Origin: Flavihumibacter fluminis
GTDB lineage: Bacteria; Bacteroidota; Bacteroidia; Chitinophagales; Chitinophagaceae
Length of the DNA stretch: 64,000 bases
NCBI RefSeq assembly: GCF_021491375.1
Contig: NZ_JAKEVY010000004.1
Location: forward strand, 434,001-498,000
Direction of reading: 5' to 3'
Shown here: in pieces, positions 1 through 64,000 of the stretch
How positions within the stretch are numbered: position 1 is the stretch's first letter
How the letters are laid out: every line of letters begins with the position of its first letter
The notes under the pieces: generated by a model
The model's input: only the letters and a program-made list of their open reading frames with translations
Database searches by the model: none
Told to the model about the DNA's origin: nothing
Position numbers and translations under genes: made by a program

Positions 1-138
1 CCTGGTTTTGAGTCGCGCTGACTGGATAGCAGCTGCCGTACCACCTGTACCACCACCAATAACCAAGACTTCCGTTTTGAGTTGTTCCTGCGCCTGCAGG
101 AAAGCCGGTATGAACAGCAGAAAAAAGATCCGAAACAT
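1..138 (-). CDS. FAD-dependent oxidoreductase, N-terminal fragment (runs off the window)
   Basis: Reading the minus strand from the ATG at 138 gives 46 residues that stay open to the window edge. Residues 1-17 form a signal peptide (MFRIFFLLFIPAFLQAQ), and residues 24-42 form a beta strand plus glycine-rich dinucleotide loop (VLVIGGGTGGTAAAIQSAR), the ADP-binding motif of FAD-dependent oxidoreductases. This combination is typical of the secreted FAD-dependent oxidoreductases (PF12831 type) common in Bacteroidota. The substrate cannot be judged because the rest of the protein is outside the window. It is separated from the next gene by heptad repeats and a pyrimidine-rich tract. Confidence 0.6.
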   Translation of the reverse strand, partial: MFRIFFLLFIPAFLQAQEQLKTEVLVIGGGTGGTAAAIQSARLKTR

Positions 139-143
139 AGAAC

Positions 144-171
144 AAGTATGAAGTATGATTTATGAAGTATG
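144..171 (+). repeat. Array of four 7-nt units, AAGTATG type
   Basis: Units are AAGTATG (144-150), AAGTATG (151-157), ATTTATG (158-164) and AAGTATG (165-171). It lies in the spacer directly upstream of the signal-peptide oxidoreductase. The 7-nt period is the same as that of the GTGAGAC arrays elsewhere in the window, although the unit sequence differs. Confidence 0.75.
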
Positions 172-180
172 AATTGAGGG

Positions 181-240
181 CCGTCTCCCGCCTCCTTCCC
201 CCTTCTCCTTTTTCCCCCTTCTCCTTTGTCTCCTCTTCCA
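181..240 (+). other. Pyrimidine-rich intergenic tract
   Basis: About 60 bases made almost only of C and T, including two near-identical copies of CCCCCTTCTCCTTT. A similar pyrimidine-rich stretch follows the heptad array at 3151-3190, so array plus pyrimidine tract looks like a recurring spacer composition. No function is evident. Confidence 0.5.
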
Positions 241-246
241 TGCGTC

Positions 247-825
247 TCACTTTATGAGTCCACTTGCATTCGTAGCAAAAATCTTTACAGCAATAGCAAG
301 CAGGATTACTCCGAAGAACTTTCGGATGGCAATGAGGCCGGCAGCTCCGATTAACCGTTCAATATAGTTCAGGGAACGCAGCACAATGTATACGACCACC
401 AGGTTGAGCACGATACCCAGGGCAACTGTCCACACGGGATAGTTGGCTTGCAGGGAAATGATGGTGGTGAGCGTACCGGAGCCTGCAATCAGGGGAAAGG
501 CGATGGGTACAAGGGTGCCGGACTTAGGATCGCCTTCGCTTTTAAAAAATTCGATACCGAGCACCATTTCAAGTCCGAGTATAAAAATCACGATAGATCC
601 CCCTACTGCAAAGGAGCCAACATCCACTCCGAGAATACCAAGGAACCGTTCTCCTACCAGTAGAAACAGAATCATGAGCGCCCCTGAAATTAAGGTGGCC
701 CGGAACTCACGGATTTCACCCATTTTGGTTTTTAAGGAAATCAGGAGCGGGATAGAACCAAGGATATCAATCACCGCAAACAGGGTGAAACTAACCGTCA
801 GCAGTTCATCAATATTGAGGGTCAT
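247..825 (-). CDS. MarC family integral membrane protein
   Basis: 192 residues starting at the ATG at 825. The protein is almost entirely hydrophobic, with about six membrane segments, and has the MarC-family features of a first helix containing FAVIDILGSIPLL and a middle loop with VPIAFPLIAGSGT, which corresponds to the conserved P-x-A-x-P-L-x-x-G-P/S-G region. MarC/UPF0056 proteins are inner-membrane proteins whose role is unsettled; the old link to multiple antibiotic resistance in E. coli was not upheld. Length fits the family (about 190-220). It is 41 bp downstream of crtY, outside the obvious carotenoid function, and could be read through from that operon. Confidence 0.85.
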   Translation of the reverse strand: MTLNIDELLTVSFTLFAVIDILGSIPLLISLKTKMGEIREFRATLISGALMILFLLVGERFLGILGVDVGSFAVGGSIVIFILGLEMVLGIEFFKSEGDPKSGTLVPIAFPLIAGSGTLTTIISLQANYPVWTVALGIVLNLVVVYIVLRSLNYIERLIGAAGLIAIRKFFGVILLAIAVKIFATNASGLIK

Positions 826-866
826 AGTTGGAATTTGCTTTGCCCTTCAATATTAAGCAAGTTTCC

Positions 867-2054
867 TCAAAACATCTGGCGTTTGGCGGCGCGCAGGAAG
901 GGACCTACCGGCAGACTGCTGATCAGCAGCAATTCTTCCGGAATCCAGGTTTGGTTATCCAGGAAGCGGAAGATTCGTTGAGCTGAATTTCGTTTGAAGA
1001 GTTTTGTAAAAACTTCCGCTCCGCCTAATTCTTTATGTACCAGTACATCCAGAAGCACGGAATCGTAAAACATAAATCGGCCTTCATGGCTTTCCTGGGT
1101 TGGTCGGGGCCGACCATGATTCAACATAGAATAAATTATTTCATCACTGTGCCGCTGAATAAACTGAAAGGTATAACCACTGGAAGGTTTTGTTTGTCCG
1201 CCTGCTGTACCAATGTTTACGATATTCCCTTTACCCGCATCAAAAACACGATTGGTCATAGGAATGATGCCAAATTCCTTTTCCAGGATGGTATATTGGT
1301 CCAGTTTGAGAAAATCCCGCATATAGGATTTCAGACCATCTTCATACTCCTCCTCTTTTAACAGTCCTTCATTGAAGAGTGTATATTCTACCAGTGCTTT
1401 CCGGGTAGTTAACGGCATCGTGTAAACGAAGGATGCACCATGTTCCTGGCTGATCCGGAAGTCCATTAGTGTACAGGCAGCAGGATCAAAAAAATCTGTT
1501 TCCGTTTCGATAACCCATCCCTTGAAATGCTGGAGCAGCATATGTTTGCCGGGTGCTTCTTTGGGTTGATCAAAAGGGATAGAATTAAAAATATATTTTT
1601 TAGCGTGGTAGACTTCCCCGTTTTCAATGGTGAGGCGGGCACCTTCTTTTAAGGTTTCGATGCGCTGTACCGGTTCAAAAAGCAATTGAACATTCTGCTG
1701 CTTTTTGAGGTAGTCAATACAGAAGGAATAAAAATCGATCCCCCTGATCATTTTATACCGATATGGTTTGATCTTGTATTTTTTTGAAAAACCCGGGCTA
1801 TGAAACCAGAGATGATCCCATGATTTATACACCAGTTTTTCAAAAAAACCATCCTCCTTTTCCCAGAAACACCAGGTACGGTCATTGTTATCTTTCCGGT
1901 CCTTATCAACCACAAGGAAAGTTGAATTACTAAACCGCCCGGATACCAGCATCCTGAGCAACAGGCTCATGCTGGCTGCACCTGCCCCCGCAAACACATA
2001 GTCGTATTCATAGCGATAATCGTAGGGCTTATATTGAAAGAGATGTGTGGACAT
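867..2054 (-). CDS. crtY: Lycopene beta-cyclase
   Basis: 395 residues. Converts the linear ends of lycopene to beta-ionone rings, giving beta-carotene. The N terminus has the dinucleotide-binding loop YVFAGAGAASMSL (residues 19-31), followed by the lycopene cyclase signature NDRTWCFWE at residues 57-65. This is the FAD/NADPH-type CrtY family, not the membrane CrtYcd type. The last gene of the carotenoid operon, 34 bp after crtZ. Length agrees with bacterial CrtY (380-400). Lycopene epsilon or gamma cyclase activity cannot be excluded from sequence alone. Confidence 0.93.
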   Translation of the reverse strand: MSTHLFQYKPYDYRYEYDYVFAGAGAASMSLLLRMLVSGRFSNSTFLVVDKDRKDNNDRTWCFWEKEDGFFEKLVYKSWDHLWFHSPGFSKKYKIKPYRYKMIRGIDFYSFCIDYLKKQQNVQLLFEPVQRIETLKEGARLTIENGEVYHAKKYIFNSIPFDQPKEAPGKHMLLQHFKGWVIETETDFFDPAACTLMDFRISQEHGASFVYTMPLTTRKALVEYTLFNEGLLKEEEYEDGLKSYMRDFLKLDQYTILEKEFGIIPMTNRVFDAGKGNIVNIGTAGGQTKPSSGYTFQFIQRHSDEIIYSMLNHGRPRPTQESHEGRFMFYDSVLLDVLVHKELGGAEVFTKLFKRNSAQRIFRFLDNQTWIPEELLLISSLPVGPFLRAAKRQMF

Positions 2055-2088
2055 TCACCGTGATTTAGCTGGCAGCAAGATAGACAGC

Positions 2089-2577
2089 TTATCCCTTTTT
2101 ATTCCGGGTGTTTTCACGGTCTTTTTTAACCTTGGCCCAATATTTTTGATGGACTAATAACATGCCGAAAGATTCACCATCTTCTTTATCCAAATGTTTG
2201 TGATGCATCTTGTGCGCCCAGCGAATGGCGCGGATATAAATATTATTACTGCGGGTGAAAAGCTTGAAGCGCTGGTGAATGATGATTTCATGCACCATAA
2301 AATAAGCGAACCCGTATAACATCACACCAAAACCGATGGCCTGTATCCACCACATGGATGGGTCCAATGTTCCCCAAAGGATCATACCTATACTGGGAAC
2401 AGCGAAAATCACAAAAAACCAGTCGTTTTTCTCAAAAAAACCAGGCCCTTTCTTATGATGATCTTCATGCAGGTACCAAAGAAATCCATGCATCACATAA
2501 CGATGCGTGAGCCAGGTAACGCCTTCCATAATCAGGAAAGTAATCAGAACGATTCCGAGATAAATTAACCAATGCAT
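2089..2577 (-). CDS. crtZ: Beta-carotene 3-hydroxylase
   Basis: 162 residues with about four membrane helices. Non-haem di-iron hydroxylase of the fatty-acid hydroxylase superfamily that adds 3-hydroxyl groups to beta-ionone rings, giving cryptoxanthin and zeaxanthin. All four histidine motifs are visible: HX4H at 25-30, HX2HH at 37-41, HX4H at 96-101 and HX2HH at 122-126. The start overlaps the end of idi by 13 bp, which suggests translational coupling. No ketolase (CrtW) gene is present in the window, so zeaxanthin rather than astaxanthin is the expected end product of this cluster alone. Confidence 0.93.
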   Translation of the reverse strand: MHWLIYLGIVLITFLIMEGVTWLTHRYVMHGFLWYLHEDHHKKGPGFFEKNDWFFVIFAVPSIGMILWGTLDPSMWWIQAIGFGVMLYGFAYFMVHEIIIHQRFKLFTRSNNIYIRAIRWAHKMHHKHLDKEDGESFGMLLVHQKYWAKVKKDRENTRNKKG

Positions 2578-3104
2578 ACTTCAGATTGTTTTCTCCATTG
2601 CTGAACTTTAGGAAATGCCAGGTGAAACCAGGCTGTAAACCGTGCAGGATGGGATGCCAATGCAGCCTCAATTTCCGCAGGTGATAAAAAGCAGTAATCG
2701 TTTACTTCAGCAGGATCGGGATGAATGGGGCCATCATATTCTCCAACGAAAACATGATCATATTCATATTCCGTTAAGCCATTGTCGAAAGAAGCTTTAT
2801 AGACAAATTCAAAAGCCGGCTGGATATCAGTCACAAAGCCCATTTCTTCCCTCAACCGCCTTTTGCCTGCTGCGGCTGGTGCCTCCTCCGGATAAGGATG
2901 ACTGCAACAGGCATTGGTCCATAATCCACCGCTATGGTATTTATTCAACGCTCTTTGCTGAAGCAACATATCTCCTGCCGCATTGTAAATAAAAACACTA
3001 AAGGCGCGATGAAGTTCAGCTTTGCGATGTGCTTCCATTTTTTCCATCGTACCCCTCGGCTCATCCTGCTCATTAACGAGAACGAGCATATTTTTTTGCT
3101 CCAT
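2565..3104 (-). CDS. idi: Isopentenyl-diphosphate delta-isomerase, type I
   Basis: 179 residues from the ATG at 3104. Interconverts isopentenyl and dimethylallyl diphosphate to feed carotenoid synthesis. The Nudix fold of type I Idi is clear: the catalytic cysteine is in TNACCSHP, the Nudix box is represented by KRRLREEMGF, and the acidic YEYDHVF segment follows. A longer frame opens to 3182, but its extra 26 residues are just a translation of the heptad repeat array (the VSRLTSDVS stretch), so the internal ATG giving MEQKNMLVLV is preferred. Lies between crtB and crtZ. Confidence 0.92.
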   Translation of the reverse strand: MEQKNMLVLVNEQDEPRGTMEKMEAHRKAELHRAFSVFIYNAAGDMLLQQRALNKYHSGGLWTNACCSHPYPEEAPAAAGKRRLREEMGFVTDIQPAFEFVYKASFDNGLTEYEYDHVFVGEYDGPIHPDPAEVNDYCFLSPAEIEAALASHPARFTAWFHLAFPKVQQWRKQSEVCIG

Positions 3105-3121
3105 AAATGACTTGTTTTGAA

Positions 3122-3149
3122 GTGAGACGTCAGACGTGAGACGTGAGAC
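3122..3149 (+). repeat. Array of four 7-nt units, GTGAGAC type
   Basis: Units GTGAGAC, GTCAGAC, GTGAGAC, GTGAGAC at 3122-3149, in the spacer between crtB and idi. On the coding (minus) strand it reads as GTCTCAC units, opposite in orientation to the arrays at 5671 and 41875. It is followed by a pyrimidine-rich stretch to about 3190. Confidence 0.85.
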
Positions 3150-3192
3150 CCTCTTCCATTCTTCCCTTTTCCTTTCCTCCATCTTCCATTCC

Positions 3193-4032
3193 CTACCCTA
3201 TCATTCCCAACTGATTTTTTAGTCCGGCGCGCACCACGATGGCGGCTTTCCGGTAGTTGGGCACCCTGATTCTTTCCATCAGGATCCGCTGGGGTTTCAC
3301 CTGCTTGATCCTTTTGAAGAGGGAAAGATAATATTTATAGGCCACATAGACCCCGAACCGCGCTTTAACCGGCAATTGCATGATGCCTTTATAAGCTTCG
3401 TCGAAATCCTGCTGGATATCTGCTTCGATTTTCGACTTATCGCATTGAGTGAAATTGGTAAAATCACATCCGGGGAAATAAATCCGGTCGAGGCCATTGA
3501 AATCAGCCTTCAAATCCCGAAGGAAATTCACTTTTTGAAAAGCTGCACCCAGGGAGCGGGCGGAGCTCTTTAGCTGCTGGTATAGCGACTGGTCTCCCTC
3601 GCAGAAAACATAGAGACACATTAATCCCACTACCTCCGCAGATCCATAGATGTAGTCAATATAACCCTGATGGTCATACGCTTTTTTATCCAGGTCCATT
3701 TCCATGCTTCTGAAAAAAGCTTCAATCAATTCATGATCGATATTATACCGGTTGACAGTTGCCTGGAAACTGTGCAGGATCGGGTTGAGGCTGATCTTGC
3801 GTTCAATTGCCTCATAGGTTTGCTGCTTAAATTCTTTCAGCAGCGTCAGCTTATCGAACTCATGAAAAGTATCTACAATTTCATCCGCAAAACGCACGAA
3901 ACCGTAGATATTAAAAATCGGTTGACGAAGATCATTATGCAATAACTTAATAGCCGACGAAAACGATGTACTGTATCGTTCGGTCGTAATTTTACTGCTC
4001 TGTTCGCAGACTAAATGAAACAAATGCATCAT
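3193..4032 (-). CDS. crtB: Phytoene synthase (squalene/phytoene synthase family)
   Basis: 279 residues. Condenses two geranylgeranyl diphosphates to phytoene, the first committed carotenoid step. Two aspartate-rich magnesium-binding motifs are visible: DEIVD at residues 50-54 and RDLKAD around residues 171-176, the latter inside the family signature with NFLRD. Two ATGs open the frame (4032 and 4029); either is possible. 31 bp after crtI in the operon. Crt/Hpn squalene-synthase relatives share the fold, but the flanking crtI, crtZ and crtY support phytoene synthase. Confidence 0.92.
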   Translation of the reverse strand: MMHLFHLVCEQSSKITTERYSTSFSSAIKLLHNDLRQPIFNIYGFVRFADEIVDTFHEFDKLTLLKEFKQQTYEAIERKISLNPILHSFQATVNRYNIDHELIEAFFRSMEMDLDKKAYDHQGYIDYIYGSAEVVGLMCLYVFCEGDQSLYQQLKSSARSLGAAFQKVNFLRDLKADFNGLDRIYFPGCDFTNFTQCDKSKIEADIQQDFDEAYKGIMQLPVKARFGVYVAYKYYLSLFKRIKQVKPQRILMERIRVPNYRKAAIVVRAGLKNQLGMIG

Positions 4033-4063
4033 AAGCGTAGATCCGGCTTTTTTTATAAGTTAA

Positions 4064-5530
4064 TTAAAAATTCCGAATAACTTCCTTTGCTACCAATTCT
4101 CCACTGATCAAACTGGGTGGAACACCTGGACCAGGAACTGTTAATTGTCCCGTATAAAAGAGATTATTTACCTTTTTACTTCTACAGGAAGGCTTTAAAA
4201 TCGCAGTTTGTTTAAGAGTATTAGCCAGTCCATAGGCATTTCCCTTAAACGAATGGTAATCCTGTTCGAAATCACGATGTGCAAAACTTCTTTTCACAAT
4301 AACCGCATCACGAACCGGCTGACCCAATTTTTTTTCCAGCCGATCCATCAGCACATTGAAATAATGCTCCCTGATTTCAGGGGAATCGTCCTTCAATCCG
4401 GCTGCCACTGGGATTAGTAAAAACAGGTTTTCACAACCGGGAGGTGCGGATCCCGGATCTGTAACAGAAACCGCACTCATATAAAAGAGCGGGTCTGTAG
4501 GCCAGGCAGGATCCTGGTAAATCTCTTTTGCATGGCTTTCAAACGGGGTATCGAAAAACAGCGTATGATGATGAATGTTAGACAGCTTACGATTCAGGCC
4601 AACAAAATAAAGCAGGCAACTTGGTGCCATAACACGACTGTCCCAATAGGCATCTGAGTAGGAACGGTGACTCGCGGGCAGCAGCTGTGTTTCAATATGG
4701 TGATAATCCGCCCCACCAATAACCGCATCAGCTATATATGTAGCCTTATCTGTATTAACTGCGGTTACGCGTGAGTGTTGTAGCGTAATTTCTTTTACTT
4801 CTTCATTGAAATGAAATTCCACGCCCTGTTCCTGTGCCAACTGGTACATGGCATTTACGATGGAGTACATACCCCCCCTGGGGTACCAGGTACCTCCAAC
4901 CACATCGGCATAGTTCATGAGGCTGTAGAGGGCGGGTGTATTTTCAGCCATGGCTCCCAGGAAAATCACCGGAAATTCCATGAGCAGGCGAAGCTGCGGG
5001 TCTTTAAAAAACTTGTGAACATGTGCACGCATCGAAGTAAACACATCCAGCTTAAATACCCCTCGCATTAGATCCCAGTCGATGAATTCGGTAAGGGATT
5101 GTCCGGGCTTGTGTACCAGCTTGTGCATTCCCACTTTGTACTTATAGGAAGCTTCATCCATGAATTGCTGCAGGGCGTTGGCGGCACCAGGTTCAATGGA
5201 TTCAAACAAGTCTTTTAAAGCTGGTAATCCTGCCGGGATATCCATCTTACCGGTTGGCCAAACCACCTGGTAGGAAGGATCCAGCCGGTCGAGTTCATAA
5301 TAGTCGCTAACGGATTTTCCAAACTGGTTGAAAAAGCGTTCAAAAACATCGGGCATCCAGTACCAGGAGGGCCCCATATCAAAAGTGAAACCATCGGTTT
5401 TCCACTGCCTGGCTCTACCACCGGGCTGATCGTTTTTTTCCAGCACGGTAACTTTCCAGCCAGCTTTCGCCATAAAACTTGCTGCGGACAAGCCGGCGAA
5501 ACCGGCACCGATGATGATTACATGAGGCAT
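4064..5530 (-). CDS. crtI: Phytoene desaturase (CrtI type)
   Basis: 488 residues. FAD-dependent desaturase that introduces the double bonds turning phytoene into lycopene. The N terminus has VIIIGAGFAGLSAASFMAKAG (first 21 residues of the Rossmann loop region given here by its key glycines G8, G10, G13), followed by EKNDQPGGRA and the C-terminal signature YTGQLTVPGPGVPPSL with SGELVA. Length matches bacterial CrtI (480-500). First carotenoid enzyme gene after the regulators; the 175-bp upstream spacer is bracketed by inverted heptad arrays. A CrtN/CrtD type desaturase is less likely given the rest of the cluster. Confidence 0.92.
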   Translation of the reverse strand: MPHVIIIGAGFAGLSAASFMAKAGWKVTVLEKNDQPGGRARQWKTDGFTFDMGPSWYWMPDVFERFFNQFGKSVSDYYELDRLDPSYQVVWPTGKMDIPAGLPALKDLFESIEPGAANALQQFMDEASYKYKVGMHKLVHKPGQSLTEFIDWDLMRGVFKLDVFTSMRAHVHKFFKDPQLRLLMEFPVIFLGAMAENTPALYSLMNYADVVGGTWYPRGGMYSIVNAMYQLAQEQGVEFHFNEEVKEITLQHSRVTAVNTDKATYIADAVIGGADYHHIETQLLPASHRSYSDAYWDSRVMAPSCLLYFVGLNRKLSNIHHHTLFFDTPFESHAKEIYQDPAWPTDPLFYMSAVSVTDPGSAPPGCENLFLLIPVAAGLKDDSPEIREHYFNVLMDRLEKKLGQPVRDAVIVKRSFAHRDFEQDYHSFKGNAYGLANTLKQTAILKPSCRSKKVNNLFYTGQLTVPGPGVPPSLISGELVAKEVIRNF

Positions 5531-5533
5531 AAT

Positions 5534-5558
5534 GTGAGACGTGAGACGTGAGACGTGA
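5534..5558 (+). repeat. Array of 3.6 units, GTGAGAC type, upstream of crtI
   Basis: GTGAGAC at 5534-5540, 5541-5547 and 5548-5554, plus GTGA. It lies 4 bp upstream of the crtI start codon on the minus strand. It is the reverse complement of the array at 5671-5709, so the two could pair across about 112 bp. Confidence 0.85.
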
Positions 5559-5670
5559 AAAGAAGAAAAACATCACGTCATAACGCTCACGTCAAAATAA
5601 TTTGAATGGCAGTTAGAAAATAAATTTTGTTGAATATACCCTAATAATCCGGAATCCAATGTGCTACGTT

Positions 5671-5709
5671 TCACGTCTCACATCTCACGTCTGACGTCTG
5701 ACGTCTCAC
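5671..5709 (-). repeat. Array of 5.6 units, GTGAGAC type, at the end of the sigma-factor gene
   Basis: Plus-strand units TCAC, GTCTCAC, ATCTCAC, GTCTGAC, GTCTGAC, GTCTCAC. The last unit overlaps the stop codon of the ECF sigma gene (TGA at 5708-5706), which resembles the way the array at 41875 abuts the gmd stop codon. Confidence 0.85.
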
Positions 5710-6203
5710 CTCTCTATCTGCGCTTTCAGCAATTTCCTCGCAAAGTGAATCCGGCTTTTGATGGTACCCAGAGGTTCGCCCAGCATGTCGGCGATTTCAT
5801 GGTATTTGAACCCATCAAAATAAAGCAGGAAGGGGTTCCGGAAAATTTCCGGCAGTTTATGGATGTATCCGTGGATTTCCTTCATCTTCAGGTTGGCTTC
5901 GGCAGCATTGGCTGTTGTAACCTGGTTGTAGTCGAGCAGAAAATCGTTGGGTGTATGGTCAAAAATGGTGTTCTGTTTAGCTTTCCTGCGGTAATTATTG
6001 ATGAAAATATTCCGCATGATAGTATATAACCATGCTTTGATATTCGTTCCCACATTGTATTTCTCGCGGTTGGCAATTGCCCGGTACATGGTTTCCTGAA
6101 ACAGGTCCTGTGCCGCTTCATTATCCCTCGTTAACGTGATTGCGAAAGGGCGCAGAAACTCCGCATTGTCCACCAGCATCTCATTAAAATCTACGTTAGA
6201 CAT
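5706..6203 (-). CDS. ECF (sigma-70 family) RNA polymerase sigma factor
   Basis: 165 residues. Region 2 (about residues 15-85) contains the promoter-melting helix region with IKAWLYTIMRNIFINNYRR, and region 4 (about 110-160) the helix-turn-helix with YHEIADMLGEPLGTIKSRIHFARKLL read in shorter pieces as HEIADML and GTIKSRIHFAR. Such small sigma factors redirect RNA polymerase to stress- or light-responsive promoters. It lies between the CarH-like regulator and crtI, so carotenoid genes are its likely targets. No adjacent anti-sigma gene is visible, so the CarH-like repressor may control its transcription instead. Stop codon lies in a heptad array. Confidence 0.9.
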   Translation of the reverse strand: MSNVDFNEMLVDNAEFLRPFAITLTRDNEAAQDLFQETMYRAIANREKYNVGTNIKAWLYTIMRNIFINNYRRKAKQNTIFDHTPNDFLLDYNQVTTANAAEANLKMKEIHGYIHKLPEIFRNPFLLYFDGFKYHEIADMLGEPLGTIKSRIHFARKLLKAQIER

Positions 6204-6229
6204 GGTTGTATGTTTAATTGTTAGGTATC

Positions 6230-6261
6230 CAAATTTAAACAGAATTCATTGTTTCGCCAAC
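6230..6261 (-). promoter_or_regulatory. Candidate promoter of the ECF sigma gene
   Basis: On the minus strand TAAATTTG (6237-6230) exactly fits the Bacteroidota -7 box TAnnTTTG, and GTTG (6261-6258) fits three of four bases of the -33 TTTG with a 20-bp spacer. Transcription would start near 6223, about 20 nt before the ATG at 6203. Confidence 0.45.
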
Positions 6262-6289
6262 GAATTTGGGCACGAATTTTTGTTAAAAC

Positions 6290-7171
6290 TTATTTAATAG
6301 CGGCTATGAATTCCATCACTTCGGAAAGTGATTTTTTGAAGCGCACGCTCTCGGGAACTTTCTTTTTATATTGTTGTGCCAGGAGTCCGGAAACAACCAG
6401 GGTATGGGCGGAACAACGCAGCTGGTAATTGTTCAGAAACTTCTCAAAATTGAAATTATTGGCCACCGATGTGAGGTGGGTATAAAGGAAATCGGGCTTT
6501 TTGAGATTGGCTACAAATTCCACATCCTTCAGCGGCACATTTGCCCCCAGGTACAGAACATTGATCCCCCTTCCCTTCAACAGGTAATACATGTATAAGA
6601 GTCCTACTTCATGGTACTCCCCTTCGGGCAGGAACAGGAGTCCGGTTTGGCTGGATTTTATGTGCGAGAAAGCTCCCTCAATGCCCACGATCAGTTTCTG
6701 CCTGATGATATTGGTTACCAGGTGTTCCTGGGCCGGATTAATATGATTGGTCATCCAAAGAATGCCGATTTTCTCCAGGAACGGAAAGATGATCTGCGTG
6801 ATGGTTTTGTCAATCGTGCGAGCTCTGATATGCTCATCCAGCACCTGCTCAAACGCTTCCAGGTTCATATCTACCATGTGCTGAATCAGTTCATTCACGA
6901 TCCGCTCCTGCTGTGCCTGGATATTACCCAGGGATACGATCCGGTCCCGGATCTCATCAGGGCTCATTTTATCAATATGTGAGATTTTGTAGCCGTACTT
7001 GTTCAACAAAGCGATGTTCAGTACAGCTTTTAATTCCTCACTGGAATATTTCCGGATATTGGTTTCGGTGCGGTCAGGCTTTAAAAAATTATACCGCTGT
7101 TCCCAGATCCGGATGGTGTGAGCCTTGATTCCTGATAAATTTTCAAGGTCTTTAATGGTAAACGCATTCAT
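6290..7171 (-). CDS. CarH/LitR-type MerR regulator with cobalamin-binding photosensor domain
   Basis: 293 residues. Residues 1-70 are a MerR winged helix-turn-helix (FTIKDLENLSGIKAHTIRIW, then WEQRYNFLKP). Residues about 85-170 form the four-helix bundle with the Wx9EH motif (W139, E149, H150) found in CarH photoreceptors, and residues 175-290 the B12-binding Rossmann domain with ExHxxG (E185, H187, G190). In known CarH proteins, adenosylcobalamin promotes tetramer formation and DNA binding in the dark, and light releases the DNA. The SxL and GG parts of the B12 motif are weak here (THLTS, SGLL), and the residue after W139 is Met rather than His. Next to the sigma factor and crt genes, it probably represses pigment synthesis in the dark. 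Confidence 0.88.
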   Translation of the reverse strand: MNAFTIKDLENLSGIKAHTIRIWEQRYNFLKPDRTETNIRKYSSEELKAVLNIALLNKYGYKISHIDKMSPDEIRDRIVSLGNIQAQQERIVNELIQHMVDMNLEAFEQVLDEHIRARTIDKTITQIIFPFLEKIGILWMTNHINPAQEHLVTNIIRQKLIVGIEGAFSHIKSSQTGLLFLPEGEYHEVGLLYMYYLLKGRGINVLYLGANVPLKDVEFVANLKKPDFLYTHLTSVANNFNFEKFLNNYQLRCSAHTLVVSGLLAQQYKKKVPESVRFKKSLSEVMEFIAAIK

Positions 7172-7333
7172 AACCTTGGGGTTTCCTTGTTTAATTTTAA
7201 AGATAAATAATTAAACAGAAACAAACTAATAAATGTTCGGTTTTCTCAAAAAAATGTTGAAGAAATGTGCGTAACAGGTTAAACACAACTCCTGGGTTTC
7301 CATCAGCTGTGCGATCAAAAATGAAGGAAATGA

Positions 7334-8077
7334 TCAGAGGGAGGGGTTCAGCAGTTTGCCTGAATCGAGCAGTTTATTTACCAGGGGCATCAGCGTGGAA
7401 GAGGTTCTTAAGGCTGTCAAATGCCGCTCATGGTGCAGATCAGAACCCAGGAAGGAAACAATTCCTTTAGCCGTCAGCACCTGTGCCTGCTGCAGGATAG
7501 CTTTTCCATAATAACCGGTCAGTGAGTTTAGGTTGACCTGCAACAATACTCCCATATCCAGGATTTCATCCAGGATGGTGTTTTTTTGAAATAAGTAGGG
7601 ATAGCGCTCGGGGTGTGCCAGCACAGGTTGATAACCCTGGATCTGCATATCAAAGAAAACCTGTTTCCAGTCGAATGGCAGGTTGATAAAGGAAAATTCC
7701 ACCAGCACATAATTTCCCTTAAGGCATCGCAGCGGAGCTTTTTGCTGAAGCAGGCCTGAAAAATAATCATCAATCATGTATTCCGCGGCAGCTGATAATT
7801 TGGCCTGGTTGGCATCTACATCCAGCGCGCGTTGCAACTCCAGTCTGGCTGGTTCGATGGTGGCATTGGTATTCTTATAGAGATCCCAGAGAATATGTGG
7901 GGTGGTAATGAAGTTTTGGAATCCGAGATCCTGCAATCCTTTCAATAAATGCAAACTGGTGGCCAGGTCTGGCGAGCCATCATCAATGCCTGGCAGGAGA
8001 TGGGAATGCATATCGGTACAAATCCCGGAGAGATCTACAGCAGCATTTGTTTTGTTGCGTTTGAAAAAGGAAAACAT
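7334..8077 (-). CDS. PHP-family tyrosine phosphatase (CpsB/YwqE type)
   Basis: 247 residues. Manganese-dependent phosphatase that would remove phosphate from the C-terminal tyrosines of Wzc-type kinases. The PHP metal-binding motifs are visible: HSH at residues 24-26 followed by PGIDDG, TPH, LAHPERY and SDLHHE near the C terminus. Length matches CpsB/YwqE (about 250). Two Wzc-type tyrosine kinases in this window (34557-36932, 58745-61105) are the obvious partners. It overlaps no other gene and follows the methyltransferase by 4 bp, so the two form a short operon. Confidence 0.87.
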   Translation of the reverse strand: MFSFFKRNKTNAAVDLSGICTDMHSHLLPGIDDGSPDLATSLHLLKGLQDLGFQNFITTPHILWDLYKNTNATIEPARLELQRALDVDANQAKLSAAAEYMIDDYFSGLLQQKAPLRCLKGNYVLVEFSFINLPFDWKQVFFDMQIQGYQPVLAHPERYPYLFQKNTILDEILDMGVLLQVNLNSLTGYYGKAILQQAQVLTAKGIVSFLGSDLHHERHLTALRTSSTLMPLVNKLLDSGKLLNPSL

Positions 8078-8081
8078 ACGG

Positions 8082-8864
8082 TTAGCGGAGTGATTTTTTA
8101 ATCCTTTTTATGAAAGATTGTCCGAAAAATTCAGTAACCCCTTCCAAAGGAATTCTTTTTCTAACAAGTAAGGCTTTCTTCTCACTTTGATTCATCAGGC
8201 TCATTTTTTTATCAGCTGCAGGGATATCCTGGTAGGTAATTTTGTTGGAAATAACTGCGTGAAGGTAATCATTGGTCCGCCAGATGGAACGATGCGTATA
8301 AAATACCAGTTCAGCTCCAAGAGAAGATGCAAAATCCTGAAGAACCCGGGCATCGATATCTTCATCTACGGGTTGTAAACCCTGCGGATTATTTGAACGA
8401 AGAAACTCCTGGTGTTTTTTAGTTGGACAGGTGAGAAGAATACTGAACTCTTTGCTGAGTACTTTTTTAAGATCCTGGTAAAAATTAGATCTGCTATCTG
8501 CAGGAATGTGTTCGAACACGTCAATCATTACAACGGCATCGTATTGTTCATTGGCGATCATACTGCTATCCGTAAGATCTTTTTCGGAAAAGCTAAGATT
8601 TGGAGCGGTAAAAATCTGTTTTGCAACAGTGATCAGCCGATCACTCAGATCGATTCCTTTTACCCTGCCATTTTTATAAAGCCGGCTGAATTCATAGGAA
8701 GACCAGCCAATGCCGCAACCAATATCCAATATAGCTTGTGGCGGATTTGGACCGAAGTAATCTCTCACGAATTCCAGAGCAGCAACGACTCTCGGATTAT
8801 TGGAAATAAAATCTTTGAGTAAGCGATTATCGAAATTATTATAGAAGTCTTTGACTGAGTTCAT
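8082..8864 (-). CDS. Class I SAM-dependent methyltransferase
   Basis: 260 residues from the ATG at 8864 (a TTG two codons upstream is less likely). Motif I of the SAM-binding fold is ILDIGCGIGWSSYEFSRL at about residues 42-59, followed by the acidic KGIDLSDRL strand 2 and VVMIDVFEHIPADS as motif II/post-II. The acceptor is unknown. Because it forms a two-gene unit with the CpsB-type phosphatase at the edge of a polysaccharide locus, methylation of a surface glycan or its lipid carrier is plausible (inference). Confidence 0.78.
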   Translation of the reverse strand: MNSVKDFYNNFDNRLLKDFISNNPRVVAALEFVRDYFGPNPPQAILDIGCGIGWSSYEFSRLYKNGRVKGIDLSDRLITVAKQIFTAPNLSFSEKDLTDSSMIANEQYDAVVMIDVFEHIPADSRSNFYQDLKKVLSKEFSILLTCPTKKHQEFLRSNNPQGLQPVDEDIDARVLQDFASSLGAELVFYTHRSIWRTNDYLHAVISNKITYQDIPAADKKMSLMNQSEKKALLVRKRIPLEGVTEFFGQSFIKRIKKSLR

Positions 8865-8909
8865 CTTCAAATTTTAATTCAACTCCTGTAAAGCTAACAT
8901 GATATAAAT

Positions 8910-8933
8910 AAAAAAAGACGGAGATTTTCCGTC
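8910..8933 (-). terminator. Rho-independent terminator after the 4,6-dehydratase gene
   Basis: Minus strand GACGGA (8933-8928), a 5-nt loop and TCCGTC (8922-8917) followed by a run of seven T (8916-8910). It sits 33 bp past the stop of the gene at 8966-10843 and ends its transcript before the methyltransferase gene. Confidence 0.75.
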
Positions 8934-8965
8934 CTTTATTATTCGTAAGAAGATTGCTTTTATGA

Positions 8966-10843
8966 TTAAGCCGTAGTAATTAACTCCTGCTCCTGGTATT
9001 CTGGCAATAGGGCTTTAATCTGCTGGCGGATCCGTTGTTGGCGGTGATGAATAGCTGATTCTATCAAATCGTTGATCTCTTTTTCCAACCAAACCTGATC
9101 AATACTGGTTTTACGAGCCTTCATGATCAACGGATGATGGGTTGCCAGGAGTTCTTCAGACTCCTTGAACAATTCCTCGTACATCTTTTCACCTGGTCGC
9201 AGGCCGGTGAATTTGATCTCCATATCCTTTCCGGGTGTATAGCCTGCGAGGCGGATCATTTTACGGGCCAGGTCAATAATCTTAACCGGTTTGCCCATAT
9301 CAAATACAAAAATATCGCCTCCCTGCCCCATTACACTAGCTTCCAGTACCAGACGGCAGGCCTCGGGAATAGTCATGAAGTAACGTGTAACATCGGGGTG
9401 CGTAACCGTAACAGGGCCACCCTGCAGAATTTGTTTTTTGAACAATGGCACTACTGAGCCGTTGGAGCCCAACACATTTCCAAACCGGGTGGTAACGAAT
9501 TTGGTAGTTTTGGAACGATCGGAAAGGCTCTGAATATACATTTCCGCCACACGTTTACAGGCTCCCATGATATTTGTGGGATTTACTGCCTTGTCGGTGG
9601 ATACCATAATAAATTTCTTCACCTCATATTTGACCGCGGCGTCGGCAACTATACGGGTCCCTTTCACATTGGTCAACACTGATTCGCTGGGGAAATATTC
9701 CATGATAGGAACATGCTTATAGGCCGCAGCATGAAATACAAAAGTTGGACGATAGCGATCAAAAATGCTATCAATCCGGTATTTATCACGAACGGAAGCC
9801 ACTTCAACACAGATATCGACATTCTTATTGAGACATTCCAGTTCGAGTTTGAGATCGTGAAGGGCAGATTCAGCCTGGTCAAGCAATACGAGCTGAACCA
9901 CCGGGTAGTTCAGCAATTGGCGACAGATTTCGCTCCCGATAGACCCTGCAGCACCGGTAACCAGCATTACAGCTTCATTATAAGTCCGCTTGGCGCTGAT
10001 GTTATCAATACTTATTTCATCTCGCTCGAGCAGGGATTCGATGGTAAGTTCTTTTAACTGATTGATGCGGAAAATACCATTGATCCACTCCTGCAGGGGT
10101 GGGATTACAGTAACTTTTACTCCACGGGCAGAACAGAATTCAAATAGTTTTTCTTTGCGTTCAGCAGGCAGGCTGCGGATAGCCAGAATCATTTCATCCA
10201 CTTTGTGGTGTGCCATTAGCTTACGAAAAGCCAGCTCTGGGGAATAAATTTTGATACCGTCCAGACTTTTACCCACTTTGGAATAGCTATCGTCTAGGAA
10301 TCCAATGATCTGCATTTTGGTATCCTGGTCAATTTCAAGTGCTTTCTTGGTAGCCAGACCGATATCACCAGCGCCATAAATCATAATACGACGCTTGCGT
10401 TGTTTGCTTTTGTGAAAGTTGCCGGAAATATGGAAAACCTCTCTTACGAAGATGCGAAAAGCGGTAAAGAGGAAGGTAACCAGGCAGCAATTGATCAGTA
10501 GAAGCTCCAACCGCACATTATCAAAGATGCCAACGGAGGCAGTTAAAGCACTGATAATCAGCCAGGAAACGAGCTGGAAAAGGGCAAAACTCACAACCCT
10601 GGTAATATCCCGGATACCTGAGAAACGGACAATACCTGAGAAGGTATGAAAGAGGCACATACCGGTAATACCAATCGCTGCATTGAATAGGAAAGCATAT
10701 TTATACTCCCAAAGGGTACTAAGGGAAATACTTAATCTGTTGGAGAGATAGATTGCACTCCAGAAAGCAAACACGAGGAAAAAAGTTTCAATAAGGAACA
10801 GGATCCACCTCGGTGTCAGCTCTTTAAGTAGTTGATTTTGCAT
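8966..10843 (-). CDS. Membrane-bound UDP-HexNAc 4,6-dehydratase (PglF/WbpM/CapD type)
   Basis: 625 residues. The N terminus (1-140) has four membrane helices; a first Rossmann segment starts with RRIMIYGAGDIGLATKK at about residue 150; the catalytic SDR domain starts with MLVTGAAGSIGSEICRQLL at about residue 293. The active-site region STDKAVNPTNIMGACKR has Met in place of the usual YxxxK tyrosine, as in WbpM and PglF. Such enzymes make UDP-4-keto-6-deoxy sugars from UDP-GlcNAc. With the PglE-, PglD- and PglC-like genes at 13258-17278 it would supply a bacillosamine-type first sugar. It is transcribed alone (own promoter elements upstream, terminator downstream). Confidence 0.9.
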   Translation of the reverse strand: MQNQLLKELTPRWILFLIETFFLVFAFWSAIYLSNRLSISLSTLWEYKYAFLFNAAIGITGMCLFHTFSGIVRFSGIRDITRVVSFALFQLVSWLIISALTASVGIFDNVRLELLLINCCLVTFLFTAFRIFVREVFHISGNFHKSKQRKRRIMIYGAGDIGLATKKALEIDQDTKMQIIGFLDDSYSKVGKSLDGIKIYSPELAFRKLMAHHKVDEMILAIRSLPAERKEKLFEFCSARGVKVTVIPPLQEWINGIFRINQLKELTIESLLERDEISIDNISAKRTYNEAVMLVTGAAGSIGSEICRQLLNYPVVQLVLLDQAESALHDLKLELECLNKNVDICVEVASVRDKYRIDSIFDRYRPTFVFHAAAYKHVPIMEYFPSESVLTNVKGTRIVADAAVKYEVKKFIMVSTDKAVNPTNIMGACKRVAEMYIQSLSDRSKTTKFVTTRFGNVLGSNGSVVPLFKKQILQGGPVTVTHPDVTRYFMTIPEACRLVLEASVMGQGGDIFVFDMGKPVKIIDLARKMIRLAGYTPGKDMEIKFTGLRPGEKMYEELFKESEELLATHHPLIMKARKTSIDQVWLEKEINDLIESAIHHRQQRIRQQIKALLPEYQEQELITTA

Positions 10844-10868
10844 AATAAGGTTTCACGGAAAGCCACAG

Positions 10869-10876
10869 CAAAAATA
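10869..10876 (-). promoter_or_regulatory. Candidate -7 promoter box of the 4,6-dehydratase gene
   Basis: Minus strand TATTTTTG matches TAnnTTTG, 25 bp upstream of the ATG at 10843. A clear -33 TTTG at the right distance is missing; that position is occupied by the palindrome at 10898-10913. Confidence 0.35.
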
Positions 10877-10897
10877 ACAATCCTTTACGTATTAAAT

Positions 10898-10913
10898 CTA
10901 CTTAAATAAGTAG
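10898..10913. promoter_or_regulatory. Perfect palindrome, candidate operator upstream of the 4,6-dehydratase gene
   Basis: CTACTTAAATAAGTAG: 7-bp arms around a 2-bp centre. It sits 21 bp upstream of the candidate -7 box, overlapping where the -33 element would be. This is the position expected for a repressor or activator site. No T-run follows on either strand, so a terminator is unlikely. Confidence 0.4.
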
Positions 10914-11076
10914 TAATAAATGTCAAATAAAAGATTTTTTATTTTGAGGCGGCGTAACTAAAATTAGGTATCGTAATTCTACTAAAGTCCAGGGAACTAG
11001 GGTGAATGCAAAATTGCGGCCAAAGTGCATACATTTTTTGATTCGCCTAAGAAATGAAGAGAACTGTCATATTACA

Positions 11077-11769
11077 TTAAGCTTGAATTGTAATAATTGC
11101 ATGTTGATCTTGTAAATCATTAAAAAGCACAGTAAATTTTTTATATGATTTCCATTTTTCAATAACCGACCTTTCTTCCTCTCTCACGGTATCGTCCAAA
11201 AGAATTACTGTACCTGGTAGAAGTTTGCTATTCATTTCGGGAACGAGCCCCAGCCGGCCACCTTTCGTTTGGCCAGGAGGTCCATCACATATTATTAGAG
11301 AAAATGTCTCCGGTAGCGGGACATTGGTATGATCATACCAATCATAACCTTCCTTTTGAACCAATGGAGTGTGATACAGGTTTACATTTTTTAATTGGAA
11401 CTTAAAAAGGACTTCCTTCATTTTATTGAACCAAAAATCATTATTCTCAAAAGCAATATAATTTACGCCTGATTTTTTTAGGGCTATTCCAAGTAATAAA
11501 GTACTAAGTCCAGATCCGCATTCCAGGTATGAACCACTATTTGTCTTTGCAAATTGAAGACAGGTTTTCAAATATGTTATTTGACCGGAATAACCCTGAT
11601 TACTCCATCCAACTATCAATTTTTTTAGTAATTCATCGCTAACCGTAAAGGGATCCTCCAATTGTGAAAATTCAGAGATTGATTTTCTAAAATGATATCT
11701 ATTAATTGAATTAAGAACCCATCGCCTCCAACTGAAAGGAAGAAACCTAGCAAATTTTATAATTGGCAT
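11077..11769 (-). CDS. Class I methyltransferase-like protein
   Basis: 230 residues, start ATG at 11769. The SAM-binding loop appears as YLECGSGLSTLLLG (about residues 98-111), followed by YIAFENND with an acidic strand-2 residue and LIICDGPPGQTKGGRLG in the strand-4/5 region. This resembles the methyltransferases that occur next to glycan loci, but the acceptor cannot be told. It stands alone between two AT-rich spacers (233 and 181 bp) and has its own candidate promoter at 11834-11866. Confidence 0.65.
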   Translation of the reverse strand: MPIIKFARFLPFSWRRWVLNSINRYHFRKSISEFSQLEDPFTVSDELLKKLIVGWSNQGYSGQITYLKTCLQFAKTNSGSYLECGSGLSTLLLGIALKKSGVNYIAFENNDFWFNKMKEVLFKFQLKNVNLYHTPLVQKEGYDWYDHTNVPLPETFSLIICDGPPGQTKGGRLGLVPEMNSKLLPGTVILLDDTVREEERSVIEKWKSYKKFTVLFNDLQDQHAIITIQA

Positions 11770-11833
11770 TATTTGATATAGATAAAGTTTAAAACTAAAA
11801 TAATGAGTTTTAAGATAATGATATTTTATATAC

Positions 11834-11866
11834 GAAATATATTGCTATTTCGAAATAAATGACAAA
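11834..11866 (-). promoter_or_regulatory. Candidate promoter of the methyltransferase gene at 11077-11769
   Basis: Minus strand TTTG (11866-11863), 21-bp spacer, TATATTTC (11841-11834), seven of eight matches to the Bacteroidota -7 box. Start would be near 11827, leaving about a 58-nt leader. The surrounding spacer is very AT-rich. Confidence 0.4.
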
Positions 11867-11950
11867 ACTTTAAAATAATCTGACTTAATCCAAGAATAAA
11901 AAAAATGAAAAATGCAAGATTTACGTAAGAAATATAGAGTAATAAAAGAA

Positions 11951-13261
11951 TTAATTACTGAAACCGCCTGTTTTACCAGGTCCCGACTTACGATAATTGC
12001 CTTTTGTTGATTTTATAGTCAATATGTTGTCAGGATGACTTGTTTTTATTGGACCATATAGGGCTGAAGAAGTTATGGTAACATCTTTCGTCTTTTCATC
12101 CAAAAAAATAATATCTCTATTTCCAGAAGTCAAATTGGCGGAATTAACCTGAACTCCAGATGCATTATTAAAAATTATTTGAAATTTGTTTGGCTTTTTA
12201 AGATTATCATTCTCGCAATACATTCCATTTATTACCAAACCCTCTCCAGAAAACTCTATTCCAGTCTCACAAAATTCAAAATTTAATAATCGGCATACAA
12301 CAACACTGCCAAGAATTTTGATTCCAACTTTACAATTATCAGCTAATACATTATCTAATTTATTAGCATTGAATCCTATGCCTTGAAAGCCAAATAAACA
12401 AGTAGAAAATGTTGTATTACTTATTTCAGAGAAATACACATCCTGTGCAACAATTCCAAACTTTAAACCATAGAATTTGCAACCACTTATTCTGATACTT
12501 TGTGATCGGTAAACTAATAATCCGATTTGTTGATTTGATATTGATGATAAAGCAGTCTGATTAAACTTCCCTTTATTAAATGATCCTCGTCCATAAAAAC
12601 CTATATCGGATATTTCTGAAGTATAGAATTGAGGATTCGGTCGATTTGAATTTCCATTACTTATTACTCCAAAATACAATATGGCTTCTATGGTTGAATT
12701 ATCAAAATCTCCGTAAATAAAAGTTTGACTACTACCAACAATCTTAATTGGGTTTGAAAATCTACTTTTTTCATATTGCCGGATATTCCAGCTGGGTGCA
12801 GTTGCAAGCTGTCGTGAAAAAATATCCCTTTCATGTACAGGCTTTCCTCCAATAATCCATTGACGGCTTATCCGAAATATTCCGGAAGAAAATTTTAGAA
12901 CTTTATTATTTCTAAGACAATAATCAGTAGCATTTTCAATTGCTTGTATATCATCATTTATACCGTCACCCATTGCACCCCACCATAAGGGACTCGCTTC
13001 ATTAGATTCTCTATCAACCCTAATCCAATAGCCTTCAAATTTGGATTTGAAAACTGTCCCTCCATCTTCAAATTCTGCTAATCCCCTATAATAAAATAAA
13101 CCACCACGTTTTGCTTCCGCCACATAAACAAGACTATTTGTATCCTTTACTGATACTAGATCAGCAATTGAATAGACTTTATTCTGGGAAAAAAGAATGT
13201 TTGGGATTACCAAAAAGGCAAACAAATAGTATATGCCTATTAAAAATAACCGTTTCGTCAT
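11951..13261 (-). CDS. Secreted right-handed beta-helix protein (pectate-lyase-like)
   Basis: 436 residues. A signal peptide covers about residues 1-26 (hydrophobic stretch IYYLFAFLVIPNILFSQ). From about residue 90, WWGAMGDGINDDIQAIENA is the N-terminal cap typical of the pectate_lyase_3/GH28-like beta-helix family (PF12708), followed by repeated Asn/Gly-rich strands. These proteins bind or cleave polysaccharide in the periplasm or outside. Its gene overlaps the PglE-like gene by 4 bp at the end of the large locus-1 operon, so a role in trimming, releasing or modifying that polymer is likely (inference). Catalytic residues were not identified. Confidence 0.75.
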   Translation of the reverse strand: MTKRLFLIGIYYLFAFLVIPNILFSQNKVYSIADLVSVKDTNSLVYVAEAKRGGLFYYRGLAEFEDGGTVFKSKFEGYWIRVDRESNEASPLWWGAMGDGINDDIQAIENATDYCLRNNKVLKFSSGIFRISRQWIIGGKPVHERDIFSRQLATAPSWNIRQYEKSRFSNPIKIVGSSQTFIYGDFDNSTIEAILYFGVISNGNSNRPNPQFYTSEISDIGFYGRGSFNKGKFNQTALSSISNQQIGLLVYRSQSIRISGCKFYGLKFGIVAQDVYFSEISNTTFSTCLFGFQGIGFNANKLDNVLADNCKVGIKILGSVVVCRLLNFEFCETGIEFSGEGLVINGMYCENDNLKKPNKFQIIFNNASGVQVNSANLTSGNRDIIFLDEKTKDVTITSSALYGPIKTSHPDNILTIKSTKGNYRKSGPGKTGGFSN

Positions 13262-14385
13262 TTAATAAATTGCCGCTTGGTTATAGAAGAAATTCTCCTT
13301 AGGTCAGCTTCATCCAGATTACTTCCAGATGGAAGGCATAAACCATGTTTAAATAAATATTCACTGGTACCATTTAAAAAACTTGCAAATCCACGAAAGA
13401 CGGGCTGAAGATGCATAGGTTTCCAAATAGGGCGAGATTCAATATTCCCATTATTAAGAGCAATCCGAATAGATTCGTTAGTTGTTTTACAAGATTTATC
13501 ATCAACTGTTATACAAGTCAACCAGCGATTACTAAAGGAATTGATATCCTCATTCTGAAAAGAAATTGACTCCAAATCAGAAAATTCAGATTTATAAAAA
13601 TCAAAAATACTTCGACGCTTTTTAATTCGTTCTTCAAGAACAAGCATTTGGCCTCTGCCAATTCCAGCTGATATATTACTCATTCTATAATTATAACCAA
13701 CAGAACTATGTTCATAATGAGGTGCCGGATCTCTAGCTTGAGTTGAAAGAAATCTAGCCTTTACTATATAATCCTCAACTCTACTTACAAGCGCGCCTCC
13801 ACCACTTGTTGTTATAATTTTATTTCCATTAAAAGAAAGAATCGACATAACTCCAAATTCACCGCATTTAATACCATCAAAACGGGACCCTAGTGCTTCT
13901 GCTGCATCTTCAATAATTGGTATGCCATATTTTGATGCCACTAAATTAATTTCTCTCATTTTAGCTGGCATTCCATACAGATGGACAACAATTATAGCTT
14001 TGGGAAGTTTACCATGCGACAAACAATATTTAATACCAGCTTCTAGTTGCTCAGGATCCATATTCCAGGTATCTGGCTCACTATCAATAAAGACGGGTGT
14101 GGCATTTTGATACAAAATTGGGTTTGCGGAAGCAGAAAATGTCAAACTTTGACAAATTACATAGTCCTCACTTCCAACACCAAGAAGTATTAATGCTAAA
14201 TGAAGTGCAGCGGTTCCAGAAGATAAAGCTGCAACATGTTGATTACCCAAATACTCACTGACATCTTTTTCAAACCCATCAACATTGGGTCCTAAAGGAG
14301 CAATCCAATTCGTATCAAAAGCTTCCTTAATAAAGTCCATTTCTTTTCCGCCCATGTGAGGGGAGGATAACCATATTTTTTTCAT
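13258..14385 (-). CDS. PLP-dependent sugar aminotransferase (DegT family, PglE-like)
   Basis: 375 residues. DegT/DnrJ/EryC1/StrS fold: the opening KKIWLSSPHMGGKEMDFIKEAF and NWIAPLGPNVDGFE stretches are those of the PglE group, the SGTAALHLAL helix binds cofactor phosphate, D160 of PIIEDAAEALGS is the PLP-ring aspartate and K189 in SFNGNKIITTSGGG the Schiff-base lysine. The expected reaction is glutamate-dependent amination at C4 of UDP-4-keto-6-deoxy-GlcNAc. It is followed upstream by PglD-like and PglC-like genes, completing a bacillosamine route. Upstream gap to the YdcF gene is 9 bp. Confidence 0.87.
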   Translation of the reverse strand: MKKIWLSSPHMGGKEMDFIKEAFDTNWIAPLGPNVDGFEKDVSEYLGNQHVAALSSGTAALHLALILLGVGSEDYVICQSLTFSASANPILYQNATPVFIDSEPDTWNMDPEQLEAGIKYCLSHGKLPKAIIVVHLYGMPAKMREINLVASKYGIPIIEDAAEALGSRFDGIKCGEFGVMSILSFNGNKIITTSGGGALVSRVEDYIVKARFLSTQARDPAPHYEHSSVGYNYRMSNISAGIGRGQMLVLEERIKKRRSIFDFYKSEFSDLESISFQNEDINSFSNRWLTCITVDDKSCKTTNESIRIALNNGNIESRPIWKPMHLQPVFRGFASFLNGTSEYLFKHGLCLPSGSNLDEADLRRISSITKRQFIK

Positions 14386-14394
14386 TTCAATATT

Positions 14395-15018
14395 TTATAA
14401 TGTCCATTGATAATATAAAATATATACAAGCCATTTAGTGGATTCTAAAAAAGTAATCTGAATATCCTTTTTAGAATAAAACCAATACTTAAAATTATAA
14501 GTGCTATACTTATTTAATGGAACGCATACTTCTATTTCATTATTTTTTGATTTGGCATAGCTATTAAAGATGTGTTTAGCTCTTGCACTATGATAAGAAG
14601 AAGTAGCAACTAAAACAGATTTTATAGAAGTATCATTATGAAGATGATCAAGTAATACTCTAGCTTCACCAATTGTATTCTCAGTAATCTGATCTAAGCA
14701 ATAAATATCATTTTGCCCAACACCAAGATTAATTAATAATTTCTTCATTACATCAATATCATCTTCAACATGTATTCCATATTTATTTAAGAAATCTTTT
14801 TTATAGCTTGAAGGAGTTGCAATAAATATCTTATTTCCATATTTCCTATTATAAAGATCAGCCGCAAACTTCCCGCGCTCTTCCAAATCCCCCATAAGTA
14901 TAACAATTGCATCAGCCTTTACTGGCTCATTTTTAGCTACTAGTAATGAACCAATTGATAATAAAAAAATTATAATACCAAACAGAAAACCAATAAAGAA
15001 ATAATGCTTTCGTTTCAT
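14395..15018 (-). CDS. YdcF-family (DUF218) membrane-anchored protein
   Basis: 207 residues. One N-terminal membrane helix (about residues 5-27), then the DUF218 domain: ADAIVILMGDLEERGKFAADLY, ENTIGEARVLLDHL and VATSSYHSARAKHIF mark the conserved segments. Members include YdcF and SanA, which are linked to envelope integrity but have no settled biochemical role. The gene overlaps the PglD-like gene by 4 bp and lies inside the bacillosamine cassette, which suggests a function tied to the initiating sugar or its lipid carrier (inference). Confidence 0.75.
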   Translation of the reverse strand: MKRKHYFFIGFLFGIIIFLLSIGSLLVAKNEPVKADAIVILMGDLEERGKFAADLYNRKYGNKIFIATPSSYKKDFLNKYGIHVEDDIDVMKKLLINLGVGQNDIYCLDQITENTIGEARVLLDHLHNDTSIKSVLVATSSYHSARAKHIFNSYAKSKNNEIEVCVPLNKYSTYNFKYWFYSKKDIQITFLESTKWLVYILYYQWTL

Positions 15019-15647
15019 TGATAGATTTTTCCAGGTACCCCTTTAACTTTCGCGTAATCTGGAATATTACCAAAGAACATAGACTGTCCACCGATAATAA
15101 CGTTATCTCCAACTATTGCAAACTGGCGTGAAGATGCTCCAATACCTACTTGTGTTAATTTGCCAATTTTTGTGTGACCACCGAGGTTAACACCAGGGGC
15201 AAGACTTGTAAATTTATCAATATAACAATCATGCCCTACTGAACAATTCATATTCATTACAACAAAATCATCAACTATTGAACCATAGTTAATTGAACAT
15301 CCTGGATAAATAATTGAACCATTGCCTATTTTAACATTTTTAGATATCCATGCCCTTTGATGTATTAAACTTGGAAACCTAAAATCTTTAAAATTCGTAA
15401 CCTTCTTATAAATATTCATTTTTACTTCAGGAAAAGCTATACCAAAAATCAAGTTGGCTTTTTCAGGTAGGTTCATTAAATCCATAGTTGAACCTAAAAC
15501 TTTATAACCAAATAATTCTAAACCAGCTTTTGAGGTATCATCATCAAAAAAACCACCAATTTTAAGGGGTACGTTAAATTCATCAATGCTATTTGCAATG
15601 AAACCTCCCACACTACCTGCTCCAATTATATACACTAAATCATTCAT
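15015..15647 (-). CDS. Sugar O/N-acyltransferase, PglD/NeuD family
   Basis: 210 residues from the ATG at 15647, which shares ATGA with the stop of the ATP-grasp gene (a longer frame to 15698 lacks support). Residues 1-80 are the nucleotide-sugar binding domain opening with VYIIGAGSVGGFIANS; residues 90-210 form a left-handed beta-helix of hexapeptide repeats with the catalytic-type NCSVGHDCYI. PglD acetylates the C4 amine of UDP-4-amino-4,6-dideoxy-GlcNAc. Context with PglE-, PglC- and PglF-like genes supports that role. Confidence 0.85.
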   Translation of the reverse strand: MNDLVYIIGAGSVGGFIANSIDEFNVPLKIGGFFDDDTSKAGLELFGYKVLGSTMDLMNLPEKANLIFGIAFPEVKMNIYKKVTNFKDFRFPSLIHQRAWISKNVKIGNGSIIYPGCSINYGSIVDDFVVMNMNCSVGHDCYIDKFTSLAPGVNLGGHTKIGKLTQVGIGASSRQFAIVGDNVIIGGQSMFFGNIPDYAKVKGVPGKIYQ

Positions 15648-16645
15648 AAATAATTCAAAAGATGATGTTTTAACCCTCGTTCCACTGGGATTTGCCACAA
15701 AATTTTACACCAGTTATGATTGCCCTCAATTAATTCAGGTCCCTTCTCAGTAATTGCAATATCCCAACCAATTGATTTGTTTCCAGCTGCCTTCAAAGAA
15801 GCCATGGTCACCATTTCAATAACCTGTGACCAATACGGTATTTCAAATCCATCAATAGAGACTTTAGTAATTGGATGTACAGAAACTGGATCCTTGCGTA
15901 TATCACTAAAATAAGCAGAACCAATAACCTTACCAGTTTTCAAATCAACTTCTGCAGCTGGATTTCCTGCTGCCATATTATCAACTTTAGAGTTGATAGT
16001 TATTCTTAATCGAGCCCCCAGAAATTCAACTTGGTTTTCGTTAGTTAACTGAGTAAATAAACGAATTGTATTTAACCCGGAAGGTGACAACTCCATTAAA
16101 GACCTGTGTTGGACAACAAATTCTTCAACAAGATCATAATTTGAATCCTGCATAATTTTTAATAAACCATCTCTCGTCAATCCTTTCGTCTCTATTACAC
16201 TTACCTGTTTACCGGTCTGTCCTTTTGAACCTTTTATGACGATATAATCAGAAAAAGGATTCAAAATTTTATTAAATTCTGAATTATTTCTTTTCAAATT
16301 AGAATAAGTAGAATATTTCCTGTTTATAAACTCAGAAAAATGATTAAGGAATAAAATCTTATTCTCCAGAATATCTCGAACTTTTAAAGGATTCATTTTG
16401 AGTTGATACTCATACATAAAACCGGTTCCCGCATACTGTTTTCTGATATTATTTGTTGAATTATAAAATTTGAAATAAAAATAATCCATCAAAGAAATAT
16501 TGTATTTTATTGAAGAATAAACACAATCAATCAATAAACTAAACTTATTCTTACCAGTATTAATACTTGCATAATTTAGAAATTCAAACAATTTTTTATA
16601 ATCTGAATCCTTCAGATAATAAATCAAATACAATATTCTTTTCAT
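15644..16645 (-). CDS. Sugar-transfer-associated ATP-grasp protein
   Basis: 333 residues. The C-terminal two thirds resemble the ATP-grasp family found with sugar transferases (PF14397): DYIVIKGSKGQTGKQV (ATP-lid lysine and glycine loop), LVEEFVVQHRSL, GLNTIRLFTQL and the metal-binding GWDIAITEKGPELIEGNHNW. ATP-grasp enzymes form acyl-phosphate intermediates and ligate them to amines or thiols. Positioned between the PGT and PglD-like genes, it may attach an amino acid or similar acid to an amino sugar (inference). No experimentally defined reaction is known to me for this subgroup. Confidence 0.75.
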   Translation of the reverse strand: MKRILYLIYYLKDSDYKKLFEFLNYASINTGKNKFSLLIDCVYSSIKYNISLMDYFYFKFYNSTNNIRKQYAGTGFMYEYQLKMNPLKVRDILENKILFLNHFSEFINRKYSTYSNLKRNNSEFNKILNPFSDYIVIKGSKGQTGKQVSVIETKGLTRDGLLKIMQDSNYDLVEEFVVQHRSLMELSPSGLNTIRLFTQLTNENQVEFLGARLRITINSKVDNMAAGNPAAEVDLKTGKVIGSAYFSDIRKDPVSVHPITKVSIDGFEIPYWSQVIEMVTMASLKAAGNKSIGWDIAITEKGPELIEGNHNWCKILWQIPVERGLKHHLLNYL

Positions 16646-16651
16646 AATTCT

Positions 16652-17278
16652 TTAATCATTTTCATTTCCAGTAAAAGGCATCATTGGTCTTGATTCAGAT
16701 TGATTTATTCCTTCCCTCCTAATTACTTTTAAAAAAGTCAAATAAAGAATTTGAAAATCCAATCTAAAGCTGCAGTTGTTGACGTAAAAAACATCTAATT
16801 CAAATTTCCTCTTCCACGAAATCGCGTTTCGACCATTTACCTGAGCCCAACCTGTTATACCTGGTTTGACATTATGTCGTTTTCTCTGTTCCTCATTATA
16901 AAGTTCTAAATATTTAAATAATAAAGGCCTGGGACCGACCAAACTCATATCCCCAACAAAGACATTAACTAGTTGTGGTAGTTCATCAATAGATAATTTT
17001 CTCAAAACTCTTCCAAGTCTGGTCAATCGAATATTATCAGGCAACAAATTCCCATTTTTATCTCGTTTATCATTCATCGATTTAAACTTAATAATCCTAA
17101 AGGGAGTTGCGTTGATTCCTGGTCTCTCTTGAAAAAAGAATACATATCCATCATTCTGAAAATAAAGCAATATGGATACAATTAGAAAAAGGGGAGAAAA
17201 AATAATCAAAAGAAAAAATGAAACGGAAATGTCTATTAGTCTTTTGCCGTATTTATTGTAAAAATCTGTCCTTATCAT
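16652..17278 (-). CDS. Initiating phosphoglycosyl transferase (PglC-like bacterial sugar transferase)
   Basis: 208 residues from the ATG at 17278; an upstream TTG at 17290 would add four residues and overlap the previous stop. A single hydrophobic N-terminal helix (about residues 15-40) is followed by the PF02397 catalytic domain: QERPGINATPFRIIKFKSM, SIDELPQLVNVFVGDMSLVG, then GPRPLL and VKPGITGWAQVNGRN. Its small size matches the monotopic PglC type that transfers a sugar phosphate from a UDP sugar to undecaprenyl phosphate. It is the only initiating transferase in the window and probably uses the bacillosamine-like sugar. Confidence 0.9.
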   Translation of the reverse strand: MIRTDFYNKYGKRLIDISVSFFLLIIFSPLFLIVSILLYFQNDGYVFFFQERPGINATPFRIIKFKSMNDKRDKNGNLLPDNIRLTRLGRVLRKLSIDELPQLVNVFVGDMSLVGPRPLLFKYLELYNEEQRKRHNVKPGITGWAQVNGRNAISWKRKFELDVFYVNNCSFRLDFQILYLTFLKVIRREGINQSESRPMMPFTGNEND

Positions 17279-17286
17279 CAAAAATT

Positions 17287-18411
17287 TCAACTTGAGTAGT
17301 AAAGTGTTGCATTTTTACTCGTGAAATAAGTAGAGGCAATTTTAGAATTCTCTTTCAATTGATTATGATTAGATTTATTATTCTTTAATTCTAAAATAAA
17401 GCTCACAATCTCGTTAACTTGATCTTTATGAAAGCATTTACCAATATCGTATTTTGCTAAATGTTCATTTAACGAAGAACTTTCACTTGAAATACCAAGT
17501 ACTGGATTACCAACTGCCTGTATATTAAATATTTTACTTGGCAAGCTTCCACTTGCGACCTTTTCATCCTGAATAACAACACTTAAGTCAGAAGCAGCGA
17601 GCGATAGGTTTAAAACATCATCAGGCTGAAAGGGAAGTAAAGTGACATTTGTCAAATTACCTTCAATTATTATTTGTTGAATTGCATTGAACCTTTCCCC
17701 TCGCCCGATAATAAGAAAATGGACATCTATCTCATGTAAGAGACATCTCGCAATAGTTGTTATAATTTCTACATTGTGTGTATACCCAATATTGCCTGAG
17801 TATTGAACTATAAATTTTTCACTAAAATCAAACCTATTTAACCAACTATTATCTTCCTTATTAATAGGAGTAATATTATGTAAACCGCTCCAAAGAGGAA
17901 TAAAATAGATTCTTGAATCGTCAATATATTTACTAAGAGCTCGCTTCATATCTTCACTAATAGTAAATACACGAAATGCTTTATTAAAAACAATTTTGTT
18001 CCATTTAGACCAAATCCGATATATTATATTTTTGGAACTGATTCCATAAATAGTCAAAACATCAGGATAAATGTCATAAACCAGAATACTGAATTTTCTT
18101 TTTAATATTAATGAACTGAGATATGAAAATGGCGGGATAGTAAAATAGAATATTTCATGCTTTCTATATTTTAGTAAAAGCAAAAATAAAATTTGAATTG
18201 AGCCCCATAACCAAGAAATAAACTTCTTTACTGGAGTACCACGATTATAGAGGCAAATTCGTTGCCATTTCACTTTCTTATCTAATGGAATATCTTGCAC
18301 TCTAATACTACCAGCAATCAAAACAACTTCATCATAATAGTTGCAATAATCATTTATTATATCAATAGTTAAATATCCAGTCGCCTGATTAACAAAAACA
18401 ATTCTTTTCAT
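17287..18411 (-). CDS. Glycosyltransferase, GT-B fold (family 4 type)
   Basis: 374 residues. N-terminal domain lacks membrane helices apart from a hydrophobic stretch near residue 70; the C-terminal donor domain contains KFIVQYSGNIGYTHN, GRGERF and the late motif SGSLPSKIFNIQAVGNPVLG that takes the place of the usual EAMACG. This pattern is seen in WbuB-like transferases that add the second sugar to lipid-linked intermediates. Directly upstream of the PglC-like gene (8 bp). Donor and linkage unknown. Confidence 0.8.
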   Translation of the reverse strand: MKRIVFVNQATGYLTIDIINDYCNYYDEVVLIAGSIRVQDIPLDKKVKWQRICLYNRGTPVKKFISWLWGSIQILFLLLLKYRKHEIFYFTIPPFSYLSSLILKRKFSILVYDIYPDVLTIYGISSKNIIYRIWSKWNKIVFNKAFRVFTISEDMKRALSKYIDDSRIYFIPLWSGLHNITPINKEDNSWLNRFDFSEKFIVQYSGNIGYTHNVEIITTIARCLLHEIDVHFLIIGRGERFNAIQQIIIEGNLTNVTLLPFQPDDVLNLSLAASDLSVVIQDEKVASGSLPSKIFNIQAVGNPVLGISSESSSLNEHLAKYDIGKCFHKDQVNEIVSFILELKNNKSNHNQLKENSKIASTYFTSKNATLYYSS

Positions 18412-18418
18412 AAACCAA

Positions 18419-19546
18419 TCAACTTCCTATAGATTCCTTTTTGCACAATAATTCAACAGTGGTAAATTTTACATCTGGCCAAGTAATCAAAATAGCCGAT
18501 AACAATTTTTTTAATTCATTCAAACCAGATTCTCTATTTTTTACTGAAAGTCCACCTACAAAATTAACTCTATGAGTACTAATTACAGCTGGTTTATCCC
18601 ACCTAAAGGCTGCTTCAACCTGTTGCAAAGTTTGCTCAATACCTTTATACTCGGGTCCATTTGGTTCAAATGCACAATTTCTTAAATAATAAATCATTCC
18701 TGATGCACCTATCTGGCCGAATTTCCTAATCAAACCATCATATCTGCTTTTTCCTGTCTCCTTTTTTGGAAATAATGGAGAAGCAAGATATGAGACTCCA
18801 GATTCTACTAGAACTTGCTCAAAATCAGAATCAAAAATCCCATTAGTCGCTGCAAAAGCCGTTGCATTAAACCCAAAATATTCTTTAAAAAGTACTATCG
18901 CATCAAACAATTTTTTTCTAATAAATTCCTTTTGCTGATCATTTTCGTAATACAATTCGGCACGAAAGTTTCGAATAGTTTGCGAAACCGTTTTATCTTT
19001 TACAAAAACAAAACCTTTCTCAAAACCATCAAGCAAATCTTGGTTATTCTTTTTTAATTGCTTCAACCAAAACTGAACAGCAATATGTTCTCTACCATGA
19101 AGCTGAGGTACAAAAATTCCATCAGATACTCCTTGTCTCCATAATTCACGCATCCGTTTAGAATTTGAAAACAAATCATAAGATTTATCTAAGTTATAAT
19201 AGTGGTAATTATTAAAATTATCCATTTTTATCTTAATAAAATCTGGATTTGTCAAGCTGGTAAATGCCGTGAATACAGGAGAAGAACCATCAGAACCCTG
19301 GTATTTCTTTAAAGTAAAGAACAAGGCTTCAAGATCTTCAGGATTTTCCAATGAATCATATAAATTATAGCGACCATCATTAATGTCTAAACCCTTTTTA
19401 GTAAGGTAATCAAACGTATCACTCGATGGCATACGTTGGCTACCCCAATCATCGCATTCTATAATTACATATTTATCGGAAACCCGTTTTCCTAAAATAT
19501 TTTTAAGATTGGAATTTAATTTAAACTGTAAGTCTGAAAAGATCAT
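18419..19546 (-). CDS. Polysaccharide-deacetylase-like protein, paralogue A
   Basis: 375 residues. Contains IIECDDWGSQRMPSS (residues about 28-42), QLHGREHI (about 146-153) and STHRVNFVGGL near residue 335. The DD pair, the HxxxH-like HGREH and the late His are arranged as in NodB-type deacetylases, but the spacing is not that of classic CE4 enzymes, so the activity is inferred only. A paralogue with the same motifs is at 25627-26778 in the same operon. No signal peptide, so cytoplasmic. Could remove an acetyl group from a lipid-linked or nucleotide-linked amino sugar. Confidence 0.6.
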   Translation of the reverse strand: MIFSDLQFKLNSNLKNILGKRVSDKYVIIECDDWGSQRMPSSDTFDYLTKKGLDINDGRYNLYDSLENPEDLEALFFTLKKYQGSDGSSPVFTAFTSLTNPDFIKIKMDNFNNYHYYNLDKSYDLFSNSKRMRELWRQGVSDGIFVPQLHGREHIAVQFWLKQLKKNNQDLLDGFEKGFVFVKDKTVSQTIRNFRAELYYENDQQKEFIRKKLFDAIVLFKEYFGFNATAFAATNGIFDSDFEQVLVESGVSYLASPLFPKKETGKSRYDGLIRKFGQIGASGMIYYLRNCAFEPNGPEYKGIEQTLQQVEAAFRWDKPAVISTHRVNFVGGLSVKNRESGLNELKKLLSAILITWPDVKFTTVELLCKKESIGS

Positions 19547-19566
19547 TCTATATTCTGCTACTTTCT

Positions 19567-20775
19567 TTAAGTTAAAGATTCATACAAATGAAAATAATCT
19601 CTAAATCTATCGTGTTTATTATAATTGCTATGAATGTGTGAAATACAATTTTCAGAGTACGCCTTTTTTCCTACATCACTTATTTTATGAATCGACTCCA
19701 ATAGCTGATCTATATTTCCTTTTTGAATAACATAACCTGTTTCAGCATTAATGGCCTCTTTACAACCACCTGTATCATAAGTAATAACTGGTGTACCACA
19801 GGACATTGCTTCAAGATTAGTAGTTGGGAAATTGTCAATTTTAGTAGGATTTATGAACACATCCGCTATCGAATATAGACCCGCTAACTCTGAAATACTC
19901 TCTGTTCGTTTTATTCCAATTATGTTATGTGGAAGTGATTTTATTTGCTTGTCATTTAACCCCACTAAAACAATAACATACGTTAAATCTATTAATGCAG
20001 ACAATTCTATAAAATCATTTAACCCTTTTCTGTCATCCCAAACATTTGCCACCCCCAAAACAATTCTTTTTGAAGGCAGCCTATACTTTTTTACCAATGA
20101 ATCGTGTAATTCTTCCTTTGGAGAAAACTGGACAGTATCAATACCATTTGGAATAACTATAACTTTATTCTCTTTAAAAAAGGATTGTTCAACAAAATTC
20201 TTTAACCACTTAGATGGAGTAACCACTGTTAAATTATTAACCCCTTGAAAGAGTTGTTTTTTTAACATGTAATTTTTCTCTGAACGGTCATAGAAAAAGC
20301 TAGCAGGATACTTATGAATCAACGGACACCTATTACACCCGGTTATCCATTTATTGCAGTTGACTCTATCAAAATAGGCACAATGTCCGGTAAAAGGCCA
20401 ACAATCATGAAATGTCCATACTAACGGCCTATTATAAGTTTTTAAGAAATTAAATAATATCTGAATATTTAAATAATATCCATGAACATTATGGAGATGT
20501 ATGATATCAGGTTGAACTTGTTCAATATACTTTACAAACTCTTTTGTCGAATTTTGAGAACCCAATCCATGTTGATCCAAAAATAAAGACCGAAGGATAT
20601 GTGTTGTTTTATCTAATTTATTGCCAACAATTTTTGATTGTGACGATACACTACTCCCCACAGAACCAGCAATATAACTATCTCCACCACTTTTTCTTAT
20701 AACTTCTCCAATTCCCTCAGCTATCCGCCCAGTGCTTCCAGAATTTATCGTAGTGTTAACCTGTAGTACTTTCAA
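19567..20775 (-). CDS. Glycosyltransferase family 4 (WcaC-like)
   Basis: 402 residues, starting at a TTG (20775); MKVLQVNTTINSGSTGRIAEG is the usual family start and no ATG fits better. Family hallmarks: HLHNVHGYYLN, TFHDCWPFTGHCAYFD (a cysteine-rich segment seen in WcaC-like transferases), and TNLEAMSCGTPVITYDTGG in the donor site. Retaining transferase of the cytoplasmic membrane face adding one sugar to the repeat unit. Its start overlaps the end of the WbpE-like gene by 20 bp. Confidence 0.85.
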   Translation of the reverse strand: MKVLQVNTTINSGSTGRIAEGIGEVIRKSGGDSYIAGSVGSSVSSQSKIVGNKLDKTTHILRSLFLDQHGLGSQNSTKEFVKYIEQVQPDIIHLHNVHGYYLNIQILFNFLKTYNRPLVWTFHDCWPFTGHCAYFDRVNCNKWITGCNRCPLIHKYPASFFYDRSEKNYMLKKQLFQGVNNLTVVTPSKWLKNFVEQSFFKENKVIVIPNGIDTVQFSPKEELHDSLVKKYRLPSKRIVLGVANVWDDRKGLNDFIELSALIDLTYVIVLVGLNDKQIKSLPHNIIGIKRTESISELAGLYSIADVFINPTKIDNFPTTNLEAMSCGTPVITYDTGGCKEAINAETGYVIQKGNIDQLLESIHKISDVGKKAYSENCISHIHSNYNKHDRFRDYFHLYESLT

Positions 20776-21871
20776 AATATTCGGCTATTGATTGAGCAAC
20801 ATACTGAACTTCAGATTCAGTTATTTCTGGAAAAATGGGTAAACTTAATATTTTAGATTCCAGATCGCTTGCAACTGGAAAATCTTCCCTGTTATAACCC
20901 AGATACTGATAAGCCTCCATATAAGGCAAGGCTGTTGGATAATGAATTGCAGTTTCTATATTCTTCTGCTTTAAATATTGCATAAGATTATTTCGATCTT
21001 CTGTAACTATTACATACAAATGAAATGTATGTTTTGAGTCTGCACGAACAACCGGAGTTTTAATTTGTTTAATTTCTTGAAGATACCTTTCATAAAGTGC
21101 GGCCACTCTAATTCTATCATCTGTCCATTTTAAAATATGAGGTAATTTAGCCAGAAGAATTGCTGCTTGTAGCCCATCTAACCTACTATTTATACCCTCC
21201 ATTTTATGTTGGTGCTTTATTAAAGCTCCATGCCTCGCATACATTCTACATTTTTCAGCAAGTTGATTATCGTTGGTAATAATGCAACCAGCATCTCCAT
21301 AAGCTCCAAGATTTTTACCAGGATAAAAACTAAAAGAGCCTGCTATACCCATTGTCCCTGCCTTATGCCCTTTAAATTCACTAAAATGACTTTGAGCACA
21401 ATCCTCAATCACATGGATAGAATATTTTTTTCCGAGTTCTAATATTTTATCCATATCACAAACCTGACCAGTTAAATGAACAGGTATGATTGCCTTTGTT
21501 CTATTAGTTATTTTTGCTTCTAAATCTTGAATATTTATGGTAAGAAAGTTATAATCAACATCCGCAAAAACAGGATTTGCCCCTGTTTGTGATATTGTTT
21601 CACTACTACTAATCCAACTATTTGCAGCAGTAATAACTTCATCACCAGTACCAATTCCAAGCATTTTCATAATAATGTATAGACTATCGGTTCCATTAGC
21701 ACAACTAATACAATGCTTTACGCCATACATTTTTGCAAATTCAGCTTCAAATTCATTCACGTATTTTCCACCTATGAATGCAGTATTGTCAATTACAGAT
21801 TCAATCGCCAAATCAATTGAATCTTTTATTGACAGATATTGTCTTTTTAAATCCACAAAAGGAACTTTCAC
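20756..21871 (-). CDS. PLP-dependent sugar aminotransferase (WbpE/WlbC-like)
   Basis: 371 residues from a GTG (21871). DegT family: opening VPFVDLKRQY, CANGTDSLYI in the phosphate site, D157 of VIEDCAQSH and K186 of SFYPGKNLGAYGDAG as the Schiff-base lysine. In the WbpB/E/D pathway WbpE transfers an amino group to C3 of UDP-3-keto-GlcNAcA. The two upstream genes are the matching WbpB-like dehydrogenase and WbpD-like acetyltransferase, which makes this assignment more likely than a FdtB-type dTDP-sugar aminotransferase. Confidence 0.8.
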   Translation of the reverse strand: MKVPFVDLKRQYLSIKDSIDLAIESVIDNTAFIGGKYVNEFEAEFAKMYGVKHCISCANGTDSLYIIMKMLGIGTGDEVITAANSWISSSETISQTGANPVFADVDYNFLTINIQDLEAKITNRTKAIIPVHLTGQVCDMDKILELGKKYSIHVIEDCAQSHFSEFKGHKAGTMGIAGSFSFYPGKNLGAYGDAGCIITNDNQLAEKCRMYARHGALIKHQHKMEGINSRLDGLQAAILLAKLPHILKWTDDRIRVAALYERYLQEIKQIKTPVVRADSKHTFHLYVIVTEDRNNLMQYLKQKNIETAIHYPTALPYMEAYQYLGYNREDFPVASDLESKILSLPIFPEITESEVQYVAQSIAEYFESTTG

Positions 21872-21881
21872 ACAATAAAAT

Positions 21882-22337
21882 TTAAATTGTTCTAATTAAA
21901 GATGCCGGGTTACCAGCATAAATACCAGGTACTGTTATACTCTTAGTAACTACAGATCCGGCACCAATGACAACATTATCACAAATTTCAACTGGCAATA
22001 TTGTAGCATTACTTCCTATTGAAACATTATTACCTATACGAGTTGATTTCCACTTAGATTTATCACCACCTGCGGGTTTACCCTCTTTAAACAAATCATT
22101 CACAAACATTACACCATGTCCAACAAAACATTGATTACCTATTGTTACAAACTCACAAATAAAAGAATGTGATTGAATTTTGCACTTTTCTCCAATTGTA
22201 ACATTGCGCTGAATTTCTGTAAATGGTCCCACAAAGCTGTCATTTCCTATTTGGCACTCATATATGTTACAAGGTTCAATTATTGTTACATTATTTCCAA
22301 GTTGGACATCACGTAAACTAACACTAAGAATCTTCAA
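21882..22337 (-). CDS. Hexapeptide N-acetyltransferase (WbpD/WlbB-like)
   Basis: 151 residues, TTG start at 22337. Almost entirely left-handed beta-helix repeats, with the characteristic VFVN and NVSIGSNATILP segments and a C-terminal IYAGNPASLIR. Expected to acetylate the C3 amine of UDP-GlcNAc3NA with acetyl-CoA. It is 10 bp downstream of the WbpB-like gene and 10 bp upstream of the WbpE-like gene, an arrangement that strongly suggests one pathway. A second, closer match to WbpD lies at 62710-63234. Confidence 0.75.
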   Translation of the reverse strand: MKILSVSLRDVQLGNNVTIIEPCNIYECQIGNDSFVGPFTEIQRNVTIGEKCKIQSHSFICEFVTIGNQCFVGHGVMFVNDLFKEGKPAGGDKSKWKSTRIGNNVSIGSNATILPVEICDNVVIGAGSVVTKSITVPGIYAGNPASLIRTI

Positions 22338-22347
22338 GACAAATTGA

Positions 22348-23379
22348 TTAATTATTATTTAATGCAGATTGATATATTTTATCAATTATTTCAACTGTTT
22401 TCAAAGCTTCAAAAGAGCTGGTAGAGATTGCTTTTCCCTCAAGTAAAACTTCAACAAGATTTTCATACACCTTATCATGATTGCTCATAGATCCCATATA
22501 AGTACCATAATTATTTGCAGTATTTCCCTTAGGCAAATTTGTGAATTCAAAATCCTTGATAGATTGATACTCCAGTTCATTTAAATATTGGCCCCCTATC
22601 TTGACGGTTCCATTCTCAGCAAAAATCGTTAATGAACCTTCCATATTTTTGCCATAACTATTTACAGTATAATTAATAGTACCCAAGGCGCCGTTATAGA
22701 ATTCAAGTGCAACAACCCCTGTATCTTCAAAATCTATGATATCAATATGTGCAAAGTTATTTGTTAATGCAAATGCTCTTCTCACATCTCCAACAATCCA
22801 ATATAATAAATCTATAAAATGACTGAATTGAGTATAAAGAGTTCCACCATCAAGATCTAATGAACCTTTCCATGAATTTTCATAATAATCCGCATTTCTA
22901 TTCCAAAAACAACTCAATTGTACACTATAAATCTTTCCAAACACACCATCATCAATTGCCTTTTTTACAGCGGCCACTGGAGGGTTGAATCGATTTTGTT
23001 TAATGGCAAATAACCTTTTATTAGCTCTTTCAGCCGCCTTTATCATTTCACCACAATCACTAACCTTTATTGCCATTGGTTTTTCCACAAGAACATTAAA
23101 ACCTGCATTCAGAGCCATAATTGCATGGCTTGCATGCAAACCATTTGGAGAACAGATTGAAACAACGTCAATTTCTCCGGCATTTTTTACTAAGAAGTCT
23201 TCTATATCAAAATACGCAACGGAAGCAGGGTCCTTGGCTAAAGAAATAGCTTTCTCTGGAATTATATCACATACAGCAACTAATTCACCAACCTTACGAA
23301 TATGCTTTGCATGTCTTTGTGCAATTCGTCCACATCCAATGATTCCAAATCTTACTTTTTTATTTAAACCGTTATCCAT
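22348..23379 (-). CDS. Gfo/Idh/MocA dehydrogenase (WbpB/WlbA-like)
   Basis: 343 residues. The NAD-binding loop is RFGIIGCGRIAQRHAKHI (residues 10-27), the family motif VEKPMAIK follows near residue 95, and the substrate domain contains QNRFNPPVAAVKKAI and GGTLYTQFSHFIDLLYWIVG with the catalytic-type histidine. WbpB/WlbA oxidises UDP-GlcNAcA at C3 before WbpE acts. Together with the next two genes this gives UDP-2,3-diacetamido-2,3-dideoxy-glucuronate. A gene for the C2 epimerase WbpI was not seen. Confidence 0.82.
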   Translation of the reverse strand: MDNGLNKKVRFGIIGCGRIAQRHAKHIRKVGELVAVCDIIPEKAISLAKDPASVAYFDIEDFLVKNAGEIDVVSICSPNGLHASHAIMALNAGFNVLVEKPMAIKVSDCGEMIKAAERANKRLFAIKQNRFNPPVAAVKKAIDDGVFGKIYSVQLSCFWNRNADYYENSWKGSLDLDGGTLYTQFSHFIDLLYWIVGDVRRAFALTNNFAHIDIIDFEDTGVVALEFYNGALGTINYTVNSYGKNMEGSLTIFAENGTVKIGGQYLNELEYQSIKDFEFTNLPKGNTANNYGTYMGSMSNHDKVYENLVEVLLEGKAISTSSFEALKTVEIIDKIYQSALNNN

Positions 23380-24502
23380 AAAATTCCAAATATTTATTTT
23401 TAATGTTACTCCAAGAATAAAATTCCTTTGTTATTTCCGAAATTCTCTTATTGTCAATCTCACTATTTTTCCATAATTGATAATAATGTGAAATAGCATT
23501 TTTTAATTCATCTTCAGATTCAAATAATAAGCCCCGACCGAAACTTACTCTCTCCTCGAGTCCCTCAATGGATTTAAATATAATCACAGGAGTGCCGCAT
23601 GCACTCGCTTCAATAGTTGTAATGCTTATACCGCCAGGATAAACCGCCAAGTCAATACTATTGTAAAAATCAGCTAACTGTTCCGTTTCAAAAAAAGGAA
23701 CTAACTCAGAGCTAAATATTGATTTTTTACTGATTGATCTGATTTTTTGAGAATAAGAGTCACTTGTTATACCTGCTATAATTATATGAACATCGTGTGC
23801 AAATGGAAGTTCATTGACACAATTCAAAAGAAAGTCAATTCGTTTTTTAGGGTCTATTTTACCAGCAAAACCAATAGTAAATTTATTAGATTTTGAATTG
23901 TTACGCTTCAAATAAAATTTGTCCTGATCATAACCTAATGGAATTACTGAAAATCTATTCTTAGGAATACCAAATCTCTTTGATAATACCTCAACGCTAC
24001 CATTACTAAATGTGATAATTTTATAAACCTTACCTCCTAATAAATTAAATAGAAGACGAAGCACTTTATAATAGATATTAGCAAACAATCCTTCCCTAGT
24101 ATGCGTTCTTACATCAGTGTGATCACTAATTAAAATTCTTGCATTACTTCCATGTTTGAATTTTGATAGAAAAAGTACCAGGGCAGTTGTAAAGGTCCCA
24201 ATTCCTAATATGTGAATTACATCAACACTATTCTTGAAAATTAAATTATAACACTTCGATATCTCTTTAAATATTGCTTTTTCCCCCGGAAAAAAAGACT
24301 TAAGCCTATAAACAATATAATCTTCATAAGAGTACACCCCGGCAGGATTAACAGATTTTAAATACTTCTTCCAGGAGCTCAGGTATCTATCAGAAGTTAC
24401 AAAAATTGTTTGATGCCCCTCTTTCTTTAACTCTTTAGCAAGGTAATGTTCTGTGTATTTAAAATCTGTTTGAAATGTTGGAAAAACTCGTGCAATTTTC
24501 AT
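23372..24502 (-). CDS. Glycosyltransferase family 4
   Basis: 376 residues, ATG at 24502, overlapping its neighbours by 4 and 8 bp. The donor domain carries FTIGFAGKIDPKKRIDFLL and ITTIEASACGTPVIIF with the conserved Glu. N terminus MKIARVFPTFQTDFKYTEHYLA is the usual GT4 opening, with TFTTALVL as an internal hydrophobic helix. Adds one sugar to the lipid-linked repeat. Acceptor and donor unknown. Confidence 0.83.
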   Translation of the reverse strand: MKIARVFPTFQTDFKYTEHYLAKELKKEGHQTIFVTSDRYLSSWKKYLKSVNPAGVYSYEDYIVYRLKSFFPGEKAIFKEISKCYNLIFKNSVDVIHILGIGTFTTALVLFLSKFKHGSNARILISDHTDVRTHTREGLFANIYYKVLRLLFNLLGGKVYKIITFSNGSVEVLSKRFGIPKNRFSVIPLGYDQDKFYLKRNNSKSNKFTIGFAGKIDPKKRIDFLLNCVNELPFAHDVHIIIAGITSDSYSQKIRSISKKSIFSSELVPFFETEQLADFYNSIDLAVYPGGISITTIEASACGTPVIIFKSIEGLEERVSFGRGLLFESEDELKNAISHYYQLWKNSEIDNKRISEITKEFYSWSNIKNKYLEFYG

Positions 24503-25584
24503 AATGATTTAAAAAGCTTCATATAATCTTTGAAGATGGATTTTGAATCGAAAATTTCAATTGCTTTTGCCCTATTTTTAATGCCGATTTTTGCTCTTTC
24601 ATTTGGTGAAAGGCTAAAAAACTTGTCTAAACAATCACTTATCGATTCAATAGAATTTGGATTAGCTAAAAAGCCATTTTCTCCATGCGTAATTAAATAT
24701 TCATTTTCAATTAAGTCACTGGCAAGTATAGGTACACCACAAGCCATAGCTTCAGAAATAACATTGGAAAATCCTTCATAAAAAGAAACTAAGCAAATTA
24801 AATCAGCTTCATGATAAATAGACAATACATTATTTGATTTTCCTTTAAATAAAATAGCTTGATTTAATTCCAAATCGTTTACGAGTGATAATAATTTTTG
24901 ATAATAGCTTAAATTTCTTTGATCCCCATAGATAGTGAATTTAAATTTATAACCCTTCAATAATGAAGAGTTAACAGCATAAATTAAACTTTCCAAATTT
25001 TTTTCAGGAGAAATCCTACCTACATAGCATACGTTTAACTCCAGTTTATTATCTATTGAATTAGAAGGTGAAAATTTAATTGTATCAATAATATTTGGAA
25101 AAAATGAAACTTTATCTTTCAAAAAAGAGAAACGCCTATTAATATAATCCAGCTTTCTTAAAGAGTTGACTGTAACATGATCAGAAAATCTCATTAAATT
25201 AAAATATACTAAATCATGGATTCCAAGTTCAGCAGAAGTTCTATCACCCGATATAAATTTACATCTGTGATTTGAAACTAGCTTAGCAAATAAGGTGAAT
25301 TGACTTGGTATTTTTAGATAACTTACTATATAATGAGGACGATATTTTTTTATGACCTTTATTAATTTTTTAAACCTAATTAATTTTGAATCTTCATTGG
25401 AAAACTGAATAAATTTTAAATCATTTTCAATTAAAAATTGTTTGAAGAATGAGTGATCAGTCAATGATACAATTAATACATCACAATAATTGTCCTTTAA
25501 TAGTTTTGCTAAAGCAATAATCTGATATTCTGCACCACCCTGGTTAAGAGATCCTGTAACAAATAAATACTTCACGTATTTCAA
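24499..25584 (-). CDS. Glycosyltransferase family 4
   Basis: 361 residues counted from a TTG at 25584; a GTG three codons later (25575) gives MKYLFVTGSLNQGGAEYQI, an equally good start. LNQGGAE is the standard GT4 opening motif, LNVCYVGRISPEKNLESL opens the donor domain and NVISEAMACGVPILASD carries the conserved glutamates. Retaining glycosyltransferase of locus 1; sugar specificity unknown. Strongly AT-rich codon use like its neighbours. Confidence 0.85.
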   Translation of the reverse strand: MKYVKYLFVTGSLNQGGAEYQIIALAKLLKDNYCDVLIVSLTDHSFFKQFLIENDLKFIQFSNEDSKLIRFKKLIKVIKKYRPHYIVSYLKIPSQFTLFAKLVSNHRCKFISGDRTSAELGIHDLVYFNLMRFSDHVTVNSLRKLDYINRRFSFLKDKVSFFPNIIDTIKFSPSNSIDNKLELNVCYVGRISPEKNLESLIYAVNSSLLKGYKFKFTIYGDQRNLSYYQKLLSLVNDLELNQAILFKGKSNNVLSIYHEADLICLVSFYEGFSNVISEAMACGVPILASDLIENEYLITHGENGFLANPNSIESISDCLDKFFSLSPNERAKIGIKNRAKAIEIFDSKSIFKDYMKLFKSL

Positions 25585-25626
25585 TAATTATTCTTATTAG
25601 AAATTAACATTATTTTGAACCAACTT

Positions 25627-26778
25627 TCAAATTGCATTTCTAAAATATTCTGAATCGATATTCTTATTTGAAATCAAATCACCAAGCTGATCAGAAGATA
25701 AAAACAATACGTCTGGCCATCTTTTTAATATTTCCCCAAGTAATTCATCTAACTTATTTAAGTTATTTATTCTGTTTTTTTCATTTAAACTCCCTATGTA
25801 GTTAAGACGATGGGATCCAATAATTACAGGTCTATTATGATTAAATAATTTATTAATCCTTTTTAAACAAGTTCCAACAACATCTAAATTCTTATGCAAT
25901 GAAGGCTCAAAAAAAACATTTCTTACTAATGCTTTAAGTCCTTTACTTAATGATTGACCATTATAATGAAGGACACGTTTAAAATTAGAGCCGCGTGAAG
26001 GAATGTACTGAAATGCTATTCCTTGCAGGTATCGAATATCTGCATTATACATTGTTTGATGCAACAAAGAATCCCATATATAAGCAGGTGCGATAAAAGA
26101 TTTTGAATTAAAACCAAATATTGATTTAAATAAAGCTTGGCCCTCGTTAATAAACCTCTCTTGAAAATAATAATCACTTTCAATGCCATTATGATCTAAA
26201 GAGGCCATTAAATTTTTTCTAAAATTTTTTTCAGAAAAATAAGGCACTGAAAAACACGACCAATCAAATGCTTCAAGTAGATTTTTATTCCCATTCCTCA
26301 ATTCAGATAACCACCTTAATACATTAACATGTTCTCGACCGTGAAACTGAGGAAAAATAAAGTTTTGATCAACCCCTTCTTTCCATAACCTCAATACATT
26401 ATCATTACTGTTTAGTCGGGAAATAGTGTCAGTAAATCTCTCAAAATGATAAGAATTAAAATTAGAATTTCTTATCATTTCGAAATCGGGATTAGCAACA
26501 ATTGTATTAAAAGTAAAAATAGGTCTTTGATTATTCTTAGTTTTATGCTTTTGTAATACATCAAACAAAGATTCTAAGTCTAAGCTATTCTCTAAAGAAT
26601 CATATAGAGAATATGGATCATTATAAAGCTTTTTATTTTTTTGACCCAAAACTTTAATTGCCTCTGTACTAGGCATCCTTATTGTCCCCCAATCATCAGA
26701 TTCAAACACCACAATTTTACATTTAGTTTTCCAACTAAAATAATCCTGATATTTCTGAAAAAAATACTGCAAAATCAT
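25627..26778 (-). CDS. Polysaccharide-deacetylase-like protein, paralogue B
   Basis: 383 residues. Same motif set as the protein at 18419-19546: VVFESDDWGTIRMPST near residue 25, QFHGREHVN near 150 and GSHRLNYIGSLNEKNR near 330, together with the shared YSLYDSLENSLDLE segment. Sequence identity over the whole length is modest but collinear. No signal peptide. The gene starts by overlapping the acetyltransferase upstream by 4 bp. Deacetylation of a sugar intermediate is plausible but untested; the divergence suggests different substrates. Confidence 0.6.
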   Translation of the reverse strand: MILQYFFQKYQDYFSWKTKCKIVVFESDDWGTIRMPSTEAIKVLGQKNKKLYNDPYSLYDSLENSLDLESLFDVLQKHKTKNNQRPIFTFNTIVANPDFEMIRNSNFNSYHFERFTDTISRLNSNDNVLRLWKEGVDQNFIFPQFHGREHVNVLRWLSELRNGNKNLLEAFDWSCFSVPYFSEKNFRKNLMASLDHNGIESDYYFQERFINEGQALFKSIFGFNSKSFIAPAYIWDSLLHQTMYNADIRYLQGIAFQYIPSRGSNFKRVLHYNGQSLSKGLKALVRNVFFEPSLHKNLDVVGTCLKRINKLFNHNRPVIIGSHRLNYIGSLNEKNRINNLNKLDELLGEILKRWPDVLFLSSDQLGDLISNKNIDSEYFRNAI

Positions 26779-27335
26779 GAGAAATTCATAATATTATTTA
26801 TATAGAATTCAGTAGGATCATTTCGAGGAATAATTTTTCCAGGATTACCCAAAACTATTGAATGTGCAGGTACGTCAAAATTCACAAAAGCATTTGGTGC
26901 AATTAATACATTATCGCCAATAGTAATTTTACCTACCAATACAGCACCTGTACCTATCCATACAGTATTGCCAATAATTGGCGCACCAGATCTTTTACCT
27001 CTTGCACTACCAATTGTAACATTGTGGGCAATGTTGCAATTATTTCCTATTGTGGCGTTCGCACTTATAACAATTGTTCCAAAATGTCCAATAAAAAAAC
27101 CTTTACCAATTTTAGTTTGCAAAGGAATTTGAAAACCAAACTTAAATGTATAGTGCCTAATAAGTATTCGCGAAACTAATTTAATCACAAAATTATTGGA
27201 AAGACTTGCAAATCTGTAGCATAGCAAAAATCTAAACCCCTTTGATTTTAATCCCCGATAAAGAGCACCTAAACTAAAATGTTCGCCATTTATCCTAAAA
27301 AGATCGGCTTGAACAGATTTAAATAACTCACTCAT
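26775..27335 (-). CDS. Serine-acetyltransferase-like (CysE/LbH) O-acetyltransferase
   Basis: 186 residues. Residues about 75-170 form hexapeptide repeats with IGHFGTIVISANATIGNNCNI and HNVTIGSARGKRSGAPIIGN, which is the LbH_SAT layout including the catalytic-type His of AHNVT. The C terminus ends with the short VPAHSIVLGNPGKI. Small acetyltransferases of this type O-acetylate sugars of capsules and exopolysaccharides. Overlaps its two neighbours by 4 bp each (polymerase upstream, deacetylase-like downstream), so acetylation and deacetylation genes are coupled. Confidence 0.8.
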   Translation of the reverse strand: MSELFKSVQADLFRINGEHFSLGALYRGLKSKGFRFLLCYRFASLSNNFVIKLVSRILIRHYTFKFGFQIPLQTKIGKGFFIGHFGTIVISANATIGNNCNIAHNVTIGSARGKRSGAPIIGNTVWIGTGAVLVGKITIGDNVLIAPNAFVNFDVPAHSIVLGNPGKIIPRNDPTEFYINNIMNFS

Positions 27336-28567
27336 TTAATTAAACTAATTAATGCAATATCATCCCCAGCAATCAAAGTAACTATTGGATTTCCAAAAAT
27401 TGTTAATAATGAAATTGTATCAAGACCAATTCGAAATGTAACTAATAAGTAGATAATAATAATCGGAGGGAAAACATACAATAATCTACGAATATATCTA
27501 TCATTTATATTATTTGACAATATTAATAAAATGAGTGAAATTGATATTAAATTAGCTATGGTAATAAATCTTTCAAAAGATGGAAGTGATGCAGTGAAAT
27601 TTGAAAAGGAATAAAATAAAAGAGTAAAACTAAATAAAGACTTTAAAAACTTATCCTCTACCAAAAAGGATCTAAATCTGAAATATATTCCAATTAGAAT
27701 TGCAGATATGCTCCACTTTAATAAAAGAGCATAGTATTGTACATACCAATTTGTTTTTGAAGTATTAATTGCCTGTGCCTTTATGTAATCTTCATTTGTG
27801 TAAGCACCAGCTTTTACTTTTAGTTTTTCCGGAAGATTTGAAGTTATAAACTGATTAAAGAAATCCAAATCTATTTGAAAAACAAGAATAGATAGCAAAA
27901 ATAAAATAAAATAGAAATGCACCCTATTACCCAAAAGAAGATATAATCCAAAAATTAAAACGACAAATGCAAATGAAAAATGCATAAATATTGTCAAAAA
28001 AATGATTAAAGCATATTTCCACTTTTTGGAGTAAAGGAAATTAAATAATCCATATACAAACATATGCGCAGCAGTCCACATTCTCACACCGTTCAATGAC
28101 CAAAAAGGAATAATCAGAACAAGAAGCGCAATTAGTAATATAAATATTTTTGATTTTGATGTCTCTATTTTATCTAATACAAACCAAATATTGCGGGAAT
28201 AAAAAAAACCAAATATTATACCAAATACAGCGTATAGTATTGAATAATTGGATGTAAATCTGGAAACTATATAAGTAATGGTTGGCTGAATAATATCAAA
28301 AGTAGAAGAACTTTGCCCATAATCATATTTAATTAATTCTGAAAAAGACAACCCACTATTATGCATATTTTCCAATTGATTTGCATAATAATAGGCATCC
28401 ATACCAGGATTTGAGATAACAAATGTTGCCCCGTAATATATTACAAACAACCAAACAGCATTTTTTGCCCACACCATTTCCTTGTTGTTAAATACATATA
28501 ATAACAACAAAAAAGGTGAAATTAAAAATGCTAGGATTGGTGCTCGTTTACTTGAAATCCAATACAT
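27332..28567 (-). CDS. EpsG-like polysaccharide polymerase (Wzy of locus 1)
   Basis: 411 residues with about ten to twelve membrane helices and few charged loops. The topology and the NPGMDAYYYANQLENMHNSG segment after helix 2 resemble the EpsG family (PF14897), in which the sequence just after the second helix contains D-x-x-x-Y motifs. Such proteins polymerise lipid-linked repeat units on the periplasmic face. It is the only polymerase candidate of locus 1; the locus also has its own flippase (30659-32131). Confidence 0.78.
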   Translation of the reverse strand: MYWISSKRAPILAFLISPFLLLLYVFNNKEMVWAKNAVWLFVIYYGATFVISNPGMDAYYYANQLENMHNSGLSFSELIKYDYGQSSSTFDIIQPTITYIVSRFTSNYSILYAVFGIIFGFFYSRNIWFVLDKIETSKSKIFILLIALLVLIIPFWSLNGVRMWTAAHMFVYGLFNFLYSKKWKYALIIFLTIFMHFSFAFVVLIFGLYLLLGNRVHFYFILFLLSILVFQIDLDFFNQFITSNLPEKLKVKAGAYTNEDYIKAQAINTSKTNWYVQYYALLLKWSISAILIGIYFRFRSFLVEDKFLKSLFSFTLLFYSFSNFTASLPSFERFITIANLISISLILLILSNNINDRYIRRLLYVFPPIIIIYLLVTFRIGLDTISLLTIFGNPIVTLIAGDDIALISLIK

Positions 28568-28579
28568 CGTTACCTAGGT

Positions 28580-29683
28580 TCAATTTTTTGTATGCAATTC
28601 CAAAAATTGCTTTGCAACATTTTTTATATTAAACTGATCCAAATTTTCTACAACATATCTGTTATGATAATTACCATGCAGAAACTCAGCAATAATTTCT
28701 TCTTCCAATTTATTTGTAATATTCAGTATTGGGAGTTGTGTAATAGCGTAATCTATCAATTTACTAGGTGAATGAACTGCTGTATTATTATCAAAATTTA
28801 CCAAAAAATCCATACCCTTAAGAAATTGCAACAATTCATCTCTTGGCAATATTTTCATCAGCTTAATTCGACCATTGGACTTTGTTATATAATCAGCTAA
28901 AATTTCTTTCGAATTTGTAAAAACATAAAATCGAAAATCAATATTTTGTTTTAGCAAAAAATTCATAAACAATCTTGGATCTCTTAAACCAGGAATAAAA
29001 GATCCGGCATAAGCAAATGAAGGAACAACTTTCTCAGGCCTTAATAATGTTGAAATATTTTCATCCATCCTAAAGCCTTGTGGTATTATTCGAATTTTAT
29101 TACGAAATCGATGGCTATAGGCAGTAATTGATGAGTGAATTGGAATTGTAATGAATGTAGCTTTTTTAAATGCCCAGTTTTCAATCCATCGTAAATAGAA
29201 CCATTTTTTGAACTTATCAACTGTTGCACCAGTAAATGGATCGCCGCAATCAGCAATCCATGTTTTTGACAAAGTAGGATTTTTAGTTATCGCTCTTGCA
29301 ACACCCCAATGAATTGGATGAGGCCTAGCAATAGAAATTAAAATATCGAATCCGTTTTTATCTTTTAAAAAATCTTTTACTTTAAAAAATAACTCCGTAT
29401 GAGGGAAATCAATTGCACTATTCAGTATACGAAATTGAATTCGTTGCAAAAGGGAGCCTATTACTCCATTTCCGAATTGAAATCCTTTCCAAGACAGCTT
29501 ACCGTAATATTTAAAAGTGATATTATATTCTCTACTAAAAAAAGACAAGTCGACTCCTAAATCTGGTAACACAACAAGGACATCGTGCCCTTGTTGTGCA
29601 AGCTCTATTGCTAACTCCGTAGTCCTAAATGCCCTTGGACTAATTTCTGGAAAAAAAAACCTGGAAACTATACAAATTTTCAA
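28580..29683 (-). CDS. Glycosyltransferase, GT-B fold
   Basis: 367 residues, TTG start at 29683 (MKICIVSRFFFPEISPRAFRT). The opening plus TTELAIELAQQGHDVLVV is typical of GT4-like enzymes; the donor end has HSPSKLIDYAITQLPILNI in place of EAMACG, as in some WbuB- and teichuronic-type transferases. Retaining transferase, specificity unknown. Gap of 12 bp to the polymerase and 9 bp to the preceding GT2 gene. Confidence 0.77.
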   Translation of the reverse strand: MKICIVSRFFFPEISPRAFRTTELAIELAQQGHDVLVVLPDLGVDLSFFSREYNITFKYYGKLSWKGFQFGNGVIGSLLQRIQFRILNSAIDFPHTELFFKVKDFLKDKNGFDILISIARPHPIHWGVARAITKNPTLSKTWIADCGDPFTGATVDKFKKWFYLRWIENWAFKKATFITIPIHSSITAYSHRFRNKIRIIPQGFRMDENISTLLRPEKVVPSFAYAGSFIPGLRDPRLFMNFLLKQNIDFRFYVFTNSKEILADYITKSNGRIKLMKILPRDELLQFLKGMDFLVNFDNNTAVHSPSKLIDYAITQLPILNITNKLEEEIIAEFLHGNYHNRYVVENLDQFNIKNVAKQFLELHTKN

Positions 29684-29692
29684 AATACTATT

Positions 29693-30598
29693 TTATGAAT
29701 TTTTCCAATTCAATATATAAGCAAGTGGAACTAACAAAAGGATTATGAGTTTATTTTCCAGTCTTGTAATTGGTTCTAACATCTGAGCAATACTTTTTCT
29801 TGCATACAACCCATAAGACGCATAACCCAAAATGCCTCTAAGCCTTCTTTTATAATTACTATTAATCTTGTATTGAAATTTATTGACCCAATACAAATAA
29901 TAGTACCAAATAGCCTCTGGGTTTTTGGTTCTTTTTGACTTTGATAGTGAATTGGGGTTATTGTCTTCAATATAATAAACCCGCAAAATTTCGTTTACAA
30001 AAATTGCCTTAAAGTCACAACCCACCATACCCCATAACCATGCTGCAGGAATGCCACTACCTATATCCACTCTCAAAGGAGGATACTGCCTTAATACTGA
30101 AGTTTTGAAACACTGAAATTTTTCAGCCTCATTCCCTAAGCTAAAAAACATTGTAAAATAATCAGATATTTGAAAATCTTCAGGGTACTTGTCAGAAACA
30201 AGCCGACCATGCTGATTTTCACACAAACAATATACCGCACTAATGTTCGGGCCATCGTATTGTCTCAATATTTCATCAAATCTTTCTAATGCATTTGGAA
30301 AAATTCTATCATCATGCCCAAAGGGAATCAAAAATTCACCATTACTCTCCTTGATGGCCAAATTATAATTAGCAGCGATCATTTGATTCTTCGTCAAATT
30401 AAAATACCGAACAGGAAATTTTGCCTCGTCAATGTATCTTTTTATCAAATCATCTGTACCATCGGTAGAAGCATCATTAATAACAAGCCATTCAAAGTTT
30501 AAAAAAGTCTGATTTTGCAAGCTTTCAAAAACTCTGTGTAAGAATTTTTCTGAATTAAAACAAGGTGTAAATACTGTAAATCTATACTCGAACATCAT
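29693..30598 (-). CDS. Glycosyltransferase family 2
   Basis: 301 residues. GT-A fold with FTVFTPCFNSEKFLHRVF at residues 7-24, NDASTDGTDDLI and the divalent-metal motif region FGHDDRIF, followed by a C-terminal hydrophobic tail (LLVPLAYILN) that may anchor it to the membrane. Inverting transferase of the repeat-unit assembly. Two adjacent ATGs (30598, 30595) open the frame. A 60-bp spacer separates it from the flippase gene. Confidence 0.85.
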   Translation of the reverse strand: MMFEYRFTVFTPCFNSEKFLHRVFESLQNQTFLNFEWLVINDASTDGTDDLIKRYIDEAKFPVRYFNLTKNQMIAANYNLAIKESNGEFLIPFGHDDRIFPNALERFDEILRQYDGPNISAVYCLCENQHGRLVSDKYPEDFQISDYFTMFFSLGNEAEKFQCFKTSVLRQYPPLRVDIGSGIPAAWLWGMVGCDFKAIFVNEILRVYYIEDNNPNSLSKSKRTKNPEAIWYYYLYWVNKFQYKINSNYKRRLRGILGYASYGLYARKSIAQMLEPITRLENKLIILLLVPLAYILNWKNS

Positions 30599-30658
30599 TA
30601 AATTAAATATATTTTATTTGACAATTAGGTAGATTAAACAGTTTCGTTTAATAATCAA

Positions 30659-32131
30659 TTAAATCAAACGCTTGATTATGGGGGAAATAACTGTCAAATA
30701 ATCTATTCCAAAAAAGCGCGAAGTAATTAAAACTAATCCAGAATATAGTATAAAACAAACCAGCAAACGAATAACAATATGCAGATCACCAAAATAGATC
30801 TGCCTTGTAAATGATACAAGAAGAATGACACATATACTTTGAATTAGTATAGGTATCAAAGTTCGAAAAGGGAATAAATTCCAAACTTTTGTATCCAACA
30901 ATTCAGAAGATTTAATCATTCCCAAAACTATTTTAAATATGCTAAGGCAAACAGAAAAAATAGATATAGCAATTGGGCTATTAAAAATAAATAACACAAT
31001 TGCACCACCTATCCACGCTAATAAAGCAATTATTAAGTGAAGCTTGAAGTAGTATTGGGTTTCTCCAAAAGCAAATAAAAGTGGAGCAAAAATAATCAGA
31101 TTAAAAAAATTGATAACTAGTGCCAACTGAAAATAAAGTGAAGAATTGCTATAAACATTTGAATACAATAAGACTACAATATCTTGAGCAAACCACATGA
31201 AAAAAATCACTAATGGATAAATTATAGTAGCAGATTTATACAAAGCACTTTTCCACACAACGCATATCTCATTATAATCAACCTGTTTACTTTTGATTCT
31301 TGAAAATAGTGGCATTAAAACGGCGGATGTAGCCCCGGTAATCATAGTTACCAAAGGAAGTTCAATAAATCCGTTTGAAAATTCTGCAAATATTTCTGAA
31401 CCAAAAAAACGACTAATATAAAATTGATCAGCAGATTTAATAGCAACTCCAGCAATACTAGCTAGTACAATCGGAAGGCTATACGTGTATAAGTCTTTAT
31501 AGGTTAAATTAGTAGAAACACTTTTTACACCCTTAAAAGGTATTGATTTAAAATATAACGCTATAATCAAAGAGAGAATTGAAACAATAACCCAACCATA
31601 GATTGCGTTTAAATAAGTGCCTTCAAAAAACACAACGGCCCCTACAATAAAGAAAAGCATCAAGAAACGCGTTAGCGTTTGATAAACAGCTATGTATTTT
31701 GTTTTTTGATAGGTTGCAAATATACCCTCTACGCCAAATGTAGGAAACATAAAAACCGGCACTAAAGAGAAATATTTTAAGCCAATTGAAATATCTGGAT
31801 TGCGTAGCGCATAACCAATTACTTCGGCACATGAAAATAAAACAACACCAAACAGCAGACCTGAAATTGCTAGGGCCACTCCAATTTTATTGACTATCGA
31901 TTTACCTTCCTCGACAGAATACTTAGGTAAAAAGTAACTATATACACGAGGAAGTCCAGCAGAAAAAAATATCAATAACGAATTGTAAACAAATAATATT
32001 TGTTTATACGTACCATAATCGTGTTTATTAAAATATCGAGATAAAATAGCGGCACTTACAAAACTCAATGCAAATGTGCTTAAAGATCCGAGGCCTACCC
32101 ATAAAGCTTGAACGGTTCTATTGTTATCCAT
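30659..32131 (-). CDS. Oligosaccharide flippase, Wzx type (locus 1)
   Basis: 490 residues with about fourteen hydrophobic helices, MOP (multidrug/oligosaccharide-lipid/polysaccharide) superfamily. Opening ALWVGLGSLSTFALSFVSAAI followed by the RYFNKHDYGTYKQ loop is typical of Wzx/RfbX-like flippases; YSYFLPKYS and the RFFGSEIFAEFSNG loop fit as well. Moves the undecaprenyl-linked repeat unit to the periplasm. Downstream of the FdtB-like gene by 8 bp. Confidence 0.86.
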   Translation of the reverse strand: MDNNRTVQALWVGLGSLSTFALSFVSAAILSRYFNKHDYGTYKQILFVYNSLLIFFSAGLPRVYSYFLPKYSVEEGKSIVNKIGVALAISGLLFGVVLFSCAEVIGYALRNPDISIGLKYFSLVPVFMFPTFGVEGIFATYQKTKYIAVYQTLTRFLMLFFIVGAVVFFEGTYLNAIYGWVIVSILSLIIALYFKSIPFKGVKSVSTNLTYKDLYTYSLPIVLASIAGVAIKSADQFYISRFFGSEIFAEFSNGFIELPLVTMITGATSAVLMPLFSRIKSKQVDYNEICVVWKSALYKSATIIYPLVIFFMWFAQDIVVLLYSNVYSNSSLYFQLALVINFFNLIIFAPLLFAFGETQYYFKLHLIIALLAWIGGAIVLFIFNSPIAISIFSVCLSIFKIVLGMIKSSELLDTKVWNLFPFRTLIPILIQSICVILLVSFTRQIYFGDLHIVIRLLVCFILYSGLVLITSRFFGIDYLTVISPIIKRLI

Positions 32132-32139
32132 TTAAGTTG

Positions 32140-33249
32140 CTATTGGGCAGAAAAGAAAGCTTTAATATGCATGGAAATGGTTTCTATTTGCTTTAAATTC
32201 AAACCAGGCCAAATAGGTAAACTCAAAGATGTATCTGCCAATTCTTCGGCAATAGGAAATGCACCCTTTGAATAATTAAGATGGGAATATGCATTTTGCA
32301 AGTGCGGTGGAATTGGATAATGTATTAGCGTACAAACACCCTGATCTGATAAATATTTTTGTAACTTGTTACGATACTTTGTTCTGATAACATATAAATG
32401 ATAAACATGGGTAGCCTTATTGGCTAATTTAGGAAGCACTACATCGCCTACACCGTCAAGCATTTCATTATAGCGTTGAGCTATTTCACTTCGTTGCTTA
32501 TTCCAATCATTAAGTTTTTTCAGTTTTACAGATAGAAAACTAGCTTGAATTTCATCTAGCCTCATGTTATAACCTATAAAATCATGAACATACTTGGCTT
32601 TTGATCCATAATTACGTAATGCTAGAATTTTTTCATAATGTTCTGAATTATTTGTTGTTATCGCCCCCGCGTCGCCTAATGCACCAAGATTTTTCCCTGG
32701 ATAAAAGCTAGTAGCATTAATATCACCCCAATTACCAGTTAAACATTCATTAAACATTGCCCCTTGCGCCTGCGCATTATCTTCAATAATGAACAATTTA
32801 TATTTATGGGCAATATCCATGATTTGCTCCATTTCACAAGCTTGCCCATACAAATGGACGGGTATAATAGCTTTTGTACGTTCGGTTATTATATCTGATA
32901 TTAAATCAGGATCTATATTATAAGTCTTTAGGCTGGGTTCTACAAAAACAGGTTTTGCGCCTACAAATGAAACCGCTAATGGCGTTGCAATATAGGTGTT
33001 GGATGGAACGATTACTTCGTCACCTTCCTTAATGCCTAATGCCATTAAAGCCAACTTAAGTGCATCCAATCCATTACTTACTCCAGCACAAAATCGCGAA
33101 CCGCAAAATCTTGCAAATTCAGATTCAAATGCATCAACCTTCTTACCCAGAATAAACCAATTACTATCATAAACTTCAGCAAATGCATCAATCATTTCCT
33201 CCCTTAAACCTGAATGCATATAAGTGAAATCAAGAAATGGTATTTTCAT
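32140..33249 (-). CDS. PLP-dependent sugar aminotransferase (FdtB-like)
   Basis: 369 residues. DegT fold: GVSNGLDALKLALMALG in the phosphate site, IIEDNAQAQGA with the PLP aspartate D157, and K186 of SFYPGKNLGALGDAGA as Schiff-base lysine. The neighbours upstream are an acetyltransferase and two FdtA-like ketoisomerases, giving the order A, A, C, B of the dTDP-3-acetamido-3,6-dideoxyhexose pathway. WbpE-like function cannot be excluded by sequence alone, but context favours FdtB/QdtB. Confidence 0.8.
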   Translation of the reverse strand: MKIPFLDFTYMHSGLREEMIDAFAEVYDSNWFILGKKVDAFESEFARFCGSRFCAGVSNGLDALKLALMALGIKEGDEVIVPSNTYIATPLAVSFVGAKPVFVEPSLKTYNIDPDLISDIITERTKAIIPVHLYGQACEMEQIMDIAHKYKLFIIEDNAQAQGAMFNECLTGNWGDINATSFYPGKNLGALGDAGAITTNNSEHYEKILALRNYGSKAKYVHDFIGYNMRLDEIQASFLSVKLKKLNDWNKQRSEIAQRYNEMLDGVGDVVLPKLANKATHVYHLYVIRTKYRNKLQKYLSDQGVCTLIHYPIPPHLQNAYSHLNYSKGAFPIAEELADTSLSLPIWPGLNLKQIETISMHIKAFFSAQ

Positions 33250-33275
33250 TTAAAACTTTTTCCGCGTAATAACTA

Positions 33276-33737
33276 TTACTGATTAATATATCTAACAACT
33301 TTAGCTGGCGACCCGTAAACTACAGCATACGGTGGTACATCTTTAGTTACCAAACTTCCCGCACCAACCATGGCGTACTCTCCAATCGTAACTCCACCTA
33401 AAATTATAGCTCCAGCTCCTATCGATGCGCACCTTCCAATTATAGTGTTTTGAAAACTTGATGGATATACTTTAGACCTGGGATATTTATCATTAGTAAA
33501 AGAAACATTTGGACCTATAAAAACATTATCATCAATTCTAATGCCATCCCAAAGATATACCCCGGCTTTAATAGTTACATTGTCGCCAATTATAACATCA
33601 TTTTCTATGAATGTATGACAGTTAATATTACAGTTTTTACCAATTCTCGCCTCTTTTAAAATAATAGCATATTGCCATACTGTTGTGTTTGCACCTATTT
33701 GCGTTGATTGGACATCAGATAATGGATGAATTTTCAT
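33276..33737 (-). CDS. Hexapeptide N-acetyltransferase (FdtC/QdtC or WbpD-like)
   Basis: 153 residues, beta-helix repeats throughout. Residues [20 protein letters not shown] and [11 protein letters not shown] correspond to the substrate pocket of FdtC/WbpD enzymes; the C terminus ends with [12 protein letters not shown]. Expected to acetylate the 3-amino group of dTDP-3-amino-3,6-dideoxyhexose. Overlaps the upstream ketoisomerase gene by 4 bp; 26 bp to the FdtB-like gene. Confidence 0.78.
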
Positions 33738-34153
33738 ATTTTACTCTTAATATTCAAAAACTCTTCATAAGATCGTATGTAATCATTTTCATCGTATGCA
33801 GCTGATGCTAATACAATACAAATAGATCCAGAAGAAAAATTATTAAGTTCTCTCCAGATTCCAGGTATAATCAATAATCCATAGTTTGGACGATTAATTG
33901 AAAAAGTACGTCTGTGTTTTGAATCAGAAAGAACTATATCAAATGAACCTGCAATTGGAATAATTAATTGATATAAATTTCTATGTGCATGCCCTCCTCT
34001 TTCAACACCCGCTGGGACATCATACAAATAATAAACCCGCTCAACATTAAATGGTATATCGATTTTATTATTAATTGAAGTTATTGAACCGGAATCCATA
34101 GAAATCTTGGGTAACTCCAAAATTGTACAATCAAATACAGTTGATGTACCCAT
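33734..34153 (-). CDS. FdtA/QdtA-like dTDP-sugar 3,4-ketoisomerase (copy 2)
   Basis: 139 residues from the ATG at 34153, four bases after the stop of copy 1; the longer frame to 34294 runs back through that gene and is not supported. Cupin fold: [18 protein letters not shown] has the HxH pair (H55, H57) of FdtA/QdtA enzymes, then SFDIVL and [12 protein letters not shown]. Isomerises dTDP-4-keto-6-deoxyglucose to the 3-keto sugar for FdtB. Tandem with copy 1, from which it differs at the second histidine. Whether both are catalytic is open. Confidence 0.82.
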
Positions 34154-34157
34154 TATT

Positions 34158-34547
34158 TCAGATCTTTCTATACTCATCAAATTGACGTATGTAATCATCT
34201 GCATTATAAAATGAAGACGACAAGTGTAAAGAAATAGAATTAGTGGAGAAGTTTTCCATATGCCTCCATGTATTAGGAGGCAAATACAGACCAAAATAAG
34301 ACCTGTTTAAATGATACTTTTTTTGAGTACTATTTTTTTCAGTGATAACTACATCAAAACTACCACTCAAAGCAATAATCAATTCATGTTGTGTTTTGTA
34401 CGCATGTCCACCTCTGATTTCACCTCCGGGCACATCATACATCCAGAAAACCCTTTTAACTGGAAAAGGTAATTGATCCGGATTCTGTATAAATGTAAGA
34501 TTACCTCTTGGATCAGCAATTTTAGGTAATTCAATAATTCTTATCAC
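34158..34547 (-). CDS. FdtA/QdtA-like dTDP-sugar 3,4-ketoisomerase (copy 1)
   Basis: 129 residues from a GTG. Opening IIELPKIADPRGNLTFIQ and MYDVPGGEIRGGHAYK are close to FdtA/QdtA, but the second active-site position is Tyr (H48, Y50) where copy 2 has His. WRHMENFS near residue 100 is also conserved. May have altered specificity or be a non-catalytic partner. rmlA and rmlB, needed to make the substrate dTDP-4-keto-6-deoxyglucose, are not in the window and must be elsewhere. Confidence 0.78.
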   Translation of the reverse strand: MIRIIELPKIADPRGNLTFIQNPDQLPFPVKRVFWMYDVPGGEIRGGHAYKTQHELIIALSGSFDVVITEKNSTQKKYHLNRSYFGLYLPPNTWRHMENFSTNSISLHLSSSFYNADDYIRQFDEYRKI

Positions 34548-34556
34548 GATAATAAA

Positions 34557-36932
34557 TTAAGATCGCTTAAAAAAGCGCAACATTTTGGTATAAAAAGTGG
34601 AAGTTATTTTCTTTTGATCTGAATGATAACCATATCCGTATCCATAACCATAGCCATAACCGTATCCATATCCATAACCTACAAGCCTTTTTAATGGAAT
34701 ACCATTAAACACGATATTAATAGTTGGCAGACCACCCTTCTCATTCAAACCACTGATTAAATCACCATAGCTTCTTTCAGTATAGTTTGATCGTATTATA
34801 TACAGGCAAGTATCAGCATATTGTCCTAATAATCTGGCATCAGTAACCATTCCAACGGGAGGTGCATCAATTAATACATAATCAAAATTGCTCTTCAGAT
34901 AATTGAATAAAATCTCCATTCTTTCATTCAGAATCAGTTCTGCAGGATTTGGAGGAAGTGGACCAGCACCAATTACGAACAAATTAGGAATTTTCTTTAC
35001 TACCCGAACAATCTGCTCCTTCTCAATATTTCCTGATAAATAGTTACTGATTCCATTTTCTCTATTGAGACCCAAATATTGAATCACTTTTGGTTTTCTT
35101 AAATCGAGTTCAACAATTACAACACTTTTTCCAGTTTGAGCTAAACTGATAGCTAGATTAACCGAAACAAAACTTTTGCCTTCTCCACTCTTTGATGAAG
35201 TAAATAAAATTGTCTGACTCGAATCGCCTTTTTTCAAAAATGAAATATTTGTTCTTAATTCTCTAAACTGTTCATTTATGATATCCCGTTTATTCTCTTT
35301 GACTACTATACCTTCTTCGCGATCAGCATCTGGAATAAAAATCAACTCTCCAACAACCGGCATTAGCAAATCTTCCTCAATTTCTTTTCTATACAAATAG
35401 CGCGGATTTGCAAACTCCATTAAGTAAACATAAGCTAGAACAATTGCAAAAAAGAATGACCAACTTATCAAATGAGCTAATAATGCTTTTGGTTTTTCAA
35501 TGCCAAAGGTTATTGGCTGATCAATTATCCTATTATTTGGAACAACTGAAGCATATTGAATAGCAGCCTCCTCTCTCTTTTGTAACAAAAAAGTATAAAT
35601 AGTATTCTTTATAGATTGTTGCCTGCTAATATCAAGCAGCATGCGTTCTTTTTGCGGAATTCTTTTAAGCGCCATTTCTCTGTTTAAAGCGCTTGACCTG
35701 ATTCCTGCACGAGTCTTTTGCAATGATGACTCAAGATTATTAATGCTTTCTAATATACTTGGCTTAAGTTTTGCTATTGAACTTTCAATAATTTCAATTT
35801 TGGGATTTTTTATCCCAGTCATCTGCTTAGCGCTCTCTAATTCAAATTCAGCTTGAAACAACTGATTCAACAATTCTATTAAAACCGGATCAGATAATCC
35901 CAAAGTAGCGGGCGCGGGGGCTTTCTCGTCATTTCGCTTTGTTACATACTTTCTTAAATCTTTTAATACCAATAATTGGACATCAATTTGTGCTGCTTGT
36001 TGATCTAATTCGCTTACCTGGTTTAAGAATATTTGTCCTTCTGCTGATAAATCAACAACTCCTTCTTTACGCTTAAACGATTCCAGATCTTTTTCAACAT
36101 TTGTCAATTCAGAGGCAACAAGAGATAGTCTCTCATCAACAAAGTCAAGGGTATTTTGCCCAATTCTTCTTTTAAATCCAACATAGTTTTTGCTGTATTC
36201 TTCTAGGAGCGTATTTAAGATATCAATTGCACGCTCAGGCTGTGTTTCCATCATAGTTATGTCTACTATGGAGGATTGTGATGTTATTGGATTAACAGAT
36301 AGCTTTGATTTGAATTTTGATATGCTCTTATTTATTGTAGATACCTCTAATGTAATAGTTGATTCAGAAGAAACTGTCCCCGTTAAAGTCCAGCGGATTC
36401 TTCCAAAAGGACTCATTACTATACTATCAACCGGATACACTTTTCCTAAATACTCAATTTCTCCTTGAGTTGTTAGATTGACATTTCCTAAGTAAGTATC
36501 CTTAATTTTTTCAGGTTCGAAAATTTCCAACTTTATTGGAGATTGGCTTCCATAAACATCAGACACGCGCACTTTTCCAGACTTGGAAAAATTCGCACAG
36601 AGTGATATTTTTTTTACAACCTGGCCAATTAAATCTCTAGATTTTAGTATCTCAACTTCCTTTTCTATTTCATTGTATAACCCTGATCCATCTAATTGAA
36701 ACCTAAGTAAATTACTATTACTCTTTTCTTGATCATCATCATTAACAATTACCCTTGACTGTATTCTATATACTTTAGGGGTATACCTCAAATACAAGTA
36801 AGATGCAAAATAACTCAATGCTGCCGCAAGAATCAGCAATAGCCAATATGGAATTGACCTCCTAATTATTACATCAAGTGAAAGACCTTTATTTTGAGAT
36901 CTATTTATCGGTCCCAAGTGCTCTTTTGTCAA
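34557..36932 (-). CDS. Wzc-type polysaccharide co-polymerase and tyrosine autokinase (locus 1)
   Basis: 791 residues, TTG start at 36932. N-terminal Wzz domain with a first membrane helix (PYWLLLILAAALSYFASYLYL, about residues 30-50), a long periplasmic coiled-coil (about 230-450), a second helix (near 490), then the BY-kinase: Walker A SSKSGEGKS at 579-587, Walker A-prime IVELDLRKPK and Walker B YVLIDAPPVG. The tail has nine GlyTyr repeats (about 752-769) as tyrosine phosphorylation sites. Controls polymer length with Wza (36939-37727). The YwqE/CpsB-type phosphatase at 7334-8077 would reverse it. Confidence 0.9.
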   Translation of the reverse strand: MTKEHLGPINRSQNKGLSLDVIIRRSIPYWLLLILAAALSYFASYLYLRYTPKVYRIQSRVIVNDDDQEKSNSNLLRFQLDGSGLYNEIEKEVEILKSRDLIGQVVKKISLCANFSKSGKVRVSDVYGSQSPIKLEIFEPEKIKDTYLGNVNLTTQGEIEYLGKVYPVDSIVMSPFGRIRWTLTGTVSSESTITLEVSTINKSISKFKSKLSVNPITSQSSIVDITMMETQPERAIDILNTLLEEYSKNYVGFKRRIGQNTLDFVDERLSLVASELTNVEKDLESFKRKEGVVDLSAEGQIFLNQVSELDQQAAQIDVQLLVLKDLRKYVTKRNDEKAPAPATLGLSDPVLIELLNQLFQAEFELESAKQMTGIKNPKIEIIESSIAKLKPSILESINNLESSLQKTRAGIRSSALNREMALKRIPQKERMLLDISRQQSIKNTIYTFLLQKREEAAIQYASVVPNNRIIDQPITFGIEKPKALLAHLISWSFFFAIVLAYVYLMEFANPRYLYRKEIEEDLLMPVVGELIFIPDADREEGIVVKENKRDIINEQFRELRTNISFLKKGDSSQTILFTSSKSGEGKSFVSVNLAISLAQTGKSVVIVELDLRKPKVIQYLGLNRENGISNYLSGNIEKEQIVRVVKKIPNLFVIGAGPLPPNPAELILNERMEILFNYLKSNFDYVLIDAPPVGMVTDARLLGQYADTCLYIIRSNYTERSYGDLISGLNEKGGLPTINIVFNGIPLKRLVGYGYGYGYGYGYGYGYGYHSDQKKITSTFYTKMLRFFKRS
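34626..34679 (-). repeat. In-frame 6-bp repeat encoding nine Gly-Tyr units
   Basis: Nine consecutive GGN-TAY codon pairs (minus strand) with third-position variation, at the end of the kinase gene. A 6-bp unit can change copy number without a frameshift, altering the number of phosphorylatable tyrosines. The varied codons argue against very recent slippage. Confidence 0.9.
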
Positions 36933-36938
36933 ATTATT

Positions 36939-37727
36939 TTATTTTGTAAGACTAATAATTATGGCAACAATAGATAAAGCTCCACTTGCCACCGTCAAAA
37001 ATTGAGGCAATCTCTCTCTGGCAAAAAACCTTGCAGGTGCTGGCTCTACATAAACCACATCATTGGTTCTTAAATAATAATATGGTGAATTCACGATTTC
37101 CCGAGACAATAGATCAACCCTGCCAAACTCTCGTTTGCCTTCAATTTCCCTTAAAACCAAAACCTCATTCCTCCTGCCAAAGATTGTTAAATCTCCAGCC
37201 ATTCCAATAGCTTCAAGAATCGTCATTCTTTCTGTAGGTATTGTATATGTGCCAGGTTTTGAAACCTCTCCTAATACAGTAACCCGATAATTCATGAACC
37301 TAACATTAACAATCGGATCTTTTGTATAATCAGAAAATGCTTTTTGCAAATATTCTTCTAACTGAATTCTTGTTAAACCAACTGCCTTAATTTTACCAAC
37401 ATAAGGCATTTTTATTGTACCATCTGCTTCTACCAAATAACCCAATATTTGAGCGCCGCCCTGTTGCATCATTGCTCCGCCACCAGCACCTACCATACCC
37501 ATAGCTGAATTCAATGCAATTAAATCAGCCGCATTTGGCCCACCAACGGTTATCCACAATTGATCATTTTTTTGAATTGGGGTTTCAAATTCCAACTTAG
37601 AATTTAGCAAACTGCTCAAATTCGCAGTATCACCCTTCGTGTTATTCAGATAGACAATATCTCGCGAAGAAGTACAGCCAACTAAGCTGATGAAAACAAT
37701 TATTAGTAAAAAAGCTATTCTATTCAT
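36939..37727 (-). CDS. Wza-type outer-membrane polysaccharide export lipoprotein (locus 1)
   Basis: 262 residues. Lipoprotein signal peptide with lipobox SLVGC (Cys18). Poly_export and SLBB domains: GYLVEADGTIKMPYVGKIKAVG (about residues 95-120), VTVLGEVSKPGTY (about 150-162) and SPYYYLRTNDVVYVEP. The C-terminal helix (FLTVASGALSIVAIIISL) would form the outer-membrane part of the multimeric channel. Directly precedes wzc (6 bp). Confidence 0.9.
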   Translation of the reverse strand: MNRIAFLLIIVFISLVGCTSSRDIVYLNNTKGDTANLSSLLNSKLEFETPIQKNDQLWITVGGPNAADLIALNSAMGMVGAGGGAMMQQGGAQILGYLVEADGTIKMPYVGKIKAVGLTRIQLEEYLQKAFSDYTKDPIVNVRFMNYRVTVLGEVSKPGTYTIPTERMTILEAIGMAGDLTIFGRRNEVLVLREIEGKREFGRVDLLSREIVNSPYYYLRTNDVVYVEPAPARFFARERLPQFLTVASGALSIVAIIISLTK

Positions 37728-37730
37728 TTT

Positions 37731-38690
37731 TCATGATTTAACTTGAATAGCATGACTCCAATTTATCGTCTGCTCAATTCCTTGTTCTAAGGTTTTCAAA
37801 ATAGTATACTTTAATTTCATTTTTGCTTTGCTTATCTCAGCAAGACTTTGTAAAATATCACCATTGCGCACAGGACCATATATCGGTTGTATTTCAATCT
37901 CACATAACTTACAAATCAACCGCCACAATTCATTCAAACTCGTTGTTTGTCCGCAGGCAATATTGAAAACCTCATGCGTGCCAGGCTGTTCAAATTCGAA
38001 TAACGCATTCAGGTTAGCATTGACTACGTTTTCAACATAAGTGAAATCTCTTGTAATACTTCCATCTCCATTTATTACTGGAGCTTTTCCTTCCAACGCC
38101 GCTTTTACAAATAAAGGAATTACTGCAGCATAGGCCCCGTTTGGATCCTGGCGCGGACCGAACACATTGAAATAACGAAATCCAACTAACTGAATTCCAT
38201 ATTGACGTGCATAAGCCTCTGCATATAATTCATTCGCCATTTTTCCTGCAGCATACGGCGATAATACACGCCCTGTTTTTGTTTCCACCTTTGGACTATC
38301 AGGCAAATCCCCATAAACCGATGATGAAGAAGCATATGTCATCTTTTTTATACCACCCCCCCGTGCAGCATCCAGGATATTCAAAAAACCATTCACATTT
38401 ACATCGTGGGTGGTCGCTGGGTCCTTGATACTTCTCGGTACAGATCCTAATGCAGCCTGGTGGCTTATCATGTCCATTCCGGTTGCAGCTTTCGTACAAT
38501 CAGCTACCGACCTGATATCGCCTTCAATAAATTCGAAACGATCATCCTCCTTAAAGGCTTCAATATTTTTTAAATACCCCGTACTTAAATTATCCAACAC
38601 CCGAACACCTGTAACATCTCTCCGCTTTAACAGGCCTTCCACTATATGACTCCCGATAAAGCCGGCTCCTCCTGTTACTAATAACTTCAT
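37731..38690 (-). CDS. UDP-HexNAc(A) 4-epimerase (TviC/WbpP-like SDR)
   Basis: 319 residues. Extended SDR: LLVTGGAGFIGSHIVEGL (residues 3-20), HQAALGSVPRS, and YxxxK catalytic motif in SPYAAGKMANELYAE, then FRYFNVFGPRQDPNG. This WbpP/TviC subgroup interconverts UDP-GlcNAc(A) and UDP-GalNAc(A). Gap of 22 bp to the dehydrogenase gene upstream, which is of the WbpO/TviB type, so the pair probably makes UDP-GalNAcA. Confidence 0.88.
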   Translation of the reverse strand: MKLLVTGGAGFIGSHIVEGLLKRRDVTGVRVLDNLSTGYLKNIEAFKEDDRFEFIEGDIRSVADCTKAATGMDMISHQAALGSVPRSIKDPATTHDVNVNGFLNILDAARGGGIKKMTYASSSSVYGDLPDSPKVETKTGRVLSPYAAGKMANELYAEAYARQYGIQLVGFRYFNVFGPRQDPNGAYAAVIPLFVKAALEGKAPVINGDGSITRDFTYVENVVNANLNALFEFEQPGTHEVFNIACGQTTSLNELWRLICKLCEIEIQPIYGPVRNGDILQSLAEISKAKMKLKYTILKTLEQGIEQTINWSHAIQVKS

Positions 38691-38712
38691 TCTTTATTCT
38701 TAATCTTATTTA

Positions 38713-39987
38713 TTACAATCTCGCATCTGCTACTCCAAGTGGCAACACAGCTTTTACATCGTACAAGACACCATTCGACTTCAATTTCGAGCGCCAATCG
38801 GTTCCGTTCAGGAATTGCTTATGAGCTACCGCAAGGATAACACCATCGTAATCCTGACCCAATTCGGCAGCATCCGTAAAGATATCGTATCCATACTCAT
38901 GCACCACTTCCTCCTTGCTTGCCCATGGATCGTAAATGTCAACATCCACTCCCTGATCCCTTAAATGATAAACAATATCCACCACTTTGGTATTCCGGAT
39001 ATCCGGACAATTCTCTTTAAATGTCAGTCCCAAAATCAGCACTTTTCCTCCTACAACCGGTAACCCCCTGCGGTTTAAATGGCGTATCACCTGTAATACT
39101 ACATACTCTCCCATCCCATCATTGATTCTGCGACCCGCCAATATAATCTCCGGATGATACCCCGTTTCCTGTGCCTTTTGCGCCAAATAATAAGGATCCA
39201 CCCCAATGCAATGGCCACCTACCAATCCGGGTTGGAATGGCAGAAAATTCCACTTGGTACCCGCCGCTTCCAGTACCGCACGGGTATCAATATTCAACCG
39301 GTTGAAAATCTTGGCCAGCTCATTTACAAAGGCAATATTGATATCACGCTGGGCATTCTCTATTACCTTGGCAGCTTCCGCAACCCTGATGGATGCCGCC
39401 TGGAAGGTTCCTGCTGTAATGATGGAGCAATACAAATCATTTACTTCGGCCGCCACTTCCGGAGTAGAACCGGATGTGATCTTACGGATTTTAGTCAGTG
39501 TACGCTCTTTATCACCGGGGTTGATCCGCTCAGGAGAATAACCCGCAAAAAAATCTTTATTAAATGACAAACCGCTTACCTTCTCGAGAACGGGAACACA
39601 ATAGTCCTCCGTTACTCCCGGGTAAACGGTTGATTCATAAATAACGATATCGCCCTTCTTCAATACTTTCCCCACAGTTTCACTGGCTTTTTTCAATGGA
39701 GTCAGATCCGGCTGGTTATACCGATCCACCGGCGTAGGTACTGTAACAATAAAGCGGGTACAATCCTTGAGGTCATCCAGGTTGCAGGAAATTTGCAATT
39801 TCCCTTTTACCGCAGCCAGATCCTCATCGGATACTTCCAGGGTAAAATCCTTGCCTTCATTTAACTCGTTCACCCTTTTTTCGTTAATGTCGAAACCTAC
39901 GGTAGGGAATTTTTTGGCAAACTCCACAGCCAGCGGAAGGCCCACATAACCCAGGCCGATAACCGCAATTTTTCTGTCTGTATTCAT
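38713..39987 (-). CDS. UDP-HexNAc 6-dehydrogenase (TviB/WbpO-like)
   Basis: 424 residues. NAD-binding loop IAVIGLGYVGLPLAVEFAKK (residues 8-27), FIVTVPTPVD, the YESTVYPGVTED segment and the central FQPGLVGGHCIGVDPYYL with the catalytic cysteine. Oxidises C6 of a UDP-HexNAc to the uronic acid. The product UDP-GlcNAcA is also the substrate of the WbpB-like dehydrogenase in the same operon. First gene of the locus-1 operon; a 20-bp element shared with the locus-2 leader is 13 bp upstream of the ATG. Confidence 0.88.
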   Translation of the reverse strand: MNTDRKIAVIGLGYVGLPLAVEFAKKFPTVGFDINEKRVNELNEGKDFTLEVSDEDLAAVKGKLQISCNLDDLKDCTRFIVTVPTPVDRYNQPDLTPLKKASETVGKVLKKGDIVIYESTVYPGVTEDYCVPVLEKVSGLSFNKDFFAGYSPERINPGDKERTLTKIRKITSGSTPEVAAEVNDLYCSIITAGTFQAASIRVAEAAKVIENAQRDINIAFVNELAKIFNRLNIDTRAVLEAAGTKWNFLPFQPGLVGGHCIGVDPYYLAQKAQETGYHPEIILAGRRINDGMGEYVVLQVIRHLNRRGLPVVGGKVLILGLTFKENCPDIRNTKVVDIVYHLRDQGVDVDIYDPWASKEEVVHEYGYDIFTDAAELGQDYDGVILAVAHKQFLNGTDWRSKLKSNGVLYDVKAVLPLGVADARL

Positions 39988-40000
39988 GGTTGGTTTAAGT

Positions 40001-40025
40001 ATAGCTTCGCCTCCTCAGTCACATC
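40001..40025 (-). promoter_or_regulatory. 25-bp element shared with the upxY leader (24/25), copy at tviB
   Basis: Plus-strand ATAGCTTCGCCTCCTCAGTC (40001-40020) followed by ACATC. It recurs at 62483-62507, with C in place of A at position 21. Lies 13 bp upstream of the tviB ATG within the presumed 5' leader. Shared placement in both polysaccharide operon leaders suggests a regulatory RNA or DNA site. Confidence 0.6.
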
Positions 40026-40065
40026 AGGTGCAACCAGGGTAAAGTATAAACAATAGATTTTCAAT

Positions 40066-40083
40066 TGGCTACCAAGGTAGCCA
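40066..40083. promoter_or_regulatory. Perfect 18-bp palindrome TGGCTACCAAGGTAGCCA in the locus-1 leader
   Basis: 8-bp arms around AA. No T-run follows on either strand, so a binding site or RNA hairpin is more likely than a terminator. The half TGGCTACCA also occurs at 40903-40911, upstream of the response-regulator gene. Confidence 0.5.
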
Positions 40084-40149
40084 GCAATGCTAGTTCCCCC
40101 TTAAATCTGGTGATAATCAACAGGTTCCGGCATGCGTTTTTCGACCGTG

Positions 40150-40157
40150 CAAAAGTA
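40150..40157 (-). promoter_or_regulatory. Candidate -7 promoter box of the locus-1 operon
   Basis: Minus strand TACTTTTG matches TAnnTTTG exactly, in the spacer between the response regulator and tviB. No convincing -33 TTTG at 19-21 bp was found. If used, the leader would be about 155 nt and contain the palindrome and the shared element. Confidence 0.35.
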
Positions 40158-40214
40158 TTGCCACATATCCCTTCAATTACTACTCATTCAAGTAATATTG
40201 AACAAAAATACTAT

Positions 40215-40856
40215 CTAAAAATTCTTATTCAACACTTTGCTTATTAATTGACTCTTACTTTCGACGTTTAGTTTCTGATAGATTTTTTTCAGGTGGTGAT
40301 TAACGGTATAAACAGAGACAAACATCTTCTCTGCCAGTTCTTTATATGTTAATCCTTCTTGTAATAACAAAACCAGCTCCAATTCTCTTTTGGTCAGTCG
40401 TTTAGCCAGTTGGTCCTCCACCCTTCTACCAATATGTGTTACTACCCGCAATGCCGCTTTTGGGGATAAATAAGCTCCATCGCGGCAAACATCTACCACC
40501 GCCCGGTAAACTTCCGCTAACTGCCCAGGCTTTACCAGGAAGCCATTTGCCCCCAGTTTGAGGCTTTCAACCACTGCTTCCTGTCGGTCGTCTCCGGATA
40601 TTACCAGGATTTTCACCAATGGAAAGGCCCGCCGAAGCAGGCCTATTCCTTCCATACCATCTTTACCTGGTAATACCAGGTCCAATAAAATCACATCTGG
40701 ATTATCTTCCTGTTTCCCGTTCACCTCCCATTCCTCCAGGCTCTGAAAACTGAAGAGCAACTCAATATCATTGTAATGCGAGAAAAATTCCCGGTAATTT
40801 TCTAATAGGTAATTATTGTCTTCAATAATTCCAATTCGGATAAGGTCCCTATTCAT
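40215..40856 (-). CDS. LuxR/NarL-family response regulator
   Basis: 213 residues. Receiver domain (residues 5-125): acidic pair E12 D13, phosphoacceptor D59 in VILLDLVLPGKDG, and the conserved lysine in FLVKPG. Output domain: LTKRELELVLLLQEGLTYKE (about 150-169), then LAEKMFVSVYTVNHHLKKIY as the DNA-recognition region. No histidine kinase gene is adjacent. It lies between locus 2 (upstream) and the tviB promoter, 66 bp after fcl, so it is well placed to control locus 1 and possibly itself. Confidence 0.9.
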   Translation of the reverse strand: MNRDLIRIGIIEDNNYLLENYREFFSHYNDIELLFSFQSLEEWEVNGKQEDNPDVILLDLVLPGKDGMEGIGLLRRAFPLVKILVISGDDRQEAVVESLKLGANGFLVKPGQLAEVYRAVVDVCRDGAYLSPKAALRVVTHIGRRVEDQLAKRLTKRELELVLLLQEGLTYKELAEKMFVSVYTVNHHLKKIYQKLNVESKSQLISKVLNKNF

Positions 40857-40902
40857 ATCACTAAAATAAGGGAGAATCGGGCCAATCTTTAAAGAACTGG
40901 GC

Positions 40903-40911
40903 TGGCTACCA
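40903..40911. promoter_or_regulatory. Half-site TGGCTACCA upstream of the response-regulator gene
   Basis: Nine bases identical to one arm plus centre of the 18-bp palindrome at 40066-40083. Located 47-55 bp upstream of the response-regulator ATG (40856). May mark a binding site of that regulator (autoregulation). A chance match is possible. Confidence 0.35.
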
Positions 40912-40922
40912 TTATTTTTTGG

Positions 40923-41855
40923 TTATTTACCGTAATCTGCAACGAATTCTGCATAAACTTTTTGAAGCCCCTCTTCCAGTTCGATTTTATGCTTCCATCC
41001 AAACCCATGCAACTTGCTGACATCCATTAATTTACGCGGTGTTCCATCAGGCTTGGTCAAATCATGCTCGATTTCTCCTTCATAACCCACCACTTTTTTA
41101 ATTAACAAGGCCAGCTCCTTGATAGGGATATCATCCCCCACCCCAATATTTACCAGTCCGGGTTCATTGTAGTTTTCCATCAGGTAATAACAGGCATCTG
41201 CCAGATCATCCGCATGCAGAAATTCCCTTCTGGGTGTTCCCGTACCCCACATAGTTACCGAGGGTGCGTCCGCCACCTTTGCCTCATGAAACTTCCGGAT
41301 CAGTGCCGGTAATACGTGGCTGTTATTCAAATCATAGTTGTCATTCGGGCCATATAAATTGGTAGGCATCACCGAAATAAAATTGCAACCATACTGGCTG
41401 CGGTAGGCATCACATAATTTTATACCCGCAATTTTGGCAATGGCATATGGTTCATTCGTAGGCTCCAGCTCCCCGGTCAGCAGGTATTCCTCCTTCAATG
41501 GCTGAGGCGCCAGTTTAGGATAAATACAGGAAGAGCCCAGGAACAGTAATTTCTTCACGCCGTTTACATAACTCTGATGGATCACATTGTTCTGGATCAT
41601 CAGGTTATCATACAGAAACTCTCCGCGAAAGGTATTGTTTGCATGAATACCGCCCACTTTTGCGGCTGCCAAAAACACATAATCCGGTTTCTCTGCCGCG
41701 AAAAAATCTGCCACTGCCTGCTGATTCCTTAAATCCAGCTGCGCCGAGGTACGGGTTATAAAATTAGTAAAGCCTGCGGCTTGCAGTCTTCTCTGAATCG
41801 CCGATCCTACCATCCCTCTATGCCCCGCTATATAAATCTTACTTGTTAACTCCAT
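40923..41855 (-). CDS. fcl: GDP-L-fucose synthase
   Basis: 310 residues from the ATG at 41855; the longer frame to 41888 is read through the heptad array. SDR motifs: [18 protein letters not shown] (about residues 7-24), SSCIYP, and YxxxK in [15 protein letters not shown]. Epimerises and reduces GDP-4-keto-6-deoxymannose to GDP-L-fucose. Follows gmd in the same operon, with a 54-bp spacer holding five 7-nt units. The two genes imply L-fucose in the locus-2 polymer. Confidence 0.95.
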
Positions 41856-41874
41856 TTTTTCATTATTTTTCTTC

Positions 41875-41909
41875 GTCTCACATCTCACATCTCACGTCTG
41901 ACGTCTCAC
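41875..41909 (-). repeat. Array of five 7-nt units, GTGAGAC type, between gmd and fcl
   Basis: Plus-strand units GTCTCAC, ATCTCAC, ATCTCAC, GTCTGAC, GTCTCAC. It begins right after the gmd stop codon (TAG at 41912-41910), as at the end of the ECF sigma gene. Confidence 0.85.
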
Positions 41910-43025
41910 CTATTCATACTGATTCTTCACATAATACCCACTCTCCTTCAGCAGCTTCTCCTTTCTAAAGCTGTCCACATCCGCGGCTACCATTTCACTT
42001 ACCAGTCCGGCCAGGTCATATTTCGGTTTCCATCCCAGTTTGGTCTGCGCCTTAGTGGGGTCACCAATCAGCAGGTCCACTTCAGTCGGACGATAATATC
42101 TTGGATCCACAGCTACCACTTCCTTACCCGCTTCCAGCTGGAATTCAGGATTGGAACAGCTTACCACTTTGGCTACTTCACCGGCTTCAGATCCGCTGAA
42201 CTCAATTTCAATGCCTACTTCCGCAAATGCCATCCGTACAAATTCCCGAACCGGAGTAGTTACACCAGTTGCAATGACATAATCCTCCGGAGTATCCTGC
42301 TGCAGGATCCGCCACATGGCTTCCACATAATCCTTTGCATGACCCCAGTCGCGCCGCGCATTCAGGTTACCCAGGTAAATCTTATCCTGCATTCCAAGGG
42401 CAATCTTTGCTACACCACGGGTGATCTTGCGCGTCACAAAAGTTTCCCCTCTCAGCGGAGATTCATGGTTAAAGAGGATCCCATTCACCGCAAACATGCC
42501 ATAAGCTTCACGGTAGTTCACTGTAATCCAGTAGGCGTACATCTTTGCTACTGCATAAGGCGAACGGGGATAAAATGGCGTCGTTTCACTTTGGGGTACT
42601 GCCTGCACCAGCCCGTATAATTCAGAAGTGGATGCCTGGTATACCTTGGTTTTTTTGGTTAATCCCAACAATCGAACCGCTTCCAGTATCCGCAGGGTAC
42701 CAATACCATCGGCATTGGCAGTATATTCAGGCGTTTCAAAACTCACATGCACATGGCTCATCGCAGCCAGGTTATAAATCTCATCCGGCTGAGTCTCCTG
42801 GATGATTCGAATCAGGTTGGTACTATCGGTCAGATCACCATAATGCAGGTGCAACTTCACATTTTTTTCGTGGGGATCCTGGTAAAGGTGATCTATCCGG
42901 TCAGTATTGAAGAGGGATGCACGGCGCTTAATGCCATGCACGATATAACCTTTACTTAATAAGAGTTCCGCGAGGTAGGCACCGTCCTGTCCGGTGATGC
43001 CGGTAACTAAAGCAACTTTCGACAT
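41910..43025 (-). CDS. gmd: GDP-mannose 4,6-dehydratase
   Basis: 371 residues. [20 protein letters not shown] opens the NAD-binding site, [20 protein letters not shown] follows, and the catalytic YxxxK is in [19 protein letters not shown]. Converts GDP-mannose to GDP-4-keto-6-deoxymannose. Length agrees with the family (about 370). 6 bp after the GT2 gene and upstream of fcl. Confidence 0.96.
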
Positions 43026-43031
43026 TATAGT

Positions 43032-43784
43032 TTATTTGATAAGGAATTGTCCAATTTTTCTAAACGGTTTCAAAGGTATGGTAAAAAAATACGGGGTCAA
43101 ACCGTTGACAGTCCAGGCTCTCCGGTCTTCCCGGTTGGCTTTCCAGCGATTTCTGAAACTGGCATTGCTTTGTCCACCCATTCTCATTTTCACCACCACT
43201 TGCGGCAGGTAAGCAGCCGGAGCATTGTAACGCAGGAGGAAGCGCAACATCAGTTCATAATCAGCCGAATGCCGAAAACTGGTATTAAAAACGCCGCATT
43301 GCTCATACAATTGTTTACGAACAAAAAAACTTGGGTGGGGAGGCATCCAGCCATAGTAAAAGGCCTGCTGGTCGTAGGTACCGGCTTTCCAGTATCGAAT
43401 AACCTTGCTGGTATCCTCCGCATCAACGTATTGAAGATCAGCATAAACTGCCAGGGTATCGGGATTCTGGAAAAGCTCCACGATTTTTTCAATAACCCGG
43501 TTATCCGCGTAAAAATCATCTGAATTCAAAATACCGATGATATCACCTGACGCCAGCTTTATACCCTTATTCATAGCATCATACAGGCCTTTATCCGGCT
43601 CGGAAACAAACCGGGCCACATGGGGATATCGGGCTATAATAGCTGCTGTATCATCTATAGATACTCCATCAATAATGAGGTGTTCAATCCTCGGATAGGT
43701 TTGACTGGCAACGCTTTCCAGGGTGTCGGCCAGGGTAGCCGCGCTGTTATAGGTTGCTGTAATAATCGTTACGAGTGGTTCCAT
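43032..43784 (-). CDS. Glycosyltransferase family 2
   Basis: 250 residues from the ATG at 43784, five bases after the stop of the wcaF-like gene; the longer frame to 43943 lies inside that gene. GT-A opening VTIITATYNSAATLADTLES, IIDGVSIDDT and the metal-binding NSDDFY. Resembles WcaE-like colanic acid transferases that transfer fucose, consistent with gmd and fcl downstream (inference). Confidence 0.85.
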   Translation of the reverse strand: MEPLVTIITATYNSAATLADTLESVASQTYPRIEHLIIDGVSIDDTAAIIARYPHVARFVSEPDKGLYDAMNKGIKLASGDIIGILNSDDFYADNRVIEKIVELFQNPDTLAVYADLQYVDAEDTSKVIRYWKAGTYDQQAFYYGWMPPHPSFFVRKQLYEQCGVFNTSFRHSADYELMLRFLLRYNAPAAYLPQVVVKMRMGGQSNASFRNRWKANREDRRAWTVNGLTPYFFTIPLKPFRKIGQFLIK

Positions 43785-43789
43785 CTTCA

Positions 43790-44347
43790 CTATTCGATCG
43801 TTCTTTTTTTTACAGGCAATGCAGGGTTTCCCTGGTAAATCGTGTAAGCTTCCAGGTTGGTGGTGGCTATGGAACCGACGCTTAAAACGCTGTGACTGTA
43901 GCAGGTAATACCCGGACAAACAACAGCCTTCGCTCCAATCCAAACCCCGTCTTCGAGAGTAATGGGTGCCACCATCAGATCGAAGGAAGCCTTTTTATAA
44001 TTATGATTGCCGGTTAACAGATAGGCTCCCTGCGACAAACAGGCATGTGCACCAATCTGCACCCGGCAGAGGTTATCAATCCACGCGCCTTCACCAATCC
44101 AGCTGTAATCGCCAATGCTAAGCAGCCAGGGGTACTTGATCTGAACCCGGGGCTTGATAACAACCCCTTTTCCAATCTGCGCACCAAATGCCCGGAGCAG
44201 CACAATTTTCAAGCTATTCAGCGGTAGCCAGGCCGATTCAAAGAAAACAAGACTTGTATAATACCAAAGCAGGCGCTTCCAGGCGGGGGCACCGATGGTA
44301 GGCGGATACCAGTCATTATTATACCGGGAAAGATCTGTCCTGCTCAT
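43790..44347 (-). CDS. WcaF-like colanic-acid-type O-acetyltransferase
   Basis: 185 residues. N-terminal helix with WKRLLWYYTSLVFFESAWLP typical of WcaF, then beta-helix repeats and LTGNHNYKKASFDLMVAPIT with the active-site His (GNHNY). Acetylates a sugar of the repeat unit, in colanic acid a fucose; the gmd/fcl neighbours fit. Overlaps the GT4 gene upstream by 4 bp. Confidence 0.87.
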   Translation of the reverse strand: MSRTDLSRYNNDWYPPTIGAPAWKRLLWYYTSLVFFESAWLPLNSLKIVLLRAFGAQIGKGVVIKPRVQIKYPWLLSIGDYSWIGEGAWIDNLCRVQIGAHACLSQGAYLLTGNHNYKKASFDLMVAPITLEDGVWIGAKAVVCPGITCYSHSVLSVGSIATTNLEAYTIYQGNPALPVKKRTIE

Positions 44348-45489
44348 TTAAATAGTTCGCGATAGTTTGTATTATACGCTGCATTCTCAAAATAATTGTT
44401 TGCGAGCCGGTATGCACCTTCCGACCACTGATTATAGGTTTCCTGGTCCATCTCCAGCAATCGTCCGATAGCTGCAGCAAATTGCTCCGGCAACTCCAAT
44501 GGAAGATCCCAGCCCGCCTGTTGGCTTTCCAGCTTTCTCCACGGCGTACGATCACTGATCAGTACCGGCTTCCCACTGATCAGGGCTTCAAAGATAGCAT
44601 GACCGAAGTTTTCACCCCGGCTGGGTAATACCAACGCATGGGCATCCAGCATTTTTTCAAAGGATTCCTGCTGAGGTAGCGCCCCGTATTCCCTGACCTG
44701 TACACTAGAAGGAAGTTCCTTTATCATCTCCCTGCATTTTTCAACATATCCGGATGGCCCCGGTTCTCCAATCAGGTGCAATTCAATTTGTCTCTTCCGG
44801 TTTTGCTTCAGCAGGTCCAATACATAATCCAGGTTTTTGGTGGGATGGAGCCTACCCAGGAATATCAGTTTTAATTCCCCCGGTGATTTCGATAGCGTAG
44901 CAGGCTTTTGTTCTCTGAATGCCGGAATGTTACCTACCACCCTTATGTCCGCACCTGGGAAATGTTGCTTTATGTATCCAGCCTCCTCTTCTGTTGTTGC
45001 CTGAAAAATAATTCGCTTCTGCCAACCCATCCAGCGAAAAAGGGTCAGAAAGATTTTCTTTTTGCCTGATTTGAGTCCTAATGCACCTGGATGTAACATC
45101 CCCCGTGGCGCAAGAATTATTTTTTGATTCCTGAACGAACGGGAAACCAACAATGGCAGAAGGGTAAAAGGAAAAGAAAACATGCTATTCAAATAAATCC
45201 TACAGGTAGGATATTGTTCAAAGAGTTGTTTCAACCATTTCCGGCTGATAAAACCTGGCGATGCATAAAATACCTGTTCACCAAAAATGCCACTGGTCCA
45301 TTGATTCAATGGAACCTGGTCGTAAGCTGTTTCGCTGTCCAAATCCCTGTCAGATGTGATCACATAAAACTGATAGGCAGATGACATCGCCTGCACCAGG
45401 TTGACACAGGACTGGATAGGCCCCCCGGCTTTATAACCAGGGTAATACCAGTCGGTAAATAAAAGCACAACGGGCCTGTCAGAGTTCAT
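44344..45489 (-). CDS. Glycosyltransferase family 4
   Basis: 381 residues. Opening LLFTDWYYPGYKAGGPIQSC, donor domain LKLIFLGRLHPTKNLDYVLD, ENFGHAIFEALISGKPVLIS with conserved glutamates. Retaining transferase of locus 2. Its start overlaps the asnB-type gene by 11 bp. Sugar unknown. Confidence 0.87.
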   Translation of the reverse strand: MNSDRPVVLLFTDWYYPGYKAGGPIQSCVNLVQAMSSAYQFYVITSDRDLDSETAYDQVPLNQWTSGIFGEQVFYASPGFISRKWLKQLFEQYPTCRIYLNSMFSFPFTLLPLLVSRSFRNQKIILAPRGMLHPGALGLKSGKKKIFLTLFRWMGWQKRIIFQATTEEEAGYIKQHFPGADIRVVGNIPAFREQKPATLSKSPGELKLIFLGRLHPTKNLDYVLDLLKQNRKRQIELHLIGEPGPSGYVEKCREMIKELPSSVQVREYGALPQQESFEKMLDAHALVLPSRGENFGHAIFEALISGKPVLISDRTPWRKLESQQAGWDLPLELPEQFAAAIGRLLEMDQETYNQWSEGAYRLANNYFENAAYNTNYRELFK

Positions 45490-47332
45490 TTTTTTTCAGC
45501 CAGTGCGATAAAATAATAAATAACCAAACTTCGATCCACCGGATCGAAGGGTCTCCTTTCAGAAACTGTTGCCATTGCACTTGAAGTGCCGGCCCATTGA
45601 TAAAATCGCGTTTCGACAACTCCTGGATTTCCGCATCACAGAAACTGCGCAACTCCGTTTTCATCCACTGTTCCCAGGGAAAAACAAATCCCTGTTTACG
45701 GCGATGAACAACCTCATGGGGCAGGCGTTCCCCCAGTGATTCTACCAGCAACTGCTTTGGAAATGCAGGTTCTTTCAGCTGATCGGGAATCTGCAATACA
45801 TATTCAATCAATTCGTGATCAAAAAATGGTTCCCTCACTTCCAGGCTAACGGCCATGCTCATCTGATCCGTATCTTTCAGTAAGGTATATTGCGTATAGC
45901 CCAGGTATTCGGCTATAGATACCTGTGAGTATTCCGGAAAATCGTGCAGCCGTTCCAGGTTTTGAAGCGCCCGTTGAACGGGATCTGCGGCAGGTAACCC
46001 GATGCGAATAAATTTATGATGGCCAGCGGGCGTAATGATCTGCCTGAATATGGGATAAAGGTTTTCAATTTGCGGTGATGGAACCTGCAGCAGTTGTTTC
46101 AGGCGGTCTTTGCGGCTGGACCCACTGCCCAACAGGGATGCCATCAAGGTACGAACAGGAGTCGTCAATGCCCAGGCGCTTTTATATTTTTGTACCTGTC
46201 TGAACTGCCGGAAAAACGGATAACCTGCAAACAATTCATCTCCCCCTATTCCAGAGAGTGCTACCGTGATTCCAGCCTCCCGGATAGCTTTGGAAACCAC
46301 ATAACTGTTAATACCATCGCCACTGGGTGTATCCATAGCAGCAAGCGCCGGCAGCAGGTTGTCCAGCATATATTCCGGCTTTTGTAAAATGGTGTGATGC
46401 CGGGAATTGAATTTTTTTGCTACCAGTTCTGCATAACCGCTTTCATCAAAGCCTTTTTCACTGAAGCTGATATTGAAGGTTTCAGGAGGGCGACTGCTCA
46501 CCTCTGCCATTAGCGCGACCACTGCACTGGAATCAATGCCACCAGATAAAAAAGCACCAACAGGTACATCACTCACCAAGCGCTGTTCCACTGCTGAGCG
46601 AAGAAGGCGTAGGATTTCCGATTGTGCCTGCTGTCTTGATTCAGGTGGGGTAAAAGCAGTTCGGGATTGTATATCCCACCAGCTGCCAGTTTCAATTTTA
46701 CCTGCCTTGATTTTCATCCAGCAACCGGCTTTTAATTCCTGGATGCCTTTAATAATCGTATTTGGGCCGGGAACTGACTGGTAGCGAAAATAACCGGCCA
46801 GCGCATCGGTATTCAATTCTTTTTTTACCAATCCGCTTGCGAGTATAGATCGAATTTCCGAAGCAAAAAGGAGGCAGTTAGATTGTTCAGCAAAATAGAG
46901 AGGTTTCACCCCGAGGCGGTCACGCACCAACCAGAGTGTTTCCTCCTGGCGGTCCCAGATGGCGAAAGCAAACATTCCTTTGAATTTGGGAAGGGCCGCT
47001 AATCCCCAGCGGCTCCAGGCTTCCACCAGCACTTCAGTATCGCCGGTACTTTTGAAGGAATGATCTGTTATCGTCGCTTTTACTTCCTGGAAATTATAGA
47101 GCTCACCATTAAATACAAGCTGGTAGCGATTGTTGGCACTGCTAAACGGCTGGTTGCCGGATGGGCTCAGATCAATGATCGACAGGCGGCGGTGTCCAAG
47201 GGCAATACGGCCTTCTACAAAATGCCCATCCGCATCCGGCCCCCGGTGGGCGATAGCATCCGTCATAGAGTGGATTTGCTCCTCCAATGGATTCGAATCA
47301 GTGAAAGAAAGAATGCCTGCTATGCCACACAT
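45479..47332 (-). CDS. Glutamine-dependent amidotransferase, asparagine-synthase (AsnB) type
   Basis: 617 residues. N-terminal nucleophile domain begins MCGIAGILSF with Cys2, glutaminase loop RIALGHRRLSIIDLSPSGNQP; the synthetase domain has the ATP pyrophosphatase loop SGGIDSS at 263-269 and SGIGGDELFAGY. Inside a polysaccharide operon such enzymes are thought to amidate uronic acid carboxyls (for example WbpS-like in Pseudomonas O-antigen) rather than make free asparagine. No other asparagine-metabolism gene is nearby. Substrate is inferred. Confidence 0.85.
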   Translation of the reverse strand: MCGIAGILSFTDSNPLEEQIHSMTDAIAHRGPDADGHFVEGRIALGHRRLSIIDLSPSGNQPFSSANNRYQLVFNGELYNFQEVKATITDHSFKSTGDTEVLVEAWSRWGLAALPKFKGMFAFAIWDRQEETLWLVRDRLGVKPLYFAEQSNCLLFASEIRSILASGLVKKELNTDALAGYFRYQSVPGPNTIIKGIQELKAGCWMKIKAGKIETGSWWDIQSRTAFTPPESRQQAQSEILRLLRSAVEQRLVSDVPVGAFLSGGIDSSAVVALMAEVSSRPPETFNISFSEKGFDESGYAELVAKKFNSRHHTILQKPEYMLDNLLPALAAMDTPSGDGINSYVVSKAIREAGITVALSGIGGDELFAGYPFFRQFRQVQKYKSAWALTTPVRTLMASLLGSGSSRKDRLKQLLQVPSPQIENLYPIFRQIITPAGHHKFIRIGLPAADPVQRALQNLERLHDFPEYSQVSIAEYLGYTQYTLLKDTDQMSMAVSLEVREPFFDHELIEYVLQIPDQLKEPAFPKQLLVESLGERLPHEVVHRRKQGFVFPWEQWMKTELRSFCDAEIQELSKRDFINGPALQVQWQQFLKGDPSIRWIEVWLFIILSHWLKKNEL

Positions 47333-47378
47333 TTACTGGAAATTTGAATACTAATTAGGTTTAATTTGCAAGCCAGGC

Positions 47379-48701
47379 ATGAAACAAGCATCACAAAAAC
47401 TGGATCTGACTCAAAAGCTGGCAGTGCTTTGTATTTTTTCTGTCTTCCTGGATAAAGCTATTCGGGGAGCAGGGCTACCCTTTGACTTTTACTATTACTA
47501 TATCGCTTTTATTGCCTTTCTGGTATCTCTTGTTTATCAGAACCGGAAGATTTTTCTTCCTCCAAAATGGTTTAACCTGGGGTTTGGTGCAGTGGCCATC
47601 GCAAGTTTATTTGTAACAATTTACAACGGATTGCTGGGGTTTGAATACCTGAAACAACTCCTTGGCATTGTATTCACGAGTCTTGTATCCTATAATATTT
47701 TTGTGGTTTTCAGATTCGATATTCAGCGAATTTTCGAGTATTACCTGTTTTTTGCTTTCCTGGTTGCGCTTCATGCTGTGTTAGATAATCTCTTACACAT
47801 CGCTGGCATACACCTGACACCTTATTCAGTAGTTAGCCCTTTAATTATCCGGGAATATGGAATCATGGGGGAACCTTTCTACCTGGCAATGGCCATTACC
47901 CCAGCCCTTGCATATTACACCTGTTATTTTCAACGAACCTGGAAGCAGTTAAAATTCAGGTACCTGGTCTTACTGGCCTGTTATCTTGTCACCTATTCAT
48001 CCACTGCACTGATGGGTATTGGCCTGTCGGTGTTTTTTGCGCTTTATCTGAATAATTTTTTCAATGCCCGAAGCAACCGCTTTGTATTTGCCCCTTTAAT
48101 CATAGTTCCGATCGTATTATTGATTGTGAACCTGATTGATACCATCAGCTTGTTCAACAAACGGTACTATGATACTACTTCTCTCTTTTTGTCAAAAGAT
48201 ATTGATGTTAAAGAAGCAGGCAAATCCAACTCCAGTACGTTCGCGCTTTATTCCAATTTCATTATTGCGCGGGATTCTTTTCTTGAAAATCCACTATTCG
48301 GATCGGGTCTTGGATCGCACCCGCTCATTTATGAAAACACTTTTTTGAAATACTTTCCTCCGAACTACCTGAAAGGTTACGGAGCCCAGAACCAGCAGGA
48401 TGCCAATTCACGTTTCTTACGACTGTTATCTGAAACCGGACTTATGGGCACCGTATTGTTCTTGCTTTTCGTGATTATTTTCTTCGCGCCTAAATCAGCT
48501 ATCCGGTCTGCTGCAGGAAAAGAAATCGCAGCTATTAATTATGCCATCTTCATTTATATTCTGTTGGGGTTGATTCGAAATGGCAACTACATCAATGTTG
48601 GTTTCTTTTTCTTTTTCTTCATGTATTATATTTCCAACAGATTACTCGTAAACAATCCGGTACTACATATCAAGCAGCGCTTGAGTCCAGGTTTGGGGTG
48701 A
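47379..48701 (+). CDS. O-antigen ligase/polymerase-like membrane protein (Wzy of locus 2), opposite strand
   Basis: 440 residues, about twelve membrane helices. It has the Wzy_C/WaaL-like layout: long periplasmic loop near residues 255-350 containing DSFLENPLFGSGLGSHPLIYE, where the glycine- and histidine-rich GxGxH-like region is characteristic, then terminal helices. The only plus-strand gene within locus 2; 46 bp from the divergent asnB-type gene and overlapping the convergent GT gene by 39 bp. Polymerises repeat units flipped by Wzx (56142-57590). Confidence 0.82.
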   Translation: MKQASQKLDLTQKLAVLCIFSVFLDKAIRGAGLPFDFYYYYIAFIAFLVSLVYQNRKIFLPPKWFNLGFGAVAIASLFVTIYNGLLGFEYLKQLLGIVFTSLVSYNIFVVFRFDIQRIFEYYLFFAFLVALHAVLDNLLHIAGIHLTPYSVVSPLIIREYGIMGEPFYLAMAITPALAYYTCYFQRTWKQLKFRYLVLLACYLVTYSSTALMGIGLSVFFALYLNNFFNARSNRFVFAPLIIVPIVLLIVNLIDTISLFNKRYYDTTSLFLSKDIDVKEAGKSNSSTFALYSNFIIARDSFLENPLFGSGLGSHPLIYENTFLKYFPPNYLKGYGAQNQQDANSRFLRLLSETGLMGTVLFLLFVIIFFAPKSAIRSAAGKEIAAINYAIFIYILLGLIRNGNYINVGFFFFFFMYYISNRLLVNNPVLHIKQRLSPGLG

Positions 48702-49715
48702 AATACGTGCTGCCAGTTGCATACTGTTAGTTGCTTTATCCAGCAATGCCTCATCTGATTGTGCCGCTATTAAACGAAATGCTGAAAGGATATCGGATTG
48801 CTGATGAGAGGAAATCAGCCAGCCATTGCTTTCGTTCAGAAAGGCATCAGCTGCTCCCACCTGCGGGCTAAGCAGAAGTGGGAAACCTGCCGCAGCAAAC
48901 TCATGAACCGCTACACCCCAGGGTTCAAATTTACTTATCAATACAAACACACCGGCCTGCTCAATAACAGCATCCAATTGATCGGGCTGAATAAAACCAA
49001 GATGTTTGATTTTAGGATGTAGTATTCTGCTTTCAAAACCCGGGCCCGTTCCCACACACCAAAGCTCCCATTCGGAGGGCTCTAGCTCCTGCCATTTAAC
49101 AAAAGCATCCCAGAGTTCTGTGTAGGCTTTTTCAGGAATATAGCGGGCTACACATAAAAATACTTTTGGAAACCGGTTTGCTTTTAACGCTAATCCCCAC
49201 TTTCCTTTTTCCATAAATACCGGCAGATCGCAGGAATAAAAATGGTTCCGGATCTGCTCTTTCCGAAAACCAAGAAACCTTGCATACGCGGCCTGTCTTT
49301 CGCCTGGTAACCAAAGGTATCGAAAGCTCCTTTTTAAAACAGGGGCTCCGGTAAATTTCCATATCCACTGCTTCAGGTTTCCCAGGAGGTGATTATCAAA
49401 ACAAAGTACCGTAATGGCTTTTTTTCTCCAGGCATAGCAAAGCCGCACATAGTCCTTATTGATCCAGCCTGAGCATATTATGTGAGTAGGCTGAATTTCG
49501 TTGGAAAATCCTTTTAAGTCGGCGTAGGAGACAAACTCCTGTACCGGCCGAAAACTCCCAATAGCAGCAAAATCAAACTGAAACGGAGCTTCTTTATTGA
49601 TGGGAAAATGTACCACCGTTATCCTGGCATCCGGATCCAATTTCCTTAATGCCTTCAGGCAGGCGATTGTATATCCGGCAAGCTCCGTATATAGAAACAG
49701 ATAGGATCTTTTCAT
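48663..49715 (-). CDS. Glycosyltransferase, GT-B fold (family 4 type)
   Basis: 350 residues. FLCVARYIPEKAYTELWDAF opens the donor domain, LWCVGTGPGF and EPWGVAVHEFAAAGFPLLLS give the phosphate-binding and EAxxxG-type motifs. Its last 39 bp overlap the 3' end of the plus-strand polymerase. Follows the 873-residue secreted protein by a 4-bp overlap. Confidence 0.83.
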   Translation of the reverse strand: MKRSYLFLYTELAGYTIACLKALRKLDPDARITVVHFPINKEAPFQFDFAAIGSFRPVQEFVSYADLKGFSNEIQPTHIICSGWINKDYVRLCYAWRKKAITVLCFDNHLLGNLKQWIWKFTGAPVLKRSFRYLWLPGERQAAYARFLGFRKEQIRNHFYSCDLPVFMEKGKWGLALKANRFPKVFLCVARYIPEKAYTELWDAFVKWQELEPSEWELWCVGTGPGFESRILHPKIKHLGFIQPDQLDAVIEQAGVFVLISKFEPWGVAVHEFAAAGFPLLLSPQVGAADAFLNESNGWLISSHQQSDILSAFRLIAAQSDEALLDKATNSMQLAARISPQTWTQALLDM

Positions 49716-52333
49716 GGTTTCAGAACGATTTTATCCAGTTTCAATTCTCCACTCTTTACTTTGATTTCAAACTTTCCGCTACCCTCCAGCTTTAATTGTA
49801 TACTACCGATTGGCAAGCCTTTCCAACGCCCTGTTACATCACCCTGTTTCCATTCCAGTTCAACAGGAGCATTGTTCTTTTCAACTACTACCAATTCCAC
49901 AGCGCTGATTTTTTGCTGCTCCAATCCTTCAAAATCATAACTCAGTCGCGCCCCTGGTAATAGCCTGCGAAAACTGGTGAACCGCGAATAATCAAGCGGC
50001 TTATGCGCCTGGGTTATGATTTCTGCTGTGCCTTCTTCAACTTTCAATAGTTCTGCTTCAACACTCAATGCAGAAGACCAGAAAAAAGGATGTTCTACCT
50101 GATGCCAGGCATCGAGTTGATAAAATACGGGATTGTCTTTATCTAACCCTTTAAGTATGTAAAGACTTCCCTGTCTCGTAATCGGGAAACTGATTCTTTT
50201 TTGGTCCAACAGAATGCTGGTAGTTCTCTTATCAGGTACATTTCCCGCCTGGTTGCTATTCGGTTGGATACTTCCATATATCAGCCATTCATTCTTCCAT
50301 TTCCTCACTATTACCAGATCATTTGGGGCAGAAGCTTCAAACCGAAACAGCGAAGCAGCATTCAGTAATTCTCCCTGTTCAAAAAAATGCGGAGCATGGG
50401 TTCGGATAGCCTGTGCATAAGCGGGGATGGCAACCTGGTATGCGTAGCCTTTTGGATCATACGGACCGATTCCATTGGGCCATTTGCCACCCGGACCAGT
50501 AACATTAAAATATCCCACGTAAAAAAAATCAGCTCCCAGCATGACCATTGATTTTAAAAGTGCCAGCCATTGAGCGGGACGAATATTCTCCTTTTCCTCC
50601 TGCCAGCCAGCAGCAACAAAGGGTGAAAAATTTTTATCCCCTGCCGGGATTTCGGTTGCACGTCCTTTTGCAATCATGCCATACCCATTGTAAGGCCCAT
50701 TTGCGAGTTGCCAGTTGGAAGGAGTAAATGGATAAAAATCCGGCGTAGACCGGATACTGCCATCAGGCATACGATTTACTTTTTTACGGTATTCATAGGC
50801 CCCCCAAAAATCAGGCTGAACAGCAGATACCTGGAAGAAAGAAAAAATCGTTGAAGCTGGCAGGTCTTTTAAGACAATGGATCTGAATCTTTCTTCCATT
50901 TTAGTTTGAAATCTTCCGAAGTACTGTGTTCTGTTCAGTCCGCTGCGTTGAAAATCTTTCCATACTACAGGATCTTGCTTTAGCAGCGTTTCCCTGTAAG
51001 CAGTACCAAATACTTCTCCATTCTCGTTGATGAGCGCAGGAGCGCGTTTTAACCTACTGGTTAACTGAGACAGATAAAACCGAACAGTTTCTGCATCCTG
51101 CTCCATGATCTGCGGGTCCATCAAAGGAGAGAGTTGCTTCTTCCCGTTTACGAGAATGGGTTGCCCCTGTTTTTTTGACAGGTAATTTTTTGAAGCCAGC
51201 TGCTGGGAAAACACATACGGTTTATCTGAGTTATAACCCGCATGACGAGGCTGAATTTGAGCCTGCATCGATATTACAGAATATCCCCATCCCGGCTCTT
51301 GTTGTGCCAATTTAAGTAGTGCACCCGGAACAGTATTGGCATCACCATATATACGGCCGGCAGTTTGGGCATTCTCTCTTAACAAGGGTATATCCAGCCA
51401 ATAATTCCAGCGTTTATACATCTCCGTTTCTATTTCAACAGCAGCAGGGGCCGACCGCTCACTCAGATAATTAATATCCATCCAGGAAACATTGCGGGAA
51501 AGTTTATGCCCCCTGGCATATCGGGGAGAAGGAAACTGTTTTAACTGGTCCGGTAAAGAAACCGTATAACGCGGAAAACCAGGCGCGAACTGCATTGTAT
51601 CAAGCGCAAAACTTGATTTGAAATCAGTTGAACGTTTGCTATTAGTCCCATTCAATGATTGAGTCAGCTTTCGTATCGTAAAACTATCCAGGTATTGGTC
51701 GTACAAACTAACTTCATCCAGCTCAATACTCCCTTTAAATCCATCTGAAGCCTCCAATAAAGCGCTGTTGCCGGAAGGAATAGCAGCTTCCTTCGGATTA
51801 ATTAATACGCCATCCGCCCATATTTCTCTTCTTCCCAGGCGACTGCTGAAATTAAAAACAACCGTATGCCAGTTGCCATCATTATAATAGTCGTACCCAT
51901 AAGGTCCGCTACCGGTAAGATTGGCCCGGTAATAGGAACGGATATTTTTCCCTTCTTTAAGAGCACTGGTAGTGAAACTGAAATAAGGATAGTTGAAAGT
52001 GACTGAAAAATCTTGCCTGGGATAACTGATAAACTCGAAACTTTTTCCCCGAAAACTAATAACCAGTGCAAATGCATCGCCTTTTATTGCCTTGAGCATA
52101 TTCGTTGATACCAGGCAGTTAGCGCCCTCAATCCGGATAGCTTCCCTATTACTGTCAGTTACAGGTTCCATAGTACAGGCACCACCGGCAGAACGCAGCA
52201 CCAGCGATGCTGGCCGACCTTTCTTATAGTCTGCTTTACTAAAGTCAAATTGAGCTACAGGTTTTTTTACCTGCGCCAGACAAGAAATGCTTAACCCAAA
52301 AAGTACAACCAGAATAATTACGCGACCGACCAT
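49712..52333 (-). CDS. Large secreted protein with LamG-like N-terminal domain, function unassigned
   Basis: 873 residues. Signal peptide about 1-21 (VIILVVLFGLSISCLAQ). Residues about 25-225 resemble a concanavalin/LamG beta-sandwich (GNWHTVVFNFSSRLGRREIW, IELDEVSLYDQYLDSF). The middle 300-650 residues are rich in aromatic and acidic residues and look like a (beta/alpha)8 glycoside hydrolase (WMDINYL, GYFNVTGPGGKWPNGIGPYD), and the C-terminal 150 residues a beta-rich domain. No family could be named. Located among glycosyltransferases, it may process or anchor the locus-2 polymer. Confidence 0.55.
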   Translation of the reverse strand: MVGRVIILVVLFGLSISCLAQVKKPVAQFDFSKADYKKGRPASLVLRSAGGACTMEPVTDSNREAIRIEGANCLVSTNMLKAIKGDAFALVISFRGKSFEFISYPRQDFSVTFNYPYFSFTTSALKEGKNIRSYYRANLTGSGPYGYDYYNDGNWHTVVFNFSSRLGRREIWADGVLINPKEAAIPSGNSALLEASDGFKGSIELDEVSLYDQYLDSFTIRKLTQSLNGTNSKRSTDFKSSFALDTMQFAPGFPRYTVSLPDQLKQFPSPRYARGHKLSRNVSWMDINYLSERSAPAAVEIETEMYKRWNYWLDIPLLRENAQTAGRIYGDANTVPGALLKLAQQEPGWGYSVISMQAQIQPRHAGYNSDKPYVFSQQLASKNYLSKKQGQPILVNGKKQLSPLMDPQIMEQDAETVRFYLSQLTSRLKRAPALINENGEVFGTAYRETLLKQDPVVWKDFQRSGLNRTQYFGRFQTKMEERFRSIVLKDLPASTIFSFFQVSAVQPDFWGAYEYRKKVNRMPDGSIRSTPDFYPFTPSNWQLANGPYNGYGMIAKGRATEIPAGDKNFSPFVAAGWQEEKENIRPAQWLALLKSMVMLGADFFYVGYFNVTGPGGKWPNGIGPYDPKGYAYQVAIPAYAQAIRTHAPHFFEQGELLNAASLFRFEASAPNDLVIVRKWKNEWLIYGSIQPNSNQAGNVPDKRTTSILLDQKRISFPITRQGSLYILKGLDKDNPVFYQLDAWHQVEHPFFWSSALSVEAELLKVEEGTAEIITQAHKPLDYSRFTSFRRLLPGARLSYDFEGLEQQKISAVELVVVEKNNAPVELEWKQGDVTGRWKGLPIGSIQLKLEGSGKFEIKVKSGELKLDKIVLKP

Positions 52334-53196
52334 ATGGCTTTTACAAAATCTATCCAGCGAATGGATCCATTCCGTTTAAGAAATTTCGGAATGGAACTAA
52401 CTGAAAAAACGAATGCAATAAAAATGGAAGCCAGTCTTGACTGGTGCTTCTTTAAAAACAAAACAATATTTCTGCGTTTATAGAGAAATCGCCAATCTGT
52501 TTTTTCCAGAGCATCTAAACTTGCGCCTTCATGAACGATACTGTCTACTGGCAAAAAATAAATAGCCTGGTCGGATTGGTTGAGTTTAAAACATAGATCC
52601 TGCTCTTCATTGTACATAAAATATTGCTCATCAAACCCACCAACCTTCAAATAGGCAGATAGGCGTATCATAAAGCAAACACCATTCAGGCAATCAACCT
52701 GCACAGGTTTGTTGGCAACTGCGCTCTGATTTATAGCTGAATATTTTTTTCGGAAGGAAAAAACTCCCGATACCGTTGTAATGGGCAAAATGGTGTTCTG
52801 GACCGTTTTTCCGTCCTGCTCCAATACCCTGGGGCCTACCATGGCAGCGGCCGGATTGGAACTTAAAAATTCGGCTAACACCGTCAGATAGTCGCGGTTC
52901 AAAATTCCGGCATCACTATTAATGACATGAACCAGGGCTTCTTCCTCTTTTGCTGCTATATATTCTACTGCCCGGTTGACACCATACCCGAAGCCGCCGT
53001 TTTTTTGCTGGGGCAAGACTTGAACACCAGGCAGTTTAGTTAGTTCTTTCTGAAGTAATTCCAAAGCCGGTGCTTCAGAAAGGTTATCCACTACCAGAAT
53101 CGAATGCTCCCTGATAGTGCAATTCACCAGTTCAGATGCCAGTCGAATGACATCCTCCGATGTGTTATAATGAACAATAACTGAATAAAGTTTCAC
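52318..53196 (-). CDS. Glycosyltransferase family 2
   Basis: 292 residues, GTG start (53196). YSVIVHYNTSEDVIRLASEL at the N terminus, NGGFGYGVNRAV and the metal-binding HVINSDAGI; NGVCFMIR and FDEQYFMYNEEQDLCFKL are typical of rhamnosyltransferase-like GT2 enzymes. A C-terminal hydrophobic stretch may anchor it to the membrane. First of three consecutive GT2 genes counted from the downstream end. Confidence 0.86.
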   Translation of the reverse strand: MKLYSVIVHYNTSEDVIRLASELVNCTIREHSILVVDNLSEAPALELLQKELTKLPGVQVLPQQKNGGFGYGVNRAVEYIAAKEEEALVHVINSDAGILNRDYLTVLAEFLSSNPAAAMVGPRVLEQDGKTVQNTILPITTVSGVFSFRKKYSAINQSAVANKPVQVDCLNGVCFMIRLSAYLKVGGFDEQYFMYNEEQDLCFKLNQSDQAIYFLPVDSIVHEGASLDALEKTDWRFLYKRRNIVLFLKKHQSRLASIFIAFVFSVSSIPKFLKRNGSIRWIDFVKAIWSVA

Positions 53197-53200
53197 CTGA

Positions 53201-54133
53201 TTACACGTTAAAATGCCGGAAATTCCGGTTGAATAAAAAACCGGTAAAACGTGCCCATTTAATTTTTCGGGCTGGTTTCCGCAATAGCCAGTATTGCATG
53301 GCTACGATGCCTAAACAAAACGCAAATATTATTTTGTAAGCTAAATAATAGACATACCCCGTGTATTGTTTGAAAAAAAGTCCATAACCATACAAGGCAT
53401 CCAATTGCAACCACATTCTGACAGCCGGGTTGCCTGTTCCTGTACCACCTTTTGACTGATGATGAAATACGGCTGCTGATGGTTCTAATAAAATTTTCCG
53501 ACCATCCTTCCAGATTCGCCGACACAATTCGAGGTCAGAACCATAAATAAAAAAACGTTCATCCATCTGGTAATCGGAGCGAAACAGAAGCGCTGCTCCG
53601 GCCGGCTGCTCTAAGGGCTGTGCTTTTGAAAGATCGAGGTCCATGCAGGTATAGCTTCGATAGGAGCTAAACCGGGTCCACCATTTTGCCGGTACAAAAA
53701 ACTCAACCAGCAAGGCAGTAATGGAAGGAAAACGACGAATATAATTTTGAATGCCACCATCCGGATAATACAGGTTGGGAGCTATGGCACCAACCGATGG
53801 ATCCGACCCAAGAATATCAATCAGCTTTTTCCAGCTTTCATCCTTCAGAAAAGCATCCGGATTCAATAAAAAAATATAATCAGCTTCCGCAGCCCGAATG
53901 CCCTGATTGCAGGCAATGGTATAACCCAGATTCCTGTCGTTCAGTAGCAACTTGATTTTGTCAGCAAATGGCAGGAGAGATTCTCTGGTAGTATCGGTTG
54001 AAGCATTATCGATAACAATAATGTTGCCTTCCCCATATTGCAGTACGCTCTTAACACAATCAACTATTAAGTCAGCACAATTATAACTAACGATCACAAA
54101 ACTAACGGACGGTCTTTTTGTCTTTCCAGACAT
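53201..54133 (-). CDS. Glycosyltransferase family 2
   Basis: 310 residues. VSFVIVSYNCADLIVDCVKS opening, RNLGYTIACNQGI, metal-binding LLNPDAFLKDE, ERFFIYGSDLELCRRIWK. Rhamnosyltransferase-like GT2; C-terminal membrane helix (about 265-290). Overlaps the upstream GT2 gene by 32 bp, which is long for these operons. Confidence 0.86.
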   Translation of the reverse strand: MSGKTKRPSVSFVIVSYNCADLIVDCVKSVLQYGEGNIIVIDNASTDTTRESLLPFADKIKLLLNDRNLGYTIACNQGIRAAEADYIFLLNPDAFLKDESWKKLIDILGSDPSVGAIAPNLYYPDGGIQNYIRRFPSITALLVEFFVPAKWWTRFSSYRSYTCMDLDLSKAQPLEQPAGAALLFRSDYQMDERFFIYGSDLELCRRIWKDGRKILLEPSAAVFHHQSKGGTGTGNPAVRMWLQLDALYGYGLFFKQYTGYVYYLAYKIIFAFCLGIVAMQYWLLRKPARKIKWARFTGFLFNRNFRHFNV

Positions 54134-55052
54134 GCTCTAAGGCTTTAGTTGTTTGGTTTACCGGCGTGAAAAAGAACGAACGGGCTTTTTTTAGCAATAG
54201 TTTACTCCCATGGTAAAAAAATCCAAAACCCAGGGCAGAAAATGCTTCATAAATGTTTTTACGAAACTCCTTTGACTGCTTTGCCAGGATGCAATAATTC
54301 AACAGGGAGGTATAATATTCTTTATTGAGACCATGAACTGTTTTGCTTTTATGCAGAATCAAGGGTTTGTTTTTCAATAATACCCTGACCATTGTAGCAT
54401 TCATTTTGTACTGGTTACTGGTCATGCTTCCGAAATGCACACGAACTTTCGATAATACCCTGGGAAGACATCCGAATGTTTTATCAGATAGAGACAAGCG
54501 GAGCCAAAGATCCCAATCTTCGAGTTCGCGCAGGGATTCATCAAAACCACCCTGCTCAAGAACAATTTCTTTTGGAATCAAAATGGTATTAACGTGAATA
54601 AAATTTCCAAATAAAAGATGCCGGAGAATTTGCCCTTCATAAATCGGGAATTGGACCGGGAATGTTGCCTGAAAATTACCTGCTTCAAACCATTCAGAGT
54701 AGCTGTATACGATATCAGTTTCCGGATTGGAACGCAGGTAGTCCAGTTGAGCCGATAGTTTATCGGGTAAAATAACATCATCCGCATCCAGGAATACCAG
54801 GTACTTGCCTGAAGCATGGGCTATCCCGGTATTTCGGGCGCCGGAAAGTCCCCGATTGTCCTGCCGTATGCAATGGAGATTTTGAACATCGGGGTATTTA
54901 TTTTTAAGATACGGCGCTACCGGTTCAGCACTTCCGTCATCAACAACCAGTATTTCATGGGAAGTAAAAGTTGATTGTAAAACGGAATCGATGGCATCTG
55001 CTACAAACTGCAGACTATTGTAACAAGGGATAATAACTGAAACCTCAACCAT
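54102..55052 (-). CDS. Glycosyltransferase family 2
   Basis: 316 residues from the ATG at 55052 (the longer frame to 55094 extends into the previous gene). VEVSVIIPCYNSLQFVADAI, GLSGARNTGI and the metal-binding FLDADDVILPD; RELEDWDLWLRLSLSD follows. Inverting transferase in locus 2. One base gap after the previous gene. Confidence 0.87.
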   Translation of the reverse strand: MVEVSVIIPCYNSLQFVADAIDSVLQSTFTSHEILVVDDGSAEPVAPYLKNKYPDVQNLHCIRQDNRGLSGARNTGIAHASGKYLVFLDADDVILPDKLSAQLDYLRSNPETDIVYSYSEWFEAGNFQATFPVQFPIYEGQILRHLLFGNFIHVNTILIPKEIVLEQGGFDESLRELEDWDLWLRLSLSDKTFGCLPRVLSKVRVHFGSMTSNQYKMNATMVRVLLKNKPLILHKSKTVHGLNKEYYTSLLNYCILAKQSKEFRKNIYEAFSALGFGFFYHGSKLLLKKARSFFFTPVNQTTKALEHVWKDKKTVR

Positions 55053-55053
55053 T

Positions 55054-56145
55054 TCAGACTTGTTCAATAAATACTTTTGTTTTTCGGCCCACATTCACCC
55101 AATTGTATTCTTCCACAATCAATTGCCGGGCATTTTTTCTGAGCTCCTGTAATTTTTCGTAGTTGTTCTTGCAATAGTCAATTTTCTCAATAAGTTCATC
55201 CAGGTTATTATTAACCAGGAATCCTGTTTTGCCATTTTCAACAATCTCAGCCAATTGTCCCATATTATTGGCAAGCACAATCAATTCAAGGCTCAGGTAA
55301 TCAAAAAGTTTTAAAGAAGATCCGTAAAAGCCATATTTACACCAGTCGTAACTATTGTATAAACACAAACCAACATGACTAAGCTGCAACAATTCAGGCA
55401 AACGATCATGACTCACTTCCCCCATCGATAATACATTCGGTAAATATTCCTGGTTATAAACTGACCGGTTACTAAATACGAGAAACAGCAAGTCCGGATC
55501 CCGCTCGGCATAATGGGCAGCCAGTTTCATCAGCATATTGGTTCCCTGCCATGCGATGGCGCCATTTCCAGCCCAGCTCACCACAAATTTACCCCTGACA
55601 ATTTCGCGCAATGGGTTATTCCTGTTCGGCTCCATACGCCGGAATGTTTCAGGATCGGCAGCATTGGGGATAGTGGTTGTATTTTTTATTGAAAGGGCCG
55701 TTTGTGCATAATTTTCAAGAATGGAACTCACTCCGATGCATCCATCACAGAATTTTGCCAGCCATTTTCTTTTACGGTGCTGAAATCGAATCCATCGGCT
55801 CACTTTTTTCGGTACTGATTGCTGATAGTCAACCAGTCTTTCTTCAACTGGCGCGTTCAACTCCCATATCACCTTTATACGTCCAAATGAAACCAGTTTC
55901 AACAGGGTGAACCAATCATTCCACAACCAGGGATTTATTCTTATATAAATAACATCAATGGATCGTATGAACCGAATGAGTCCCCTAATTGATTTCGGGT
56001 GATCAATGGTAATGGAATTGGGGCCAAGCCCAATTGAATGCAGTTCTACAGACTGATCCTTTAATGATTGAAAAAGATGGTAGCCATGAACAGACGCGCT
56101 GCTGGAAAGCGGGTAGAATTTAGTATACACAATTCCGATTCTCAT
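55054..56145 (-). CDS. Glycosyltransferase family 4-like
   Basis: 363 residues. MRIGIVYTKFYPLSSSASVHGYHL opening (given in short: VYTKFYPLSSSASVHGYH), FVVSWAGNGAIAWQGTNMLM donor domain, SSLKLFDYLSLELIVLA in place of EAMACG. Retaining GT-B transferase. Overlaps the flippase gene by 4 bp. Confidence 0.82.
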   Translation of the reverse strand: MRIGIVYTKFYPLSSSASVHGYHLFQSLKDQSVELHSIGLGPNSITIDHPKSIRGLIRFIRSIDVIYIRINPWLWNDWFTLLKLVSFGRIKVIWELNAPVEERLVDYQQSVPKKVSRWIRFQHRKRKWLAKFCDGCIGVSSILENYAQTALSIKNTTTIPNAADPETFRRMEPNRNNPLREIVRGKFVVSWAGNGAIAWQGTNMLMKLAAHYAERDPDLLFLVFSNRSVYNQEYLPNVLSMGEVSHDRLPELLQLSHVGLCLYNSYDWCKYGFYGSSLKLFDYLSLELIVLANNMGQLAEIVENGKTGFLVNNNLDELIEKIDYCKNNYEKLQELRKNARQLIVEEYNWVNVGRKTKVFIEQV

Positions 56146-57590
56146 GCAGCTGATTTCTTTTTAAATACAGATAATAACTCTCTCACGATATCTTTTGAGA
56201 AAACCAATAAAGCAAGCGCATAAATACCGAAAAAAAGAACACCTGCCAATAGCAAGCGGGCAAATGGGTTCAGTTCACTCAACTGATGAATAACCAGCCA
56301 ACCCGATGTTGCTAAAGCCGAATAGAGTATTGATGGTAACAGCGGTTTCAAAAACTGAATTAGATTGATAGAAAGAATTGGGCCAACCAGCCAGTGAACA
56401 TGCGCCACAATTAAAAATAATCCAAAAATAAACTGAACCAGACAAACCCAGAACATCCCCCCAGGCATTGCCAGCAACAAGATTACCGGCGTAATACAGA
56501 GGATAGTTAAATTCCAGAAAAATGCCCATTTAGGTTTACCCGTTGCCAGCAACAGGCCACCCATAGGATTTACAATTGAGCGTATTAAAATATACAGGGA
56601 AAGTACTTGTACTACCGGAATTGCGGCAGTCCATTTGGCACCAAACAGCACCAATACGATATCACTGGCAAACACAGACAAAAATGCGTAAACAGGAAAA
56701 TTGACGAGAGACAGGTAGCGCAAGGTTTTCAGATACAGTGATCTCATGATAGGAACTTCTTCTTTGTATTTTGCTAACAAAGGAAAATTAACCTGTGTCA
56801 AAATTGGATTAATGACCATATAAGGTCGCATGATCAGGTTTTTACCCTGGTTGTATACGCCCAATAATTGAATACCCAAAAAATTTCCAACCAGTAATAC
56901 ATCCACCTGGCGGTTTATAAAATTGATCAGGTTATCCCCCATAACAAATAATCCGAATGAAAAGAAGGGACGGATTGACTTTATTGCAAAAAAGCCGGTA
57001 GGCCTGAAATAGCGACTTCCCATCCGGAAAATAAAAAAGCAGGAAATAACGATTCCTGCCATATGAAGTAGTACTAGTGAGTATACTCCCCAACCATTGT
57101 ATGCGGCCCAAATCCCAACCAAAAAGGACACAGATCTGGCCAGAATATCACGCTGAGCAATTCTTTTAAACTCTAACTGTTTTTGGATCAGGCTGAGATA
57201 AAGACTTTCAACCGGAATTAAAAGAAAGCCGGATGAAACAATCCGAATTACAGGCACCAGCCTGGGCTCTTCGTAGAAAGCAGCCACAACCGGTGCAATC
57301 ACCATTAATAGTGCAAAGAGGAAAATCCCAATAAAAAGACTCAGCCAAAATAAAGAAGACAATTGCTCCTGGCTGATATCTTTTTTTTGAATAATTACTG
57401 CAGAAAAACCAGCGTCCAGAAACAGCTGGGAAAAACCTATCACCACCAGGGCCAGTCCCATAATGCCAAAATCTGAAGTAGTCAGCATCCTGGCAAGGAT
57501 GGAGGTTTGAATAAGTTGAAAAAGAACGCCGGCGAAGGAAGCCAACCCCGTCCATTTAACCCCTTTAAACACTGTTTCAGATAAGCTCAC
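56142..57590 (-). CDS. Lipopolysaccharide-type flippase, Wzx (WzxC-like, locus 2)
   Basis: 482 residues, about fourteen helices; MOP superfamily. GTG start, sharing GTGA with the GT gene upstream. MSLSETVFKGVKWTGLASF and ARMLTTSDFGIMGLALVVIG are the hallmark opening of WzxC/TuaB-like flippases. Translocates the locus-2 repeat unit. Pairs with the inverted polymerase at 47379-48701. Confidence 0.88.
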   Translation of the reverse strand: MSLSETVFKGVKWTGLASFAGVLFQLIQTSILARMLTTSDFGIMGLALVVIGFSQLFLDAGFSAVIIQKKDISQEQLSSLFWLSLFIGIFLFALLMVIAPVVAAFYEEPRLVPVIRIVSSGFLLIPVESLYLSLIQKQLEFKRIAQRDILARSVSFLVGIWAAYNGWGVYSLVLLHMAGIVISCFFIFRMGSRYFRPTGFFAIKSIRPFFSFGLFVMGDNLINFINRQVDVLLVGNFLGIQLLGVYNQGKNLIMRPYMVINPILTQVNFPLLAKYKEEVPIMRSLYLKTLRYLSLVNFPVYAFLSVFASDIVLVLFGAKWTAAIPVVQVLSLYILIRSIVNPMGGLLLATGKPKWAFFWNLTILCITPVILLLAMPGGMFWVCLVQFIFGLFLIVAHVHWLVGPILSINLIQFLKPLLPSILYSALATSGWLVIHQLSELNPFARLLLAGVLFFGIYALALLVFSKDIVRELLSVFKKKSAA

Positions 57591-58723
57591 GGCGTATTAC
57601 CTGGTTTCACATTCACAACTGATTCAATGGTTTTATAGATGCATTGAATATGACGTTCCAATGAAAAATTGGCTGCAATTCTGGATCTGGACCGCTCCCC
57701 CATCTGCCTTGCCAATGATGCATCTTCAAGAATGGTTTTCATATTCAGAACCATGGAATTCACATCATGTTCTTCACACAACAAACCGGTTTCTCCATGC
57801 ACGATGATATCCGGAATTCCTGCATGCAAGGTTGAAACAACAGGCAATGCCGCTGCTGACGCTTCCAGTATCGCTACCGGAGTTCCTTCGGAATCGCCAT
57901 TTTCAGCAGTAACGGAATGCTGCACAAAGGCTCTGACATGTTGCATCTGTTCTGCAATCTGCTCACTGCTCAGAACTCCACAAAAATGGACCTTATCTGA
58001 AATTCCTAATGAATTGACAAGTGCAACACAGGATGAATATCGCTCACCGGATCCAACCATATATAGTGTTGAATTTGGATATTCTTTAGATACCTCGAAA
58101 AATGCTTTTATAGTTAGCTCAGGTGCTTTTTTCTCAACAAATCTTCCAACTGCGAGAAATGCCTGACAGTTGTAATCCGGTTTTACCTGGAAGTAGTGAT
58201 CAGCTGGTCCATAATGGTTCAGAATCATTTTCTCCGGAGGACATCCCATGCGTTCCAGCACATTTTTCATATGATTCGAGACGACAAAAATACCACTGGC
58301 AAAATGGAACATCTTTTTATACTTTTCACGCAGCGGTTCAACCACCAATCGATTGGTAGCATCATATCCATGAAAATGTACGAAAAGGGGAATATCCAAC
58401 CGTTCACAAACCTTTTGAACCGCAACGCCTGTCATTCCATACTCAGCAAGTACTGCCTGAATCTGATTTCTTTTTAGATATCTCGCCAAGGCTTTTTCGT
58501 GGGGACATAATAGACCCGGAAATAACGTTTGCCAAAACCTGTTCAGCTTGGATGTCCAGTTGTTTAGCTTGTAGCAATATTGTCCATCTTCTGATTCAAC
58601 TGGCAAAAATCCACCAAACAGATAATAAACAGATGCGGGAATTCTGCTTCTGTGAAACTGAATGAATGTTTCTGAATATTGCTGTTGATTGGGTGAAACG
58701 ATAGCCAGCCTGAAAGTTTTCAT
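57587..58723 (-). CDS. Glycosyltransferase family 4
   Basis: 378 residues. FLAVGRFVEKKAPELTIKAF opens the donor site, MVGSGERYSSCVALV and EGTPVAILEASAAALPVVST carry the conserved glutamates. WcaL/AmsK-like GT4 of exopolysaccharide loci by motif order. 21 bp after wzc. Confidence 0.87.
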   Translation of the reverse strand: MKTFRLAIVSPNQQQYSETFIQFHRSRIPASVYYLFGGFLPVESEDGQYCYKLNNWTSKLNRFWQTLFPGLLCPHEKALARYLKRNQIQAVLAEYGMTGVAVQKVCERLDIPLFVHFHGYDATNRLVVEPLREKYKKMFHFASGIFVVSNHMKNVLERMGCPPEKMILNHYGPADHYFQVKPDYNCQAFLAVGRFVEKKAPELTIKAFFEVSKEYPNSTLYMVGSGERYSSCVALVNSLGISDKVHFCGVLSSEQIAEQMQHVRAFVQHSVTAENGDSEGTPVAILEASAAALPVVSTLHAGIPDIIVHGETGLLCEEHDVNSMVLNMKTILEDASLARQMGERSRSRIAANFSLERHIQCIYKTIESVVNVKPGNTP

Positions 58724-58744
58724 GGATATTACTTCTACTAATCA

Positions 58745-61105
58745 TTAACTTTTGGAACCAAATAAACGACTCCATATTCCTTTTTTACCTTTAGTTTCTT
58801 CATTAAAGTAAACTTCGATATTTTTTTTATGTCCATATCCATAACCATATCCATATCCATAACCTGAAGATTCTTTTACATCATTTAAAACGACTGAAAG
58901 ATTCGGCAGTTTTTTTTCTTGTTTCAACGCCTTGATATAATCCAGTGATTTTTTTACTGTATAACCCTGTCTTACAACGAAAATTGTTGCATCGGCAAAT
59001 TTTCCTAATGTAATACTGTCACTTACAACTCCAACCGGAGCTGAATCAATAATAATTAAATCAAAATTTACTTTAGCCCAGGAAAACAACTCTTCCATTG
59101 CTGGCAATAACATGAGTTCCGCCGGATTAGGGGGAATTAATCCACAAGGCAATATATAAAGATTGTCCAGCCCATCAACTTTCTTAACAAGGCTGCTTAA
59201 TTCACCATGACCTATCAGAAATGATGTAAGTCCTTTATGGGTACCCAAACCCAAATTTGATGCAATCTTAGGCTTTCGGATATCAAATTCCAGTATGAGC
59301 GTCTTGCGGCTCGCAAGTGCGAATGCAGCAGCAATATTTGTACTCAGAAAGGATTTGCCTTCACCACTCATGGAAGAAGTAACAAGCAATACCGGTTTTG
59401 TAGAACTTGATAGCATGTAGGACATATTGGTTCTTATAGTCCTGAACTGTTCGGTAATAAATGTTCGATTTTGCAAATTGACAAGTAACGGATTTGGATC
59501 ATCTGATCTTGACACTTCTCCAACAATAGGCACGTCCAAAACTTTCTCTATATCGCTCCTGAATTTAATTTTATCATTTAACAAATTGATAACTGCAATA
59601 ATAAAAACAGGCAGAAACAAACCTCCTAACAAAAATTTAATAAACACAGATTTAGGTAAGGGAGCAACCAGTTTTGCACGGATCGTTGCTTTTTCAAGAA
59701 TGCTTGCATTTGTAACAACAGCGGATGCCCCAATTGCCACTTCCTCCTTTTTGGATAAAAGGAACAGGTATAACTCCTCTTTAATTTTTTGCTGACGTTC
59801 GATATTTAATAACTGCCTTGCCTGCCCGGGTATACCAATCGCCTTCTTTTTCGTTGAAGTGAGTTCCCGAGCTATCTGAGAGCCAGTAATATCATATGAG
59901 CTACCAACGCTTTTTAACGCCTCCTGTATATCCCTTCTTAATTTTTCTATACTTGCATTAAGATCTGTCACGATTGGGTTCAATTCAGTAGTCGACTTCA
60001 ACAGGGTAGCTCTTTTAAGTTGAAGGTCGTTATATGCAGTAATCAATGGTCCAAGAGTAGGTTCGTCAACACCCAAATTTACCGGAACGGTTGAATTATT
60101 GTTTTCCGCTTTTGATATATAATCTTGTAACCATTGCAGAATCTGCTTTCGATTTTGCATCTCTGCATACCTGGTTTCAAGTTCCCTACTACTTGTAGCC
60201 AGGAAAGTAGAACTTTCAACAGGGGAGAGCGATTCCGATTTCTCCTGAAAACGCTGAATGGCCATTTCAACTCCCGATAGTTCAGACTTGAGAGAATCTA
60301 ATCTTTCATCTATAAACTCAATTGTATTTTTTGCAATTGAACTTTTATCTTCTACTGTCAACCGCTGATATTCTACCATTAATTCATTAACAAAATCCGA
60401 TGCTAGTAGCTTATTCATGGATTGAAATGAGATACTGATGATACTACCCATATCGGTAACTAATTTCACGTCAAGATGTGGCACCATGAGTTCTGCCGCC
60501 AAATCCAGTGGATAAATCTTTATTTTGAAATTCAATGTCTCAAAGTCGTTAATATGTTTATTAACAAGATGTAAACGAAAAACACCCTGATTTGGCAACG
60601 TAAATGTTTCCCCAAACTTATATTTTTCACCATTGCTCAATTGAAAACTAATTGTATCTAGTACAGTTATATCTAACACATAAACAACCGAATCTTTTTT
60701 CCCCAGAACCTCCATTTGCAGGGGATTATCTTCATACAGTTGCGCAGACCTAACTTTTCCTATTCCCTCATAAATAATATTCCAGTTTTTTCTTTCAATA
60801 ACACGCTGAATAAAGGAAGTGGATTTGAGGATTGCCATTTCATTGGTCAGGTTAGGTCCTGCATCATTGAGAAACAGCCGGTTAAATTTTTCATCTTCGG
60901 AATTGATAGGATTTTCATTACGGATTATCATTTGCCCATCAGCAGAATATACTTCTGGCGTGTAACGTAGATATATAAATGCAATAAGAATACTCAGTAA
61001 AACGGATAAAATAATCCAGGGTAGATACTTCAGATTTCGCTGCAATAACTCATACGGGGAAATATCCGATTTGTTGTTGTAAAATTGATCCGTATTAAAT
61101 TCCAT
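58745..61105 (-). CDS. Wzc-type polysaccharide co-polymerase and tyrosine autokinase (locus 2)
   Basis: 786 residues. Wzz domain with N-terminal helix (LPWIILSVLLSILIAFIYLR, about 29-48), coiled-coil to about 450, second helix near 500, kinase domain with Walker A SSMSGEGKSF (about residue 570), Walker A-prime ILEFDIRKPK and Walker B LIIIDSAPVG. Five Gly-Tyr repeats (about 748-757) near the C terminus. Paralogue of the locus-1 kinase with collinear domains, but a shorter Tyr tail. Length and order Wza-Wzc match the family. Confidence 0.9.
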   Translation of the reverse strand: MEFNTDQFYNNKSDISPYELLQRNLKYLPWIILSVLLSILIAFIYLRYTPEVYSADGQMIIRNENPINSEDEKFNRLFLNDAGPNLTNEMAILKSTSFIQRVIERKNWNIIYEGIGKVRSAQLYEDNPLQMEVLGKKDSVVYVLDITVLDTISFQLSNGEKYKFGETFTLPNQGVFRLHLVNKHINDFETLNFKIKIYPLDLAAELMVPHLDVKLVTDMGSIISISFQSMNKLLASDFVNELMVEYQRLTVEDKSSIAKNTIEFIDERLDSLKSELSGVEMAIQRFQEKSESLSPVESSTFLATSSRELETRYAEMQNRKQILQWLQDYISKAENNNSTVPVNLGVDEPTLGPLITAYNDLQLKRATLLKSTTELNPIVTDLNASIEKLRRDIQEALKSVGSSYDITGSQIARELTSTKKKAIGIPGQARQLLNIERQQKIKEELYLFLLSKKEEVAIGASAVVTNASILEKATIRAKLVAPLPKSVFIKFLLGGLFLPVFIIAVINLLNDKIKFRSDIEKVLDVPIVGEVSRSDDPNPLLVNLQNRTFITEQFRTIRTNMSYMLSSSTKPVLLVTSSMSGEGKSFLSTNIAAAFALASRKTLILEFDIRKPKIASNLGLGTHKGLTSFLIGHGELSSLVKKVDGLDNLYILPCGLIPPNPAELMLLPAMEELFSWAKVNFDLIIIDSAPVGVVSDSITLGKFADATIFVVRQGYTVKKSLDYIKALKQEKKLPNLSVVLNDVKESSGYGYGYGYGYGHKKNIEVYFNEETKGKKGIWSRLFGSKS
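58835..58864 (-). repeat. In-frame 6-bp repeat encoding five Gly-Tyr units
   Basis: Five consecutive GGN-TAT codon pairs on the minus strand, with GGA-CAT next. Same design as the nine-unit tract in the other kinase (34626-34679), with lower copy number. Confidence 0.9.
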
Positions 61106-61113
61106 CTTACTTA

Positions 61114-61914
61114 TTAACGTCTGATGATAGATATTATTAATACAAGCACAGACACGATACTACTTCCGATAGTCACATTACGCAATAAAACCTGTTCATT
61201 ACCGGTCGGCTTTCTTCTGGTAGGTTCAACATATACCAGGTCATTTGAAGCCAGATAGAAAAAATCTGAACTGTAAACATCCGGACTTCTAAGATCAAGT
61301 CTTTTTGATACCCTTTTACCATCAATTTCTCTAACCACAAGAATATTATCCCTTCTGCTAAAATTGGTAAAATCACCTGCGAATCCAATTGCATCAAACA
61401 CCGATACTTTTACTCCGGGCATGTCAATTACACCCGGACGGGTAACTTCCCCCAAAACAGTAATTCGTGCATTGGCAAATCGAACAATTACATACGGGTT
61501 AAGCAGATATAAACTGAGTTGCTTTTGGAGTTCATCAGCTAATCCCTGACAGGTCAGCCCCGCCGATTTTATCTGACCAATTTTATGAATTAGTATCTCC
61601 CCATTATTATCAACAAAATACCCTCTTCCCATTGCAGAAATCTGAGAACCATTTGCCATTGTAGCACTTGTACTCCCACCTGATTGTGCCTGATTGAATT
61701 GTTCTGTAGCTTCTTTGTTGTCACTATAAATCAAAATCGTTAAGAGGTCTCCCTTTTTTATTACCGGATTCGGGATTTTTAAACTTAACTCTTCCGCCGT
61801 ATCAATTCCCTGCAGTATAATTCGTTGCTGGTGATTTTTCTGCGAGGCACCACAAGCAATTAACAAAAAAAGTGCAGTAACCATTGCTGCACCCTGGTAT
61901 AGCATTCTCAGCAT
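61114..61914 (-). CDS. Wza-type outer-membrane polysaccharide export lipoprotein (locus 2)
   Basis: 266 residues. Lipobox LIAC with Cys21. Poly_export/SLBB: GYFVDNNGEILIHKIGQIKS, ITVLGEVTRPGVIDMPG, SSDFFYLASNDLVYVEPTRR. C-terminal helix NVTIGSSIVSVLVLIISII. Directly upstream of wzc (8 bp) and 34 bp after the UpxY-like gene. Confidence 0.9.
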   Translation of the reverse strand: MLRMLYQGAAMVTALFLLIACGASQKNHQQRIILQGIDTAEELSLKIPNPVIKKGDLLTILIYSDNKEATEQFNQAQSGGSTSATMANGSQISAMGRGYFVDNNGEILIHKIGQIKSAGLTCQGLADELQKQLSLYLLNPYVIVRFANARITVLGEVTRPGVIDMPGVKVSVFDAIGFAGDFTNFSRRDNILVVREIDGKRVSKRLDLRSPDVYSSDFFYLASNDLVYVEPTRRKPTGNEQVLLRNVTIGSSIVSVLVLIISIIRR

Positions 61915-61948
61915 GTATAGTATTGGTTAAGTATCAAAATTGTCTGCA

Positions 61949-62449
61949 TCACTTTACAACCACCTTCTCTTTATCCAGCGTAGCTACCAGCTTACAGCCC
62001 AGGCTCTCAATCAGCACTTCCACGCGTTTTTTATCAGCCGACAGAATTCGCCCCTGCTGCTCCATGAATACCCCGGAAGTGATGATCACCTGGTCACCCG
62101 GTTTCGGTTCCGGCAGTTGCTCCACCTCCACATCTTCGAACTCATTCAGGAAACGTTTGATCCGCTCGATTTCAATTTCTTTTACCTGAGCCGGCTTTCC
62201 CAGCCAGTAAACAAAATTTACCACACCGTCAACAAAACGCACATCTGCTCTGTCTTCGTCTGTTACCCGCACAAAAACATAACTTTTGAACAAGGGCTCC
62301 TCCACTACTTTATACCGATCGCTCCATTTTTTACGGACCTTGTTCAACGGGCAATACGACTGCCACCCCTTCTGAAGAAGCAATTCATGCACCTTCTTCT
62401 CCCAGCGCGGTTTAGTGTAAAGTGCGTACCAGTTTTTCTGCTTGGTCAT
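61949..62449 (-). CDS. UpxY/NusG-like transcription antiterminator
   Basis: 166 residues from the ATG at 62449; a TTG at 62467 would add six residues. N-terminal NGN domain: WYALYTKPRWEKKVHELL (residues about 6-23), SYCPLNKVRKKWSDRYKVVE and PLFKSYVFVR. A C-terminal KOW-like domain has PKPGDQVIITSGVFMEQQGR. UpxY-type proteins in Bacteroides bind RNA polymerase and let it read long capsule operons. Its leader carries an ops-like octamer and a terminator-like hairpin, so it probably acts on the operon that follows. Confidence 0.88.
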   Translation of the reverse strand: MTKQKNWYALYTKPRWEKKVHELLLQKGWQSYCPLNKVRKKWSDRYKVVEEPLFKSYVFVRVTDEDRADVRFVDGVVNFVYWLGKPAQVKEIEIERIKRFLNEFEDVEVEQLPEPKPGDQVIITSGVFMEQQGRILSADKKRVEVLIESLGCKLVATLDKEKVVVK

Positions 62450-62482
62450 AGGTATCAGGTTTTTCAACCCTGCAATTTAGGC

Positions 62483-62507
62483 ATAGCTTCGCCTCCTCAG
62501 TCCCATC
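62483..62507 (-). promoter_or_regulatory. 25-bp element shared with the tviB leader (24/25), copy at upxY
   Basis: ATAGCTTCGCCTCCTCAGTC at 62483-62502 is identical to 40001-40020. Lies 33 bp upstream of the upxY ATG, after the hairpin at 62534-62577. Overlaps an inverted repeat CAGTC/GACTG (62499-62514). Confidence 0.6.
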
Positions 62508-62533
62508 GGACTGAAATTTTCCTTACCCACATG

Positions 62534-62577
62534 CAATAAAAAAGGCAAGGGAGCCCATATTTCGACCTCCTTGCCTT
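62534..62577 (-). terminator. Terminator-like hairpin in the upxY leader
   Basis: Minus-strand arms AAGGCAAGG and CCTTGCCTT (62577-62569 and 62550-62542) enclose an 18-nt loop and are followed by a T-rich run. It may simply end the WbpD transcript, or, if the -7 box at 62688 is used, attenuate upxY transcription. Confidence 0.65.
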
Positions 62578-62602
62578 CAACAAAAATATGTTGTAATCAG
62601 AA

Positions 62603-62610
62603 CTACCGCC
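62603..62610 (-). promoter_or_regulatory. ops-like octamer GGCGGTAG in the upxY leader
   Basis: On the minus strand GGCGGTAG followed by TTCT; the core octamer equals that of the enterobacterial ops element bound by RfaH. Located upstream of the terminator-like hairpin. A chance match is possible because only eight bases agree. Confidence 0.4.
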
Positions 62611-62687
62611 AACAATGCCAGCACTTGATTCACAGGTTGAATTTTAAGGGTCCTCGCAATGGTGGTGGGTACTTCACCATTTATCAA

Positions 62688-62695
62688 CAAATATA
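62688..62695 (-). promoter_or_regulatory. Candidate -7 promoter box in the upxY leader
   Basis: Minus strand TATATTTG matches TAnnTTTG. It lies 14 bp below the wbpD stop. No matching -33 was found. Start near 62682 would give a leader of about 230 nt before the upxY ATG. Confidence 0.35.
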
Positions 62696-62709
62696 GGGGA
62701 AAACTATTA

Positions 62710-63234
62710 TTAGACCGGTTGATTGTCAACGCTATTCCCTTCTTTATCAACCCATCCGATCTGCCTTGCCGGATTGCCGACTACTTTCGCATATGCAGGC
62801 ACATCCCGGGTTACTACCGCCCCCGCACCCACCAATGCAAATGCACCAATCCGTATCCCACATACGATGGTGGCATTCGCCCCGATACTGGCTCCTTTTC
62901 CTATAATAGTGGGTTTAAATTCCTGCTTACGTTCTATAAATGCCCGGGGATTGATCACATTGGTAAATACCACCGAAGGGCCGATGAAAACCTCTTCTTC
63001 CAGTTGCACTCCATTGTAAAGCGATACATTGTTCTGAATCTTGCACCCCTTCCCAATGCTGACCTGATTATCTACAAATACATTCTGCCCCAGGATGCAG
63101 TTTTCACCCACCCTGGCTTTCGGCATTAGGTGGCAAAAATGCCAGATCCGGGTACCTGCGCCAATTTTAGCCCCACTATCTACAACAGCGGTGGCATGAA
63201 TGCTGACTCCCGGATACATTTGAGCTTCTTCCAT
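62710..63234 (-). CDS. wbpD: UDP-2-acetamido-3-amino-2,3-dideoxy-glucuronate N-acetyltransferase
   Basis: 174 residues from the ATG at 63234 (a GTG upstream at 63267 is less likely). Left-handed beta-helix: IGAGTRIWHFCHLMPKAR, QNVFVDNQVSIGKGCKIQNN, SVVFTNVINPRAFIERK and GNPARQIGWV match WbpD closely, including the VFTNV-NPR-ERK segment. Completes UDP-GlcNAc(3NAc)A synthesis with the WbpB- and WbpE-like enzymes of locus 1. It stands alone upstream of the upxY leader, divergent from the acyltransferase at the right edge. Confidence 0.88.
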   Translation of the reverse strand: MEEAQMYPGVSIHATAVVDSGAKIGAGTRIWHFCHLMPKARVGENCILGQNVFVDNQVSIGKGCKIQNNVSLYNGVQLEEEVFIGPSVVFTNVINPRAFIERKQEFKPTIIGKGASIGANATIVCGIRIGAFALVGAGAVVTRDVPAYAKVVGNPARQIGWVDKEGNSVDNQPV

Positions 63235-63282
63235 GTGGTGGATTTTAACAAATATGCTAATTTTCACCCTAAATCAAGCACA

Positions 63283-64000
63283 TTGACAGCCAACCAACTC
63301 TCTGCTGCTGCAGGTTCATCACAGCGTTTTTTTTCATTAGATGTCTTCAGAGGTGCCACCGTAGCCTTTATGATCCTGGTGAACAACCAGGCAGGTAAGG
63401 CCTTTGCACCGCTTCAACATGCCTCCTGGCATGGTTGCACGCCAACGGATCTTGTCTTTCCGTTTTTTCTCTTTGCGGTTGGTAATGCAATCGCCTTTGT
63501 TTTACCCCGGCTGGAAGCCATGGACCGATCCGCTGCTGTCTGGAAAATTGTAAAACGCGGATTACTGATCTTTTTGATCGGCCTCTTGCTGAACTGGTTT
63601 CCTTTTGTTAAATGGGAAAACAATGAACTGGTCGGAAAGCCTTTTGAAACCCTTCGAATCTTTGGAGTGCTGCAACGAATCGCACTTGCTTATCTCTTTG
63701 GCGCCCTGATCATCTATTTTTTTAAAGCCCGAATGGCCTTCTATATTGCCGCTTTATTACTGCTGGGTTATTGGGTCATTACTGCAATGGCCGGCAACCC
63801 CGCAGACCCCTATAGCCTGGAAGGATTCTGGGGTACAGAGTTGGACCGTGTAATCCTTGGGGAAGCGCATATGTACAAAGGGGAAGGTGTCGCATTTGAT
63901 CCGGAAGGCATAGCCAGTACCATACCCTCCATCGCACAGGTGATTTTAGGCTTTCTGATTGGCGATTACATCCGGCAGAAAGGGAAAAATGCTGAAATGG
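63283..64000 (+). CDS. HGSNAT-like membrane acyltransferase (DUF5009 type), N-terminal part
   Basis: Frame open from about 63235 to the window end; the TTG at 63283 gives a good start (about 239 residues shown), with no ATG before the first conserved motif. SLDVFRGATVAFMILVNN and HGCTPTDLVFPFFLFAVGNA are hallmarks of the heparan-alpha-glucosaminide N-acetyltransferase-like family (also NagX). At least five membrane helices are visible. Such proteins move acetyl groups across membranes to amino sugars. The end is outside the window. Confidence 0.75.
   Translation, partial: MTANQLSAAAGSSQRFFSLDVFRGATVAFMILVNNQAGKAFAPLQHASWHGCTPTDLVFPFFLFAVGNAIAFVLPRLEAMDRSAAVWKIVKRGLLIFLIGLLLNWFPFVKWENNELVGKPFETLRIFGVLQRIALAYLFGALIIYFFKARMAFYIAALLLLGYWVITAMAGNPADPYSLEGFWGTELDRVILGEAHMYKGEGVAFDPEGIASTIPSIAQVILGFLIGDYIRQKGKNAEM

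Follow-up and report, generated by a model that had tools for sequence, protein, structure and literature searches.

Among the described systems closest to the locus analyzed here, RfaH, a NusG paralog, acts in trans on long surface-glycan operons through the leader element ops (GGCGGTAGCGTG). In Bacteroides, control of capsules by UpxY and UpxZ was reportedly described by Chatzidaki-Livanis in 2009, and in 2024 Saba is said to have found that UpxY reads the non-template DNA and the upstream duplex of a paused RNA polymerase (RNAP), with help from nascent RNA hairpins. As far as the available portions of two other reports go, Bacteroides UpxY prevents termination in the leaders upstream of upxY (PMC7819879), and the UpxYs reside in their own loci, the others being subject to interference by UpxZ (PMC7593976). 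RfaH, according to the accessible text of a further study, needs an ops hairpin with loop G4-A7 and a C3:G8 pair and contacts ops through residues H20, R23, and Q24 (PMC5995543). A third NusG paralog, LoaP, promotes readthrough at dfn in Bacillus with a leader hairpin of the UNCG type, for which the available part of the report describes no discernible pause (PMC12691694).

The 64-kb stretch of Flavihumibacter DNA that we analyzed (the window) carries two copies of a 20-mer that in the operon sense (minus strand) reads TGKGACTGAGGWGGCGAAGCYNTG, also given as GACTGAGGAGGCGAAGCTAT (Table 1). A sequence search bore out the original prediction that identical 20-mers stand on the same strand at 40001-40020 and 62483-62502, that agreement extends to 24 of 25 bases once the next five positions are counted, and that the copies are equivalently placed, ending 13 nt (tviB-like operon) and 33 nt (upxY) before the ATG on the sense strand. 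No third match was found in the 64 kb searched even at three mismatches, and the chance expectation for the 20-mer, from 100 dinucleotide shuffles of the window, was a mean of 0.01 matches. The flanks had been described as unrelated; their sequences do differ, but in both a 5′ arm can base-pair with the GACTGAG that the copies share, which gives the two leaders a predicted hairpin in common. From comparison of the copies across genomes, we regard the element as probably an ops-like pause and recruitment site for UpxY, i.e., the Bacteroidota counterpart of ops.

Table 1. Features of the two leaders and operons in the window, and exact copies of the element in the source genome
Feature	Position	Strand	Context or basis
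Element copy 1, TGTGACTGAGGAGGCGAAGCTAT	40001..40023	-	Leader of tviB-like operon
Ops-like 12-nt pause/recognition segment GGCGAAGCTATA, copy 1	40000..40011	-	Sequence; putative function
GCGAAGC, mini-hairpin sequence (GNA loop), copy 1	40004..40010	-	Sequence
Predicted nascent-RNA hairpin CCTGGTTGC...GTGACTGAGG, copy 1	40013..40038	-	Folding
Element copy 2, TGGGACTGAGGAGGCGAAGCTAT	62483..62505	-	upxY leader
Ops-like 12-nt segment GGCGAAGCTATG, copy 2	62482..62493	-	Sequence; putative function
GCGAAGC mini-hairpin sequence, copy 2	62486..62492	-	Sequence
Predicted nascent-RNA hairpin TTCAGTCC-GATG-GGACTGAG, copy 2	62496..62515	-	Folding
UDP-glucose/GDP-mannose dehydrogenase (tviB-like), first gene of operon 1	38713..39987	-	Pfam
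upxY, with NGN and KOW domains	61949..62449	-	Pfam, NCBIfam
Wza-type polysaccharide export gene, after upxY	61114..61914	-	Pfam PF02563
Wzc-type chain-length/kinase gene	58745..61105	-	Pfam: Wzz slightly below cut-off, CbiA above
Exact copies 1 and 2	The two window copies	-	tviB-like operon, upxY operon
Exact copy	C21:659797		First ORF without Pfam match, a flippase by its look, then glycosyltransferase
Exact copy	C21:877263		Wzz/GNVR kinase, then Polysacc_synt flippase
Exact copy	C32:104774		Weak Wzz/GNVR match, then MurJ-type flippase

By eye, a GC-rich inverted repeat followed by TTTTTTATT at 62535-62575 (minus strand) resembles an intrinsic terminator; it falls in the gap separating the upxY element from the gene before it and was missed by a scan limited to loops of 3 to 8. 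Also by eye, an inverted repeat, GGCTACC-TT-GGTAGCC, lies upstream of the tviB element at 40066-40083 (minus strand), with no T run behind it. An Rfam scan of the window gave no matches, and a scan for E. coli-type promoters, a model ill-suited to this phylum, found about as many sites as in shuffles.

Each copy is followed by a run of same-strand open reading frames (ORFs), which spans about 28 kb (11951-39987) for the tviB-like operon and about 14 kb (48663-62449) for upxY. Wza- and Wzc-type genes are present in both operons (Pfam/NCBIfam), in operon 1 after the tviB-like gene and an epimerase gene (Pfam). The product of upxY belongs to the UpxY family by its score against NF033644 (129.3 bits; cut-off, 100) and has domains PF02357 (NGN) and PF00467 (KOW). 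It aligns with RfaH structures (E = 3e-9) and falls below the cut-offs of both the RfaH model TIGR01955 (77.6 bits; cut-off, 144.5) and the LoaP model NF033641 (54.2 bits; cut-off, 125). In its AlphaFold model (pLDDT 90.7), the KOW part consists of five strands (beta-type); an RfaH-like helical autoinhibited form is not predicted, although the model cannot exclude one. The locus resembles the Bacteroides systems in that the same protein family (NF033644) is concerned and UpxY heads a polysaccharide operon. Instead of one UpxY per capsule locus, however, a single UpxY was found in the source genome, which has two NusG-domain genes, for housekeeping NusG and this UpxY, and one UpxY with one site sequence would serve several operons, RfaH fashion. 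A search for UpxZ (PF06603) gave no match here, nor did the control genomes.

A relaxed pattern, TGKGANTNANNNGGCGNAGCNNT, matched 14 times in the source genome, with no match for the reversed control. Five of these copies, exact matches to TGKGACTGAGGWGGCGAAGC, all head glycan operons (Table 1), as shown by the whole-genome search that the original prediction had called for. The other nine are variants, near which no glycan gene was noticed (ORFs viewed by eye, few of them run through Pfam). Many copies unrelated to glycan operons, which would have spoken against the prediction, were found among the variants only and not among the exact copies. One UpxY out of two NusG-domain genes, facing five exact copies at glycan operons, is the architecture that a site acting in trans would need.

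The element is widespread in the family (188 of 394 genomes at up to two mismatches; reversed control in 3), and a looser pattern with one mismatch was found in 66 of 392 genomes of the phylum (control in 1). The exact pattern occurred in at least 115 stretches from a collection of 84,980 species genomes of bacteria and archaea, against about 2 expected by chance; 112 of the 115 listed are from what we take to be Bacteroidota (one Balneolaceae counted in), and 3 came without a group name. Comparison of leaders in relatives, also proposed at the outset, showed the element recurring before glycan operons throughout the phylum. Of the 116 exact matches in the stretches listed, 110 are followed by an ORF of at least 80 amino acids in the sequence examined, and for 106 of these the first such ORF shares the strand of the element. 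Pfam assigned the first same-strand genes among these listed matches to NusG (42/106), Poly_export (14/106), and UDP-dehydrogenase (5/106), and 21 of 87 second genes to Poly_export (87 of 88 scanned, one very long gene being omitted).

Placement near the starts of glycan operons would also suit a double-strand operator or promoter-linked element for an ordinary exopolysaccharide transcription factor, since 20-mers are bound by many regulators. Such an operator is nonetheless quite improbable, given the strict orientation (106 of 110 among the matches listed), the lack of a palindrome by eye, the covariation with a variable upstream partner described below, and the link to UpxY. The latter was seen at two levels. 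Of 148 matches at up to two mismatches (loci L075 to L219), 64 had the start of a UpxY gene within 400 nt downstream and 2 had one farther downstream; in 16, UpxY lay solely upstream or on the other strand, and in 66 it was missing from the sequence examined around the match, 7 of these having less than 600 nt downstream. Among 122 sampled genomes of the family, representing 100 genera, 61 of the 100 whose UpxY exceeded the cut-off also carried the element at up to two mismatches, compared with 2 of the 22 in which no UpxY did so (odds ratio, 15.6; Fisher p = 8e-6). Conversely, 39 of the 100 UpxY genomes lacked the element at up to two mismatches, and of 30 UpxY loci examined, 17 had no recognizable copy in the sequence examined and 13 had a positively scoring one, some with changed letters, e.g., TGTGAGTGACATGGCGAAGC; UpxY therefore does not always use the element. 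The predicted common recruitment site for UpxY is thus partly supported, being favored by the glycan leaders across the phylum, the co-occurrence with UpxY, and the single UpxY alongside five exact glycan copies, whereas the nine variant copies without a noticed glycan gene count against it.

Some copies stand before other kinds of genes. One genome (G476; L302 to L304) has 29 relaxed copies of a variant element before diverse genes, reading TGGGACTYACCAGGCGAAGCTCT in most of the matches listed and accompanied by a conserved upstream stretch. At two loci (L308 and L311), the element precedes a short gene whose product starts in a similar way, SxTRxKLLLxxF (by eye), and is perhaps a winged-helix regulator tied to glycan loci. 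At another (L315; G603:C61), it lies about 45 nt before a phage-tail-sheath-type gene that heads a contractile-injection-like operon.

Conservation within the element was assessed from mismatch counts, which supersede an earlier position table in which the core was conserved partly by construction, sites having been kept only with GGCGAAGC or AGCGAAGC. The 74 one-mismatch places among the matches listed fell in the arm TGKGASTGA (48), at the first G of GGCGAAGC (11), at the fourth letter, i.e., the loop base, of GCGAAGC (9), and at the final T (5), with a single one at the six non-loop positions of GCGAAGC. All nine loop-base changes were from A to G; the bias toward the loop base, counted by genome, was 8/9 (p = 1e-6; matches listed). 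Likewise, among the family matches listed, with two mismatches allowed, the loop base accounted for 9 of 12 departures in GCGAAGC (to G in 8 and to T in 1) and other positions for 3, and genome G100 had a G loop in six of its seven copies. What is conserved is the sequence GCGNAGC, with a variable loop base. GCGAAGC is an ultrastable DNA mini-hairpin, of a class that, in the accessible text of the source, takes in every GNA or GNNA loop closed by two G-C pairs (PMC4686876).

In the exact matches listed, the letters after GCGAAGC are Y (113/116), N, T (112/116), and G (77/116). With that T taken as -1, the element is as long as ops (12 nt) and carries the signature GG(-11,-10)...T(-1)G(+1), the T(-1) and G(+1) positions being unselected by the search and the GG being part of the search pattern. 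The register of the 12-nt segment was taken from comparison of the element copies; in it, the tviB copy has A instead of G at +1. The 12-nt element GGCGAAGCYNTG here, like ops, starts with GG (GGCG), ends with TG, and has the same pause register, and both share the form GC-G(N)A-GC, in which the ops loop GGTA would be of the GNNA type and the GAA loop here is GNA. According to the available portion of the report (PMC5995543), C3:G8 is believed to be the sole pair that ops forms within the transcription complex, whereas here two G-C pairs are possible. Unlike in ops, there is no flipped-out T, such as the T6 bound in the NGN pocket of RfaH, in the loop, which is mostly GAA and sometimes GGA and has a T-free consensus; the element includes a covarying upstream hairpin; and the protein is UpxY, not RfaH. 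In our own reading of the alignment with RfaH structures, the ops-contact residues H20, R23, and Q24 correspond to L, Q, and K in UpxY, whose mode of reading must therefore differ from that of RfaH.

Folding predicted a hairpin of -8.4 kcal/mol in the tviB leader (z = -2.24; 5 of 200 shuffles fold as well) and of -12.4 kcal/mol in the upxY leader (z = -4.41; 0 of 200 as good). The upstream flanks of the element differ but tend to include an arm that is complementary to GACTGAG. The arms covary, as in the pairs GATTGAG/CTTAATC (L210) and GTAACTGAG/CTTAGTTAC (L219). The stronger test was folding with permuted arms. In 211 of 244 copies, those left once flanks 70% alike were removed (kinship below that filter is uncorrected), the fold with the own arm averaged -8.69 kcal/mol versus -7.61 (SD, 0.11) when arms were permuted among sites, the own-arm value being reached in 0 of 20,000 permutations. 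The 71 sites with an arm other than GACTGAG gave -8.87 kcal/mol with their own and -6.96 with permuted arms (0/20,000), and arm stabilization was -5.67 versus -3.68 (SD, 0.13) with shuffled flanks and -3.54 with a reversed arm. An ungapped stem test was less clear: at 165 sites, 23% reached p = 0.05 against shuffles, and with swapped flanks the own score was 13.45 versus 11.48 (mean rank, 0.32 for 30 variant arms), a tendency only. A count of at least four pairs in 197 of 211 sites had no shuffle control and hence was not used as evidence.

The hairpin is not strict. Of 197 sites, 70 had its 3′-most paired base no further along than the final G of GACTGAG, and in 127 that base lay as many as four positions past this G, such that the distance from hairpin to pause is not fixed. 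Eight stems in G476 comprised three perfect ones, one with a G-U pair, and four with one mismatch, indicating that the arms do not covary cleanly in that genome. The predicted loops in the window, CCUGA and GAUG, are not UNCG; in place of the LoaP-type hairpin of dfn, with which it shares the combination of a NusG paralog and a leader hairpin, the element has variable loops and a pause-like sequence behind them.

A covarying hairpin is most simply read as RNA with G-U pairs, and LoaP binds the RNA hairpin of its target leader, as the accessible text states (PMC12691694). The element might accordingly be an RNA signal like that of LoaP-dfn, bound as RNA by UpxY or another protein, with pausing secondary. 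We consider this unlikely, because the strictest part of the element lies outside the hairpin, in the pause/ops register, as judged from 48 of 74 mismatches in the arm versus 1 of 74 at the non-loop positions of GCGAAGC among the matches listed, and because neither the loop nor the 5′ arm of the hairpin shows sequence conservation. A translation signal was also considered, given that GAGGAGG resembles a Shine-Dalgarno sequence (AGGAGG) and that an ATG in the upxY leader opens a 9-codon frame over the element. The distance to the first gene is very variable, however, the W position breaks AGGAGG, and an A precedes TG in only 119 of 211 sites, 68 of which read ATGTGA, a start followed by an immediate stop; the Shine-Dalgarno and leader-peptide readings were rejected on these grounds as highly improbable.

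In the mechanism that we propose for an ops-like recruitment site, RNAP would transcribe the leader and the RNA ending in GACTGAG would pair with the locus-specific upstream arm, forming a hairpin at the RNA exit; comparative evidence backs the arm pairing, and we infer its RNA nature. RNAP would then pause about 13 nt further on, at the last T of GGCGAAGCYNTG, where the consensus-pause signature is found. The exposed non-template strand would fold at GCGAAGC, and UpxY would read this mini-hairpin while binding the paused complex, as the conservation of GCGNAGC together with RfaH-ops suggests. UpxY would remain on RNAP and suppress termination along the long glycan operons, and the presence of one UpxY with several site copies points to its acting in trans on several operons plus its own. 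Binding, pausing, and antitermination at the element are all what we infer from these patterns. Points against the mechanism are the UpxY genomes without the element, the copies without UpxY, the variants at non-glycan arrays, the A(+1) of the tviB copy, the unlike UpxY residues at the positions of the RfaH contacts, and the non-strict hairpin.

The non-glycan arrays are integron-like. A profile search (150 of 656 candidates scored) found at least 51 attC-like repeats in the source genome, 50 of them in eight contig regions; the profile seeds came from L221 and L046, which match by construction. By this sequence model, the repeats lie between same-strand small genes, as in an attC-like array. 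In four regions (C39, C2, C11, and C37), a sense element lies 0.9 to 2.2 kb before the first repeat; these regions have their 5′ end inside the contig, next to a head that can be seen, with C37 having one repeat before the contig end. The other four start less than 5 kb from a contig end and hence are uninformative on heads. Four of the nine variant copies thus sit at array heads, while none of the remaining five variants (C1:22460, C2:358, C11:892055, C37:262613, and C37:294499) is the closest head to any repeat region listed, C1:22460 being near a contig end and C2:358 preceding another copy.

In C39, a 426-amino-acid recombinase related to integron integrases sits between the element and the repeats. 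The L221 recombinase scored below the integron-integrase cut-offs (TIGR02249, 187.1 of 265 bits; NF040815, 215.4 of 220). Arrays with attC-like repeats headed by a variant element were seen at L221 (source genome C39:9000-18500), L230, L226, L331, L332, and L328, L226 being too short for the repeat search itself; an integrase-like recombinase follows the element at L221 and L226 (Pfam) and, by its start sequence, at L230. Like chromosomal integron arrays, these have attC-like repeats mostly 700 to 1,000 bp apart in one orientation and, in some, an integrase-like recombinase near the head; unlike in those arrays, the recombinase is under the integron-integrase cut-off. Copies heading such arrays, like the 29 relaxed copies in G476, could be taken for a dispersed repeat (REP/MITE-like) or a recombination site lying near glycan loci by chance, with attI as its form in the arrays. 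Most flanks are unlike, however (211 of 244 pass the 70% filter), orientation relative to genes is fixed, and the gene order in C39, with the integrase-like gene between the element and the first attC-like site, is not the attI arrangement. Both the repeat and the attI readings were rejected for these reasons, and we give them the least credence of all.

Two or more attC-like repeats were found downstream in 19 of 128 element contexts, which is not a frequency, since the contexts were chosen for holding the element and L036 was counted twice. The repeats were unidirectional in 18 of the 19, the exception (L050) having a second, opposite-facing element. Sites were also divided into classes I and II by the base after GCGAAGC, a post hoc and imperfect split; the class I base occurred in 8 of the 19 contexts. 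A first structure-based attC finder gave a density of 0.016 per kb at 25 class II sites, against 0.021 in shuffles, and of 0.012 at class I sites, against 0.012. With a second, 23 class II sites had 0.35 per 7 kb, against 0.02 in shuffles, and 84 class I sites had 0.62, against 0.20. Taken together, attC-like repeats were not clearly seen with the two structure-based finders.

A tentative extension of the UpxY recruitment site, which we hold to be possible, is that in Flavihumibacter and relatives a single NusG paralog would constitute a genome-wide antitermination regulon comprising several surface-polysaccharide operons plus integron-like arrays, in which the ops-like leader would carry RNAP across many cassettes that lack promoters and have untranslated gaps. 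In relatives, contractile injection operons may be served by this signal as well (L315). In the literature searched, including links between antitermination and integrons, no ops-like leader for a cassette array was found, nor, within the papers which that search covered, was such a shared element. Compared with the described families, what appears different here is a site sequence common across a phylum and one UpxY for several operons.

The data suggest that a single class of ultrastable DNA mini-hairpin in a paused polymerase is read by two kinds of NusG paralog, with GNNA loops for RfaH and GNA loops for UpxY. The element offers a definite sequence, usable in searches, as a candidate recruitment site for UpxY-type antiterminators throughout the phylum, the published examples that we examined being locus-specific. 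It would allow regulons to be predicted from sequence alone, and it makes trans action of UpxY open to simple reporter tests. The array copies would, in addition, tie transcription antitermination to integron expression and, if the proposed regulon is true, would explain how distal cassettes get expressed.
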